This document shows positions 1 through 64,000 of a DNA stretch of 64,000 nucleotides, one piece after another; position 1 is the first letter of the stretch; the number at the start of each line of letters is the position of its first letter. Origin of the DNA: Tetraselmis striata (Eukaryota > Chlorophyta > Chlorodendrophyceae > Chlorodendrales > Chlorodendraceae); assembly GCA_006384855.1 (NCBI GenBank), contig VCJN01001809.1:140998-204997 (forward strand). The letters run 5' to 3'. The notes beneath the pieces are model-generated. The model made no database searches and had not been told where the DNA came from. It worked only from the letters and a program-made list of their open reading frames with translations. The translations under genes and the position numbers were made by a program.

Positions 1-1250
1 GCTGTAAGAAGCGCCGCACCGAGGAAGGTCTAAATGAAGTCTGTAAGGTGGGGGGGGGGGGGGGTCAGGTCCTGACACATGGCGCTCATCCCGCCGTTGA
101 GATGCAAGGGTGCGCTTTGCGGCGGTCACCGAAAGGTGGCCTCGCAAAGCTCCAGCAGCTCCGACGAAAGGCGCCCCACACCGTCACTCGTGCTCACCTT
201 CGCGGCCACGCCCGCGTCCACCGCCATGTCCTCGTCCACGTCCGCGACATGCAGCTGCTGCCGCCACCCGGGCAGTAGCGGTTGCTTTGGCGCTGCTGGC
301 CACAGTCGCCTCGAAGGCGCGACGTTCGTAGTCCCTCATGAGGTCCCCAAAAATCGCGGAGCCCAGATGCTCAGAAGCATGCTGAAAGTGCCGAGCTCGC
401 AGCACGTCCAGAACACCTTGGTCACCGTGCACACGCTTGACCTCATTAAGCCTCCGTAGGAAGGCCAAACGAAAGCGAAACGCCTTGTCGATGGCTTCGG
501 CGTGGTTCCGAGCTCTCGCGAGGTAGGGGGTGAAGTCCTGATTTGCAGCAGGGACGTAAGGCAGCAGCTCGTCAAGCGCCACGAAAAGTGCGGCCATGTG
601 GGCCCCGAAACACGACATCCATAAATACTCCTCCTGGGCCGGCAGACGCCGGTCATCCTGCTTGAGGTACTCGTTCGTTAGGTCGGTGCTCAGGGGGAAG
701 AGTCCAGGCACTCGGCTGACCGGTCGAACGGCCTCGTAACCAGACTCTTCTCTCTGCAGTAGTTCTGGCACCGCGAGGTATAGTCATCCTCGTCACTCAC
801 GGATTTTGCTCCGACACGGCCGCTCTGGGCTAGCTCTAGCAAGTCGGGGCGCTCTGCGGCTCCCCCGCTGCCTGTCGGCTGTCCCGCGACGCGCTGCCCG
901 GAACCGGAACCATGTGCTCCTTCTCCATCAACAACGCGCTCACGAGCCGTCAATTGGGCCATCGCTGTAGCAAGCTCTCGCAGTAATGTAGACTGGGCCT
1001 TCACGTCTGCGTGTAGCGACTCGAGCGTCGGCTCAACGATGGGTTCTTCTCCATCTGGCATGGTAACGCACGGACGTACGGATGAGAATATCACACTCGG
1101 GTGGTGAGCCGGGTGTGGTCTTGAACAACCGGGGTGACCTTGCTCGCAACAGATTACGAGACAGGTATAGCATCGCTGCGTGGAACGCAGCGAAAATTGG
1201 AAGATGGCAGGCTCAGCTGTTATGGCTGCTTTTATGTCTACTCGTGCTGC
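1..1250 (-). mobile_element. DIRS/kangaroo-like retroelement fragment (copy A), cut by the window edge
   Basis: The 5' end and gag-like gene of a tyrosine-recombinase-type retrotransposon read leftwards off the window. Its leader (about 1062-1250) and the stretch after the gag (1-180) both match the plus-strand copy near 10.1-11.3 kb, so the two copies are inverted relative to each other around the kinase gene. A G tract at about 49-64 lies in the post-gag region. No RT or recombinase is visible before the edge. Assignment to the DIRS class rests on the linkage of the second copy to a tyrosine recombinase, not on this fragment alone. Confidence 0.6.
184..1061 (-). pseudogene. Gag-like ORF1 of DIRS-type element, copy A (frameshifted)
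   Basis: The reading frame starts at the ATG at 1061 with MPDGEEPIVEPTLESL, runs through a short coiled-coil-like segment (STLLRELATAMAQL) and a Gly/Ser-rich linker to the acidic SDEDDY motif, then shifts frame near 775-785. The rest of the protein continues in another frame to 184: helical region around FVALDELLPYVPAANQD, then an RG-rich tail (RGRGRGHGGGRGRGRE) typical of nucleic-acid-binding Gag C-termini. The plus-strand copy is colinear here and lacks a 2-base excess, so the shift in this copy is a lesion. Such Gag proteins are thought to package element RNA. The family is poorly conserved; identification comes from the RG tail, the repeat status and the similarity in layout to the gag of the element at 46.6-47.6 kb. 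Confidence 0.6.
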
Positions 1251-1711
1251 ACTTAAAAAGGGCGCAACAACAGGTGCCTAGTTCCCGTACCACTGAGCAG
1301 CACTTGTAGCTGAAAAGCGGTTAGGTCAAGGGAGGAAACCCCGCCATAAACTAGTTTAGATGATATCGTCAGCCCCGCGCGCGCCCCAGCGCAGCCTCGT
1401 ACGGGTACTGCCCAGCAGGTGCCGCGCCGCGCGCGCCTGCTGATGATGCTGATGCGCCAGGCACACTAGCTGGGGTCGGCGGTGTACCCTGCCTCGGCGC
1501 AACGCAGGCGGCAGCGCGACAAGCATCCGCAACACAGCCACCAAGCCCGAAGTGGCATTGGGCCGTCAGTCCTGCCCCCTGTCACACCAAACTCAAACAG
1601 CGGCCACCCAGGTGATAAACACAGAAGTCGGTGGCGCAAGGCAACGTGCTGGCGCTGTGCCCGTGCTGGCCTCGCCCCCACAGGGAGCGTGCGCCCCGAG
1701 CTTACGACCCC
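1251..1711 (+). other. Upstream region / probable 5' UTR of the kinase gene
   Basis: There is no convincing coding sequence between the retroelement fragment and the kinase start codon. The stretch is GC-rich from about 1370 and presumably holds promoter and leader. I see no clear TATA box. Confidence 0.3.
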
Positions 1712-4700
1712 ATGGGCTGCGGTGGCTCAAAGCCGGACGCAAACTCAGCGCCAGCAGACACTAGAACTCACAAGGCCGCGCCGGCACTTGCTCCGCCTCA
1801 GAACAACTCGCCGCCGGCAGCAACAGGGAAGGAATCCGCCGTTTCGCAGCCCTCCAAGGTTCGTCCCGGCACGTCGGGCCCGCTGCGCTCCCTGCCATTG
1901 CCACTGCCACCCACGCCGGGAGTCGGCATCTGCCCGCGCGCTTCAGCCGCATGTCTCCCGCGCCCTCCCACCTTTCTGGCTTACCGATGTCATCACGATA
2001 GATATGCGGATTTATTGAGGGTTAAACCTATGTAGTACTCTTCGAACTGTCGATTAACGCGGTTATTTATACTCGCACCCCTGCGGGCGCGGATGACGCA
2101 TCCGTGGTATCCGTAGTATCCGTAGTTTGCAACGCGCCAAATAAAAATAACCGCGAGGAGAGTGTCACCATCTCACACCTGGCCTCGTTCAAGTCGCCGC
2201 CCCTGTTACCGTTGCGGTTACCGCCCCTGCCCACTATTGCCAACCCATCCGCCCTTTTTGCATCACCAATCGAGCCGGGAGTTGCTCCGGGGAGGCAGTC
2301 GCAACAGTTTCCGGCACTGGTCGTCAGTTGACCCGGCGTTTTTTGGCGCGGCGGCGGATGCCGCATAAACTTGGGCGAGCGCGTGGCGACAGCTCAGCCC
2401 CTCTTGCCCATGGACCAGGCCTGGACACGCACACCGCTGGTGCAATATCGCAAATGTGACAGATCCAAGCCTAGCAGTTTGCCCAGCGAGCAGCTTGCAG
2501 CCATGTTACCGGGCTGAGCTAGGGTTGAGCTCGGTGCCCCAGCCTCTTCCCAGAGGGCTGGCTGCTGGCTGATGTCAGGGCATCCTTACCTCCCCCCCCC
2601 CCCCCCCCCCCCCCCCCCAACCCAACCCGTGTGCCTGCAACCTAACCCTCCGCAGGTGCGTCCAGAGAATGAGGCCTCTGTGAGCAAGTCCGTGGCCGCG
2701 CCTGCTGCCAAGGAGGCACCTGCGCCCAGCCCCGCGCCGGCGCCCAAGGTGGAGCTCACAGCGGCGGCCATGGAGACCCCGATGAGCCCCGGCGGGGCGG
2801 CGCCCATGGAGGTGGAAGAGAAGAGCTCGATGCAGAAAGCGGCGGACAAAAAAAAGTCGCTGCGTCACTTTTCGGCCATCGACATCGACGCATACGGCCT
2901 GGAGGACGAGGACGATGACGCGATTCCCGAGGGCCTGGAGGCCACGGACAAGGAGCCAGAGCAGATCGACTCCATCTTTGATGCCGTCTCCTCCAACATG
3001 CTCTTTAGGAACCTGGCCAAGTGAGCACCGCTTGCCCCTCCCGCACCCCCCCTGCCCCAAGCCACCACCACCACCACCACCACTACGACACAGCCCGCTG
3101 CGGTTGACTTGTGCATGTTTGTGCGACTCATACCGCCGCCCGCGACCCCCACGCACCAGGCCGTTGCTGCTGGAGGTGATTGACGCCATGGCCACGAGGG
3201 ATGTGAAGGCTGGGGAGATCATCATCAAGCAGGGATCCAAGGACGGCAAGGAGTTCTTCGTGCTGTACGACGGCACGTGCACGCTCACCAAGGATGCGGA
3301 CCAGGAGGACAAGCGCATTGAGCTGGAGCTCAAGCCCACCACTGGTGAGCTGCCTTAAGAGTCCGCCCCCCCCCCCCCCCCTCTCCTCCTCCTAGTCCTC
3401 CTCCACTCAACACACTTTCCGCTCCCAGGTGCCCCAGCTGTCAACACACGCGCGAGAAAGTGAATTAGGAAACTAAAGCAACCCGAACGGACGCCCGGGA
3501 TTGACTGACTATCAATGTCACACGCAGCAAGTGTCCGGCTGGGGCTGTACTTGCTGTGCATGTCACGCCTGCACTGGTAGCGATCTAAGCTAGGTGCACT
3601 GTCCCACTGTGTGTGTGTGTGTGTGTGTGCTTGTGCGTGTCTAGCTACCGTATCCACGCTTGAGGTTCGCTACATGTCACTTGAATGGAAATCTACCGCA
3701 GTATTCCCCGAATACACCACAAGCTCCATGCTCCATAGCTCCGAGTCAATGGCGACAAGCAAATTCCCTGTGTTGAAATATACAAACCCAATGAAAGGAC
3801 GCAGTTGGTATGTGTTCTATACATGTCAACGGAATGATTGCACGTATTTCAGGGGTGTACAAACATACCTTGTCGAGCTTTGAGACCTTGGGCGCCCCCG
3901 TTCGCAGGCTTTGGCGAGCTCTCGCTGCTGTACCGCGCCCCTCGTTCCGCGACCATCGTATCCAAGACAGACTGCAAGCTGTGGGTGCTGCACAGCAAGG
4001 TGTTCACGCAGATCCAGCGCAAGTGGCAGGCCAAGGAGCTCAATGCGCGCATGGAGCTCATCTCCAGCGTCAAGATGCTGGAGGAGCTGGACGAGCACCA
4101 GCGCGAGCTGCTGAGTGATGCGCTGGAGCGCGTGGAGTTCAAGGCGGGCGAGGTGAGGGGCCGGCAGGCCGCCCTGTTTGCTGTGACTGCGCGCCTGGGT
4201 TTGGGGGGGTGGGGGTGAGGGAGTCCTCGGCGGAAACTGTTGAGACTGCGGAACATTTCTCGTGGGGGGCTATGGACCCATCACCATCACCACCCGGTGT
4301 CATTATGACTTGCCTACCAACATCCCCCCAATTTACAGTCACATAAGCAACACCTCGTTCCGCGTAGACTTATATGCTGATCCGAAATAACATCTGTGCA
4401 TTGTCGTCATACACGCCGTGCAGTGCCAACACTGTCGCGGCTAATGGTCAATGCAACACCTCAATGCAAGATGGCAACCATGTCCCTTCTCTACTATCAC
4501 CGTTAAAAGCAATGCCGGAGGATCTCATTATCCGGACCGCGTCGCCTCATTACAGCTGCCCCGCAGTATCGGCCTACAAGCACTGCGTAATGATGCTGGC
4601 ACTGTGGTGCATTTATTGGAGCACAAGTTTGCGGATGCAGGAAATTGGTGGTTAAAATAAATTCGCCCCGGGCCATTGACCGAAGCCGCCCCAGCACTTG

Positions 4701-7700
4701 TCCACGTGCGCCAACTGCAGCCGTGGGTCTGGCAAAGCCCTTTCACCGTTGCCTTACACGAACCCCAAAGGGCTCATGCATCAACCAGGTTAGCCCGGGA
4801 CACGCTCAGCCGTGATCGAACCGAGGGCTGTCGCGCAAGGGACTACCGCTCTACCCGGGAAAATAGGGGCAACCCGTCAGATAGCCACAAGTGAGATGCA
4901 GGCGGCACTAGTTGGCGCTGTCATGGCGGCTGATGTCCGCGCCCCTGTGCCGCCCTCCTCATGACAGACCATCTTCAACCAGGGCGAGGCTGGCGACCTG
5001 CTGTACCTCATTAAGAACGGCTGCGCAGACGTGTCGGTCAAGGGCGTGGGCAAGGTGGCCACGCTCATCAACGGCGTCGCCTTTGGGGAGCGTGCCATCC
5101 TGAACGACGGCGAAGTGCGCACGGCGACCGTCAAGGCGGTGTCCAACATGGTCTGCTACACGCTGGGCCGCAAGGAGTGCCAGCAGCTGCTGGGCAACAT
5201 CACGGAGGTGCGCCTCCTGAAGGTGCTCCGGCAGGTGCCCATCCTGAAGAGCCTCAACAACCAGCAGCTCTACGAGGTCTCCAAGCTGCTCAGCCTGGTC
5301 ACATTCAAGAAGGACGAGGCCGTATTCCGCAAGGGCGACATCGGCGATGCGTTTTACATCGTCGAGAGCGGCAAATTCGTCGCCATTGTGCGCCCCCGCT
5401 ACCGCCGCCGGTTGCCCTCTTGAACATCATCCAACGCTCCCAAGGCTCTGAATTCTGTGCCGGTGGAGGCTGAGATCCGCTCCTCAACCTATCCCCCTCC
5501 CTCACCCTTTGATTCCTTTTCCCAAACCTCCTGCTGCGCAGATCAACGGCACACCCCTGCCCAATGCGGAAATGGAGAGAGGCGCGTGCTTTGGCGAGCT
5601 CGCGCTCATGAGCGCGACCAACCAGCGCGGCGCAGACATCATCGCCCTGGAGGACGGCAGCGCGCTGCGGCTGCCCAAGGAGGACTTTGTGAAGCACCTC
5701 GGCCAGCTGGACGACCTGCACAACATGTGGCGCATGGTGGCGCTCTCCAAGGTGGACCTCTTTGTCAACCTGCCGCACGACGTGGTCAGCGAGATCGCCA
5801 AGGCGATGAAGGAGGAGGTGCTGACGAAGGGCGAGAACATCGTCACCGTGGGCGAGGACGGCGACAAGTTTTACATCATTGAGTCTGGCACCTGTGTGGT
5901 GACGGGCAAGTCCAACAAGAAATTGGCAGAGTGAGACTGCCCCTCCCCCTTTTCTTGATGATATATATGAAGAAATTGATCACCCCCTTCCTCCTCCCTG
6001 GAACAGTATACCGTATCTGCATGTTGCTTGCTGACTTTGTAAGATTTTATTTAGGGTTTTTGGGCAAGAACCCTAAAATTAACCCCCCTAAAAGATACAC
6101 CCCCTTAATGACATGCATGAAGAAATTGACCAGCCTCCTCCTTGGAACAGTGTATCATATATGCATGTTGCGCACTGACGGCGTCGATTGTCGCAGGCTG
6201 AAAACGGGATCGCACTTTGGCGAAGCTGCACTGCTGACTAAGGCCAAGCGAGCTGCTACTGTCACAGTGAGGCGCCCCAACCAGGCCGCCCGAATGCCCT
6301 GCGCAGTGGTGGTTTTGCCAAAGAGGGGAAAAGCTCCGGAGCATTTGCATCTGGTTGGAAACGTGGCCATCCATGTACTCACCCTGTTGCGGGGGTGCGG
6401 CGCAGGTGGTGTCTGAGAGCTGCCAGGTGCTGAGCCTGGACAAGGACCACTTTGACAGCCTGCTGCCAGGCGACGTGCAGAACAACCTGATGCAGGAGGT
6501 GAACAACTTCAAGCCGGAGGAGGCGGGCATCGCGGACACGTTCAACCTGAACGAGGTGGAGATCATAAAGGCCATCGGCATGGGCGCCTACGGCGTGGTC
6601 TACCTCGTCAGCTTCAAGAGCCACCTGTACGCCATGAAGACCATCAGCAAGCGGCACATGATCGACATTCAACAGGCGGACGTGATCCTGCAGGAGAAGC
6701 AGCTGCTGTCGCGCTGCAAGAACCGCTTCATCGTCAACCTGGTGGTGTCGGCGCAGGATGACGGCTGCCTCTACATGCTGATGGACCCCGTGCTCGGCGG
6801 CGAGCTGTTCAACTACGTCGTGGAGCACAGCACCCACCTTGGGCTGCCGGAGGACCACGCCCGCTTTTTCGCGGCATGCACGGTGCTGGGCCTGGAGTAC
6901 CTGCACGAGCAGCGCATCCTCTACCGCGACCTCAAGCTAGAGAACCTGCTGATTAGCGCCAACGGGTGGGTGGCCTCACACGCCCTCCGCCCCACCCGCC
7001 CGCTGAATTTGGAGTACTTCCGGATGGGTTGGACTTGCGGATAGAAGTCCACACTCGACGGTGAATCATTGTGCATTTTTGTGCATGCCGGGCTCTGCGC
7101 TCCGGACCGCATTAAAGCAGTGTTATTCGGGTTCTCTAGACGGTGGATGTCTGAGACGCCTGGACTGCCCTCCCCCCAAATGTCCCCTGCCAGGTACCTG
7201 AAGATTGCGGATCTGGGCATTGCCAAGCAGCTCAAGGTGGGTGAGAAGACGTACACCTTCAAGGGCACGCCGGACTACATGGCTCCCGAGTACCTCAACA
7301 AGAGCGGCGTCACGCTGGCGGCGGACTGGTGGGCGCTGGGCGTGCTCATCTTCGAGATGTGCTCTGGCTGCACGCCCTTCCAGGCGGACGACCCCATCGA
7401 CATGTTCCGACGCATCATTAAAGTGGACTACCAGTGAGCCCCACGTTTTTCTCCCTGTTTACTCACCGGCTTTGACTTTATATTTTCTCACCTTTATGAT
7501 ACTTAATATCCCCCCCCCCCCCCCCCCCTTTCCACTAGGGCCCCGCCGCACTTCTCCCCCATCCTCCAAGACCTGCTGAAGCGGCTCCTGGAGAAGAAGG
7601 TGACGCGCCGCCTGGGCTGCGGCCGCACGGGCGCGCTGGAGGTGAAGCAGCATCCCTGGTTCCTGCCCATCGACTGGGACAAGCTGACCAAGCACCAGCT

Positions 7701-7824
7701 GCCCGTGCCCTGGGTGCCCAACGTCAACATCGACAGCATCCCGGACCTCGACACCAGCGAGCACCCGGTGGAGCAGTCGATGCCGGTGTCGCCTGAGGAG
7801 CAAAAGCTGTTTGACGACTTTTGA
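1712..7824 (+). CDS. Cyclic-nucleotide (cGMP-type) dependent protein kinase with four CNB domains, 10 exons
   Basis: A Ser/Thr kinase regulated by cyclic nucleotides. Exons: 1712-1858, 2656-3020, 3160-3344, 3908-4152, 4968-5387, 5542-5930, 6197-6266, 6406-6965, 7194-7433, 7539-7824. All have GT/AG borders and matching phases, giving 968 residues. The start was chosen because the protein begins MGCGGSK, a myristoylation plus palmitoylation signal. Four CNB domains follow, with FGE cassettes near residues 234, 353, 471 and 590. Kinase: Gly loop GMGAYG (about 665), Lys in YAMK (685), YRDLKLEN (about 780), DLG in place of DFG (800-802), APE (about 825), and an AGC-type tail ending FDDF. Residues after the cassette Arg are Ser (A), Thr (B), Gly (C) and Ala (D). 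Ser/Thr is the cGMP-type choice and Ala the PKA type. Four CNBs in one chain resemble algal and alveolate PKG rather than animal PKG, which has two. No disruption seen. Confidence 0.93.
1859..2655 (+). other. Kinase intron 1 with poly-C tract before the acceptor
   Basis: The intron is 797 bases. It includes a short tandem motif (ccgtagtatccgtagt-like, about 2104-2125) and a run of about 28 C at 2591-2618, 38 bases before exon 2. The C run may act as the pyrimidine tract. Confidence 0.6.
5968..6179 (+). repeat. Intron-internal duplication in kinase intron 6
   Basis: Two related ~65-base copies (5968-6034 and 6117-6179) share atgaagaaattga, a C/T-rich block, ggaacagt.ta and gcatgttgc...ctgac. 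The second copy lies directly upstream of exon 7, so the duplication places a second pyrimidine-rich block near the true acceptor. TTTAGGG-like and CCCTAAA motifs lie between the copies. Confidence 0.7.
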
Positions 7825-8281
7825 TGAGCATTGCGCTGCTGCCCCCCCCCCCCCCCCCCCCCCCCCCAAACCCACCCCCTTTTCTTCCCGGGGCCCCTGC
7901 CCCCACTATAGCCAAAACCCCGCGGAGTAGTGTTTGTGGGCCCGCCCCCTTGGATTGAGCAGGTCCAGCGGCGTCAGGCGTTCACAAACCAACTACACAT
8001 CTAAGCGCGGGGCACTGTTATTTTTAACTATGTTTCAACTGGCCAAACTATGTCATGAGTTTGAACGTGTCCGCGGCCGCCAGGTACAGCCCCACGTTGC
8101 ACTGCAAGTACCGTCACTCCAGCTTGATCTACCAGGCGCGCAGCCGCTGTCGTGCCGCGATGTTGGTCATGCCCGTAGTGACGACGAGATTGAAGTAACC
8201 AGCTGTCGGTCAACCAACGACCCATGCGCCAACCTGTGGCGCACCATCGTCCAATGTCATTTAACAGTTGGCAGCATGTAA
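7825..8281 (+). promoter_or_regulatory. Probable 3' UTR of the kinase gene with TGTAA signal
   Basis: The stop codon is followed by a ~27-base C run (about 7842-7867). The first TGTAA, the usual chlorophyte polyadenylation signal, is at 8277-8281. The end point is an inference. Confidence 0.35.
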
Positions 8282-10094
8282 TACACGTTTCCACATAAGT
8301 CCCAGGCCACCTTAACACCAAAACTAAGTATACGGATAATAGCAGGGCAGCTGAATCTAGGGTGCATGATCTGAAACCCTGGAATGTCGCACAGTCACGT
8401 TTAAACCCTGTTATCCCAGCAACTGTCCCACTGAGTGTGAGAGTGGTCTTGGCGCCACATTGGGCGTTTCCAGTACCCGTGCGATAACTGGGGTTGGAGC
8501 CCCGCAGCACGTGCCGCTGCGCATCCACAGCCCATTGCATGGTGGGATGGACATGGAGGGGTGAGGAAACATATCAGCAAAGGGGCTATAGTGGTGTTGG
8601 GTGGAGTGGTGGCATGTAAGCGCGAGCAACAGCACGGTGTGTGTTGATACCGCCATTGCAGAACAATGTGCCTGACAAAACGACGACCAGCGGCGGCAAG
8701 CTGCCCCTGGAGGTGTAGGTGCTCGGCCCCGCCCGCCCCCTTGAAAACAAGCCAGCTCTGCGCGGGATGTTGCTGGTGCCGTTTTGACATATCGCCAGCG
8801 GTATGCATACCTGACGATGCTGGCAGCCTTCGATCCAGGCAAGCGTTGCCCCTTCTGTAAAATTTTGCATGTTTGTGGGCGGTCATTGTGTGAGTAGAGG
8901 CAAAGGAAAGAAGGGGTGGGGGGTGTGTGTGGGGGGGGGGGGGGGTAGCAGGAGTAGTAGTCTACTGTAGGTGTGTGCTGGTTATGCGACGGGACGAAGC
9001 AAGCAACAGGCAGGCTGCTAGAACTGCTTTAGGAATAGACATGTGGTACTACTGTATTTGATGCCTGAGTATGTAATAGATAATATAATTGTACACCTGC
9101 GGCCAAAACTAACGGTGCAATTATATTTGCTAATATGGCAGATTATCATGCATATTTCCTTACGCATGCGGGCGTTTTTGATGAGTCAGTACGCGCGCTC
9201 GCTGCGCTTGCGGCACATGGTTTAGCAGTCCGAAATGAGGCATAACGACGCTTTGGTCCCAAATCTAACCATGTCGATGGTTACCATGGTCGCGCGTTGC
9301 AACGAATTTCCCGAATTTTTGTAACATCGAATAAATCAGTTTATGCTGGCCACTCGGCGGAAGGGGTGGTTCCCATCGTCACCGCGCATTACAAGTTAAT
9401 CACGGGTGCATCTACGTGCCGCCACCGTCGGAGATGGCTAAAATGAGCACAGCATGCGGGGTGCGTTTCGGCGTCCTGCAAGCCTCACAAATCCTGCCAC
9501 ATTTGCAGGCTAGTACACAAATTTGAAGATGTCCTGATGCAATCGATAGGCCGCCTCTTAAACCGCGGCATTCCGCAGCGTCCCCTAACAGCGTCGAAGG
9601 GCTACACGTGGACGTCCCACATGCGTTAGGGCTACTTTGCCGTTTGGGTAGATTCACGGCGGCGGTGCCATACTGCCAATATCTACCAGTACCAGTCGAA
9701 AAGGGGGTATCGTCGTACTACCTACAGTACCAAATTGCATATTCCCGCGTATGGGTATTCTCACATTACGACACGCCACCACCACATGGCCCAAACTCTA
9801 TGATAATCACTTGAGCACATGGGCATGTATTACCATAATCTGCTCTTCCGAGAAAAGTGCCGTTTGCGAATCGTTCTTTTGGGGCGTTTTGCGATACCCA
9901 TTCCGCCACACCAGTAGAATCGGGCGTTAGAACATGCAATAGTACCGCTTGCGGCGGTGAATTTCTGACTGGTCTTTTGTTATTCGCTCGAGATTGTCAG
10001 CTTGCTGTCTTGAACATGCGATAGGTGGCGTGACTGTAAGTATCAGCATGACATATGTGTGTATCCCTATATCATATATAAGGACGATTACCTG
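8282..10094. other. Intergenic, no gene recognised
   Basis: There is no coherent ORF or splice-compatible exon series. The stretch contains a G run (about 8931-8946) and becomes AT-richer after 9040. Low-complexity ORFs on both strands look spurious. Confidence 0.5.
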
Positions 10095-10206
10095 TAGTAC
10101 TTGCTAGCTTGGTGTCTCGTAACTTGTTGCCAGCAAGATCACATGTTTCAAGACCACACCCGGCTAGCCGTGTGTGAAATTCTCATCCGTACGTCCGTAC
10201 GTCACC

Positions 10207-11095
10207 ATGCCAAATGGAAAAGAACCCGCGGCGCCGAAACGCTTGAATCGCAACACGCAAACGTGCAGGCCATGTCTACATTGTTGCGCGAGCTCGCACT
10301 GGCGTTGGCCTAATTGACGGCTCGTGATCGTGTTGCTGATGGAGACAGAGCCCATGGCTCTGGTTCCGGGCAGCGCGTCGCGGGACAGCCGACATGCAGC
10401 GGGGGAGCCGCAGTGCGCCATGACTTGCTAGAGCTAGCCCAGAGCGGCTGTGTCGGAACAAAATCCTCGAGTGACGAGGACGAGTACCTCGCGGTGCCAG
10501 AACTACTGCAACGTGCAGAGCACTAGCTAGTCTAGTTACGAGGGGATTCGACCGGTCAGCCGAGCACCTTGGGCCTTCCCCTTGGGTTATGACCTTATTA
10601 CCAACAAGCACTAGCTATAGGCAGGATGACCGGCGTCTGCCGGCTCGGGAGGAGTACTTTTGGATGACGCGTTTTTGTAGGCCATAATATGGCGGCTATT
10701 TTCATGGCCCTCGACGAGCTGCTACCTTACGTCCCTGCTGCTAATCATAATAGACTTCACCCAGTTCCTCGCGCGCCCCCGGAATCACGCCGAGACCATC
10801 AACCACGCGTTTATTCGCTTTCGCCAAGCCTTCCTTCGGAGGCTTCACGAGAACAAGCGTGTGAACGGTGACCAACGTGTGCCGGACGTTCTGCGGGCCC
10901 ATAATTTTCAGCCTGCCGCTGAGCATTTGGGCTTTATTTGCGATTTTTATGGGCCTGATGAAGGATTACGAGCGTCATTTCCTTTAGGCGACGGTTGCTA
11001 GCAGCGCAAAGCTACCTCTACTCCACGGGTGCCGGCAGCAGCCGCTGGACGTGGGCGTGGTGGAGGTCGGGGGCGTGGCCGCGAAGGTGAGCATG
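10207..11095 (+). pseudogene. Gag-like ORF1 of DIRS-type element, copy B
   Basis: Parallel to the minus-strand copy at 184-1061: ATG at 10207 in the same leader context, the STLLRELALALA helix, a stop where copy A has Gln, then LTARDRVADGDRAHGSGSGQ and the acidic SDEDEY segment, MAAIFMALDELLPYVPAAN, and an RG-rich tail near 11050-11095. Several stops and shifts make it non-functional. At the SDEDEY site this copy retains the intact frame that copy A has lost, which shows the lesions are independent. Confidence 0.6.
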
Positions 11096-11599
11096 AATGA
11101 CGGTGTCGGGCGCCTCTCGTCGGAGCTGCTGACGCTTTGCAGGGTCACCTTTCGGTGACCGCCGCACCGTGAAACCTGGCCGCCCAACGGCGCGATGAGC
11201 GCCTTGTGTCCGGACCGCGGGATCGGATCCCCCCAATCTACAGAATTCATTTGGGCCTTCTTCGATAGATGCGGCGCTTCTTAACGCCGCAGCCGAATGG
11301 GGCTCATCAGCAACCATCCGCACACCTGCACATGGCGGCTCCACAATCCATCTCCCGTACCATTTCATCACCGCGTCCGTCGGTTGTTACACTGCGTGTA
11401 ACAAATGGTTCGCAACGACCATCTTTTGCGCGTGTACGTTACGCGCGGGACAGGGGCTCCGAGCGCGACGGGCGCGCGGGGCGGCCCTCCTACCTGAACC
11501 TTGCCCCGCAAACCCGTCCTTATGCCCGGACTAACCCGTCCCGCAACTACCGACCAACCGCCGCTAGCAACCTAACCGCAGCGGCCCAGTATTTTGCTG

Positions 11600-12140
11600 A
11601 ATGACCCCGCCTCCATCGGCCAAGCGTCGTACTTGCGTAATTGACAAACCCGAAGCTGTCGCCCCCGCGGCTGCTTCACTCCGGTCCCGTTTGCATGAAA
11701 CGTTGGGTTCAGACGAGTTGGGAAAACGGGCCCTCGACCTACTCTCCTGCTCCCACCTCACCGCTCATTAATTCAACAACTACGTTGGCAAGTTGTCTCA
11801 GTTCGCGGAGTTTTGTTACGACTCCGATAACATCAGCCGCTAGGAGAGACCACTGCCGCTGTCGTCCGGTACGTCGTGCGCAAGTTGGATTGGTGAGCGG
11901 GGCCACATTGGGGCCAAGTCGTTACAACCCTAGCTACATGTCAGCAATCAACACGATATTCGAGCCGCACATCAATATCGACCCCCTCGCTAGGGATAAC
12001 CTACACCTCACCGCCGCGCGTCGTTGCCTGTTGTTGAGGCAACGCCGCATGGAGGCTGCCCTTTTTGCGAATCCCGTTGCCCGCAGATATCGCTTACATC
12101 TTCGTCGACCGGGCCGACAAGGCGCACCCGCACGGTGTTT
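11600..12140 (+). pseudogene. Tyrosine recombinase, N-terminal (core-binding) half, copy B
   Basis: Segments in alternating frames read like the SAM-like core-binding domain of DIRS recombinases: NNYVGKLSQFAEFCYDSDNI, then YMSAINTIFEPHINIDPLA, then in another frame IPLPADIAYIFVDRADKAHP. The last corresponds to VPLPANVALACVRRAQRL in the minus-strand element at 44.1 kb. At least two stops and two frameshifts are present. Coding similarity stops near 12140 and resumes near 13415. Confidence 0.65.
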
Positions 12141-12271
12141 AAAATTGGCAATATGGCGCGCGCACGGTGTCTCATGTAGTACAAGTACTACGACCACCCC
12201 CATTCCACCCCGAATCGGCCACTAGCAGTGCATGCGACGTGAACGAGAACCTCTAGACCACCACCCATGAG

Positions 12272-13325
12272 CTAGTGGTGCGTGGGATATGGGTCGAGTT
12301 GTTTGGGATTAAATGAGGCGCGGGTGAAGAATCGTGCGATTCGGCCCGTGTCTCACCTCCGCCCGATAACCGTATTTCCGCTATGTTAAAAATTATCAAA
12401 GCCACCCGTCACTCCATCGGCTCTCGGTGCACCTACAAGCAGGCGAATCGACCCATATCGGTCTCTATACCTAGCATGTGGGTGTAGTGGCCTTCGGTAC
12501 GTAGGCGTAGGTAGATAGGTGGCTGGTCGATCACTCATATGGGGGTGGTGGTTGACCGGCTCCCCATTCAGCTCGTTTATCTAATCTTGGCTCAAAAATA
12601 AGGGGGGAGATGGGGCACCGCGCACCGACCACCTCATGGGCTACTTATGGGCTCTACCACACCCCTAGGAGCTAGGCCATGAGACGGTACATGTGCGGCG
12701 GGCTAAATAGCTGCAGATGGCAAGGGATGCCTATGCGGGAGGGGGTCGAGAGCGCGGAAAACCGGGTCGGTCGGGCCCATCGGGCCGGCATCGACTGAGA
12801 TTGACCGCAAACTGACTGCCAACTACCGGTGTCGCCCCTACATATTGGCCTCTACTAGTGCTCATACGATCGATAAGCAGAGAGCTGCCCCAGCCGCCCC
12901 CACGGGAGGGGTAGTTGAGGCCGGGGTACATTTCCGAAAACGCTGGTTCCAAGATCGGACGGTTTCTTGAATTGGAGGCACACGGGGCACCGTCCATGTA
13001 GCCCCCGACCTCTAGCTCAATGTTTGTATAACATCCCTTTGAGATAGGCTATGGACCTATGCTATTTCTAGGGCAGGTGCTGCCCGTGCGGCTCGGGCAT
13101 GAGTCCGCGAGCATCGTCCCCCTCCATGAGCCGAACGGGCATTGCCCGTCCGCGGTTGCGGTTGACAGGAAGCCGTTTCCGCGCACTTTTCTGCGCCGTT
13201 TTCTGCGCAGCACACGAGCGGAATATACCGGGAAATAAGCGATAAACACGATACGCTAATCTAGAGTACTAAATAATATACCGCGAAATGTATATCGCTA
13301 CATCTCCGATTATTCTAAGCACCCG
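12272..13325 (+). repeat. ~1.05-kb repeat, copy 1, inserted in a recombinase pseudogene
   Basis: A non-coding repeat whose second copy is inverted at about 47995-49030. Shared landmarks include a hairpin around 12320-12360 (two arms built on gtgaagaatc/gattc and gtgtctcacc), the block at about 12725-12830 (ctcagtcgatgccgg on the other strand), ggctatggaccta near 13050, and cgggaaataagc...cgataaac near 13235. Divergence is obvious but colinearity holds across the whole length. It carries no ORF with recognisable domains. It separates the two halves of a tyrosine recombinase pseudogene, so it most likely arrived as a mobile, probably non-autonomous, element. Confidence 0.75.
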
Positions 13326-13414
13326 TTGTGTATCCCGTTGCCGTGGATTGTGTATGCCCCCCCCCCCCCCCCCCCCCCCCCCCTTCCCGCGCGCAAGTAC
13401 CCGCGGTACGAGCT

Positions 13415-14044
13415 CTGATGGCGTCAGTGGTAATCTTCATGTTCTTAGCTATGGGACTTACATGCGTGTCCTGCCCAGTGCGGGGCTCGTGCATGTCGAC
13501 GCCTGGAACATTACTCTGCATGTGTACCGCGAGAAGGTGCGTGCCAGATGGCGCGGCCCGGAGGATCTCCGTGTGCTGCTCTTATTTCTAGTGTCGGAGC
13601 ACCCACGCGCCCGCATCTCGTGCACTACATCATCGACAACGTACAGTCTGTCCCCTTGGTCCACGCTGCCTTGACTGAGACAAATTTCTGGGCGGTCAAC
13701 CCGAGCGAGCAGTCTAAATCTTGGATTGCCGCTACAATGTCGGATCAGCTCTATACGGCCGTTCGTCTCGTCGGCGTTGCCCCTCTTGCCGGCACTAACT
13801 GGACCTTGCACAGCCTTCACAAGGGTGCGGCGGCCTAGGCTGCGAACGCCATCGGAGCTCCGCTGTCCCACATTCGTCACCAAGGCGGCTGGGCCACGAA
13901 CTCCGACGTCGTTATGGACTACATCGACCCCAACGTCCTCTCTTCACCTGGGGCGTGGTTCTTCTTCGGTCATATCGCGCCCCTTCGCCACTTCCAAGTG
14001 CAACAAGACTACGCAACGGTGGCCTTCCCGGTGCCCCCTTCGTG
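13415..14044 (+). pseudogene. Tyrosine recombinase, catalytic half, copy B
   Basis: Reads as the catalytic domain of a DIRS-class tyrosine recombinase across two or three frames: HVDAWNITLHVYREKVRARW, a middle segment, ATMSDQLYTAVRLVGVAP, then GTNWTLHSLHKGAAA with the conserved HxxR position changed to HSLHK, a stop at 13836-13838, and in the same frame HQGGWATNSDVVMDYIDP supplying the C-terminal Tyr. The His-for-Arg change and the stop make it inactive. The similar C-terminus of the element at 43.4-44.7 kb supports the family call. Confidence 0.75.
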
Positions 14045-14096
14045 ACCTGGCGCTACAATTCTTCGTCAATCCGCCGCTGTCTCCGTTCGCTCATCA

Positions 14097-14328
14097 TTGG
14101 CAAAACCAGACTCAACTTCGAAAATAATGATCTAAACTCGGTTAGGGGGTTTCCTTCTTTCCTAAACACTTTTTACAGCTACCGTTGCTGCTAAATGGTA
14201 CGGGTTACTAGGTCACCTGTCGCTGCGCCCCGTTTGGGTGCAGCACGAGTAGACATGAAAGCACCCGTAACAGCTGAGCCTGTTTGGTAAACCGCGACCT
14301 TTTTGGCATACCAGACTCAACTTTGAAA
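14097..14328 (+). repeat. Short direct repeat pair after the recombinase (candidate B1/B2)
   Basis: 14097-14123 and 14303-14328 share ttggca..accagactcaact with few differences, about 50 bases after the recombinase stop. PAT/kangaroo elements carry a B1-A2-B2 arrangement exactly here. I did not find a convincing A1 partner of the 180-base interior upstream of the gag. Confidence 0.45.
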
Positions 14329-14330
14329 TC

Positions 14331-15182
14331 TATTTTTAGACGTTCGTCCTGCCATGTGGTGTCTTTTTAAGGCGGTACGTTTTGGGTCCCTTTGATGACG
14401 TAATCAGCATGTGACGCGCTGTGACATGTAAACAGACGCGTGCTGTTCGTCAGTATTCCAGCAGTTTTCGTCGTCTGGTAGCAACGATTAGAAGAGCACA
14501 ACAACTACCCTTTAGCGACTACGGCATTTATGGACTTGATGAAATAATTTGTGCGCCTTCACATCACATTCGGCCTAGTGCCGCTATTGGAGTGGCCCGG
14601 GATTGTGTGCTGGGGAGAGCGTCCCTACTGCGTGGGGCGGCGGCTGGCTGGTGGCGATGCCTGATCGGTGGGTGTCATGGCGGTTCCCGCCTCTTGTGGC
14701 CCGTAGCTGGATTTTCTTCTGGATTTCTGCATGGATTTCTTGAATTTTGCAGCTAGCACATGTAATCATAAAATAATTGGTACTCGTACTACCATATCGG
14801 TACTGTATTGGTACTACTGCGAGCGGTTATTTTGCGACACATGACGACGGATATGTGGCGAGAGTACAACAGATACCAGCGATATCACTCCGAAACAATC
14901 TCGAGCAGCACTGACCCGCCGATCCCGAACGATATATCGCGCCACTCGCGCCAGCATCATAATCCGGATGTGATCCTTCTGCCAGACGGCGCCACGCCCC
15001 GGCGGCGGCGGCGCCCCTGGGCAGGATGCGCTGGCCCGTAGTGGGCCGATGGGGAGGCTGCGTCGGGCTCTTGGGTAGTGAGGGGACTGCACTACACGCA
15101 CACAATATCAGCCTTCCCGCGCTCCCACCCGTTTACGACCGCCAATTCCCAGACCACGGCAGTCACCCCTCTGCCGAGCGCC
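14331..15182 (+). other. Upstream region and 5' UTR of chorismate synthase
   Basis: No gene recognised. A CGG-rich block (cggcggcggcgg) lies at 15000-15012. The promoter must lie here, but no core element can be named with confidence. Confidence 0.35.
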
Positions 15183-15844
15183 ATGGCCGCCCTGGCCTCC
15201 TGCCGCACGGCGCCGGCGACGGCCGCTCTGGCGCCTCGGCCGCTGGCCGTGCGGCGCGCCCCCGCCGGCGCGCCTTCGCTCTCCCGCCGCCGCGGCGCTC
15301 TCACCGTCGTCGGCGCCGGTAGCACCTTCGGCCATGCCTTCCGCGTGACCACCTTCGGTGAATCGCACGGCAAGGGCGTGGGCTGCGTCATCGACGGCCT
15401 GCCACCGCGGCTGGCCATCAGCGAGGAGGAGATCCAGCACGAGCTCAACCGGTAGGTCGTTCGGGCGGTCCAATCATGCATGCCCCATCGCCCCCCCTCC
15501 CCGCCCCTCGAGTCCTCGGCCTTCATTAGTAAATACCGCCCTGCCTGGCGCTCGGCACAGGCGTAAGCCGGGGCAGAGCCGCATCACGACGCCGCGCAAG
15601 GAAAACGACGGCGCGGAGATCCTGTCGGGCGTGGTTGACGGCGTCACGCTGGGCACGCCATTGGCGGTGCTGGTGCGGAACAAGGACCAGCAGTCGAAGG
15701 ACTACTCCGAGATGGAGGTGGCGTACCGCCCATCGCATGCCGGTGCGCCCCCTCACCCCCATGGAAGCGTGTCTGCCTGTTTGGAGGTGCGGGGGAGATG
15801 TCGAGTATTATACGGGTGGCAATCGGTGTACTGTTTTTTATGTT

Positions 15845-15875
<31 letters not shown>

Positions 15876-18800
15876 GGGGGGTGCCACGAGGATGCTCAGG
15901 TCAACACTAGCGTGTTCACTTATTGATTATATTCTGGATCATACATGTTCAAGGCGAAGTTCATCTTATTGGATCTGTAATGGGTCTTATTGTGTCGCGC
16001 TCCACACCCCTCCCGCAGACGCCACATACGACTACAAGTACGGCATCCGCGCGGTGGCGGGCGGCGGCCGCTCCTCAGCACGCGAGACCATCGGGCGCGT
16101 GGCGGCGGGCGCGGTTGCCAAGAAGCTGCTTAAGACTCTCGCAGGCACGGAGGTGCGCCGCTCAGCCAACCAGCCTTCCGCTGTGGCACGTACGCATCCG
16201 TGTGCATGCATGCCTATGATGAGGGCGGTCGTGCTGGTGTGGACAGGCCACTCCGCTTTGGTGCTACATAGGATCATGAAGCGTGTGGCCCGGGGACTCA
16301 GATGTGGCACATGTGTGTACATACGTTAGAGAGGGAGAGGGAGAGAGAGAGAGACCTTACTTGTAGCTGGAGATGGTTAGCGTACCCTAGATACACACAC
16401 AGACACACACACACATAGCACACCGCACGCTGCTCGCTGCAGAGTGGGAGAGAGTGAGAGCCTGGCATGGAGCTGTTCCTGCAGGTGCCATCATTACAGC
16501 CCGGTTGACAGCCAAGCCCTGGCAGAAGCTACGGCCTGTGAGACCTTTTATTCACTTCGGAGAGCCCGCCGAACGGGAGCCGCCCGCCCCGCTGTGTGGC
16601 CTGCATATGGTGCAGGCGGAGCGGGCGCCGAAGGGGGGGAACGGGGGCTGGGGTTGCGGCAGGGCTGAGGCATGTATGCTTGGCCGGCACGGGGCGCGCA
16701 GGTGCTGGCGTATGTGAACCGCGTGCGCGACGTTTCGGTCAACTTGGACAACTCCAAGTTCACGATGGAGGACGTGGAGGCCAACATCGTGCGCTGCCCC
16801 GACCCCGAGGCCGCGGAGGCGATGATCAAAGGTGCGGCGCCGGGGCAAAGGGTCGCACAATGCGTATCGGGGGAAGCGGAGGGGCGCATAGACCCTGAAT
16901 GGGGTATTCTTAACCCTAATACCCCAAAACCTTGCATGCCCCTTGCAGGCCCCCACCCATTTCATTTGTATGTTAGTCTTATTAGGGTATGCGACGCTTT
17001 TTGTCTCCCAAACCCTAAAACACGATTCATGTGGAAAGCCGGCAATTCCACCTTTCCACCTGTCCTTCCATGGGTCGTGGCTCATAAAGCCCTAACCAGG
17101 GTCATATACCAATCTGAAACCCTGATCCTGATTCCCTGATAAATTATTGCTTTTGTGTAATCAAAACCCAAAATCCTCCACTTGCTAAGGCGAACATGAG
17201 ACCCTAGTTTCGAGTCTTTAAGTTTTAGGATTTCTTGATGTGCACCCTCTGTGCGGCACTGCTGAAGCCCCCCCCCCCCCCCCCCCCCCGCCCCCCTCTG
17301 GCTCCTCACTGCAGCGATAGACGAGGTGCGCACCAAGGGCGAGTCGTGCGGCGGGGAGGTGACGTGCGTGGTGCGCGGCTGCCCGCGCGGCCTGGGCGCC
17401 CCGGTGTTCGACAAGCTGGAGGCGGAGCTGGCCAAGGCGCTCATGTCGCTGCCCGCCACCAAGGTGCGCCCCGGACCCCCCCCCCCGGACTGAATCCAGC
17501 GAGGCAGGGTTCGATCCGGAGTTCAGTTGGATTTAGCCTGGGCTTCTCATCAATTCAACAACGGATTTGCTGTTGAATTCAGGGAATTAATTTAGGGTGC
17601 TGCCCTGCCCTGCATGGCAGCTTTGTTCGGAAGGAGGCCTGCCGGTTAGGGTATTAGGGTTTTCCACATGACGCGTTTCCGTTCACAGCTTTTCCCCTTT
17701 CATCGAATTCTGCTACCAAAATTCACTTGGACGACTTGGTCTCGCTGAGTTCCATAGCTATTTTTTAGGGATTCAACCACGAATTCTGCCCTGCGCCCTA
17801 GGGTATTGTACTAGGGTAGGGTGTTCACGTTGAGTCCAGCCACGTCAGTGGTATGGTTTCGGAGCAGCTGATTTCATCCCACATTGAGATTGTCAGCTTT
17901 TCCAGGGGTTCTTTTGGCTGAATTCACGCGGGTTAGACTGTGTGTATACCCATGCCTAGACCCCAAGATGCATTGGCTCCACCCCGTGACTGACCCCCTT
18001 CCTCCCCACGGCCTCCACCCCAATGCGGCGTAGGGCTTTGAGATCGGGTCCGGCTTTGAGGGCAGCAAAATGACGGGCAGCGAGCACAACGACGAGTTTT
18101 ACATCGACGACAAGGGGCAGGTGCGCGCCCTTGATCACAAACCCTAACCCCATAACCTAGCCCCTGATCTCACCTCATTATGTTCCAGACATCCATAGTG
18201 TAGTGTATGGCGAATGTTCGGACCCCTATAATTATGCTATGGTTCCAGCATTCCGCCCCATGACATGTGTCTTGAAACTCCGACGACCCAAAAGGTTTTT
18301 TGTATGTTGAGTTTGTCTTGCGCATGGATAGGGTTTGGTTTCAGGGGTTTGGCAACTCGCAGTTTCGCTGGAGGCTGTAGGGTCACGTGAAATCCTCAAT
18401 TTAGGTTTCGTGACCCTAAACTATAAACCCTTGGCGAATTTCATCGTCCCGCTGTGCCCGCCAGCTAAGCAAGCTCCTACAAAAGCCCTAAACTGTAAGC
18501 CCTTGTCGAATTTTCATCTTCCCGCCGTGCCCGCCAGCCGACTAAGCTGCTAACAAAGCCCTAAACTGTAAACCCTTGGCAAATTTTCATCTGCGCTTCC
18601 CACTGTGCGCGCCAGCCGACTAAGCTGCTACCAAGACCCTAAACCATAAACCCTTGGCGAATTTTCATCTTCCCGACGGCCGCCCTCAGCCCCCCTCCCC
18701 CCTCCCTCCTCCCCGCTGCGGCAGACCCGCACGCGGTCCAACCGCTCCGGCGGCGTCCAGGGCGGCATCTCCAACGGCGAGGACATCATCGTCCGCCTCG

Positions 18801-20316
18801 CCTTCAAGCCCACCTCCACCATTGCGCGCAAGCAAAACACGGTGCGCCCCCGCGCGTGAGGGCCGCGACGGTCGGGGGGGAGCGTTGGGGGGTGTTGGGG
18901 GGGCAGATGACCTTGTGGATGTATAGCAGACATTACATAAACACATGTTCCGTGCCCTCTATCAACTGTATGTGTACACGTGGTGTATACGTGTACGTGT
19001 GTCATGTACGTGTCTGTCAGTATGATTTACATGTATTGCTGTATGTACCGTAACCACACTGTGGGTTGGCGGTATGTCATCGTTGTTGACTCCCTCCTGT
19101 AAGAGAGGAAATTGATTACGAATTGTATCAGAATACACCACAAACTCCGCACGGATTGTCCGACGCGTTGCCCCAAAACAATTCATTATCATTTTCCAGC
19201 CGCGAACCCAATCAGATGGTGCAGTATGTGTGTGTGTACATGGGGGTACGTATCTGTATCTGCATGTGAGTGCATTCGTGCTCTCCCCAGCGCACGCAAG
19301 TGACTCAGGTGTTGCCCCATCTGGACGCTGCATGACATCACTTTCATGCGGTCCGTTCATGCAGCCGCTACAGAGCATTCCTCCCGGCCTGGCCATGCAT
19401 TTGTCACTGAGTGTAGCGCTGACCGACAAAGCTTCGATCATTGCGGCGTGTGACGTTTTGGACAACACACATATTGTTACAAACCCACGGGCCGGCCGGG
19501 CGGGACAAAATTCGTGTCCTGGCGGAATGTGCGGACGGGCAGTATTCAGCGCCGAGGGGGGGGGGGGGGGGGGGGCTCGTATTCTGAGGCGACTGAGGGC
19601 GACTGGGGGGTGGTGGACGCAGGTGACGCGCGACGGCAAGGAGGTGGAGCTGCTGGCGCGCGGCCGCCACGACCCATGCGTGGTGCCGCGCGCGGTGCCG
19701 ATGGTGGAGGCCATGGTGGCGCTCGTGCTGGCGGACCACCTGCTGCAGGTGGACCCCCCCCCCCCCCCCCCCCCTCCTCCCCCCGCCGACTTCGCCCCTG
19801 AAGGCGAATGTGTGGAAGAGGAACTAAGACGACTGGGTACTGCTCAAGAAGTCATTATGGATTTAAAAAATGTATTGAGCATTGGCATTTTTTTGCGAAA
19901 TTGAACAATCTTTAGGGTCATATGGCCCAAAATAGATCAATGGCCCAAAACGCCCCAAAATTTGGTTGTCTGGGGTCATGACCAAAATTAGGTCCGACCC
20001 ATACTTTGGGTACTATTTGCGTAGTATGCCCCGAATGTTCGAGTCAAACTTGGGAAAGAATGGGGTGTACATCAGGAATGTACAATCGAATGATACAAGC
20101 ATTGGCACGTCAATGGGCATGTGCGTTAAATCAGCCGGGCGGGCGTGAGGTTGACGTGGTGTCGATATCAGCCTGTGCAAGGCCGCGGCTAAGACCCCCC
20201 CCCCCCCCCCCCTTCCGTCCCCCAAACAGCACGTCGCGCAGTGCGAGATCCTGCCGCGCGACAACGGCGCCAGCAGCACCATCCGCCTCAACACGCTGGA
20301 GCCCCTGCAGCTGTAG
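15183..20316 (+). CDS. aroC: Chorismate synthase, plastid precursor, 9 exons
   Basis: Catalyses the last shikimate-pathway step, 5-enolpyruvylshikimate 3-phosphate to chorismate, with reduced FMN; in plants and algae it acts in the plastid. Exons: 15183-15451, 15561-15742, 16019-16152, 16702-16831, 17315-17463, 18034-18120, 18725-18841, 19623-19748, 20230-20316. All phases match, giving 426 residues. The first ~48 residues ([11 protein letters not shown]..., Ala/Arg/Ser-rich, no acids) look like a transit peptide, which supports this ATG. The mature enzyme starts at about [19 protein letters not shown]. Further signature blocks are [15 protein letters not shown] across the exon 2/3 join, [15 protein letters not shown] in exon 7 and [17 protein letters not shown] in exon 8. 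Length and all core motifs are normal. Introns are larger than exons and repeat-rich. aroC is the bacterial homologue's symbol. Confidence 0.96.
15856..15881 (+). repeat. Poly-T then poly-G tract in chorismate synthase intron 2
   Basis: A run of about 12 T followed by about 26 G in the 276-base intron 2. This is one of only two clear G-rich runs on the sense strand of the two resolved genes. Confidence 0.8.
16327..16415 (+). repeat. GA and CA microsatellites in intron 3
   Basis: A (GA)n-type run at about 16329-16353 and a (CA)n-type run at about 16393-16415. Confidence 0.8.
18411..18680 (+). repeat. Tandem ~74-base repeat, four copies, in chorismate synthase intron 6
   Basis: Units begin with CCCTAAAC at 18414, 18486, 18559 and 18637 (spacings 72, 73, 78). 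Each reads CCCTAAACtgtaaaccctt, ggcgaattttcatctt, then a C-rich block and gccagccgactaagctgct. The fourth unit is partial and runs into the C-rich acceptor region of exon 7 at 18725. The array lies inside a transcribed intron. Confidence 0.85.
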
Positions 20317-20695
20317 GGGGCGGCGGCTCGAGCCCCCCCCTTCCCCCCCCCCCCTTTCCCCCCGCATTAGGCCATAACTCTCGATTCTCAAGCTAGTCGC
20401 CCCGCAATGTGCCGCCGCCGCCGCAATATCGCCGCTCAGCCGCAGGGGACCCCCTCCGCCCCCCTCCGGCGCGTGCTGCCTGTGCGGATGCCGTGTCTGC
20501 CACCGACGAGGACACATCCGCCATGGATGTGTCAAGGCATGCCCGGCTGCAAGGCAGCGCCCCGTTGACGCGTGAGGCGCCATGGTGGCATTTAATCAAT
20601 CGATGCTGTAGAGGCGCCGCCTTGCCACCCTGTCGGATCGCGTCTTCACCTGAGCCGCGGCCACCTTGGAGTGACTCCAGTGCATCTAGTTGTAA
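20317..20695 (+). promoter_or_regulatory. Probable 3' UTR of chorismate synthase with TGTAA signal
   Basis: The first TGTAA after the stop is at 20691-20695. A C/T-rich block follows the stop directly. The end point is inferred. Confidence 0.35.
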
Positions 20696-22195
20696 GTGCC
20701 ACAAGGGGAGCGATCTGCTACGCATAAACCGGGTCAAAGCCCCCCGCCGGCGGGATGAGCCAGTAAGGACATACCCGGCGCGCATCAGTACTACGCGGCA
20801 TCATCGCCCCCTCCTGAGCGCCACATCAACCTGCATTGTCGACCGCGGCTCGTGTTCTCAGTGACGACTGGCGCGAGGGGGTGGCGCAATTCGGACTAGG
20901 GGGGCAGTGATACCACAATCACGACTCCCTATTTACCCCAACCCCCCCCCCCCCCCCACTGGGTGTCCCCCTCGATCATGTTTCATGTGTCACTCCTGAC
21001 TTCGGTGCTCGTTCCAGTAGGGGTATTGACCAGCCCCAAACATTTGACGTGTTGACATGATGAACAAAAAGGTTATTGCCGAATTTATGACGAAATGTAT
21101 TTGTCCACCCCCACTGTGGGGGGGGGGGCTCCCAACTTGTATTAATAATTGTATTTTCTGTTCTCACCATGTCAACATCTCGAATGTGTCGGGCTTATCA
21201 ATACGGGGAGGGTAAGAGGAAGTCATGATTGTGTTATCACTAACCCCCCAAGTCTCAATTGCGCTACACCCCTCGCGACAGCCTTCACGCAGATCAAGAA
21301 CCGATGCGGCTTAGACACCAAATGACCAAACGAGAGGCGGACCCTCAATATCACCAACTAACACCCACCCACCTGCCCGGATAAGAACACGTCGTTAATA
21401 ATAAGGATTACGGTGTACCGGATTGGGGCATTGGGATGCTAAATAAAGAGTGCCGACGCATTTTTTAAAAGAAATGTTCTTCGGGTGCCTGATGGCTCTT
21501 TCTTTGTTTGGCAACATATTCCAAATATGTTCATTTCGTTCCAAGTGGGCGCTTGATTATAACTTGTTTTTACTAGCAAACGCGTCGGCACCTGGAATGG
21601 AAGCTGGAGCGAGGATGATCGATTAGGCCAACGGAATCAGTCGAGGTAGCTGATGGCATAGCGGTTACTTGCTTCACAGAGGAAAGCGATGCATCACACC
21701 TGCGGTAATACCCATCGGCGCGCCGACACTGGCACCGGCGGGACGATGCCAGTGCACTGGCGCGACACTGAATGTAAACGCACTCACGTACTCGAGACTG
21801 AGTGTAAACGAGGCGCGAGGCCACCATCCCCCACCGCCTCCCTCAGCAGTGCACAGCACAACCACTGCGTTCCCAGCGTGGTCAGCACATCCTTGGGGCA
21901 GGATCCTTAGCGGATCGAAGTTCCTATCGGTCTTGCTAAACGTGATTTGAGAACCTCGTATCGTACTGGTACTACTTTTTTCGAGAATGTCGTCGACCAG
22001 CAGACAAGACGCGCACTGATGGCGAGGCGCGCCAAAAGAGGGGCTTCGATTATTACACATACATGCCATGCGGTCAGTCTCCCCAGTGGCAGAGATCGGC
22101 TCGCCAGTTTGATAGCTTCTATCGCGAAGCTGCGGTGATGGCGTGGAGAACTCGAGACCCCGCCGCGTCATCGGTGCGCTCGTCTTCGCTCGTCG
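20696..22195. other. Intergenic, no gene recognised
   Basis: Contains a C run at 20941-20957 and AT-richer sequence at 21230-21560. I see no exon-like series on either strand. The 3' end of the minus-strand gene that follows may reach to a reverse-complement TGTAA near 22053-22057. Confidence 0.4.
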
Positions 22196-22929
22196 CTACT
22201 GCAGCGCTTGCCAAAGCACGCAGCCGTCCATCATGCGCGCTGCGACGTGGCCGCGGCTCTGGAGCAGCTCCAGCAGCAGAAGGATCTTCTTGGCGCCTAC
22301 CGATGGCAAGCGGCGCTCGAGGTGCGACACCGAGAGCAGCGCGCGCTCACGCCCCCAGCCTGCGTTGGGCCCGCCTCCTGACCGGTGAAACTCGGCCCAC
22401 ACAGCGAGCAGCTCCGCGGCACCCTCTCCCGAGCGGAAGGTCTTCGGGAACAAGGCTAGCTCTAGCGCCGCGAGGCCGCCGGCTGCGGCTGCGCGGCGGC
22501 CGGGCGAGGGCCGAGGCGGCTCCCCACGCGAACGCGCCGATTCCGGGCGAGACGGCGTCGTCGTCGGGGGCGGCGTTGCCGGGGCTCGCTTGACGGTTGA
22601 CACCGGACGCGGTGGCGCTGCTGATGCCGACGTCACCGCCGCCGCTGCTGGAGCGCGCTTGACGGCCGTGGCGGGACGGGACGGCGTCGCCGAAGCGGCG
22701 GGCCTGCCGAGCAATATAAGCCATACACAGCGGTCAGGTGCGGCGTCAGTTTCCAGTGGTGTACTCCCCCCTCCCTCCGAACGAAAAGCGACATACAGTA
22801 ACCATTTCCCCGGTCGGGACTATACCTGTATCTCTAGCAACCCGCACAGTAAGCAACGATCTTCAGAATTATTGAAGCTGTGGTAAAATGAAAAGAAATG
22901 CTGAGAGCGCAAGCGAAGCGGGGGCCGGG

Positions 22930-22965
<36 letters not shown>

Positions 22966-23590
22966 GGGGTGGCGCTCTTGTAAAATATCAGTGGCAGCCG
23001 GCGGCGCACCTGCTCCTCTCGACCTGCCGATAAGGTGCCAGAGCCGACCTCGGGCGGCGGACGCTGCTGGGCGCGCCGGAAGATGCCGGTGGCGGCGTTC
23101 GCATCGAGGCGGCGGGGCTGCCCGCTGGCTGCCAGCGCGGCGTGGCGGGTGCGGCTGTGGCGGGCCGGGGGTGCGCCGCCCCCCGCGGCGACGGAGTGGC
23201 TGCCGCCGACGGCGGCGTTCGCATCAGATCCGCGATCGGCGCGCGCCGGGCGGCCGGCGTGCGGAAGGGCGACCCAGCCGCCGTCAGTGGCGAGCCAGCG
23301 GCGGTGTCCCAGCCGCGAGGCCGGCGTCGGTTGAGATCCGCCGGCGATAGCGGCTGCGCGGGCGGCGGACCACCGTGCGACTCGGCGAGGATTTCGTCGC
23401 GCGTATTTCGAAAGGGCGGGCCCCGCGAGCCGGCCACGCCGTTCTCCTTGTTGCCGCCCGCGCCCAGCAGGCGATCGAAGCGACTGCTCCACTTGCCGAT
23501 CACGCCCTTGACCAGCTTCATGTCCTCCAGAAACACCGCCAGCGCCTGCTTGTCGCGCAGTTGCCGCGCCTTGGCGAACATCTCGTCCAC
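22196..23590 (-). CDS. Unrecognised protein, two 3' exons (Ala/Pro/Ser-rich)
   Basis: Function unknown. Two exons join in phase: 23590-23010 (acceptor after gtcgcag, donor gtgcgc) and 22703-22196 (acceptor after ctcggcag, TAG stop), giving 362 residues. The first ~45 residues form a charged helix (DEMFAKARQLRDKQALAVF, then KLVKGVIGKWSSRFDRLLG). Next comes a ~200-residue linker rich in Ala, Pro, Ser, Thr and Arg with repeated TP/SP sites (RTPPSAAATPSP, RTPPPASSG) that could be proline-directed kinase targets. The C-terminal ~90 residues are helical and hydrophobic (ALELALFPKTF, ELLAVWAEFH, KKILLLLELLQSRGHVAARM). An in-frame stop lies just upstream of 23590 with no ATG between, so an upstream exon should exist but was not found; starting at the internal Met is the alternative. 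The intron carries a ~34-base C run on the sense strand (G at 22931-22964). Confidence 0.6.
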
Positions 23591-26550
23591 CTGCGACACC
23601 GTACCATCTCCGTCAGAATCCGCTCATTTCTTCGACTCAATACTGACGGCTGCACCGCCCTCTCTCGGCTAGGCTTGACGAAAAAAACGGCGTCGGAACG
23701 AGCGAGTATACTCAGACGATACGCCACGACTTTTGACACTTGCCATGTCCTCATCCAGTAGGTCCGATAATCGAGGATTGAGCAAGGGACAGCACTGTGG
23801 TGTGGCCTCTTGGCTTTGTCCGGGTAGTGCATTCGGGGTAAAACATCGCGAAAGGTCGAGCTGGCGGGTCGATTTTATTCATTGTCGCCTTCTCTGAATA
23901 CGGACCAATCGGGCGCCAGTTTCTGAGGAATGATATCACGCTTTCCATGGTGGGGCCGGGAGGGGGGCAAGCGGCTTCCTGTAAGGTCATGTCCGGGTAC
24001 ATCTTCCAGAATACAAGTAGTGCAGTAAACCAATGGCATTTCTGAATTATGCATGTATTTCAACCTCAATTCTGCCAGGAAGAGTATACAATATGAAAGA
24101 TAGTAGTTGTAAGCGGCGCTTAATAGTGTGTTTTCACAGGTACGCCGCTTGCCGCGCAACACTCTCATTCAGCCTGTTGCCGCGGTTGATAGAGTCGCTA
24201 CACACCATTCAGCGCGGTATCTCTCTCACTCATGCTATGGCACGGGAAGGTGGGGAGGCGGGCTCCGTAAGGGGTTGTCACGTCCGCCGCCAGCGACCGG
24301 CCCTGCCAGCCCTAGGGTACCATATGCGGGGGTGCATTGGGCGGCTTGTAAGATTACGGCGCAGACCGATGCACGCTGGGCAGTGAGGATGGTAACCGCG
24401 CACAAGCCGCAAACTTAAGACACCCGGCTGCCCACCCCAGTAAGCAAGACGCCTGGCGCCCATCCCCGCGCCCCCACCCCCATCCCGTGCATGCGCCGCA
24501 AACCGTAACCCCAAGGACAAGCCCAACAGCCTCATGGAGCCTGCTGTCCTGCGCCGCCGCATGTCTTTACCCCTGCAAGGCCCCACTACCACCCCGCAGA
24601 CGCAGCCTCATCGGCGGACCGGATATGGTGACCGCCCTGGCGCCAGGCAGCTGCCCGGACAACGCTCGGCGCCTCGGTAACCCGCTGCCGCAGACGCCCA
24701 CAGGCTCTCTCATCCCTCAGCTTTGTCGCTGACAGGGGTACAGGAGACCAGCAGGCACGCAAGCCCAACAGAGATGTGCCCCGTGATGCACACCCCCACC
24801 CCCTCCCTTATTCCTGTGACCTCCACCGCACCCACAGTTTCACCCCTCGCAGGCGCGGCTACCAGCTCACCGCGACCACTCACACTCACTCACACACACA
24901 TGTACATGTATGCCGCAATGACATTTATCCGTATGAACATTCCGAGGACACCCAGCTCTCTTACCGACTCCCACCAGCGCAGGTCACCGGCCACATACTC
25001 TGCGAGTGTCGCGCTGGCTGTCAGCAGATGGGCGAGTACGTGACCGCAGCAGAGCCCTGCGCTGTGCTGTTGCCCCCCTCCCCCCCCCCCCCCCCCCGGG
25101 CTTTCCTTCTCTCAACCCCTTTACATCCTTCCCCCTGCTGATCTTCGTGGGGTCCAGCGGCCCACCACAGCTACAATCTACGCTCCGATACGTTGCATGT
25201 AGCAGTGACATACATTGACAGACACCGACGGGCCGCCGACCACCCACGCCTTCACAAACCCCGATGCCCACAACAGTGAACCCCCGGCCCTTGCCCCTTG
25301 TGCATCTCCCTCTTCATCCCCCGAGGGAGCTCCTCCGCCCCGGACACCGACGCCCCGTCGCAGGCGCAATCGCGTCATCCATCCCCGGCCAGGCGGCGCC
25401 TCGTCGTTGGCTGGCCAACAATGAGTCACTGAGGGGCGTCTCGCTTTGTGGCCAGCACCTCGGCCCGGAGGGCTCTGCGGCTGCGTTTTGGGGAAGCGCC
25501 CGTACCCGCAGACTCGCATAATACTAGGCCGCTGCTACGAAATATACAATGTGGGTATACAGGGTATATAGCGACCCTTGTCCCGCAAGCACTGAGAGTA
25601 TGGGTAAAAGTACAAGGCAGGTGTGATGCGGGTAGGCCGATTCGGTAGACATACATATTTTACCGGCTGTCGTCGGGCTTGTAACTGTAACCCCCCACCC
25701 GCCCCCCCCCCCCCCCCCCCCCCCCCCGCCCGCCCCCGGCCCCTCGGCATCAGGTGCACCTCCGTGTGCCACGCGCATCAGAGAAGTGCAGGGAGCAGAG
25801 CCCGAGCTGCCAGTAGATTGTGGTCCAGCTTAATCCCAGTGCTACTCTCTAGCTCGTAGCAGTATGACGTCGGAAGTAAGACGACGTTACATCAGCAGCT
25901 TGCATTTTTAATCGACGGTTGTAGCGCCAAGGATATTCATTGCCGGACAGATGCTCCACGAATGCGCACTAGACGCGCTCAGACGCCTCCCTCCCTCTAT
26001 CTATATCCGCCCGTGCCACCGATAATCCCGGGTAGAGCCGATATGGCGCGCTTGGTCGCGACAACTGCAGCGGGTCGTCGTCGTAGTCACCCCCCCCCCC
26101 CCCCCCCCCCCTAACACCACCACCGACCGTAGTGGGAGGGGCTCGTTGACCGAAGCGTTGACCGGCCGCTCACCTGCTCCACCAGGCTCGCGTTGGCGTG
26201 GTGGCAGCTCCGCTTCAGGGCCGGCGTGCTCGGCATCGCCGGTAGGCCTGCCATCGCAGCAAATTTTGCGGAGGTTGGAAAGGGGGGGGGCGGGTGGGGG
26301 GGGGGGGGGGGGGGGAGGGGGGCAGCGTCAAAAGCGAGCTCGCCTCTTTAGACGCGCCGCCCTGCCTCCAGCAATGCTCTGCTCAGGGGACGCGGCGGTT
26401 CGCTGCTGATGGGTCCGGTTCTGCTGCTCGTCTGGCCGAGAAATTAGGACGACGACGCGCGCGCGAGCAAACTGAAAAAAGTGGCCCGCGGTACGGGTTA
26501 CGTGCCACGTGGGTGTGTCCGATCCTCGTACGCCTTACTTGTGTTTAACA
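23591..26550. other. Region without a recognised gene; possible exon remnant at 24983
   Basis: Mostly non-coding. One stretch looks exonic: after a good acceptor (ccagcgcag) the frame from 24983 reads VTGHILCECRAGCQQMGEYV, with a CxCxxxC pattern, to a possible donor at about 25064. No partner exon could be joined. C runs lie at about 25080-25098, 25700-25727 and 26090-26112, and a G run at about 26298-26316. Confidence 0.3.
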
Positions 26551-26560
26551 GCATGGACAC

Positions 26561-26754
26561 GCGCCATTGACAACGCGCCAATTTAAAAGCATTAGATGTG
26601 TGAAAGCGTATTAATAACAAAACGCACGGGTATTTTCTCAGAACGTGAAGTCAAAATAAAATAATAAGGCCTGGAAACCGGGACACGCTCGCGCGCCAGA
26701 TGCTGATGAGTGGCGTGTCTTTTATTTAAATTGGCGGGCGTTGTCAATTGCCGT
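26561..26754. repeat. Small inverted-repeat element (MITE-like)
   Basis: Arms of about 30 bases face each other: 26561-26590 (gcgccattgacaacgcgcca, atttaaaa) and 26721-26754 (tttatttaaattggcgggcg, ttgtcaattgc). Both contain ttgacaacgc and gccaatttaaa. The ~130-base interior is AT-rich and non-coding. Size and structure suggest a miniature inverted-repeat element; no clear target duplication was identified. Confidence 0.6.
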
Positions 26755-27040
26755 GGATGTAGCTGTACTCCGCATGCGGAATACATCAGCTCGAGACCGC
26801 GGCATTTGAAAATGCCGGCCCGCATACAATGTGCCGTATGTCAGTACGATTGGTCTCTCTCTCTCGCCGTGCTTATTTATTGGCGCTCTTATTATGTTTG
26901 TTCTTTGATAAATTGATAACTCACGAAATTGAGCACCGTGACCCGTTTCTACCACTTGCTATTGCTTGCAGGTATTATGTGTGTACTGCCCCCATGCATG
27001 CATCTATGTTGGAAACAATGATGTCACGAGGCTTGTGAGG

Positions 27041-27384
27041 TGCAGTAGTGCGATGCAGTACTAGGACAAGGACCAATGGTTTGAGCAGACGGATTGTGGT
27101 TATTACATGCCGGTTGGCCGCCGGCTTTAGTGGCAGATCGTGGCACATCGGGCTAGAGGTCACGGATGACCGGGCAATAGCGGTCAGATGGCACCATATG
27201 TAGTATAACAGATGTGGGCCGCGGGGATCACCCTCGAGTCGGGCACTGGGCGCATGCAAGCATACGAGTATAGTCGTAAAGATAATGGGGATGGATTACA
27301 AGTATTACGCAAATGGCATATGTAACAGTGGTGAGGGTATATGTGCATGCAGTAGAGGTAGGGTTTGGGGAACAGACCCTAACA
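27041..27384 (-). repeat. 3' LTR of the gypsy element
   Basis: 344 bases, aligned along its length with 31914-32260 (shared gagcagacggatt, gccggttggccgccggct, gcatgcaagcat, gatggggatggattacaagt) with scattered substitutions and short indels. Confidence 0.9.
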
Positions 27385-27534
27385 TTCCTATCTCTCTCAG
27401 AAAATCAAGGCATGGGTCTCAAAGGTTGAGGGGAAATCGGGCAGGGTATTTTCGGGCAAGTTCACGGTAGTGTGGGCGGCAAAACAGAGCAGACAAGGCG
27501 GGTGTGCGGTGGGCATAGACAGTGAGCATATCAA

Positions 27535-27722
27535 CCTTGCTTTCCGAGGTTGCAATATGGCTCCCAAGAGTTATGCGAAGAGTCATAGCCTGACCATTGC
27601 ACAAGGAACACAAGGGCATGGCCGCGAGCATAATGATCGGTATCATGTTCAATTTTGTGATCAAGAATGTTCTCAACAATGAATTCATCTTGCGGGGGGA
27701 TAAGTCTACCAGGGACGACATT

Positions 27723-27753
<31 letters not shown>

Positions 27754-28260
27754 CTATTAGGCGAGTAGTAGCGCGGCGTAACTTGGAAATGTGAAACACT
27801 GGGTGACATTCCATGGTCGGGGGCATTTGAATGCGGTATGCGTGGGAGGATATTTTTGGGATGATTGCGGGAACGGGCCGAGGAATCGCTGGCGGAGTTT
27901 GCAAACATGATGGTTGCGTAACAACAAATTATCGGTGGACAGGGTAATAACTTTATCACCCTCGGTAAATTCTTCAGGTCGGGAGCGGCGATTAGCCGAA
28001 GCAATTTGGTATGCATCAGCGAGTTTTAATTCTTCGGATATCATGGCATGGGTGATACGCATCTCATGGACAATGTCGACATGGTCATTTTAATCCAAGG
28101 GTTGAGATAGTAAGGCATACGGGACAAGGGGGCACATGACATATATACCGAGCCTCAAAGGGTGAGCGTTTTATAGCGGAGTGGTAAGTATTGTTGTAGG
28201 CGAAGTCGGCGAGGGACAGATTATTGAGCCAATCGTCATGGTTTGGTAACATAAGAGTGT
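27535..28260 (-). pseudogene. Gypsy integrase C-terminus with chromodomain
   Basis: The minus strand reads SANRRSRPEEFTEGDKV and CKLRQRFLGPF, typical of the region after the integrase core, and ends with EFIVENILDHKIEHD and LVFLVQWSGYDSSHNSWEPY, a chromodomain with its aromatic positions and the WSGY/WEP signature. Chromodomains at this position define chromoviruses and guide insertion to marked chromatin. A ~30-base G run on the plus strand (about 27724-27753) encodes a poly-Pro spacer between core and chromodomain, so the poly-C expansion happened within a former coding sequence. Frames alternate, so the gene is dead. Confidence 0.85.
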
Positions 28261-30270
28261 AGAATTTGCTCTATAGTGCTGTGCGTGCGTTCGGTTTGTC
28301 TGCCAGTCTCGGGGTGGAACGACGAGCTAATACTCAGTTTTGTGTCAAGGGACCGATTTTTTTTTTCAAAAACGCTGAGGCGAAGCGTGGATCGCGATCG
28401 GAAATACTCGTTCGACATAAGCCATGGTGTCGGAAAATGTTGTCCATAAGTAACCGAGCGAGTTGGGGGGCGTCAATCTGAATACTACATGGGATGAAGT
28501 GGGCCTGCTTAGTGAAGTTGCAAACAGATGCGACGATTTCATCAAGGCCAGTTTGCAGAGACCAGCCGGTTATAAAATCCATTGAGATTATTTCCCAGGG
28601 GCGGGTACCTTTAGGCAGTGGTGAAAGTGAGCCTATTGGTTTTTGGGTCGAGTCCTTAATGCGTTGGCAGGTTGCGCAATATTTGCAGAAACGGCGAACA
28701 ATATTGCGCAGTCGTGGCCACCAAAAGGTGCGCGAAGTATTAAGGAGTGTGCGTTCGAAATCGGGATGACCGGCGGCGTCATGAAACTCGTCGATAATCA
28801 GATTTGATAGTGTATCGTCGAAAGTGGGAGGCAGATTTTATCGGCCATCCAATAAAGCACATCACCAGAATCAAAGCGAACGCCACTGGGCAAGCGGGAG
28901 CCCGCATATAGGTGGGGTCGAATTTGTAATCAGATTTAATGCGGGTAACGACAGCATGTTAGTTGCAAGTGGCACATGGTGGAGAAGAAATACTGCATGT
29001 GTTCGAGGTCTTTGTCGGGCAATTGTTGATCTAGCGTTGTTAAGTCACAACGCAGATCGGGACGACGAGACAGGGCATCGGCCTCATTCTGAGAGCCTTT
29101 GCGGTATATAATTTCAAGCATTGCTTCACCAGTGCGGGGGTGTTTGGCCAAGTATGGGGGGATGGTGTGAAACCAATGTGTGTGGCGGCGGTATAACGCC
29201 GGTTGGGTAGGGAGGTGACGAAGGGTGTCATGATCAGTATGTAATAACAGTGATTTGGAGCTTGCTACGTACCCTCTATGTAGCAGCGCCATTCATATAC
29301 CGCGCAAACAACACCAAGTAGTTCCTGATCATAAGTGGGATATCTGGTACGGGTTTCTTGGAGTACCTTGGCATAATAGGGCGAAGGTTGCCATCAAAGT
29401 CTTTTTGCAGGAGTACGGCGCCAAGGGCGTATTGAGATGCATCGGTAGATATAACAAATTCGGAGTCGGGGCCGGTTCGCGGGGACATGAGCACTGGGGC
29501 GGAGCGGAGGGCTTGTTTAATTAAGAGCATTGAATGCAACGTGTTCACGCTCGACCCATACAAATAGTCTTTCTGCAAGTGTCATAAAGTGGGGCAGCCA
29601 TATGGAAATACTTGTGTATGTACCGTCGGTAGAAGTTGCAGAAGCCTGAGAATTGTTGTTTTTGTTGTACCGTGCGCGGGGCGGGGCCCAGTCCCTAACA
29701 ACCTTTTTTTGTGTCCGAGGGACGGGAGCCGGAGCGGCTAACCATATGGCCTAAGTATTTGACTTTATTTCGGGCAAAAAAGCACTTAGGCAATCGAAGG
29801 CGAATGCTGTCATGTGCTGCCAAGCAAGAGGCTTAGCGTGGTGTCTAGGTGTCGTAAATGGTCGTCACTCCAGGGAATTCCTGAAGATAAGTACATCGTC
29901 GAGATAGACAAAATGAGTTTTGCGTGGTTGTAAAACGTGGTTCATCCAACGTTAATAGCAGATGGGGCATTTGTAAGGCCAAGTGGCATGATATATTTTG
30001 TCACAATGGCGGCCTGCCAGGATTTTCCCAAGGCAGAGTTCCAGCGGGGTAGAATGATAATAGCCCGGGTGTCAGAGGGGGAATATGGCGCTGGGCCTCA
30101 AAATGTTCGAGCATAGACATGGTATCGTTGCCAAAAACGGGGTTAAGCCAGACAGTGTGGCCGATTACCGTAGTGTCAGTTAAAGGTTTATCTTCAGAGC
30201 AAAACTCCGGACATACAGCATCAAATGCAGAGGCAGAAGCATCAAGAGTGACCGGGCCGTACTAGAATTT
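28236..30270 (-). pseudogene. Gypsy pol: reverse transcriptase, RNase H and integrase core
   Basis: Read right to left. RT: PLGLTNAPSA and YLDDVLIF (catalytic YLDD, near 29887-29920). End of RT: ISTDASQYALGAVLLQKDF. RNase H: LLLHTDHDTLRHL and YRKGSQNEADALSRRPD. Integrase zinc segment: RRFCKYCATCQRIK. Integrase core: MDFITGW, CNFTKQAHFIPC, ARLLMDNIFRHHGL, ISDRDPRF and FHPETGRQTERTHSTIEQIL. The order RT-RH-IN is that of Ty3/gypsy. Several frameshifts separate these blocks. Confidence 0.88.
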
Positions 30271-30290
30271 TAATCGTGCAAATTCGCCAC
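30100..30290 (-). pseudogene. Dam-like NPxFG domain between gag and RT
   Basis: Between the gag remnant and RT the minus strand reads GPVTLDASASAFDAVCPEFC and, after a short gap, GHTVWLNPVFGNDTMSMLEH. The W-x-NP-x-F motif at about 30133-30165 resembles the NPP(F/W/Y) motif of phage Dam-type adenine methyltransferases. Methyltransferase-like domains are known in DIRS-class elements. Here the canonical second Pro is Val, so activity is doubtful even apart from the surrounding breaks. Confidence 0.45.
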
Positions 30291-30753
30291 GATGAAACGC
30301 AGTTGAATCAGGCGGCCAAGGGTCAGGCCGGTTAGTATTGGATTGATCACGGCGTTTGGCAGGTTTGCGGCGCCTATAGCGCTAAACCGCGGCACGGCGT
30401 TCGATGGTAGAGAGTCCGGCAGACCAATTGTCTGCATGCATGACAAGGTCGGCGGAGGCAAGCATGAACCGGACAGCCTGCGCGCTCGATGGCGGCCGCA
30501 GGTGCTCCGAAACGACCGGCAGTATGTGCCCGGAAGCAGAGGAAACCACCTAGTACGTCTCATCTGGCATGGTGCGCAGACGTCGGATGTTGCTTCGACC
30601 GCACTCACATGGGCTTGTTGCTCGTTCGGGGGCAGGCCATGCACATAGCGGGCATCGGGTTCAGGGATACACGGCGATACCGGATGAAAATTGATTGAAT
30701 TACAATACGATCCATCACAGTCCGCCACAAACCGTCATTTGCGTTCTAGGGAC

Positions 30754-31789
30754 ATCTTATCAATCCCGGGAGTGGCAGCCTTGGCAGCCTTGGAGGTGGC
30801 CACTTTCTGGCGCAAGGCCTCCTCCTTGTCGGCATGCAAGGTCACCGGGCACTTCATGATAGAATACGGTCCATGGCAAGTGTCGCAGGGACATGTGCAG
30901 CGGTCATACCCGGACGGGGCATTGTGAGCAGTGGGGACAGGCGGAGGGGGGAGGGGGGGCGGGGCAGTGGCAAGAGGAAATGGGCCAGCGCCGGGGCGGA
31001 TGTACTTGTTCGGCTTGTCAGTCTTGGGCTCGGCGGGGCTTGGGCGCTTGTTGCCATCGTTGTGTTCGATATCGACGGCCTCGAGGTGGCGCAGGACAAT
31101 TCGTAGATGCCGAGCTGCTCGTTGGCGCGGCGGGCGGCAGCCTCGAGGGCGTTGACAACCGAGTCGGAGATTGCGGTGAGGATGATGCCGACCATGGTGT
31201 ACTTCGAGTAGCTTTGCTCGGCCGGGATGGCGTCGAACGTCCTGCGGATGAGCTGAGCAAGCTCGGCGTTAGACTTGGGCATGAGAGGGTCACGGTGGGA
31301 GATGTGGATCTTGGTGCAGTGGCGCATGACGAGTCCATGCAGGTGGGCGTTGGCGTAGAAGTAGGCGACAAGCTTTGATGTGAAGTCGTCGAGCCCGTTG
31401 AGCCTGGTGGGCGGAACGAAGACGCCAGTGGCTATCTCGTGCTCGGCCTCGGGGGTTGCGAGTAGAATGTCATGATAGGCCATACCAGCATCGTCGGACT
31501 GGAGGGTCGAATTGACGGGTAAGCCATGACTCGCGGGTCGAGGTTCAATACTACATGCCCGCGATGGTCTCACGCATGACGGTCGGGTCAGGGAGCGGAC
31601 AAGCTTCCGCATGTCGCGGCGCTTAAGCATGAGACATGAGACGGGCAGGTCGTTGTTGGGGGCGCGGGTCTTGCCCTTCGCCAGCTCGACGAGAATGGAC
31701 TGGTTGACGGCCTGGCGGGCAGCCGCCTGGTCGATGTATGTCCATGGCATCAGGCATGGCGGATCCGGTCGGGGGAGCAGACGGAGCAT
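30754..31789 (-). pseudogene. Gypsy gag
   Basis: The frame from the ATG at 31789 reads MLRLLPRPDPPCLMP, then helical Gag-like sequence (AARQAVNQSILVELAKG, FTSKLVAYFYANAHLHGLVM, NAELAQLIRRTFDAIPAEQ, YTMVGIILTAISDSVVNALE). A shift near 30890 leads into a Cys/His cluster, RCTCPCDTCHGPYSIMKC, which may be the nucleic-acid-binding knuckle. Position between 5' LTR and RT supports Gag; sequence identity alone would not. Confidence 0.65.
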
Positions 31790-31913
31790 GGGCAGATGAG
31801 CCGGGGGGGGGGGGAGGGGTGAGGGGTGCGGCGGGTAGTAACCGGCATGCGGCGGAAGTAGGGAGGGCTGCCGCCAGGGGTTCGAACTAGAGTTCAACGA
31901 AACCAATATAAGG

Positions 31914-32260
31914 TGCAGTAGTGCGGTGCGGTATTGAGACAAGGACAAGTGGTTTGAGCAGACGGATTCTGGTTACATGCCGGTTGGCCGCCGGCTTGTA
32001 ACTGGCAGGTCGTGGCAGATCGCTTCGGGCTAGAGGTCACGGATGACCGGACAGTAGCAGTCAAATGGCACCATATGTAGCATAACATATGTGGGCCGCG
32101 GGGATCATCACCCTCGGGCACTAGGCGCATGCAAGCATGCGAGTATACTCGTAAAGGTGATGGGGATGGATTACAAGTATTATGCAAATGGTATATGTCA
32201 TAGTGGTGAGGGTATGGGTGTATGCATAGGTATGGTTTGGGGAACATGCCCTAGCTAACA
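31914..32260 (-). repeat. 5' LTR of the gypsy element
   Basis: 347 bases, partner of 27041-27384. Its outer end abuts a copy of the retroposon tail repeat that begins at 32261. Confidence 0.9.
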
Positions 32261-32405
32261 GAGGATGGCCGGAAGCTTGAGCTGTAATTACTCTATATGT
32301 GTTCCCTACTATGGTTAGAGATGGCAGACCCTAAGAACAACTCTGTCCGAGCGGCGGAGAGCAGCATGCTAGCACATTGTAATCAATTATTCCAATTGGA
32401 GTACT
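32261..32405 (+). repeat. 5'-truncated retroposon tail, copy a
   Basis: Begins gaggatggccggaagcttga, then gtgttccctactatggttag and agcggcggagagcagca, ending in AT-rich sequence with ttccaattgg. It matches the 3' end of the full-length insert at 57877-61257. The gypsy element ends exactly where it begins. Confidence 0.75.
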
Positions 32406-32487
32406 AATTATCGTATTACCATATATTTCACATTTCGGCATTTCGCCGATTTGGCACCCGCTGGCTTACTTGGTACAAGGCTGGGAG

Positions 32488-33063
32488 TGCGGCAGTCTCA
32501 GCCGGATAGAGACTGCAAGGACAAACAAAGGTGGTGTGCCGTGGTGGTGCAAAGGCGAGAGGCTACAGTGTTTTGAGAACACAACAATTGGTTAACACAA
32601 CGCTTACCACACGGCAGCATTATACAGTACACATACTCGTAGTCTCAGGTACACATTGTACTAGTACACACAGGTACTAACTCGTAGTATATCGTACTGG
32701 TATAATTGTCACACTACATTCCGCCCCCCCTGCGAGAATTCAATTCTCGACATCAGCGGGGTTCGAACTGGTGAACCTTACATCAGGATGCTGGCGCCTT
32801 GTAACAATTGAGGCGGTATCAATCCGGCTCCGAAACCAGTGCGGCAGTCTCAGCCGGATAGAGACTGCAAGGACAAACAAAGGTGGTGTGCCGTGGTGGT
32901 GCAAAGGCGAGAGGCTACAGTGTTTTGAGAACACAACAATTGGTTAACACAACGCTTACCACACGGCAGCATTATACAGTACACATACTCGTAGTCTCAG
33001 GTACACATTGTACTAGTACACACAGGTACTAACTCGTAGTATATCGTACTGGTATAATTGTCA
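32488..33063 (-). mobile_element. TRIM-like miniature LTR element
   Basis: Two 224-bp direct repeats (32488-32711 and 32840-33063) are identical at every base I compared and have TG...CA ends in either reading direction. They enclose only 128 bases. On the minus strand the interior begins one base after the LTR with TGGTTTCGGAGCCGG, a plausible tRNA primer-binding site, and ends with a G-rich purine tract (caggggggg) before the second LTR. There is no coding sequence, so it would depend on proteins of another element. Identity of the repeats implies recent insertion. Flanks share only gag, so a target duplication is not proven. Confidence 0.8.
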
Positions 33064-34989
33064 GAGGAGGATGATCATGCGACTTGCAGTTTTCAGCCCG
33101 TACCTGGGTCATTTTCAACCGTTTTCGGTGATCTCTGGCGGAAATGGGACAGGTTTTTGTGCTATGTTAGGGCATACAAAGCAAGAAAACAAACTCGGTC
33201 GTTTGAGAATTGTAGGCATAGGTGTCCGGAAAATCTCTCGGAAATATCACGGAATATCTCGAAGATTTGATATCAGGGTTTTTATCAAAAGTGAAAACCG
33301 AGGCCAGTGGGTTGTTGTGGCATGCAATTTCCCATATACGTATATGACAGAAGGGGAAGTCCAATCTAGACAGTCCGATACGCATGTTGAAGACGGACAT
33401 GATGGTCGGATCACCTTTCTGAGAAAGCTATAAAACCAAATAGCCATATCAAACCTATATTTAACCCAGGATGTTTAGGGTCAAACTCAAAAGGGTCCGG
33501 CCATCAACCAACCCTAAAACTGGAGATTCCAGGTCGAAACTATGAAACCCTATAAAGAATGTGCGAAAGTGAAGCCCTAGTCAACCCCCCGGATCAGCCT
33601 CCAAGCCTCGTAGTAATCCACATGAGGGTGTCCAAATGTGTTCAGAGGTGCCCGGGCATTAGTCACAGTCTGAATTCTCGCGACTTTTGGATTTGATATC
33701 GGGTCTATACCTCATGCATTCCCTGATTATGTGCTCTTGTTAATGCACTCTATAACTTTTCCAGAGACATTGCTAGCACGAAGAGTAGAGTCTTCAATAT
33801 GCGATCTACTCCCGCTACTGCCTCGTATAGTGAAATGACATGCGTGGCGCTCACTCGCGTGCGGCGGTCCCCCGGGGGGGGGGGGGGGGGAGGGGGGGTG
33901 CTGATTGCCGGAACTCGCACCATCATGCCGCCGGGCGGCATGATGACCGCATGAACAACTTGGGCGAACTCCCTCATCAGAGCCGCCAACTCGCAGGTAT
34001 AATAGGGCATGTACTGTGTGGTTCCTGCGGGCTAAAAAGCCCCTCTGACCCCCCGGGGTGCTGGGGAGGCCGAAAACCCCACTACAAGCGCATACTACAT
34101 AGTATGCAACCCAGCGCTATCCATATGAACCTTGTATCCATGTGAACCATAAGGATCATAATTACCATGACGGTGCGTAGGCGGTAAAGGACCACTGTAG
34201 TTACCATGACGGTGGGTAGGCGGTAAAGGACCACTGTAGTTACCATCAGTAGTGCAAATGTGATGAATACACGAGTACCCCTAGCGATTATCAGTACTTG
34301 TAATATGTATACTCTGGTAGCTAGGTTGTAACCATGACCAGTGCGGCACAATGTGTAGTATATTACGTGATGGGCGTTGCCGGCAGCCACTGGCATATTG
34401 GTATGTATCAGTGCGCCCTGTACTACGTGGGTGCAGGGACCTTTTGGATGGGCTTCACGTTAAAACTACTCGCGACAACGCCACCTTTTCACCTTTGCCC
34501 CTTGGGGCATGCATGGGCCACATGTTTCACAAAACGTGCTAAAAGCCGTAAACCCGCGCACTTAATCTGAAGCCTTGGGCAAGGGAGCAAGCTCAAGCTC
34601 AGACCACGTTGCAGGTCATATACGCCAACGTTTTGAATCTAGAGAATCATCGAAGGCACAATCTAATTTGTATGTGCTATTTTTATCTGTTAGCGGCGCA
34701 AAGGGTTAAACGCCATCTCACGCCTTGAAATAAATTGTTACAAGTTTATTTGGAAAGCACACAACGCCTGCATTATGGGCTCGGTCGAGTGTGCTTAATG
34801 TTTTGCCTCTTGTTCATTTGTGAGCTGCCTTAATTTGCCCACCATTCCAGCCTCAAGCTCCGAATCGTGTCAATACATGCTGTACTCTGCAGACCCACAA
34901 TTGGCAGCGCGCGTATTCGCGCCATGTCTACAATTCAAACCTGTTGCTTTGCGCGTCTTGTCTTTTTATTGGTGTTCTGGTTGTGCCCA
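33064..34989. other. Non-coding stretch with small repeats
   Basis: No gene recognised; an ORF at 33071-33433 has no familiar motif. The segment has CCCTAAA/TTTAGGG-like motifs at 33470-33580, a G run (about 33877-33890), and a 39-base tandem repeat (34162-34250, unit ttaccatgacggtg...ctgtag, 2.3 copies). Two related ~25-base blocks (agcctcaagctccgaatc-like) lie near 34848 and 34995, the second inside the gene that follows. Confidence 0.4.
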
Positions 34990-37900
34990 TCACCCCAGCC
35001 TCAAGCTGCGAATCATGTCGATGCCTTCGGCATCGAGGGGCACCAGACTGGCAACAGCTTGGCCGGCCGCGAGCCGAAGGGTGCGATTATTTGAGGCAGC
35101 ATTCAGGTGGGTCAAAACCCCGATTGCCCCCTGATGGAAAGGCAACCACAAAGCAGCCGGGTACGGAATTTCAGTCATCAATGCAAATTGACAGTGAGCG
35201 TGCACCAGCCTAATACAAGTCACAAACAGCATGGCCCACCTCAATATATCTACAACAGCGTAGTGGGTCCACATACGAACGGAAAAATAACGAATACGCT
35301 TTTGGCCGCAGGTTAGATGCCATTGAAAGAGTTCTTCGCTGGGTAAGGGGTCGCGCCTTCATTGGGGGTGGAAAGCAGTGAATGAGCAACCGCAAAATGG
35401 CGAGGATGGGGGAGGGGGAGGAGGAGGGCATGCATAGTGCACCTACCCGCTGCCGTAGTCGCTCGGCGCTGGACTGCACATCGGCAAGGTGACTGATAAT
35501 GCGCACCGCCACGCTCGCCGTTGCGGCGTCGCCATCGGCGCCGCATGCAGAGAGAAGCAGGGCATCACCGCCATGCAGAGTGAGGACCGCGGCAAGCTTG
35601 GAGAATTTCTCGGGCTGGTAGACCTTGGCGACGCCGAGCAAGTGACCGAGGTAGCGCCAGGCGGTTTCCTTCACCTGTTGTGCACATACCAGCAGGGAAA
35701 TCAAGCCCAAAAAGACGTAGATACTGCAAAGGCAGGCCTGGAAATTGGCAGCTTGACAACTGCAAGTACCGAATCAACAAGATTATGTATGAAAGGAGAT
35801 CAGCCTAGTTTTGGGACACAAACCATTGGTGACGTCGACCAACAGCGCCGCAGGACCGCCCTTAGTGCGTAGGCCGGGCATCGCAGGTCAGCGGTGGGCT
35901 CGCAGTTGCAGCTGATGACTGGCACGCGGCGGTTTGCAGCAGCAGAATGCCGTCGGGTGCTGCTGGCGCCAGAGGGTGGAAGCGCAGTGGGCTTGTCCCA
36001 CACGCGCAATACATCCACCCTCAGCCGCACATGCTCAGAATCACTCTCCCTCTCGCCGCTGTCCCCGCCCCCGGCCGAGTGTAAATATCGCGCGGACTCG
36101 GGGCCTAGAAGAGCGGCGCACGAGGCGAAGTTCCTGCCAGATGGGCCAGCAGCACGGCTGTCAGCATGCGGTGCTTGCTCTCTGATTAGTGCACCCTATT
36201 GTGGCGACATAATACCAAATTGTGATACAACAAGCATGGGTCTCCATGGCAGTCTGATGTAGCACCATTCCAGCGACGCGACCCGACCCTCCTGAGATGA
36301 AGACAAGCGGCAGCCTTGAAAAAACACCCAAAGCAGTGGCTGCATTTCCTCGCCGCGGGCACGTACTTTACCAGTAGCAAAGTGTTGTCCGCGTCAAACG
36401 TGCAGAAGGTGGTAACCGTGTGGCTCAGCAAGCCAGCGTCCTCGGCGTCTTCAGCCTCCAAAGCTTCTGAGGAATCTTTCCGGCGTTCTAAGGCTATCAT
36501 CATGTGTAACGATATCGTTGGAAGTCTCGCCTGCATTGGGGGGGGGGGGGGGGGGGGGGTCTACGAATGGTCACGTCCCACCAGAGAAGGGATAACACCA
36601 AAGTGTTTCGCCCAATGCTGCACACTGCCTGTGCACATTTGATGGCAGCCGGTCGCTTTTGCAGGGTACAGGATTGGACCATAATTAATTAATTTCAGGT
36701 CTTCAAAGGACGTTCAATTTGTGCCCGACTGTGACAGCACTGACGTGCGAAGAATAATACTACGTCGTTGCTTACTTGCATAAACCGCCATCCTAGCAGC
36801 GTATCGTCTCATGACCGGATATATTTATCTCGGATTGAGGCCTGAGCGAGCGAGTCACGCCTGCCATGCGCGACGAGGATACATGTGTCGATAGGACAAA
36901 ATCTCGTAGCACATTACCACCCAAGCCCGCACTGGCCGTGATCAGCAGTCTCGTACCGCTGGGTGGTGGTACCACCTCGAAGTTGCTGGTTGGGCCGCCG
37001 GGGGTGCAGGTAAGCGTTGGTATTGGTGCCGAGACTGTGGTTGCTTGGATGTGTGATAGATGATGCGCGAACTACGTGTCGGAGACGGTTTATGTGCTGC
37101 CGAAACGTGCTGCCTAATTGGTCTATTGTGTGCTAGAGTGCTGCCGAAAACGTATCTCGCAGTCGTCGATGCTTGTCGAAAAAGGCGACGATGTGATGGT
37201 AATCACTGCTTGGGTATCGGCGATTATCAGCGAGTACTCCGAATCATTAGTCATCAGTGGTTGTAGCGACAATACTATTTGCGGGTCCAAAATAGTGACT
37301 AAGAAAAAATAGTGGTGTAGCGAGACACCGTCGCGATCGACCCCCCCCCCCCCCCCCCCCCCCCCCCGCCTCGCCCCCCGCGCCTGTGCCTAACCAATAA
37401 CACTCTCTCACAAACCCCTCCCCCATGACCGAGGGCGCGGTATTTGTGTGTGGAGCTGGCTGAAGTGTGGTCAGGCAGGTATGCAGTTGCCCATAGACGA
37501 GTACCTCGTTCGTCTTGGCAGCAGCGTCCGATCCCGGCAGCAGCAGCTCGACCGCGATGTCCAAGGTCTCCCCAAAGCGGTCAGTTTGCTCGAAGAGGAA
37601 TCCAGCGGATACCTGAAACCTGAATCCGAAAAGATCCGAGCGGCCGCGGTACGCAAAGTACTGCTCCCCGGCGTCCTCTGGCCATCGAAGGGCGGAGGCC
37701 GGCACCTGCAACCAGCGTGCGCGAAAACAACACCGCCAGGCTTGTCACAATAATGTCACTGTGGAGGATACCTCGATGAACAGGAGGATAAATTCCAGGA
37801 TATGCTATGAAGTGGAAATAAAGCAGCAGGTGTTGTAACCCCAGAGACATACACAGAGAAGAATACCATCGCCCGAACAGGGACAAGGTCGGAAGCTGCA

Positions 37901-38321
37901 GGGGCTCGTTAGGGTGCGAAGAGTGGCAGTGGCGGGGGAGAGGAGGGGGGGCGTGGGAGCGCACATTAAGGACCGTCGAGGAGACTCCGCTTCGCGCGTT
38001 ATCGTCAAAGCACAGAGCCCTCCAGTCCCCGCCATACGTACAGGCCTCCGCACAAGCTGATTCTCCCCACATGCGGCCCGCCAGCCTCCGAAATAGAGGC
38101 GCCTCTTTGGTGCTCGCGGCGAATATGGCGCGAATCGGCGAGCAGGTGGCGGCGAAACGGATCAGCTCCGCGGGATCTAACCGCTCCATTACTGCGAGAA
38201 GGCAGTCCGCATCTAGGTTTAGCAGGCATACACTATACTCAATTGCATTATGCTCTCCTGCTTGCGCCTGGGTGGCGCTTCCCTGGTTGAGGCGAAGCTC
38301 GGGCCTTTCGTCTGACTCCAT
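34990..38321 (-). CDS. F-box protein with ARM/HEAT-like C-terminal exons (partial model)
   Basis: Exon 1 (38321-37965) starts MESDERPELRLNQG and holds an F-box: LNLDADCLLAVMERLDPAEL, then IRFAATCSPIRAIFA. F-box proteins are substrate adaptors of SCF ubiquitin ligases, binding Skp1 through this motif. Exon 2 (37705-37505), phase 0, gives VPASALRWPEDAGEQYFAYR to AAAKTNE. Later phase-0 exons are 36530-36372 (ending FDADNTLLL), 35674-35447 (VKETAWRYLGHLLGVAKVYQ to ERLRQR) and the last, 35130-34990 (GAIGVLTHLNAASNNRTLRL, stop). The last two read like ARM/HEAT helices. An exon around 36105-35845 (SDSEHVRLRVDVLRVWDKP) fits the acceptor at 35674, but its upstream phase does not fit the exon at 36530, so at least one exon is missing. 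Two adjacent genes remain possible. Confidence 0.5.
36537..36560 (-). repeat. Poly-C (sense strand) tract abutting an acceptor
   Basis: About 23 G on the plus strand, hence C on the sense strand, ending a few bases before the acceptor of the exon that starts at 36530. A second tract of C on the plus strand lies at about 37341-37367. Confidence 0.7.
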
Positions 38322-40784
38322 CCTTCCTGAAGAACCCAGGTCCACGGCAGTGAACGCCAACTTGGCCGTGTGATTGTGCGAGAGGCGGCGGTGCGCCCTG
38401 AACCGAGTAGCGACCAGTGGGGACTCCGGTACTACCCGTGGCGATCATACGGTATCGATCGGTATAGTAGCGACTAAGGATTTATCGTTACTCTACGGCA
38501 TGTAATAAAATCCATCATCAATATATTCCTGACCGCAGTACAAGTGACACTACCCCGATAATGAACCCCCCCTGTTGTAAACCTACCCCTATGGTGCTTT
38601 CAGTTCCGCAATTAGTCCGCATATGCTCGAAGCACTACAGGTAGCGTGAGAAAAATATTGACAGGGAACCCCATAGTGAACAAAGGGGAGGGGGCACCAA
38701 CGTGAGAGTTAGTACTTTACTTCATAACACTTCATACCTCGCCAACAGGGGGAGGGGCCCCGAATGTACATTTTAGAAGTAACGTCACTGGTCCAGTATG
38801 TATCCTCTCGTACCTGGCGTTCGGGCGGCGGTATACCGCGCGTCGGGATGCGTATATACCCGCCCCGCGTACGACATAAGGACAGAGGGGCACAGGGACA
38901 AGTAATAGAGGAATCCGCCCCTGCCCGTGTAAACCCACAAGGCCAGTACCCATAGGCCAGTCGCTATCTGTAGTCGCGGGCTGCGTCTTAGCATCGCTCA
39001 ACCCGTAATTCACAGCAGCTGCTGCTAAAGAGACAAGCCAAGGTAGCGACTGACATATCTGCAGGGGTACAGGTAACTACGGTAATATATTATCTCATAA
39101 TATACTGATGTACGAGTACACAACAGCGTAGTACAGTACAACTCTCTTTTTAGTAGACCTTCAACCCTTCAAAGTGTCAGTAAGATTACCCCTCGTGATT
39201 CACGTGAATCACGTGCTGATATATAATGGATCCGAGTGGTTGTTCGGGCGAGCTGCTCGTGCAGCATCTGCCTTCAGCCGGTCCAGCACGCCGGCGTCGC
39301 ACCCGCGCTGCTCGCCAGAACCGTACTGTACAGCCGACCGCAGCTCGCAGCATCCGGTCTGCTCCCACGCGCTGCAGCTGCGACCCGCCCCGGGGCTGCT
39401 CCCACCAACCTGCTCCGCTAACAGCGGGCCCGCCGCCCGTGCTTATTGCGCGCCACCCGCCGCGCCGCGCATCGCGAAATATACCTGTTTTGCGCGTACG
39501 GCAGCGAATCAGCATCATAATCTGCGCGCGAAGGGAAGGATTTACAACAGTTCAGAGACTCCATAACGGAGACTCCATACTCGGACACGACGATTAGTCG
39601 CCTGGTACTCGCCGGATTATCACTGCTCGCCACGAGGCGGCAGAGGCCACACGATGATGGTTTCTTAAATGTGGCCGAGGCCTGCCCACACCAGCCGCCT
39701 CCGAATCCGAAGCACAACCCAGCCCCATCCGCGAGGAAAGCCGGACGTAGCCGCCTCCGCTCGCATCCGCACCCAACCAACCCGCCTTGTCATCCCCAAG
39801 AGCGTGGCCACTGGCAGCCTGCAACCTGCCCCGAGCCACGGCCCCGGCCCCACCGGAGAAACGCGAGGCGCACAAAAACACCTCTATCTCACCGCCTGGT
39901 CAACTCCGGTCCTACCCTCCCCCCGGTGCGGAAGCTCACCGCGGGCCAGATCCCGCCCCCTAGATGACCTCACCGCCCGCGACATCTCCCCGGAGGCCGC
40001 TCGCCGCAAACTCGTCATTCCGGAAGATATAGCCCAAATGGACCGCAACTCCCCCCACATACGTATCCGCATTGCAAAAAGAATTGCTTGCCTTAGCACG
40101 GACGGCCCGCTCCTCTCACTCCTTCCCACTCCTCTCCCATTCCCACTCCTCTCACTCCTCTCACTCCTCTCACTCCTTTCCCCTCACCCGCTCTCCCAAG
40201 CGACGATGGACGGATGGCCGACGACGACCGCGGTTCAGGCGCCGAGCCTGGTGACCAGGTCAACGAAGAAGACTGCATAGACGGATATGTAGAGGGTCTC
40301 TGAGCCACCTTGCCCGCACAAACCACCACGCGCGCCGCGGCGGCGCACTAATTGCAACCCTCATTGACCTCATGCCACAACATACCCCTCCCGCCCGCCC
40401 GCCCCCCCCCCCCCCCCCCCCCACCCCATATCGCAACCACCACTACCACAGGCTTGAGACGGCACCTCATATGGCTGCGGAGACCCACGTACGCTTCAAC
40501 TGCCTCGTCCGCCCGCGCTTGATTCCTCTGCGGGACATACCCCATCAATTGGAATGGGCGGCAACATGGCGCCGCAATAGCTAGGCGCCTACCAGAGCAA
40601 CGGGTCGAAGTTGCACGTAGCGGCCCAAACACCGATAGGTCGCCAAGGGCGCTGTAATGAAGACGGAGAAGACGTAGGAGTGGCGCAAAAGACGAAGAAG
40701 CCGGAGATGCCGCGAAGTAAACGATAGCGGACATGATGAGGGCTCAAGGCTGCGACGGATAGAGGCGGGGACGGAAACGGAAGA
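38322..40784. other. Intergenic; no gene recognised
   Basis: One stretch (about 39966-40100, plus) reads DISPEAARRKLVIPEDIAQM and IRIRIAKRIACL in one frame and could be an exon, but no partners were found. A CT-rich microsatellite (ctcactcct repeats) is at about 40133-40185 and a C run at about 40402-40422. Confidence 0.35.
39194..39213. promoter_or_regulatory. 20-bp perfect palindrome centred on CACGTG
   Basis: CGTGATTCACGTGAATCACG reads the same on both strands and contains the G-box/E-box core CACGTG. It could be a bHLH/bZIP site, but no gene start is close, so its role is open. Confidence 0.4.
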
Positions 40785-40922
40785 GGAAGGCCGGTAGCCG
40801 GAGCTACTATACACATATGTGTCCCTACTATGTTAAGAGATATGGCATGCCCTTTGAACAACTCGGTCCGGGCGGCGGAGAGCAGCGGAATAGCATATGG
40901 TGAATCGGTTTCAATTTCAATT
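40785..40922 (+). repeat. 5'-truncated retroposon tail, copy b
   Basis: aggaaggccggtagccggag, then tgtccctactatgtta, gggcggcggagagcagc and a tail ggtttcaatttcaattgg. Same family as copies at 32261, 42490 and 61113. Confidence 0.75.
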
Positions 40923-42005
40923 GGTGGGCGCTACAAGTCCCTAAGACATGTTCCCGGCTGGGTGCGACAGGGGGCTGAGCGGGGTGGCCGCGGTCGTGGC
41001 GGGTCCTTGGATCCTGCGACGACCAGGGAGCCCCATGGGGCTCTTCAAATGATACTCGTAGTCCTGGTAGCGCCTGTTGGCGCCGCCGGGCCGCAACCAT
41101 GTACGGGGGTTGCTAAAATAACTCATGTACGACCTCGGCCTTATTGCGTCGGCTTCTTTGAGATCCGCCTACGAGTGGGGAGGGGGTGTGTTCGACTCGG
41201 ACATGGCAGCCTAGGCGCGAAGGCTGCTGTTCGAAATAAAGTCGTGTTCTCGTGTCTCGGTACGACCCGCGACTGACGTGCAAAAGATCTTGCGTACCCC
41301 CCCCCCCAACCCGTATATGTTCCACCTGCAAATCACTATAATCTAGGCCTATCACAACTGAGTGATCGGTGGCACCCTACGGCCGACCCGTTCGGAACAC
41401 CCGGGAAACCCTCATCCCTGCCTTGAGAACGGGCGAGGGCGGCGAGCGCGAGGAGACGGGAGCCCGGCACTACTTAAAGGCGGGGTGGTCGTTCGGGGGC
41501 GGCGAGGCCGTGCCTCGCATGGGCTCACGGGCCAAGAGACAGAAGCCGGAGTGCCATGAGGGAGTCGCAACCATGCGTCGGATGGCGGCCATCTCGGTCC
41601 GACCTCGGACGTACGGCTATAGCAACGAGGCGCGTTGCGGAGGCGAGCGGCGCGCGGGCGAGTATGACCGGCCTGCCCACCACGGAGCGACGACACGCGG
41701 ACACGGGGGGGGGGGGGGGGGGGGGGGGGGCGGAGGGGGGGGCTTTCCCCTTGCAATCCCCCTCGGGAATCCTACCGCCGCAAGAGCTCAAGCGGGCGAA
41801 ATGGAGGCAGCATCGGCGGACCGCGGCCGAGGCCGGCAGACCGCCACAACCGGCGCGGTGGGGCAATCAGCGCCGCGACATGCGAGATATTGTATCCAGC
41901 GATGGGGGCAGGAGGAGTCAAGACGCAGCATGACGACCGAACTTGCGCGGTGCCGGTGCATTACCGCTGTAATGCTTACATGAAAACATTTTCGGGGGCG
42001 GGGCG
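40923..42005. other. Non-coding stretch with poly-G tract
   Basis: No gene recognised; long ORFs here are GC-driven. A G run lies at about 41705-41732. Confidence 0.4.
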
Positions 42006-42358
42006 ATGTGAGGAGATATTCTCACGATATATACACGATACACTCTCGCAGTGTGTCATCCTCGGATCCTCCGCGCTTTTGATAGTGCGCGGCTATCAAA
42101 AGCTACAGTAAAGCGCGGAGTCCACGGATCGAATCCCATTGTCGGTTCGCGGATGTCACGCATTACAGACGATATCATATGACCAACTAACAGTGTCATA
42201 TCATACCGTGGCCAACTAACAGTGCCAACCGCTACGCCTACCTTTCAGGGGGATGGAATGTGAGGAGATATTCTCACGATATATACAGGATACACTCTCG
42301 CAGTGTGTCATCCTCGGATCCTCCGCGCTTTTGATAGTGCGCGGCTATCACAAGCTAC
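42006..42358 (+). repeat. 101-bp direct repeats with internal palindromes
   Basis: 42006-42106 and 42258-42358 differ at only a few bases. Each includes the palindrome gtgaggagatattctcac and the hairpin gatagtgcgcggctatc. The 151 bases between contain a smaller duplication (ccaactaacagtg twice). The layout could be another miniature terminal-repeat element, but no TG...CA ends are clear. Confidence 0.6.
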
Positions 42359-42489
42359 CTACTCCTTACAGGCGAGTACCGTACTGCGGTCGTAATCCCC
42401 GTACTGCCAATTAGCGATAGTCGCTCGCGTACGGCTGGCGACTGCACCCGTAGTTATTATCCGGAAAGTAACACAGCTACTGATCACGT

Positions 42490-42676
42490 GATGGAAAGAG
42501 GCGGGGTTTGGAAACAAAAGAGGATGGCAAGGCGCTTGAACTGTAATAATTACACGAATCCTTTTACGTGTTCCCTGCTATGATAGTTGGAGATGACAGG
42601 CCCCAAGAACAACAACCTGAGCGGTGGAGAGCAGCAGGCTAGCACGTTGTAGCAGGAAATCAATTTCAATTTGTAT
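42490..42676 (+). repeat. 5'-truncated retroposon tail, copy c
   Basis: Extends further 5' than copies a and b (gaaagaggcggggtttgg), then aggatggcaaggcgcttgaa, gtgttccctgctatgatag, gagcggtggagagcagcagg and the tail atcaatttcaatttg. Confidence 0.75.
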
Positions 42677-43028
42677 ATTTTTAAATAGTCGCAGCCCATA
42701 GCTCGAGGGTCCGCCATATGACTACCAGCCCTCATACTGCAGAAAGCAATTCATCGATGCCAGCGCGTGTAGCGTGCAGCCTTCTCATTGATTTGTAGCG
42801 TATTTTTACCCTTGTCCGTGTTATTTTACGGCCTGTACATGTAGTGTATATGGGCCAAAACCGGTATTACTTCTGTAGTTTGGCGGGCGGCAGGAACTTC
42901 CCGCCCAGCCGTAGCGATGTCGCTGCCAGTATATATGTGAGTACTGTGTGCTTGCGAGGTCGCCGTGCAGTCGCTCTACCTACAGGCTACATATGAGATG
43001 CAAGTGAGTCAATCGGACGAATAGAAAA

Positions 43029-43056
43029 TTAGACAGGGTGCGAGTCACGTTGCCAG
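43029..43056 (-). repeat. Split direct repeat B2
   Basis: Matches 43368-43395 with one substitution (tagacag[g/a]gtgcg, then agtcacgttgccag). It forms the outer 3' boundary of the element. Confidence 0.85.
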
Positions 43057-43116
43057 AAGCGAGTGTCTTGTCTTACAAGCCCCTCGCCACACCAAACAAG
43101 ATGGGTGGGACGGGTG

Positions 43117-43368
43117 GGTGCGTGAAGCGCAACAGCAAAAGGGATGAGCGTTATGGTCTAGACAGTTGGCTAAGTAGTAGCTGCAGGCAGGCAGGGAAAC
43201 ATGTCGGGAGCTGGTGCGGTCGCGAGTCCGCTGCTCACTGTCCCATCCTGGAAGATTCTAGACAGAGCCGATGACTGGCTACTGTGCTATATTTTCCAGG
43301 TGGTAGTCGTTTCACCGCACAACTCGGTCCGTCGTCTGACTAAACTCAATTAAGTACTTAACAACGAT
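43117..43368 (-). repeat. Split direct repeat A2
   Basis: 252 bases, nearly identical to A1 at 47676-47927; I saw only about four differences. Confidence 0.9.
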
Positions 43369-43395
43369 TAGACAGAGTGCGAGTCACGTTGCCAG
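43368..43395 (-). repeat. Split direct repeat B1
   Basis: Directly adjoins A2, so B1 and A2 are contiguous as in PAT/kangaroo elements. Confidence 0.85.
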
Positions 43396-43432
43396 GCAAA
43401 ACCGGAAGGCCACAGTTACCGGTGAAAACCAG

Positions 43433-44690
43433 TCACTGTGAAATATTAGCAGCGGAACGCTGCGGTGCCAGGGAGCCGAAGAAGTAGCGGGCCCCAGTGG
43501 AGTCCAGGATGCATGGCACGATGTAATTGAGGACCACGCCGTTGCCCACTTTCTAGCCGCCAAGCCAGCGAATCGTAGGCATAGGGACGCCCGTGGCCGA
43601 GGCCGCGGACGCCCCGCCACTGCGAAGGCTGTGCGACGACCAGCAGAAACCTGTAGGCGGGGTAGCGTCAACTGCCAAGGCAGCGGCAGTAACCCATTCG
43701 GAGACAGTAGCCGCGGTGCACGTGCCGGGATCATCATCAGGGAGCTGCCAAAACCGAGTAGCACCCGGCAGCACGTGATCGCGGCAGGTTACGAAGAACT
43801 CCAAAAGCTCCGCGATTTTGGGGTGCGCCTCGCGGGAAATTTGCAGCACCGGACGAGGCGCCCCGGAAGGCTTGCCCTTAAGTACTCGACGGTACAACGT
43901 AATGCTGCGGGAATCAACCGCCAAATCGCGCACGCCGCACCCCGTACTAGTACCCGCGCGGTGACAAAAAAGGAAATTGACCGCGGTAACGAGCAGGGCA
44001 CGGAATGTGGGCAGGTCGCACGCGATGGACCTGTGAGAAACCAGCCGCTGCGCACGCCGAACACAGGCGAGGGCGACGTTCGCAGGCAAAGGCACCCGGT
44101 AGTCCGGGGCGTCCAGCACCTGCTGAGCATGCTCCCAACCGCGCATCGCCTGGTTGACCAAAGGCCCAAGCGCCGGCGGCTCCTTGAAATTATCGGTGAA
44201 AAGGCGTCGATCGCTGAAAGGTAGGGTCCAAAGGCACCAGCCTTGTTGCGGCCACGTGCCGCAACCCAAGAGATGTACCGAACGATGAGCGGCGGATCCG
44301 CCGTGTCCGGCAGTCTCCCATTTTGCGCGCAGTACTCGCAGAATATGCTGAATTCAGATCCGTAAGACTGCACGGTACGTTCCGCGCGCGAAGCCATCAA
44401 GAAATTCGGCGCCCAACCTCGTCGCTCGTCGCCGAGTAACCGCAATAGCCCAGGTCGCATAATCGCTGCCCATGGTGCAGACGGTACGTTCGATTTCAAC
44501 CCGTACCGCACAGTTGGGTGTTGTCTGCTGATAGCATCTGTACGGGAGATGTGAAAAGCGGCCGCAGAAACGTCCAAGGTAGCAGCAGCAGTACTTAACG
44601 CCCCGTAACCGGCGCGTCGCGACCGGTAGAAGAAGGACGAAATGGACGGCGGAAGAGCATCACGCTCCAGGGCGGCGGCCCGACGCCTGC
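43433..44690 (-). pseudogene. Tyrosine recombinase of the kangaroo-like element
   Basis: The N-terminal core-binding part reads ERTVQSYGSEFSIFCEYCAQ and RYISWVAARGRNKAGAFGPY. A one-base shift near 44220 leads into DAPDYRVPLPANVALACVRR, VNFLFCHRAGTSTGCGVRDL and the catalytic segment HSLRSGGASAASATGVP with the HxxR pair. TAG at 43553-43555 interrupts just after IRWLGG. The same frame continues as KVGNGVVLNYIVPCILDSTG to a TGA at 43433-43435, supplying the Tyr expected of the nucleophile. Tyrosine recombinases cut and rejoin DNA through a 3'-phosphotyrosine link. Here the stop removes the Tyr, so the product would be dead unless the stop is read through. Confidence 0.85.
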
Positions 44691-46620
44691 GCGGCGCCCG
44701 AGCAGCCCGGGAAAGAACAGATCGCGGGAAGGAGGGTAGTGCAGTACCTCGGTAGCCATATCGTGTAGCTGCTGGAGCCAAAGGCGGCTGTGCCAGGCCG
44801 GGGCGACCACGGTCGCCGCGGCGCCCGATTGCTGCAGCTTTAGCACCAGATCGTCCAGCAGCTGCCAGGGGGGATTGCACCAGTTCACTTCGGCGCGCCA
44901 CGTGGCGTCCGACTGGGCCAAGGAGTCCACCGCCTCGGTACCTGGGACCATCCACCGGGAGTTGTACCGAGGTAACAAAGCGTTCTCCATAGTTGCAAAT
45001 CGGTCGACCGTATGAGGTCCCCAGATGCGATCGACGTACCGGAATATACGAGGATTGATCATCCAATCGGAAAAATCCTTCTCGCGCGAAAGCTTGTCCG
45101 CCCATGCGTTCGCCGCAGACCGAATGTACCGTACTCGTAAACGAATATCGTGTACATCCAGCAAATACCATAGCTTGCGAAGCTCCGCCATAAGTACCGG
45201 TGACCGAGTAGTCAAATTGGACAGGATATGCACCACCGCCTGATTGTCCTCGTACAAAAGTACGCGGCGCCCCATCAGCCGTGGAAAAATGACTGTATAG
45301 CGAGACGTACCGCTTTGAGCTCCTTGTACGTTATATGCCGTCGACGATCCTCCTCGTACCAATATCCGCGTGCCTCCGTAGTTTCGCACAGTACCGCACC
45401 CCAGCCGTACTGGCTGGAGTCCGTGTGCAGATAGGCTGTCTCCACCGGACGCAGAATCGGTGCGCCGTTGTGGCACGTGGGAACATCGCGCCACCACTCC
45501 AAATCGCGAATGAGCTGACGCGTCAGAACGACCTTGCCGCTCGGAGAGGAGGATCGGCCCAGGATGGTGTGCGCCTCGCGGAGGTAGAAACGCGCCGGAG
45601 GCATCGCGAGGTAGAGGAACTGGCCCTGCCCGGCGAGAGACGCAAGGAGTTTGGCCGGCGCGGGGCGGCGGCGGCGCGCAGCGATGCACATGAGGTCGCG
45701 GGCCAGGTTGGAGAGCCGACGCAGTTTCGCCGATGGGGCGCGGAACTGCATAGTGACCAGGTCCAAGTCCAGGCCTAAGTGCGGCAGCTGCTGGGTGGGC
45801 TCGGGGTGCGCCTTGGTGGGGTGCTTGGCCAGGCCCAGGCGCCCCCAGACTCGCTCGACCTCGGCCCGTAGGCGTAGAGCCAGCTGGCGCGAAGGTGCCA
45901 GAAACAGGAAGTCGTCGATGAACGGTAGGAGGCAAACGCCGCGCGCCTTGCGGCGACGCAAGCGTCGACGGAAGGGCCGGCCGTAGTTGCTGTAGGTCGC
46001 GAAGTCTGGTTGACGCAGGTAGCGCACCATGACCGCTATCAGAGTGCAGAAGTAGTAAGGGCTCAGCGACCAACCCATGGGGAGGGCCGCGAAGCGCCAC
46101 AGGGTGCCACGTACGTTGATTGTAAAGAAGTCGCGGACGTCCTCCCGCAAGCCCAGGGCGTAGAAGCCGTCCTGCAGGTCGAAGGAAAACGCCCAGTCGC
46201 CGCGTTTCGCCAGGTACCGCAGGCGACGCAGAGTTTCGAATCGCATGGAATAGACCGCGCAGTAAGAGTTCAGATGGCGCAGGTCTATTACAAGGCGCCA
46301 CTGGTTGCAGCCCGGCTTTGGTACTAGGAAGACTCGCGACACGTAGTGCTCGCGCACGCCAGGTTCTAGCGCGCCGACTGTTACTAGTCGCTGGCTCTCC
46401 CGCTCCCTTCACTCGAGCTGCTGAGGTGTGGCGTCCTGTAGAGAGACGCCCCGGTGGAAAGACGTGGGCGCCGCGCCAGAGAAAGGTAGCGGCACTCCCT
46501 CGCGAACCCACCGGAGCACGCGCCCGCTCGCTCCGATTCGCCGCCACTCCCGCCAGTTCTGCCGCACGCGATGGCGCAGAAACGTGGAGGGGCGTGGTAA
46601 CGAAGCGGAACGGCGGGCCG
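44595..46620 (-). pseudogene. Reverse transcriptase/RNase H with NPPW domain, kangaroo-like element
   Basis: The frame begins inside the gag region with NWREWRRIGASGRVLRWVRE, meets a TGA at 46409-46411, and continues as the RT: RVFLVPKPGCNQWRLVIDLR, FSFDLQDGFYALGL, LPMGWSLSPYYFC and the catalytic LPFIDDFLFLAP. RNase H follows with YLHTDSSQYGWGAVLCETTE and RHITYKELKAVRLAI. A shift near 45280 leads to the remainder: LLYEDNQAVVHIL, DVHDIRLRVRYIRSAANAWA, then VDRFATMENALLPRYNSRWM and VNWCNPPWQLLDDLVLKL. The NPPW stretch is the Dam-like domain often found after RNase H in DIRS-class elements. The RT is clearly of the DIRS type (DQQDGF-like motif and FIDDFL). Confidence 0.88.
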
Positions 46621-46625
46621 CACCG

Positions 46626-47573
46626 TCAGGCCTTGCCCTTGCCCTTGCCCTTGTCGGCGTCGTCGGCTGCGGAGCGGAAGTCTGGGCGTGGGCGGCGTCC
46701 GGATGGCCGGCGCCGTCGCGCTCTGGATGGTGGCTCGTCGTCGTTGTCCTCCTCCTCGGTGGGGTCTGGTCCCACGCCGAAGCGCTGTTGTACGGCTGCC
46801 TTTGCCGCCGCCGTGACGTTGTACTCGGCCTCGCGGCGCAAAAGCTCGTCGCTGAGCTGCGCCACTGCTTCCGAACCATAGTCCGCGAAACCGGGCTTGA
46901 GGAGGCTGCGGCGAACCACCTGTGCGACTGTCTTGGTCCGCGCATCCGCATCGTTCGACGCGTTGAGGCGTATAAACGCCAGGAAGTCGCGCCGGTGTTT
47001 ATTTGAGGCGTCGTAGGCCGCCACGCCCGCTTCAAGGAGGCGAAGGTCCGCCTCACCAGGGGGCTGCGCCGCGCTTGCCGCTCTCTTAATCGACGCGAGC
47101 GCCTCGCAGAGAGCCGCGTGGGCCACCGCATCGTAGAAGCCAAAGCGGTACAGAGAGCAGTACTGATCCAAAGTGGCCCAGTGCCGACGCGCGATGAGCT
47201 GGCGGTGCGTCTCGTCAGATGAGATGTCGTACAGCTGGGGAATCGGAGAGAGGCCGGGGCTGGGCTGGACGGAAAAGCCGGGCCCAATTAAATGAGCCCA
47301 CTCCTCCCAGACTAAGGAAGGGGCAGCGGCACTAGGGCCACCGCGCTGGGGCTGGGGCACGGAAACCTGCTCTGCGCGAGCCGGTGCGTCGTGCTGGGAG
47401 CTCGCCGCGGCAGCGCTACTAGCGGGCGCGCGGGGCTCGGTAGAACCACTAGGCCGCTGCAGGTCACTTCATAGGGCTTCCAGAAGCTCCGTAAGCCCCG
47501 CGAAACCGGCCTCCAGCGCGGCGATGCGGTCTTCGGCTAGGCCACCAGGGGCGTCACCGGAGTTGTCTGGCAT
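46626..47573 (-). pseudogene. Gag-like ORF1 of the kangaroo-like element
   Basis: ATG at 47573 (MPDNSGDAPGGLAEDRIAAL) in the same kind of context as the two other gags in the window (MPDGEEP, MPNGKEP). A TGA at 47469-47471 interrupts after 34 codons; the same frame then runs uninterrupted to 46626. The body is helical (EEWAHLIGPGF, YDISSDETHRQLIARRHWA, FGFYDAVAHAALCEALASIK, KHRRDFLAFIRLNASND), followed by acidic and Arg-rich stretches and a Lys/Gly tail (DKGKGKGKA). It is followed by RT in an overlapping frame, so RT would need frameshifting or reinitiation. Confidence 0.75.
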
Positions 47574-47675
47574 ACTGAGCCCTGGCAATGCCGTGCGCAG
47601 GGCGTCGTGCTAGCGAGGGCGGATAATATCGACAAGGATCGCTTCCCCTCGCGGCACAGGTGCCGCGCGATTGCT

Positions 47676-47927
47676 GGTGCGTGAAGCGCAACAGCAAAAG
47701 GGATGAGCGCTATGGTCTAGACAGTTGGCTAAGTAGTAGCTGCAGGCAGGCAGGGAAACAGGTCGGGAGCTGGTGCTGTCGCGAGTCCGCTGCTCACTGT
47801 CCCATCCTGGAAGATTCTAGACAGAGCCGATGACTGGCTACTGTGCTATATTTTCCAGGTGGTAGTCGTTTCACCGCACAACTCGGTCCGTCGTCTGACT
47901 AAACTCAGTTAAGTACTTAACAACGAT
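47676..47927 (-). repeat. Split direct repeat A1
   Basis: The 5' terminal repeat of the element on its coding strand; partner of 43117-43368. Shared sequence starts ggtgcgtgaagcgcaacag and ends agtacttaacaacgat. Confidence 0.9.
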
Positions 47928-47994
47928 AAAAGAACACACCACAAATATTAGAAAACGTCTTGCTAATATTTCTGGCTCCAGCACGGCGCACCCA

Positions 47995-49030
47995 GGGGGT
48001 GCCTAATCGGAGATATAGCGAAATATACATTTCATGGTACGTTGTTTAATACTCTAGAATAGTGTGTCGCGTTTATTGCTTATTTCCCGGTATATTCCGC
48101 TCGCGTGCTGCGTAGCAGTGCGCGAAAACGGCCTCCTGTCGGCCGCAACCGCGGACGGGAAGTACCCGTTCCGCTCACGGAGGGGCCGATTTTCACGGCC
48201 TCATGCCCGAACCGAACGGGCACCTCCTGCCCTGATGGAAATAGGATAGGTCCATAGCCTATCTCATAGGGATGCTATAGAAAAATGAGCTCGAGGTCGG
48301 AGGCTACAGAGACGGTGCCCCATGCCCCCCCGATTCAATAAGCCGTCCGACCTTGGAACCCGCGTTTTTGGAAATACACCCCCGGCCTCAACCCCTCCCG
48401 TGGGGGCGGCTGAGGTAGCTCTTTGCTTATCGATCGCATGAGCACTAGTAGAGGCCCATACGCATGGGTGACGTCCGCTGGCGGTCAGTTTGCGGTCAAT
48501 CTCAGTCGATGCCGGCCCGATGGGCCCGACCGACCCGGATTTTCCGCGCTCTCGACCCCCTCCCGCATAGGCATCGCATGCCACCTGCAACTAACTATTT
48601 AGCCCGCCGCACATGTACCGTCCCATGGTCTAGCTTCTAGGGGTGCGGTAGAGGCCATAAGTAGCCCATGAGGTGGTCGCCGGTGCGCGGTGCCCATTCT
48701 ACTCCCCCCATATTTTCAGCGGAGATTAGATAAACGGGCTGAATGGGGGGTCGGCCAACCACCACCCGTAGATGAGTGATCGACGCGCCACCCATCTACC
48801 TACGCCAGCCGAAGGCTACTATACCCATATTCTAGTGAAAGAGACCGATATGGATCGATTTGTCTGCTTATAGGTGCACCGGAAGCGGGAAACCGATGGG
48901 GCGACGGGTAGCTGTGATAATCTTTAAGAATAGCGAAAATACAGTTATTGGGAGAAGGTGAGACACGGGATGAATCACACGATTCTTCACCCGTGCCTCA
49001 CCAAATCCCAAACGACTCGGCCCATATCCC
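47995..49030 (-). repeat. ~1.05-kb repeat, copy 2
   Basis: Inverted relative to 12272-13325 and colinear along its full length. It contains a strong hairpin at about 48955-49007 (ggtgagacacggg...cccgtgcctcacc). Its ends read GGGGGTG...CACCCCC on the minus strand, possible short terminal inverted repeats. It lies about 70 bases from the 5' end of the kangaroo-like element. Confidence 0.75.
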
Positions 49031-52000
49031 ACCCCCAAGTGCGCCGTGCCGTGCTTAGTATTGAAAAAATGACAGACAGTCGCTACATCTAATTATTTAT
49101 ACCCGGGGACGCGGCGCGGGGAGGTAGCGTGTCAGATGTAGTCCCCCACGACGCTGCTCCCCCGCCACGTCTTCGGTACGTTTCTTTTACGTTTTTTTGT
49201 TTTTGCCCCCGGGACATGGCTGGCACCAGTTTATTTATATTTAGCGACAATTAGCATGAGGGTGTTCCTAAAATGCACATGAGGATTCGACACGTCTTCC
49301 TGGCTGGCATGTAACGTGGTGTTTCTAAAATTAGGCCTAACTAGTATGAAATCATCAATCGAATCTAGCTAGTCGATATCTCGGTCAGAAGTCGCCCCAG
49401 GGCACGTGACTTATAATTGGAAATATTGCACCGGTAACTTATACTTAATAGTAGCTTGCTTAAAACCCTAAACCGCCACTGCAACCGCAGGCACCTGTAG
49501 CTTGCTGCAACCGGTACACATATGGGCAGTCAGGCACCTCTGCCCGGATTATTAAAAATACGGTTTCAATCGAGTCTGTTTTTGCCAAAAGAGCGCGGAT
49601 GCTAGATTACACAGAAAAGCGCAATTGTATGGCTAGGAAGGTTCAGCGAAAGGGGAGGCGATGTCGGAGCCCGCAGGGCGGAGGCGGAAAACGGGAGGGC
49701 GCTGCCGAAGGCAGCGAGCTGGAAGATGGCAGACGAGCTGCTGGTGGCTGTCCTAAGTAGCTCCCCGGCCAGGAGCGCGTGGCTCGCGGGCGATGGGGCA
49801 GCCCGTACTAAAACCCGATGATACCAGTTACCTAACTAGTTAAAACCACTACCAAACCGTACGGGTCGCACTAGGACAGTTAAAGTCGTTAGGAAGCCCC
49901 ATAAACAAGTTTAGAACATTTCAACATGCAATCGAGTCTGGTTCTGCCAGTTTATACGCGGTTTGTATACGACTACGAGCGTGGGTAGTTGGTAGGCGTG
50001 CCGACCAGACGAAGGCGGAAGATGTCTTGAGTTGTAGAAGGGGTCTCGCGCCGAGAGGTTAAACCTAGATCGAGGCGCAGGCGCATAACAGAGGCGGACG
50101 GGAGATGTTGACGCCGGCGCGAGATAGGCCGGAAGTGTCGCGGAATTGAGGCGCCGTCTCCCGACGGCGCCCTAGAGCATTTGCCGCGCACCGTGGTGGC
50201 GTGCGGCACGAGCCGGAGTTGCATGCCAGTAGAAGCAGGGGTAGAAGGGGTCAAGTCGGCGACGAGCGCCCAGCAAAGCAACTGCATAGGCACCAGTAGA
50301 ACGAGTGCAACTGCGCGCATGAGCGCGCGAGCGCGCCGCGTACAACCAGGTGAAAGTACTGGTACGTTGTACGCGACGCGATCGTCACTCTACACATGTA
50401 TCGGCGACGCATGTTACGAGGATTGGACACGCAACAACGCGCGATGACAGCGATGTCAGGCCGCTGCCATCACCAACGGTGGTTGTTTAGCCCCCTCGCG
50501 CGAAGGGGGGCGGGTGAAACGTACGGCGTTGAGGGGCGCGGGAACGTGGTAACCTGGTGGTCGTGTCGTACCGGCTCATCTTAGGTGTGTCGGGGTCGGT
50601 TGATTGTCGGCGATATGGCACAAGACCCGCCGACTCGGTATGCTGCCGCCGTGGGTCTTTCCTCGCGGAGAGCTGTGAGCCCGCTGCAACTGCTGCACCA
50701 GCGACGGCTGCTGACCACCCCACAAGGCACATGCTTAGAATGACGCCACGAAATGCACAAGTCGCGTTGAATGGCAGATCTGTCCCCCCGGCGGGCAGCC
50801 CGTCTTGTCACAGATGAGATGTCGTGATGTCGGGAGCGGGTCGGCCGGCGTAGAGGCTCTTGTAGCCTATGCCGGCCCGTAACGATGCCAATGATGTCGG
50901 GGCGAGGGTGACGACGAGGCGGCCGTTGCTGCCGCACCAGCGACGGATCGCCGACGGATCAGCGACGGTTGCCGAGATTCCAAACCCAGAGTTGGTCGGG
51001 GATAGTTACGTACACCACGAGACGTCATGTACGCCAGGTGGTAGAGCTGCCCCCCGGCGGGCAGCTGCAGGTTGTCGTGGTTCTTGTGACGACGACGTTG
51101 CAGTAGGAGGCGTCGGAGACGCGTTAGGACGAGCCGCACAGTCAAACGCCTCCACAGCAACTGCGACCACAGCAAACGTTGCTGAAGCATGATTAGGGCG
51201 AGGGCAACGAGCCCTCTCAAAACACCGGCGCATGAGCGGCGCCATCCTCGTAACGGACCAATTACGCGAGTAGTCACAGATAACCACAGCGGTTTAACGA
51301 CCATTTATGCCACGACGTCCTGCTGCGAGGACACACGGACCGGGTTGGGTTGAAGTGTCTTGCGGGACAACAAATAACGGTCGCCCCGACGACACGGACG
51401 TCCTCCTTCGTCCGCGCCGATTAATATTGTTACGGTAGGCGTAGTTGTCGTCGTTGACAAAAGTGACAAGCAGCGGCAACGGTGCCGAGCGCGTCCACCT
51501 AAGCTAATCCTCAATAGTTGACTACTGCGAGAGGGTGGTCCACTGCGGGAGCCCCGAAGGCATATACTGCGACTTGACTCCGGGTGTTGAGATTTAACCC
51601 CCCCCCCCCCCCGCTCCAATTCCTTGCCGTGCGCATCGCTACCCGGAAGCGTCCGAGCTGCAAAGCCAGGGCAAAAACGGAAAACGACTTCGGGCGCACG
51701 AGTAGGTAAAACCACATTACCGAGGGGGCGTATATCGTTGCCTGATGTTGCAACGCATATGCGCGGCACGATGACTCACTACCGGGTGGATGAACCTCAG
51801 TGCGGCGGACTTGTTCAGCCTCAGTGACCCTCGCGCGCACAAGCACTCGAAGCCGTTGCCGAAGGCAGCGAGCGGGAAGATGGCAGACTAGCTGCTGGTC
51901 GTGGCTGTCCTATATATAAGTAGCTCCCCGGCCGGGAGTGCAGGGCTCGCGGGCGATGGGGCAGCCTATACTAAAACCCGATGGTACCATTTACCTAACT

Positions 52001-53030
52001 GCTTTAAAACCACTACCATACCGTACGGCCGGGTTGCTAAAAAGTGTACATTTAACCCCTAGTTTGCGGAAGTGGACAATGGCCTTGGCGGGTAGGGGGG
52101 GCGGGGTACAATGGACAATGGGGTTGGAGGCAGGGGCGGCTGGGGCGCTAGGTGGGCGGCGACGGGCGGGGCGGGGCCGTGGGGCGGCTGAGCCGGTGAG
52201 GAAAAGCGAGGGTGGGGGCGTTGTAGTGCGTGCTTTTATTGTATTGTGCTGCTACCGTGTGCCGTGTGGCATTGGAGAATTATTCAATACCGGTGTCTGT
52301 TGCCTGCTGTATTTATATATTCATTTAAGACGATTGTTATTTGCAAATAAATAGGAAATAGCAGCCGGTGCAAGAAAATGCGGAAATTTGCGATTTCAGC
52401 AGTGTATTATTACAGCACGCTGCTACCGCGTGGCATTGGAGAATTATTTAATAGTGGTGACTGCTGTATTTATGTTATTTTAATAGTATTAATATTATTA
52501 GCAAATAAACACGAAATAGCAGCCGGTGGAAGTAAATGGACTAAATGCGGACATTAATGATTTTAGCAGTGTATAACTACACGGGAGAATCCTGGCCAGC
52601 TGTTTGTTGGCCAGGAAGAACATCTTCAACTACTAAAACGCAGTTCACTGCACTTGTTAAAGATAACATACTGTAACGTACCGTCGGCTGGACAACACAG
52701 TACGTCATGTCGCTGGCCAGCAAATGAATGATTGATATCGCCCGATAGGGGTACCCCCTGGTAGCGACTATAGTTCTGATGCTCTTGATCGATTTAATAT
52801 GGCAATATCAATGTAGCGACCATGCTGATGTGATCTTTACTGGAATTTTAAGCGACAAGATACATTACCGCAGCTACCAGTAGCCGAGATGCATGAAGTA
52901 GTGACTGGCTACCTGGTACTCGTTCACGCTGATGGTACCAGGACTCGCACGGTGCCGCCGCCACGATGCTGCGGATCGCACAACTTGTAGGCTACAATCG
53001 CTACATCTCCCTTCCCCCTCCCTGCTGCTG
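49031..53030. other. Repeat-rich non-coding region
   Basis: No host gene recognised. A ~170-bp repeat occurs in direct orientation at about 49700-49865 and 51852-52025 (gccgaaggcagcgagc, agtagctccccggcc, actaaaacccgatg). A ~70-bp piece next to the first copy (cgtacgggtcgcactag, acagttaaagtcgttagga) recurs at about 54928-54995. The 2 kb between the direct copies may be the body of an unrecognised element; its ORFs show no known domain. Confidence 0.45.
52242..52580 (+). repeat. Tandem duplication, period about 170-178 bp
   Basis: Two AT-rich units sharing tgctgctaccg, gtggcattggagaattatt, gcaaataaa and gaaatagcagccggtg. Confidence 0.7.
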
Positions 53031-53440
53031 CACCCCATCTGCCCGCCGTTCCTGCCCGCTGTCGCCCCGTCTTCTCCGTGAAGGTGATCCCGCCCAGTGC
53101 CCCCCCTCCCCACTACTGCGCTGCCCATTGCCTATGTATTTGCGGTGTGCTGATTGCTACTCCCGCCGCCCAATGCGCCTGCCCGTAGGGCGGCGTAGGC
53201 CGCAGTCTCCAGCAGCGCCGCGGCCCGCCGGCCGTCCTTATGCACCCGGTCTGCCGTTCCGCCCGCCGTTCCTACCCGCCGTCGCCCCGTCTTTTCTGTG
53301 AATGTGAGCCCGCCCCTCCCCCCCCCCCTTTCCACTCATGTGCTGCCCACGGCCTAAGTATTTGCGGTGTGCTGACTGCTACTCCCGCCGCCCAATGCGC
53401 CTGCCCACAGGCCGCAGTCACCAGCAGCGTCGCGCCCACC
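53031..53440 (+). repeat. Tandem duplication, period 222 bp
   Basis: Two C-rich units; the block tatttgcggtgtgctga, ctgctactcccgccgccc, aatgcgcctgccc starts at 53137 and again at 53359. Confidence 0.75.
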
Positions 53441-53459
53441 ACATGCTGCGCAATGCCCA

Positions 53460-54370
53460 AGGCGGCTAAGCCATTCGGCATCACTGACTGCTCGGATTAT
53501 GTGGGAGTATGTGGAAGGGCATGAAGGGATTCGCGCGTCGAGATGACGAATTAGATGCTTTTGGCGCGTCACAAAAGAAGCCGCCAAAACCGAATGGAGC
53601 TGTATGAAGATCTTTAAGAACCACGTGGTAACATCGCATCCGAAGGAGCTCGAGCGGTGTCAGCCTCGCTTGACTGGCGGGACTTTCCAGGGACGGGGAG
53701 GCTCTGCAGAGAGAACCAACCTGGCGGAGGAGCAAGCACCTGCGGAGGCACACCACGGTCAGCGGCATGCATCCGAAGCAGCGACAACAAAGGCTGCAGC
53801 AGTCCCAGCAACTGCGACATGATTGCAGTCAGCAAGCAAGCGGTGGAGCACCAGCCACGATTCATGTTGGCTCGCCCCCGAACCCACAGGCAATGCCACC
53901 TAAGCCGCCGCAGCGTGCAGTGCAACCCGGTGGAGCGCATAGCATGGGCGTCCAGCACTTGTCGGCCGATAATGTTGCGATGCATCGTATTATCAACGGC
54001 GCTATCACTACAATGGCTACAGCATGCGTCATTCCCTCCGCTAACGATGTGGCGGAGGAGGTGTGGCGCGTTGATGAGGAGCGCAAGGCAGCGAAACGTA
54101 GACATGACATGCACTTGTGTGGTCTTCCTATAGGTTCCATAAATCATAGCAAGAACTTCATAGAGCGTTTTGTAGAGAGTTTGTGTCACGTCACAATTGG
54201 GCGGATCAGAACCTACATGTGTAGGGTAGATCCAACCACCAGATGTAAGCAGCTATTCGCCATGAAATCAGACAAGGTTGCCGAGCTCCACCGTACTGGT
54301 CAGGCGGTGGGGTTGGTGACATTTGTCGATGGCGAGTTGAAGGCGCTCTTTGTGGACTTTGCCTTGTGAA
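53460..54370 (+). pseudogene. Transposon-derived ORF, BED-finger-like start
   Basis: I do not recognise the whole. One frame around 53480-53650 reads IMWEYVEGHEGIR, then EWSCMKIFKNHVVTSHPKEL, reminiscent of a BED zinc finger of hAT-type transposases, though only some metal ligands are present. A 200-residue ORF follows (53767-54369): a Gln/Pro-rich start, HSMGVQHLSADNVAMHRI, NDVAEEVWRVDEERKAAKRR, then GQAVGLVTFVDGELKALFVD. No catalytic motif can be named. Short residual frames continue to about 54653. It could equally be an ORF1-type protein of a retroposon. Frame changes between the finger-like part and the ORF argue for a decayed element. Confidence 0.35.
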
Positions 54371-55149
54371 AGGCCACACCGGTAAATTCCGCATGCATCG
54401 CTGTTACTGGGCACCAAATTACACGCCGTGATCGCAGTGCCTATATTTGGTAGTATTTTTGTGCGGGTATCATGTGGAATGCGCCTGCTAGCCACCACAT
54501 ATATAGCTTTCTTGTCCGATGCATTGGAAGATTACTTAACAAATAGGTACAAGAATCCCCAATGGAATGGCTGGCGCTTTTGGCTTTCACACAAAAATAG
54601 AGATAGGGTTGTCAAGTGTGTAGTGTCCAGAATGACAGATAGGATGAGCTAAGTGCTTTCCACACTGCCATTCATGGAATAGATTGTAAAGATTTAATGC
54701 AAGATTTCAGCTTTGCATAGGAGATTTCGTGCAAGATTTCGTATAAGAGAAATGCTCCTAATGAAGAGCAAGTCCCAAAATAATTTCTGGGGGTGGGCCC
54801 AAGACGCCCCCCCCCCCCCCCCCCCCCCCACCCTCGCTCCGCGAGCGGCGGGGGGCTGGTCAAAGGCGGCGCAGCCGCCTTTGGCCAGCCCCCCGTAGGA
54901 ATGGCCATATATACTTTTAGCAACACGGCCGTACGGGTCGCACTAGCAAGACAGTTAAAGTCGTTAGGAACCCCCATAAACACGTTTAGAGCACATCATT
55001 TCGCTGTAGAGGACCTTTCTGATTGTCCTTTTTTTAGTGATTCCCTGATATCGCCTTTTGCTGCTAGCTCATGTAAATAATACTTTTTGTAGTAGGTGGA
55101 TTTGTTACTGCCCTTTTTGTAGTTCACACCAGTACGCATCACTAAATGT
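54371..55149. other. Non-coding; poly-C tract and dispersed repeat piece
   Basis: Contains a C run (about 54807-54829), the hairpin listed separately, and at 54928-54995 a copy of the repeat also seen at 49858-49930. Confidence 0.5.
54850..54894. repeat. Perfect-looking 20-bp hairpin
   Basis: gggggctggtcaaaggcggc, three-base loop, gccgcctttggccagccccc. Only one G-T type position departs from full pairing. It could be a cruciform or a structured RNA; there is no U tract to suggest a terminator. Confidence 0.7.
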
Positions 55150-55480
55150 AGTTTTATTACATCAGGGTTTTATTACATCACTATAGGTATTTATTACATA
55201 AGGGCTTTCACAAAAGCGCACTACAAACAGAACTAACAGCAACTATGAAAGGTTGCCAGCAAAAGAGAGACATTAGCATGAAACCAAGGTCGCGCAGGAG
55301 GACAGGGAGCCAAGAACCAAGAAGGAGCCAAGGGAACCACGAAGTCACTTAGCTGCCAGGAACCAAAGGGACCCCCACCCCGGGGTAGGCTATCAGCCGC
55401 GGCGAGGACGCTTGCAGCCAATGACCCGGGTCATAGCAACACATGCCGACGAGCGACGCAACGCAGGCGCGTGAGCACCA

Positions 55481-56449
55481 TCACGTGCCGCACGCGCGGC
55501 CGCGACCCCGCCAAGAACGTTGTCTGCATGCATGTGCCATGTTGATGAGCAAGGAGAAACGGCGGCGCCACGCGGACAAGAGCTGGCCGATTTTTTGGCC
55601 AGTGTGTGTGTGGCTAGCTTTCGCGAGCTCCACCAAGAAAGCCTCGGCGTGCGGACGAATCCTCGGCGTGCGGGACGAAGTCCCGCGGACGAATCTGCGC
55701 CGTTTGATGAGGCGGCGAGCACGCCCTCGAGCCGCCACCAAGCTCAGGACCCCGAGGAAATCTCTTGCGATTACGGGCTCATGGTGAGCCCGGGTGGTGC
55801 ACCGAGTGCCCCGCGATGAGAGGGCGCCCCGGTCCGCAGCCAACCATGCGATGCCGCGCACAGTGCAGCGCATCCCCTTGCTCACCTCACCCACTGGGCC
55901 GAAGACCATGCCCGTGTAATCCGACATATCTAGAATGTCTCGAAGAGGGCCCCTCTGTCCGGGCTCCGTGTTGTGCCACGCCACATCCCGCACTGCCAAT
56001 CCCCGTTGTATGTCGCCCAACAGGGAGCGCTCAAACCGACCCACAGCCGTGGCCCGGGGCACCGCAGTGTACTTGACCCTGTACCGCATAGTCTTGCACT
56101 CCAGCAACGTGGACTTCAAGCTCCGGGGATCATAGCTCCCAGTCACGACGTTGAACGCCGTAAGGGAGAGCTCTGCGTCCGGCACTAGGTCCTTGAGTTC
56201 ATCCCTGGGTACGGTGTTGCCAAGAGGCACTGCCTGCTGGAACAAGTCATCCACCTCCTGGCGTACAACGATACCCAGGTCGTGAACACAATGATTGCGG
56301 AAGACCTCTGCGATAGCGTCGTGTTGTACACGCCAGTGGGCGTCTCCAGGTGCCGGGAGGTTCATGAGCGCGTCGCCGTCCAAGTCAACAATGACGGGGT
56401 TGTGCTCTGCCGAGGGCAGAATGATCTGGCTCCCAACCACCGGGGGCAA
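55481..56449 (-). pseudogene. LINE C-terminal domain with PD-(D/E)XK-like motif
   Basis: Reads LDGDALMNLPAPGDAHWRVQ, HDAIAEVFRNHCVHDLGIVV and RQEVDDLFQQAVPL, then LVPDAELSLTAFNV and, after a charged spacer, KSTLLECKTMRYRVKY. PD followed by E-C-K fits the PD-(D/E)XK nuclease plan used for target cleavage by restriction-like endonuclease LINEs. The segment after it (RFERSLLGDIQRGL, GPVGEVSKGM) matches the style of algal and oomycete LINE C-termini. The frame ends at 55481, but its last part may be read-through. Confidence 0.65.
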
Positions 56450-57876
56450 GCACGGGCTAGGCAGAAAGAAGTACCCGGCAAGACCTCCCGCAGCTCATGC
56501 GGAGGCATGACCGTCCGCGCGGTGGGGATGGCTACCGTCCACATGCCCGCCGCCGCATCGAGTTGGTTGAACAAGATCCGTTCCCTACATGTGACAAGGA
56601 GAGCGCACACCTCATTTCGAAGCCGAGAGTTGTTGGCATGGTCTAGAAATGCCGTTAGCTCCTTTTGCGAGCCCGACGCAGCCTCTACTTCCCGCGCCAT
56701 CATGCGGGCATATGCGTCGCTGAGGTGACCAGCAGTAGCCGCTTGGAGGCGGCCCCACGCCTCGCGGACCGCCGCACAGAATTAGTTGCCTTACCCACGA
56801 GCATCGTTGAGGAAGTGGTCATACCAGCGGGCGGAAGAAGTTGCGTTGAAGCTGTCTCGGTCAAGTACATACCCAAGCTGTGGGGCAAGGAAACCAGGGG
56901 TGGGGGTGTTGGTGTCGGAGTTCCTAGTGAGGAATCTTGGGAGGATGTCATTCATGCAGCATGTAAAGGCGGCATCACGAACGGTAGCCATGCGGCGGAT
57001 GCCATCGCCTTTTCACCGAGTGGGGAGATGAAGACTACTGCGGGCCCTGGCCACTGCAACCTCGCTCAAGGCAGCCGCCTCTGCTGCCATGGGGTCGGGG
57101 CCGTGCAAAAGCTCCGCCAGGAAAACGGTGACCATCGGATTGGTGTCGGTGTCGTACGTGGAGGGACGAGTAGAGACCCCTAGCACCCGCTCGACCGCCG
57201 CGAGGACGGTGGCATCCACCGCCTCCGCAAAGGCCTCCTCCTCGGACGGGAGGCAGTCGTGGAGCCAATACCTCGCCTTGTGTTGCATGCAATGCTTGAG
57301 AAGGGCCCATGCATTGTGATGCACGGCGTGCTTTTGTCGACGGCTAGGCTTGGCAGATAGGAGCTTGCCCATGCTAGCGTCCACCTCCTCTCGTAGCTTC
57401 TCCGCCTTGTCGCACATGGACGCCTGCACATACTGTGGCGATCCGAGCGGCACGTTGAGGACCGGGATGCCGTGGTGGCCATCCAGCTCGGGTCACTCGA
57501 TGTCGGCCGGAGCCTCACGCCGCGCGGCCTCCATGTATGCGCGGTACGCCTGCATCTTGTCGGAAGGCGTGAAGATCCGGCCGAACATGCTCCGGAGGCC
57601 CACCAAATATCCATCGTCGGCGGTGAAGCGCGCCGCCCCGTCAGTGACCTCCAACGTGCTGTCACACAGCCTGATCTCGGGGTGAATCGCGACGCAGAAG
57701 GAGGTCGTGGCCAACGGTGCGCCCTGTTGCACGCCGTCCTCCGACCGCAGAGGGGCGGACCGATCGTCCACGACCAGATACGAATCCGTGGGGCGGGAGG
57801 CTAGGAGCGCAGGGATGACAAGGCGTAGTGGAGAGCAATCGATGTGGCGTTGGATGATGGTGCGGCGCCACGCCTC
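56420..57876 (-). pseudogene. LINE reverse transcriptase, palm to C-terminal region
   Basis: Directly after the insertion site: EAWRRTIIQRHIDCSPLRLV, RSEDGVQQGAPLATTSFCVA and the catalytic segment AARFTADDGYLVGLRSMFG (ADD). It then continues in the same frame across TGA at 57493-57495 to LDGHHGIPVLNVPLGSPQYV, across TGA near 57013 to RDAAFTCCMNDILPRF, and across two TAA codons (56794-56796, 56785-56787) to AYARMMAREVEAASGSQKEL. The polymerase would prime on cleaved target DNA. Confidence 0.8.
57866..57876. repeat. 11-bp target-site duplication, left copy
   Basis: CGCCACGCCTC, repeated exactly at 61258-61268. The two copies flank the plus-strand retroposon and lie at one point in the RT frame (…EAWR). 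Confidence 0.88.
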
Positions 57877-58229
57877 TCTTCTCACTTTCCAACCGGCCCT
57901 TAACACAGGGCGAGGTACTGCATATGTACTAAATCCGGGCGAGCGGGCGCGGCTACTGGTACTGGTGGCGTGACCCTCCTGTGAAACGGCGGATCGTCCG
58001 ACGACCGGACGACCCACCACCAGGCCAACAGACGACATGCGCCCACAGCGGCGTGAAGATCAGGCCTTCCAGGAGGACACCACAACATGCAGCATGGATA
58101 CAGACAGCCCTGAGAAGCAACAAGACGCCGGGGTCGGCACCTTTCTGGCCGCACTCCGAGGCGGCAGAGTGCAACAGCCAACGATCCGTACGGTCGCAAC
58201 TGCAAAATGTTTCGCAGGCACCTAGCTCC

Positions 58230-60695
58230 CACCAGCAACCCGCCGCCACATACGCGTGTTGCAACGCCCATCCCACCTACTTCTCACCGGCCTCCCCGCC
58301 GGTACGGACGATGCCCCCCATGTGGCCCTACTCTTCGGCGATCTAGTGGCCCAACACCAAGCCATGGACGAGGAGTCGCGCAGCCGGACTGTGACGAACC
58401 TGATCCACACCCTCAGCCCCAAAATCGGCGTTCAAATCCTACCAGCAGACGTCAGGATGGTGATGCGCCGCCCCCCCAGGCCAGCCGCCGCCGACACCGC
58501 TGGACCGATTGGCTTTAGGCTCCCCACCACCACAGGGTCAGTCATCCTGCGACTGGCCCGCAGAGACACAGCCGAGAGCGTTCTACAGACCCAATGGACA
58601 GGAGAAGGCACAACGATCCTCGACCGCCAGGGCCGCCGCTGCTCCACCCGCCTGCTCGGAGCACCACACCTCGACGACATCGAACGCCCGATACACCAAG
58701 TGTGGCTTCGCTCCCCTTCGTTTAGAGGCCTCACGGAGGCCGACATGTGGCTGCGCCTGGCGAAGGCCCTTCTCCCAGCATACGACCAACCCCAGCCATG
58801 CGAAGCGGCGGCAGACCAACCGGCGGCGACACCGGCGGACGTCCTGGCACTCGCCGGAGTGAGAGCGTGGGCCGAGTACGAGGCCGACACAGACGCAGAC
58901 GACGCCGTCATCTGCCCCCGACCCGCACACTACTGTCCCTCCTGGAAGTCCGAGAGATATGGAAAGCCCGCCGCTCGGCAGACTCGGTTCTCCTCGAACT
59001 CCTCGATCCCGAAGCGGCGCGTCTACTACTGATGTGTGCCGCGACGCGGTACTGGCGCTGCCGTTTGTCGACCAGTCGCAGGGCCGAGCAGTGATCCAAG
59101 TCACAGTCGAACACAACGAGGACCGCGAGGACCTGCCCACCGCCCCGCTCCCAAGAGTACTGCCCTCGGCGCTGTCCACACAGTTCTTCCGATGCGTGTT
59201 GACGGCCAAGGCGGTCTGCACCGGCCCCCTGGCCAACTTGGAGCTGCCGACGGTGGAGCAGCTAGCGGAGGCCATCGCAGCCACCATCAGCCAACGCACC
59301 AACACACCCCCATAGCTGCACCACGCACAATGGCTGACAGACACCATGACGGCTGCTGGCGGCGAGATGCGCCGCCACCACACAGAGCCAACACTGCTGC
59401 GCGTGGGGGACGACCACCTATGCGCCATCTCCCTCGGCAAAGAAGACGAGGAGTTCGCGGACACCCTACGCCTGGCAGTGGCCCTCACCTCACATGTCGC
59501 ACTACTGCGGGCGATACGCCTCCGCACCATCGTCATCTACCTCACGGAGTCCGAGTTCGACCCCTCGGAGCTGCTCATCCACCCCTTCAGCCAGACGATC
59601 CGCGAGGCGGGAGAACTGGGTGGCAACACTGGCCGCAACCAGATCCGACGCGTTGCGATAGGCATACGTAAGAACGTCCGGAAGACCGCCCCAGCGTCCC
59701 TCGCCCTACGAGCCACCGGACGCCCAATCTACACCCTCACCCTGCAGCTGACCGCCCACCACCACAACATCATTGGTGGCACCCGAGGCACCGACATGAC
59801 TGAGCAGTGGCGCAAGACATTGTCGACAGCGTGCGGGAAGATCAAGGCCGCGCCAGCTCCGGCACCCGCCGAGAGGCGCCCTGCGGATACATCACCAGCC
59901 CCACCACCGGCAGGCCCAATCGCACTACCTCTTCCAGCGACCCGAGCAGCCTATACCGCACCCCTGGTCCGCGACGCTCCCCCCCAGGGTTCGAGCACGT
60001 CCCACCGAGGCGCGGAGCGGTTGCGGACGCGGTGGCAGCCATCGACCAGTTAGGAGATGCAACGGAGCGAGCCCCCGGAGCAGCCCCCCCCAGCTCCTGC
60101 ACCTACAGCCACAGCCCCAGCGGCAACTGCCATGCCTGGAGCAGAGGCGGACGACGAGGAGGAACTGCAACTCAACCACGTGGAGAACGACAGCGCCATG
60201 GAGGTGGACACCACTCAGGGCGCGGCAGCAGAGACACCAGGTCTGGCAGACATATCCCTCGATTCCCCCCGGCGCTCAACAGTGCACCGCACATTCAGGG
60301 AGGGCACACCCAATGGCAGCACTGAGAGACTAGCAGAACTCCACCACCTTACCACAGCAGCCACAGAGCTGCTTGCACAGTCCTCTCCTGCGAGTCAACC
60401 AACACTAGCCGCCAACCTGGCCAGCCTCGCAGCAGAGACACACCAGCTACGCAACCCACAGCGCCTCTCCATCCAGTTGGAGCGCCACCCCAGCCAATCC
60501 ACCCTAGCCAGCAAGGGCAAGGCAGCCACAACAGCCAAACATAAGAAGAAGCAGCCCAAGGGCCGCAGCCGCTCGGACGGCGCCACCCGCAACCGCAGCA
60601 GGAGCAAGCTGCGCCTCTCTGGCGCCCACGGCTCAGACAGTGAGTGGGAGACGGACGACGAAGCAGCTCACCCGTCCAGCAGCTCACACCAGTAA
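58230..60695 (+). pseudogene. ORF1-like protein of the nested retroposon
   Basis: About 810 residues if lesions are ignored. N-terminal part (ATG at 58256 or slightly upstream): HLLLTGLPAGTDDAPHVALL, PKIGVQILPADVRMVMRRPP and GSVILRLARRDTAESVLQTQ resemble the RRM-type beta-alpha folds of LINE ORF1 RNA-binding proteins. Two shifts (about 58920 and 59035) join this to LLSLLEVREIWKARRSADSV and then DAVLALPFVDQSQGRAVIQV. The rest stays in one frame to 60695, interrupted by TAG at 59313-59315 and 60051-60053. A second RRM-like region may be LRTIVIYLTESEFDPSELL. The C-terminus is Pro/Ala-rich, then acidic, then Lys/Arg-rich (KHKKKQPKGRSRSDG), ending WETDDEAAHPSSSSHQ. Function is inferred from this layout, not from a firm match. 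Confidence 0.65.
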
Positions 60696-61112
60696 GCTGC
60701 TAAGCGAGCCATTGCAGCACCACCCAAGCCAGCTGCCTCAAGAACACCGCCCACCACTAACCCTGTGCCCGGTACAGCTCACACACCAACACACACCCTA
60801 CACACAATGAACACACAATCCGATTCCACAACCGCCACAAACAACACCCCCCCAATTCCATGCTGGAGGGCATCGCAGCCCCCACCAATCATATTAGCCG
60901 GCTCAGCGGTGCATAAACATTGAGCACCACATAGCTATTCCGGTCAGCCCCCTTCCCCCATCATACCTTGGTAGCTGTAGGCGGGACGCTTCGGCTGCCT
61001 AAGCTTGCCTGCTGAGCTCTGGATGAGATAGGCCTGACTTAGGTAGGGATAGCAGGGGGGCGCTGTTGTCTTAGCTACAGCCCACCGGAAGGAGGAGGGG
61101 CTAGGAAATATT

Positions 61113-61257
61113 GGAGGATGGCCGGTAGCTTGAACTGTGATAACACTTCGTGTTCCCCACTGTGGTTAGAGATAGCAGGTCCTGAGAACAACTCAGGCTG
61201 AGCGTGCGGATGCATCAGACTAGACGTTGTAACTAATTTCAATTTCAATTTCAATTT
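61113..61257 (+). repeat. 3' tail of the nested retroposon (reference copy d)
   Basis: ggaggatggccggtagcttg, gttccccactgtggttagag, ctcaggctgagcg, gttgtaactaatttc and then aatttc repeats. Copies a, b and c at 32261, 40785 and 42490 match this segment. Confidence 0.8.
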
Positions 61258-61268
61258 CGCCACGCCTC
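61258..61268. repeat. 11-bp target-site duplication, right copy
   Basis: CGCCACGCCTC, identical to 57866-57876. The first base could belong to the AATTTC tail, so the duplication is 10 or 11 bp. Confidence 0.88.
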
Positions 61269-62045
61269 GTCGTAAGCGTTGCGAAGGTCGGTGTGAACGA
61301 TGACGGCACGTGGGCCAAGCTTCTCGGCGATGAACCGGAAGCCGTGGATGAGCATATAGTCGCCCACGGGAATGCCAACGCCGAGCTGAGATGGAGCAAG
61401 CACTGACAAATATGCCTCCTTCATGTTGTCCACTACTGCCCGCTCCGCCGCTGCGCGCCGCTCCGCCTCTCCGACTGCCACAGGCCGGACATTCGGGGCC
61501 CCGTTTTCGCCTAGCTTCTTGGCAGGTGCCACGAGCCTAGCAGAGGCGAAGAGCCGGTTGAACCACCCGGGCATGCGACCTTGGAGGTACATTGAGGCGA
61601 CCTCTGACATGGCGCGGACCGCCGCAGGCCCCTGACCAAGCAGCGGAGATACTCGTTGCGCATGCGTGAGGGCCCTGGCGCCACATGTTGCTTGGTACGG
61701 CACGTGCATGTCCACCGTTAGGGCGGCCTCGTCGACCACAATGTCATTCGCGGCGTCTGAGATCGGGTGGCTACAGAACGGGTGCTTGTTGCGCGGCTGA
61801 GGGAGGATAGCAGGATCGGATAGGTCGCCCATACCCTTCGAAGATAGTCGGCCCGCCGCTCGGGAGAGCTCTCCGTCCTCCACCAACGCCACAACGGTGT
61901 CCGCGGTGCCCACGAGTAGCGCCGCAAAGAGGTTAGCGTCCGTTCGACGCTGGCGGGCATGTCCGGCGTAGAACGGCTCATTGCGCGCGTCGTCCCATGA
62001 GCGCACGAGTTCGGTCATGCGTGTTGACACCAATGTTGCTGTCAC
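61269..62045 (-). pseudogene. LINE reverse transcriptase, N-terminal part
   Basis: Open frame from the ATG at 62045: MTATLVSTRMTELVRSWDDA, ADTVVALVEDGELSRAAGRL, YLQGRMPGWFNRLFASARLV, KLGENGAPNVRPVAVGEAER and RAVIVHTDLRNAYDEAWR. The D of HTDLRNAYDE is the first RT catalytic Asp. The frame resumes on the far side of the insertion as EAWRRTIIQ. This half has no stops. The ORF start lies inside a duplicated 269-bp sequence, so its first seven codons may be acquired. Confidence 0.85.
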
Positions 62046-62290
62046 TGCTGTACTCCAGACAATGTAGCTAGGGTATGCGTATTAGTACTTTAGCACATAT
62101 CTGAGTGGTACGAGCACCGCGCTACGCACGCGCCGCGGGCACCGCATCGCGCCAGCCATATAGGCGTTCGGCGCTCCGGGCATGCTCACTTCTCTGTAAC
62201 CAGACACTCTCCCGGCTATGGGCTTCCGCCTCTCAACCCCAACGTGCGACATGCACCAGCACGTCGGTTGCGGGGAGGTTGCGCATGACA
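62022..62290 (-). repeat. 269-bp direct repeat, copy 1 (5' region of the LINE)
   Basis: Partner of 62830-63098 with about half a dozen differences. It carries the codons for MTATLVST at its end and so may hold the element's promoter and leader. Confidence 0.85.
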
Positions 62291-62610
62291 GGTTATGGGC
62301 CCTCTACAGCCTATGTCGGACACTAGTGAGAATGGTCTGACGCTAGACCTCGCAGGAAGTCCGTCTGGGCGGGAAGCCCGGACGTAAAACCGAGACCACC
62401 GCAGCCAGAAAGGGGCCTCGACACCGACAGGTTGTTTGCGCACCTACAGCTAAAGCGCACACCCGGACGCTGGCTACCATGACGCCATCGACCGCCATGT
62501 ACGGGCTGCCTCGCCAGCTACCACGACGCCAACGACTGCCGCGTACAGCAGTTCCCGCCCGAAGAGATTCTCGGCTCGGCCGACTGGGAAATTCGGGCAA
62601 CGCTCGTCGA

Positions 62611-62853
62611 CTAGTATGAAGTCGCATGCGAAACTCGGCACACCAGCGCCAAGGAGAAGTTGCCAACCGCGACTTTTATCCGCTCGACAGCCGGCGCCGT
62701 CAGACGCCCTAGAGGACCTGCCCCGATCCACGCCGAGGTCAGGGCATGGCGGGCAGCCTCTAGGCTAGCGACTAGTGCTAGCAGCCGAAACCCCTGCTTG
62801 ACGCATCCCCTTGCGACATTGGGAGGGGATGTTGACACCAGTGTTGCTGTCAC
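62611..62853 (-). CDS. Small ORF sharing the duplicated start region
   Basis: 80 residues: MTATLVSTSPPNVARGCVKQ and onward (GFRLLALVASLEAARHALTS). It begins with the same seven codons as the LINE frame because both starts lie in the 269-bp repeat. No domain recognised. It may be a remnant of the LINE's 5' region rather than a gene. Confidence 0.3.
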   Translation of the reverse strand: MTATLVSTSPPNVARGCVKQGFRLLALVASLEAARHALTSAWIGAGPLGRLTAPAVERIKVAVGNFSLALVCRVSHATSY

Positions 62854-63098
62854 TGCTGTACTCCAGACAATGTAGCTAAGGTATGGCGTATTAGTACTTT
62901 AGCACATATCTGAGTGGTACGAGCACCGCGCTACGCACGCGCCGCGGGCACCGCATCGCGCCAGCCATATAGGCGTTCGGCGCTCCAGGCATGCTCACTT
63001 CTCTGTAACCAGACACTCTCCCGGCTATGGGCTTCCGCCTCCCAACCCGACGTGCGACATGGACCAGCACGTCGGTTGCGGGGAGGTTGCGCATGACA
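62830..63098 (-). repeat. 269-bp direct repeat, copy 2
   Basis: Offset from copy 1 by exactly 808 bases at both ends. It could be part of tandem 5' monomers. Confidence 0.85.
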
Positions 63099-63192
63099 AT
63101 GCGCCTCTCGGCAAAAGCGCGGACTCACTACCAGTATCTCTTAGTACCTCTATACCACCACCACCCAGCGGCCCCGGAGGCGCCCCGGGGCC

Positions 63193-63456
63193 GTGTGTCG
63201 CCAATGCCTCACCCGCCGCCGCCCAGAGGCGTGGTTGCCCTCAACCCCCTCCCACGCGACGTCACCGTTATGCCCGGGCTGTGGCGGGTCGCTTGTATCA
63301 TCCGGCGGGGCGCCGCGCAATGTCTGCGCCTTCCGCCGATGGTGCGGCCAGAACGCGCCGTTGACCCCGGGTCGCCTCCGCCCCCCAATACATCGTCCAG
63401 TTTTTTCGGGCAGCCCCAGGATGAGGCCACAGAAGCTCAAGATCAAGAATTATTAG
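63193..63456 (+). CDS. Short Cys-rich ORF, zinc-ribbon-like
   Basis: 87 residues beginning MCRQCLTRRRPEAW, then SPLCPGCGGSLVSSGGAPRN and VCAFRRWCGQNAPLTP. CPGCGG plus CAFRRWC gives four well-spaced Cys as in a zinc ribbon. It lies between repeat sequences and probably belongs to a mobile element. No start-site evidence; it could be part of a larger spliced or broken gene. Confidence 0.35.
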   Translation: MCRQCLTRRRPEAWLPSTPSHATSPLCPGCGGSLVSSGGAPRNVCAFRRWCGQNAPLTPGRLRPPIHRPVFSGSPRMRPQKLKIKNY

Positions 63457-63681
63457 AAAAATATGTAGTTTACAAATGATTAGTAATTGGTAGTTGGATC
63501 CGTGAGGGACCCAACTGCCAGCAGACCTAGAAACGCAGTGCGTTTGTTAGTAACCTGGGGGCAAGCCGGGGCTGTTCCTCACAACAGCCAGAATTTCAGT
63601 ATCTGTAACCACCAACGTAACAAGTCACCCTGAAACTGCGCCTCGCCTCACGACACGAGCCTGCACCATCTGCCCTCCATC

Positions 63682-64000
63682 ATGGCATCTGGCTCGGCCG
63701 GCCCCGCAGTCGACGAAGGTCACCGGGGGCCGGCACGAGCCGCCACCGAGACACTCGCCGAATTATATGAAGAACATGCGCACGACATGTACGCGACCTT
63801 CACCCCATTGCAATGGGCGAGCTGGCTGCACCACACCGCCGACGTCCACCGCACAGACTGGTTCCACCGGGCCAGCCCCGAGCTTCTCTCGCGGGCACTG
63901 TCCCACCGCGATACTATCGCTCGACTGACGGACGCCGACCGCATTGCGTTGTGTGACTACACGGGGCGCATTCTGCGTCTCCTAGAGGACGACTCGGCCC
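63682..64000 (+). CDS. Unknown protein, N-terminal part, running off the window
   Basis: Open from the ATG at 63682 to the edge (106 codons): MASGSAGPAVDEGHRGPARA, ATETLAELYEEHAHDMYATF, PLQWASWLHHTADVHRTDWF, ELLSRALSHRDTIARLTDAD and RIALCDYTGRILRLLEDDSA. It is an acidic, helical region without a recognised domain. Given its neighbours it may be ORF1 of another LINE; a host gene cannot be excluded. The 200 bases upstream (63480-63680) hold no ORF. Confidence 0.5.
   Translation, partial: MASGSAGPAVDEGHRGPARAATETLAELYEEHAHDMYATFTPLQWASWLHHTADVHRTDWFHRASPELLSRALSHRDTIARLTDADRIALCDYTGRILRLLEDDSA

Follow-up and report, generated by a model that had tools for sequence, protein, structure and literature searches.

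Within the window, the whole 64-kb stretch of Tetraselmis striata DNA analysed here, a retroposon of 3381 bp (57877–61257, plus strand) lies inside a repeat gene of the minus strand. Comparison with other copies of its family, here called family A, indicates that it is full length. It is flanked by an 11-bp target-site duplication, CGCCACGCCTC, at 57866–57876 (placed by word count and flank comparison) and 61258–61268 (placed by word count). This word occurs exactly twice in the window, against a mean chance expectation of 0.03, and none of 100 shuffles reached two, so the exact insertion described in an earlier note on this DNA is confirmed. The tail (61235–61257, plus strand) is (CAATTT)n, the same repeat as the (AATTTC)n of that note in another register. 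An ORF1-like coding region, located from the family majority frame and alignment with a second family (C), runs on the plus strand from 58094, an ATG aligning with a Met in family C, to the stop TAA at 60693–60695; it is called an ORF1 by position only. In this copy the region is frameshifted and its pieces fall in four plus-strand ORFs (58256–59032, 58959–59315, 59346–60053, and 60057–60695). The long ORF1-like gene previously proposed is therefore not open in the window copy, and forms one frame only in the majority sequence built from 14 independent copies. The insert is thus a decayed member of a copy-and-paste family that is common in the assembly.

Joining the flanks with a single copy of the duplication retained restores an open minus-strand frame in the host gene, which runs from 62045 past the insertion site to 57496. 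Frame reading divides it into a part upstream of the insertion (61269–62045), which is RT-like by motifs only, and a part in which the frame resumes (57496–57865). The C-terminal part of the same repeat family was located at 55481–56449 on the minus strand by a genome search, in which the host gene proved to be highly repeated, with 6237 first-look candidates, 124 of them scored, and open frames of up to 1584 aa. The motifs GVQQGAPLATTSF and FTADDGYLVG suggest that the host gene encodes a LINE reverse transcriptase. The resumption of the frame across the insertion, as noted earlier, thus holds, whereas the label of LINE reverse transcriptase found no significant match for the pieces of the gene in Pfam (best E 0.18), PDB (best E 0.043 and none), or NCBIfam (none).

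Family A is dispersed in the assembly, with 401 candidate copies, 40 of which were scored. Sixteen of 20 fetched copies, representing 10 independent insertions, were full length at ~3.4 kb; the 20 were the best-scoring after the window copy, and this share describes them rather than the genome. Fifteen matched the element from nt 2–5 to nt 3375–3381 in one piece, and a 16th did so in two. Flank matches of 9–18 bp, differing in sequence from site to site, were present at 10 of 13 independent insertions, whereas the longest among 310 mismatched control pairs was 8 bp. One insertion (L012/L018) had no clear duplication, L029 begins at element nt 679 and has a 7-bp flank match equalled in 9 of the 310 control pairs, and L053 contains only the 3′ part of the element. 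Duplicated loci were counted once each (L013–L017 with L022; L012 with L018), and L027 and L011 (the same locus on another contig, with the 3′ end and ~220 bp of flank deleted) were omitted from this count, L011 also from the 14-copy alignment. The copies read were single internal insertions, most of them with duplications.

The distance from the ORF to the tail was 1.99–2.12 kb in 25 of 26 places, and the value in the window was alike; these places came from two sets of 40 entries each, out of 401 and 1080 candidates. At another place, C2106, which is outside these 26, the gap from ORF to tail exceeds that of the window copy by ~1.2 kb. No RT or endonuclease was detected in the full-length copies, as judged from the constant spacing and from three translated copies with no significant Pfam match. 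These results bear out the proposal of a family without a polymerase: the search found full-length copies, but none with an RT between the ORF and the tail, and, given the constant spacing, a simple RT deletion in the window copy was rejected.

Although the individual copies are broken, the majority of the 14 independent copies forms one frame of 907 codons, 867 of them from the aligned Met. The longest frame in 1000 simulations was 529 codons, indicating that the ORF is real at the level of the family. The predicted protein had no significant match to known families in Pfam (best E 0.12), PDB (best E 0.095), or NCBIfam (none), and the suggestion that the element supplies its own RNA-binding protein was therefore not borne out. 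The majority protein contains neither a [YF]xDD motif nor a CCHC zinc knuckle (CX2CX4HX4C). AlphaFold2 models were of low confidence, with a mean pLDDT of 29.6 for the ORF and 36.2 for one stretch of it.

We compared selection on this frame within and between families. Within family A, N/S was 457/227 for singletons, 138/84 for variants in at least two copies (p=0.22), and 79/55 for those in at least three (p=0.09), many of the shared variants falling within the final 217 codons, an indel-rich part of the alignment. Families A and C differed most often at the third position of the codon (49/60/82 over 149 codons; p=2.5e-4), and four mutually non-independent comparisons gave p values from 2.5e-4 to 2.3e-3. 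Before the start Met, a stretch of only 23–30 codons gave no such signal. The purifying selection that the earlier note proposed to look for was thus not significant within family A and was seen only between A and C.

The 3′ end of the element is common to other elements. A module of ~175 nt with the (CAATTT)n tail, located by nhmmer and alignment at 61083–61253 (plus strand), is common to family A and at least two more families, B and C. Families A and C have in common a longer 3′ untranslated stretch (60864–61254, plus strand; 85% identity over ~390 bp). Elsewhere in the window, further plus-strand module copies were found at 32241–32399 (nhmmer E 7.2e-44) and 40758–40924 (E 9e-40), and a family B-like copy at 40922–42674 (plus strand; blast to L040 and nhmmer) was matched in two pieces, with its module at 42493–42674. 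Tail sites within one mismatch numbered 1039, versus none for the reversed pattern. The module is strongly conserved in sequence. RNAalifold detected no covariation in it (16 predicted pairs, none with both sides changed), and a hand-chosen hairpin, paired in 93% of cells versus at most 64% in slid versions, did no better than shuffles. An Rfam search of window positions 30000–64000 gave three matches, all under their gathering scores.

The bodies of families A and B are unrelated. Family B is 1.4 kb long and multi-copy, has no majority frame longer than 273 codons, and on visual inspection showed duplications of 10–12 bp in four of six copies, one with a mismatch. The ORF of family C is homologous to the N-terminal part of the family A ORF with ~40% identity (58031–58468, plus strand; tblastn with the C2019 protein, E 1.5e-20); the alignment scores were 228 and 302, whereas the maxima from 200 shuffles each were 88 and 98. 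The two family C proteins read resemble that of family A over no more than the N-terminal ~170 residues. ORFs of the C type had 477 candidates in the assembly, and 13 of the 15 matches with a tail within 12 kb lie 1.18–1.30 kb from it. For a pair of C copies, dN/dS was 0.83 (NG86) or 1.01 (YN00).

The earlier note had proposed a helper LINE sharing the tail. No LINE bearing the family A 3′ end was found in a partial survey of the assembly, comprising endonuclease profiles, the host repeat, and position checks; because of this, we infer rather than observe that a helper LINE is hijacked. The position check was systematic for the endonuclease profile PF03372 and by eye for the host repeat against the tails. 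Of 150 RVT_1 matches, two were fetched, and both read as Ty3/gypsy. PF03372 had 65 matches, with all 115 first-look candidates scored, and PF14529 had none (four candidates). Against 215 distinct listed tail places, only two PF03372 matches lay upstream on the same strand at a distance of 12 kb or less (C1641 at 4.7 kb and C458 at 9.6 kb; 0.19 expected within 6 kb). C1641 was set aside rather than rejected: the module concerned belongs to a family B copy (L045) that starts at the usual B 5′ end, so the endonuclease lies outside the element. Frames in the L045 flank had no significant Pfam match, and a further 2.8 kb lie between the sequence read and the endonuclease. A family with 1352-codon endonuclease frames and the host repeat were rejected as helpers, as the module was absent from the 3′ side of one copy of the former (L038) and from the 3′ end of the one copy of the latter that was read (L051). 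A PF00124 match in the assembly, fragment L056, was closest to the M chains of purple-bacterial reaction centres and not to plastid sequences as first supposed; a third, short match to this profile is at C340.

Family A is thus a multi-copy family with fixed ends, target duplications, a tail, a coding frame, a shared 3′ module, homology to family C, and no recognisable polymerase. Since a long protein gene is kept and the polymerase is absent, the family probably borrows the copying enzyme of another element. We put at about two in three the probability that it is a non-autonomous, non-LTR-type retroposon mobilised, via its 3′ module and tail, by a polymerase/endonuclease encoded elsewhere. 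A full-length transcript would begin at CTTCTCACTTTCC and would carry a leader of ~216 nt, one ORF of ~867 codons, and a 3′ end of the ~175-nt module and CAATTT repeats. The polymerase/endonuclease of a LINE encoded elsewhere would recognise the module and tail, nick the target, and copy the RNA into the nick by target-primed reverse transcription, leaving duplications mostly of 9–11 bp, and the ORF protein may have a role in the RNA–protein particle. Having the same 3′ end, families B and C probably rely on the same machinery.

In a strict HAL1/TRE5-A.2 case, A and C would be ORF2 deletions of a complete parent LINE, located in this genome or in its unassembled parts, that carries their ORF1 and 3′ end together with an RT gene. 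Mammalian HAL1 arose in this way several times (PMC5753468), and TRE5-A.2 is so related to TRE5-A.1 (PMC5391098). Two C-type ORFs farther from a same-strand tail (C277, 4.9 kb; C1705, 8.8 kb; 0.32 expected at 1.5–6 kb) would, from their positions alone, fit such a parent. However, the 25 constant A spacings and the 13 C-type spacings leave no room for an RT, and every endonuclease match is more than 8 kb away from the C-type ORFs listed. We regard this parent as a serious possibility, at somewhat under an even chance. It is rather doubtful, in turn, that the ORF is inherited baggage, with A and C being LINE deletion derivatives that move only by their 3′ end, as oversized SINEs with an idle protein. 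The N/S ratios by variant sharing within A, the dN/dS between the two C copies, and family B, which is multi-copy with the same module but has no long majority frame, all agree with an idle protein, but a majority frame open despite broken copies and the third-position excess between A and C argue against it.

An element that is autonomous through an unrecognised polymerase or endonuclease would explain an 867-residue protein with no significant database match and low-confidence models; the majority protein lacks [YF]xDD, however, and the two C proteins resemble it only over the N-terminal ~170 residues although C-type ORFs have 477 candidates, making this very improbable. Repeated retrocopying of an ordinary host gene would likewise give a long single ORF, a 3′ UTR, and a terminal tail, but it scarcely deserves weight beside fixed ends on both sides, a tail built from hexamers instead of poly(A), a module common to unrelated bodies, and 401 candidate copies. 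Returning to mobilisation by a helper encoded elsewhere, the ~40% protein identity of A and C, both apparently polymerase-less and both keeping an open frame and the shared 3′ end, led us to a more tentative extension. Here A and C would belong to a long-lived lineage of protein-coding LINE parasites, whose ORF protein is a maintained tool for capturing the helper polymerase and not a leftover, with B as a second-order parasite exploiting the protein, the polymerase, or both; we consider this conceivable but unlikely.

Helper-dependent ORF1-only retroposons are a kind already known from mammals, flies, and slime mould (HAL1, HeT-A, and TRE5-A.2). The unusual part here is that several diverged families have a common 3′ end and no parent was found; in the literature searched, which mostly excludes subscription papers, we found no example in which a non-coding family and several diverged families that carry an ORF have one 3′ module in common. 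ORF1-only retroposons raise the question of whether ORF1 helps an RNA to capture a polymerase in trans. A genome in which several such families have the same 3′ end, some encoding the protein and some not, makes this testable by comparing selection and copy success.

SINEs are short, non-coding, and equipped with a Pol III promoter, and family A, with its 3.4 kb and 907-codon frame, is not SINE-like. Non-autonomous families sharing the 3′ end of a LINE include Chlamydomonas SINEX, with RandI or L1-1_CR, and Ectocarpus RTEX-N1, and (CTATTT)n is among the tails of RandI in green algae (PMC3747384, PMC12477816). Family A is likewise probably non-autonomous and its 3′ end is common to other families, but the partial survey found no LINE among these, and the SINEX/RTEX-N1 examples are SINEs or a ~600-bp element whereas families A and C are protein-coding. 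The Gag of HeT-A has CCHC zinc knuckles, unlike the family A majority protein. HeT-A of Drosophila telomeres encodes a Gag/ORF1 protein and no RT, and is thought to borrow one (PMC5537684). Family A similarly codes for one protein and no RT; HeT-A builds telomere arrays, whereas family A inserts internally with target duplications. HAL1 ends in poly(A), in contrast to the (CAATTT)n of family A. HAL1 (half-L1) of mammals is a non-LTR retroposon derived from L1 that encodes only ORF1p (PMC5753468). Like HAL1, family A has one ORF, an ORF1 by position only, and no ORF2/RT; unlike HAL1, it has no parent LINE that we could find and its ORF has no significant Pfam match. TRE5-A.2 of Dictyostelium discoideum is a non-LTR element that has ORF1 but lacks ORF2; it apparently moves in trans with the help of the TRE5-A.1 ORF2 protein, and the two were similarly active in a trap assay (PMC5391098, PMC5633606). 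The autonomous parent of TRE5-A.2 is known and tRNA genes are its targets, whereas the partial survey found no parent of family A; both keep one ORF and lack ORF2/RT, and TRE5-A.2 is an example from a protist of the kind of mobilisation that we propose.

The insert occupies 57877-61257 on the plus strand (3381 bp) and has a tail of CAATTT repeats; its G+C content is 63%, and that of the window is 58%. It is flanked by an 11-bp target duplication, CGCCACGCCTC, at 57866-57876 and 61258-61268, which has no third occurrence in the window (expected 0.03). The frame of the interrupted gene, on the minus strand, is stop-free across the site once a single duplication copy is retained. With only two copies of CGCCACGCCTC and the joined frame open, the exact insertion and resumed frame described in the earlier note are confirmed. 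The same insertion is present on a second contig (locus L011, contig C331), where a deletion has taken away the 3' end together with some 220 bp of flanking sequence. Near the start of the host gene, reading by eye shows a directly repeated stretch, at least roughly 130 bp long and starting with TGTTGACACCA, at 62030-62160 and again about 800 bp away at 62830-62960; the two copies are possibly the ends of another element.

Using a 501-bp probe from the middle of the insert, we found 401 candidates of this dispersed family (family A) in the 224-Mb assembly; identity was 89-100% in the 40 that were scored, window copy included. Among the 20 copies fetched, those next in score rank after the window copy, 16 were full length (about 3.4 kb), starting within 5 nt of the common 5' end and reaching the tail; 15 were one continuous match and one (L024) was two. 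Because some loci duplicate one another, the 16 represent 10 independent insertions. The full-length relatives that the earlier note had proposed to look for do exist. The remaining four were L011, which carries the deletion; L019 and L029, which begin at nt 446 and 679, respectively; and L027, which covers nt 270-2584 only. Individual copies diverge from the majority sequence by 4-5%. The 5' flank of L019 and another locus, L037, have one sequence in common, ending GTTAAGCGG...ACGAGTG, which adjoins the L019 start and lies inside L037; it meets two family elements at different points.

Flanks were readable in 19 copies, corresponding to 13 independent insertions (window included), and were compared with 310 mismatched pairs as the control. 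Matches of 9-18 bp were found in 10 of the 13, whereas controls reached at most 8 bp; the 18-bp match (L025) sits in a C run. Shorter matches were seen in L029 (7 bp) and in L012/L018 and L019 (3-4 bp). In two insertions, L030 and the L013-L017/L022 group, the duplication is separated from the 5' end by an additional 19-26 nt.

If the window copy were a simple deletion, relatives should encode a reverse transcriptase between ORF end and tail. Cross-matching the places of a mid-ORF probe with those of a tail probe gave 26 pairs, and the spacing was 1.99-2.12 kb in 25 of them (window, 2.08 kb); the odd pair, at 12.2 kb, is the incomplete L027 (contig C2750). We conclude that full-length relatives as a rule lack a reverse transcriptase in this interval and that the copy is not a simple deletion. 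Outside the 26 pairs, contig C2106 has about 1.2 kb extra between ORF and tail.

The ORF is split into four in the window copy, and the longest frame among fetched copies is 858 codons (L028). The majority sequence of 14 independent copies has a single 907-codon frame, or 867 codons from the Met aligned with that of a related family, C, compared with at most 529 codons in 1000 first-order simulations over six frames. The majority protein contains eight cysteines, becomes rich in Pro and Ala for a stretch beyond residue 600 and is basic at its C-terminus; a motif search found neither CCHC nor [YF]xDD. The ORF and its protein had no significant match in Pfam (best E 0.12), NCBIfam (none) or PDB (best E 0.095), and structure prediction gave no usable model. 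We call the protein ORF1-like by position only, and it may bind RNA.

A profile built from the final ~175 nt (the 3' module) matched the window at 32241-32399, 40758-40924 and 42493-42674, as well as loci outside it. Alignment A2 shows sequence conservation of the module, with no structural covariation. The tail pattern occurs at 1039 sites within one mismatch, and the reversed pattern at 0. Module-bearing tails also follow one another in a single orientation at intervals of 1.3-1.75 kb, resembling head-to-tail arrays (contig C303, 143142/144449/145761, plus strand; contig C309, 2728/4186, minus strand; window, 40924/42674; L049, 382/1677). Family B, which carries the module, is about 1.4 kb with a fixed 5' end and a longest majority frame of 273 codons, and its duplications are legible by eye in 4 of 6 copies. 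Three B copies (L044, L046, L048) have CAATTT tails of about 150-300 nt, and such long tails suggest slippage while the tail is copied.

Families A and C have ~390 bp of 3' UTR in common at about 85% identity, and the N-terminal ~170 residues of the C protein are homologous to A (scores 228 and 302, versus up to 88 and 98 for shuffles; tblastn E down to 1.3e-22). A search with 83 residues of C gave 477 candidates, of which 150 were scored (identities 52-100%); no open frame exceeded 529 codons in these 150. For fifteen of them, a tail in the same orientation was listed no more than 12 kb downstream, at 1.18-1.30 kb in 13 and at 4.9 and 8.8 kb on contigs C277 and C1705, respectively. The purifying selection raised in the earlier note gave no firm signal within family A (N/S 457/227 for singletons, 138/84 for changes shared by at least two copies, p=0.22, and 79/55 by at least three, p=0.09), but codon-position constraint was seen between A and C. 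Over 149 codons, 49, 60 and 82 differences fell at the first, second and third positions, respectively (p=2.5e-4); p was 7.8e-4 to 2.3e-3 in the remaining three A-C comparisons, and dN/dS was 0.50-0.59 across all four. Therefore, coding constraint acted between the families. It may date to a common, possibly autonomous, ancestor. Two C copies compared with each other gave dN/dS of 0.83 or 1.01 (two methods), close to neutral evolution.

Family A would presumably be copied in trans by a LINE. The earlier note had envisaged one with the same tail; other families do share the 3' end, but no LINE helper was found in a partial survey of RVT_1, PF03372, the host repeat family and a 1352-codon family. 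RVT_1 gave at least 150 matches out of 3001 candidates, and the two read look Ty3/gypsy. PF03372 gave 65 matches among all 115 candidates scored, two of them within 12 kb upstream of one of 215 listed tail places (contig C1641, 4.7 kb; contig C458, 9.6 kb); the C1641 match adjoins a separate B copy. In the single copy read of each, neither the host repeat family nor the family with 1352-codon frames had this 3' end.

Elsewhere in the window, 43553-46625 (minus strand) holds remnants resembling a DIRS-type element, with frames that we take to be reverse transcriptase-like and tyrosine recombinase-like and a Dam-methylase-like hit to PF05869 that narrowly misses the cut-off (E 4.8e-6). The assembly probably contains bacterial contigs, because the best matches of a gene at L056 (contig C2001 of assembly G000) are purple-bacterial reaction-centre M chains.

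Family A is a protein-coding, probably helper-dependent retroposon, and such elements are already known. TRE5-A.2 of Dictyostelium keeps ORF1 without ORF2 and apparently moves in trans with the help of TRE5-A.1 (PMC5391098; PMC5633606), HAL1, whose sole product is ORF1p, arose several times (PMC5753468), and HeT-A has Gag and lacks reverse transcriptase (PMC5537684). Non-autonomous elements that have a 3' end in common with a LINE are likewise described. In green algae, SINEX does so with RandI/L1, and (CTATTT)n is among the hexamer tails (both PMC3747384); another case is a ~600-bp Ectocarpus element (PMC12477816). By analogy, family A appears to work like these elements. It cannot be assigned to the HAL1, HeT-A or TRE5-A.2 type, because it differs from HAL1 in having no found parent LINE and no poly(A) tail, from HeT-A in having no zinc knuckle and inserting internally, and from TRE5-A.2 in that no parent was found. 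Less usual is that, with no parent LINE found, a single 3' module is common to one non-coding family and two or more coding families that have diverged.
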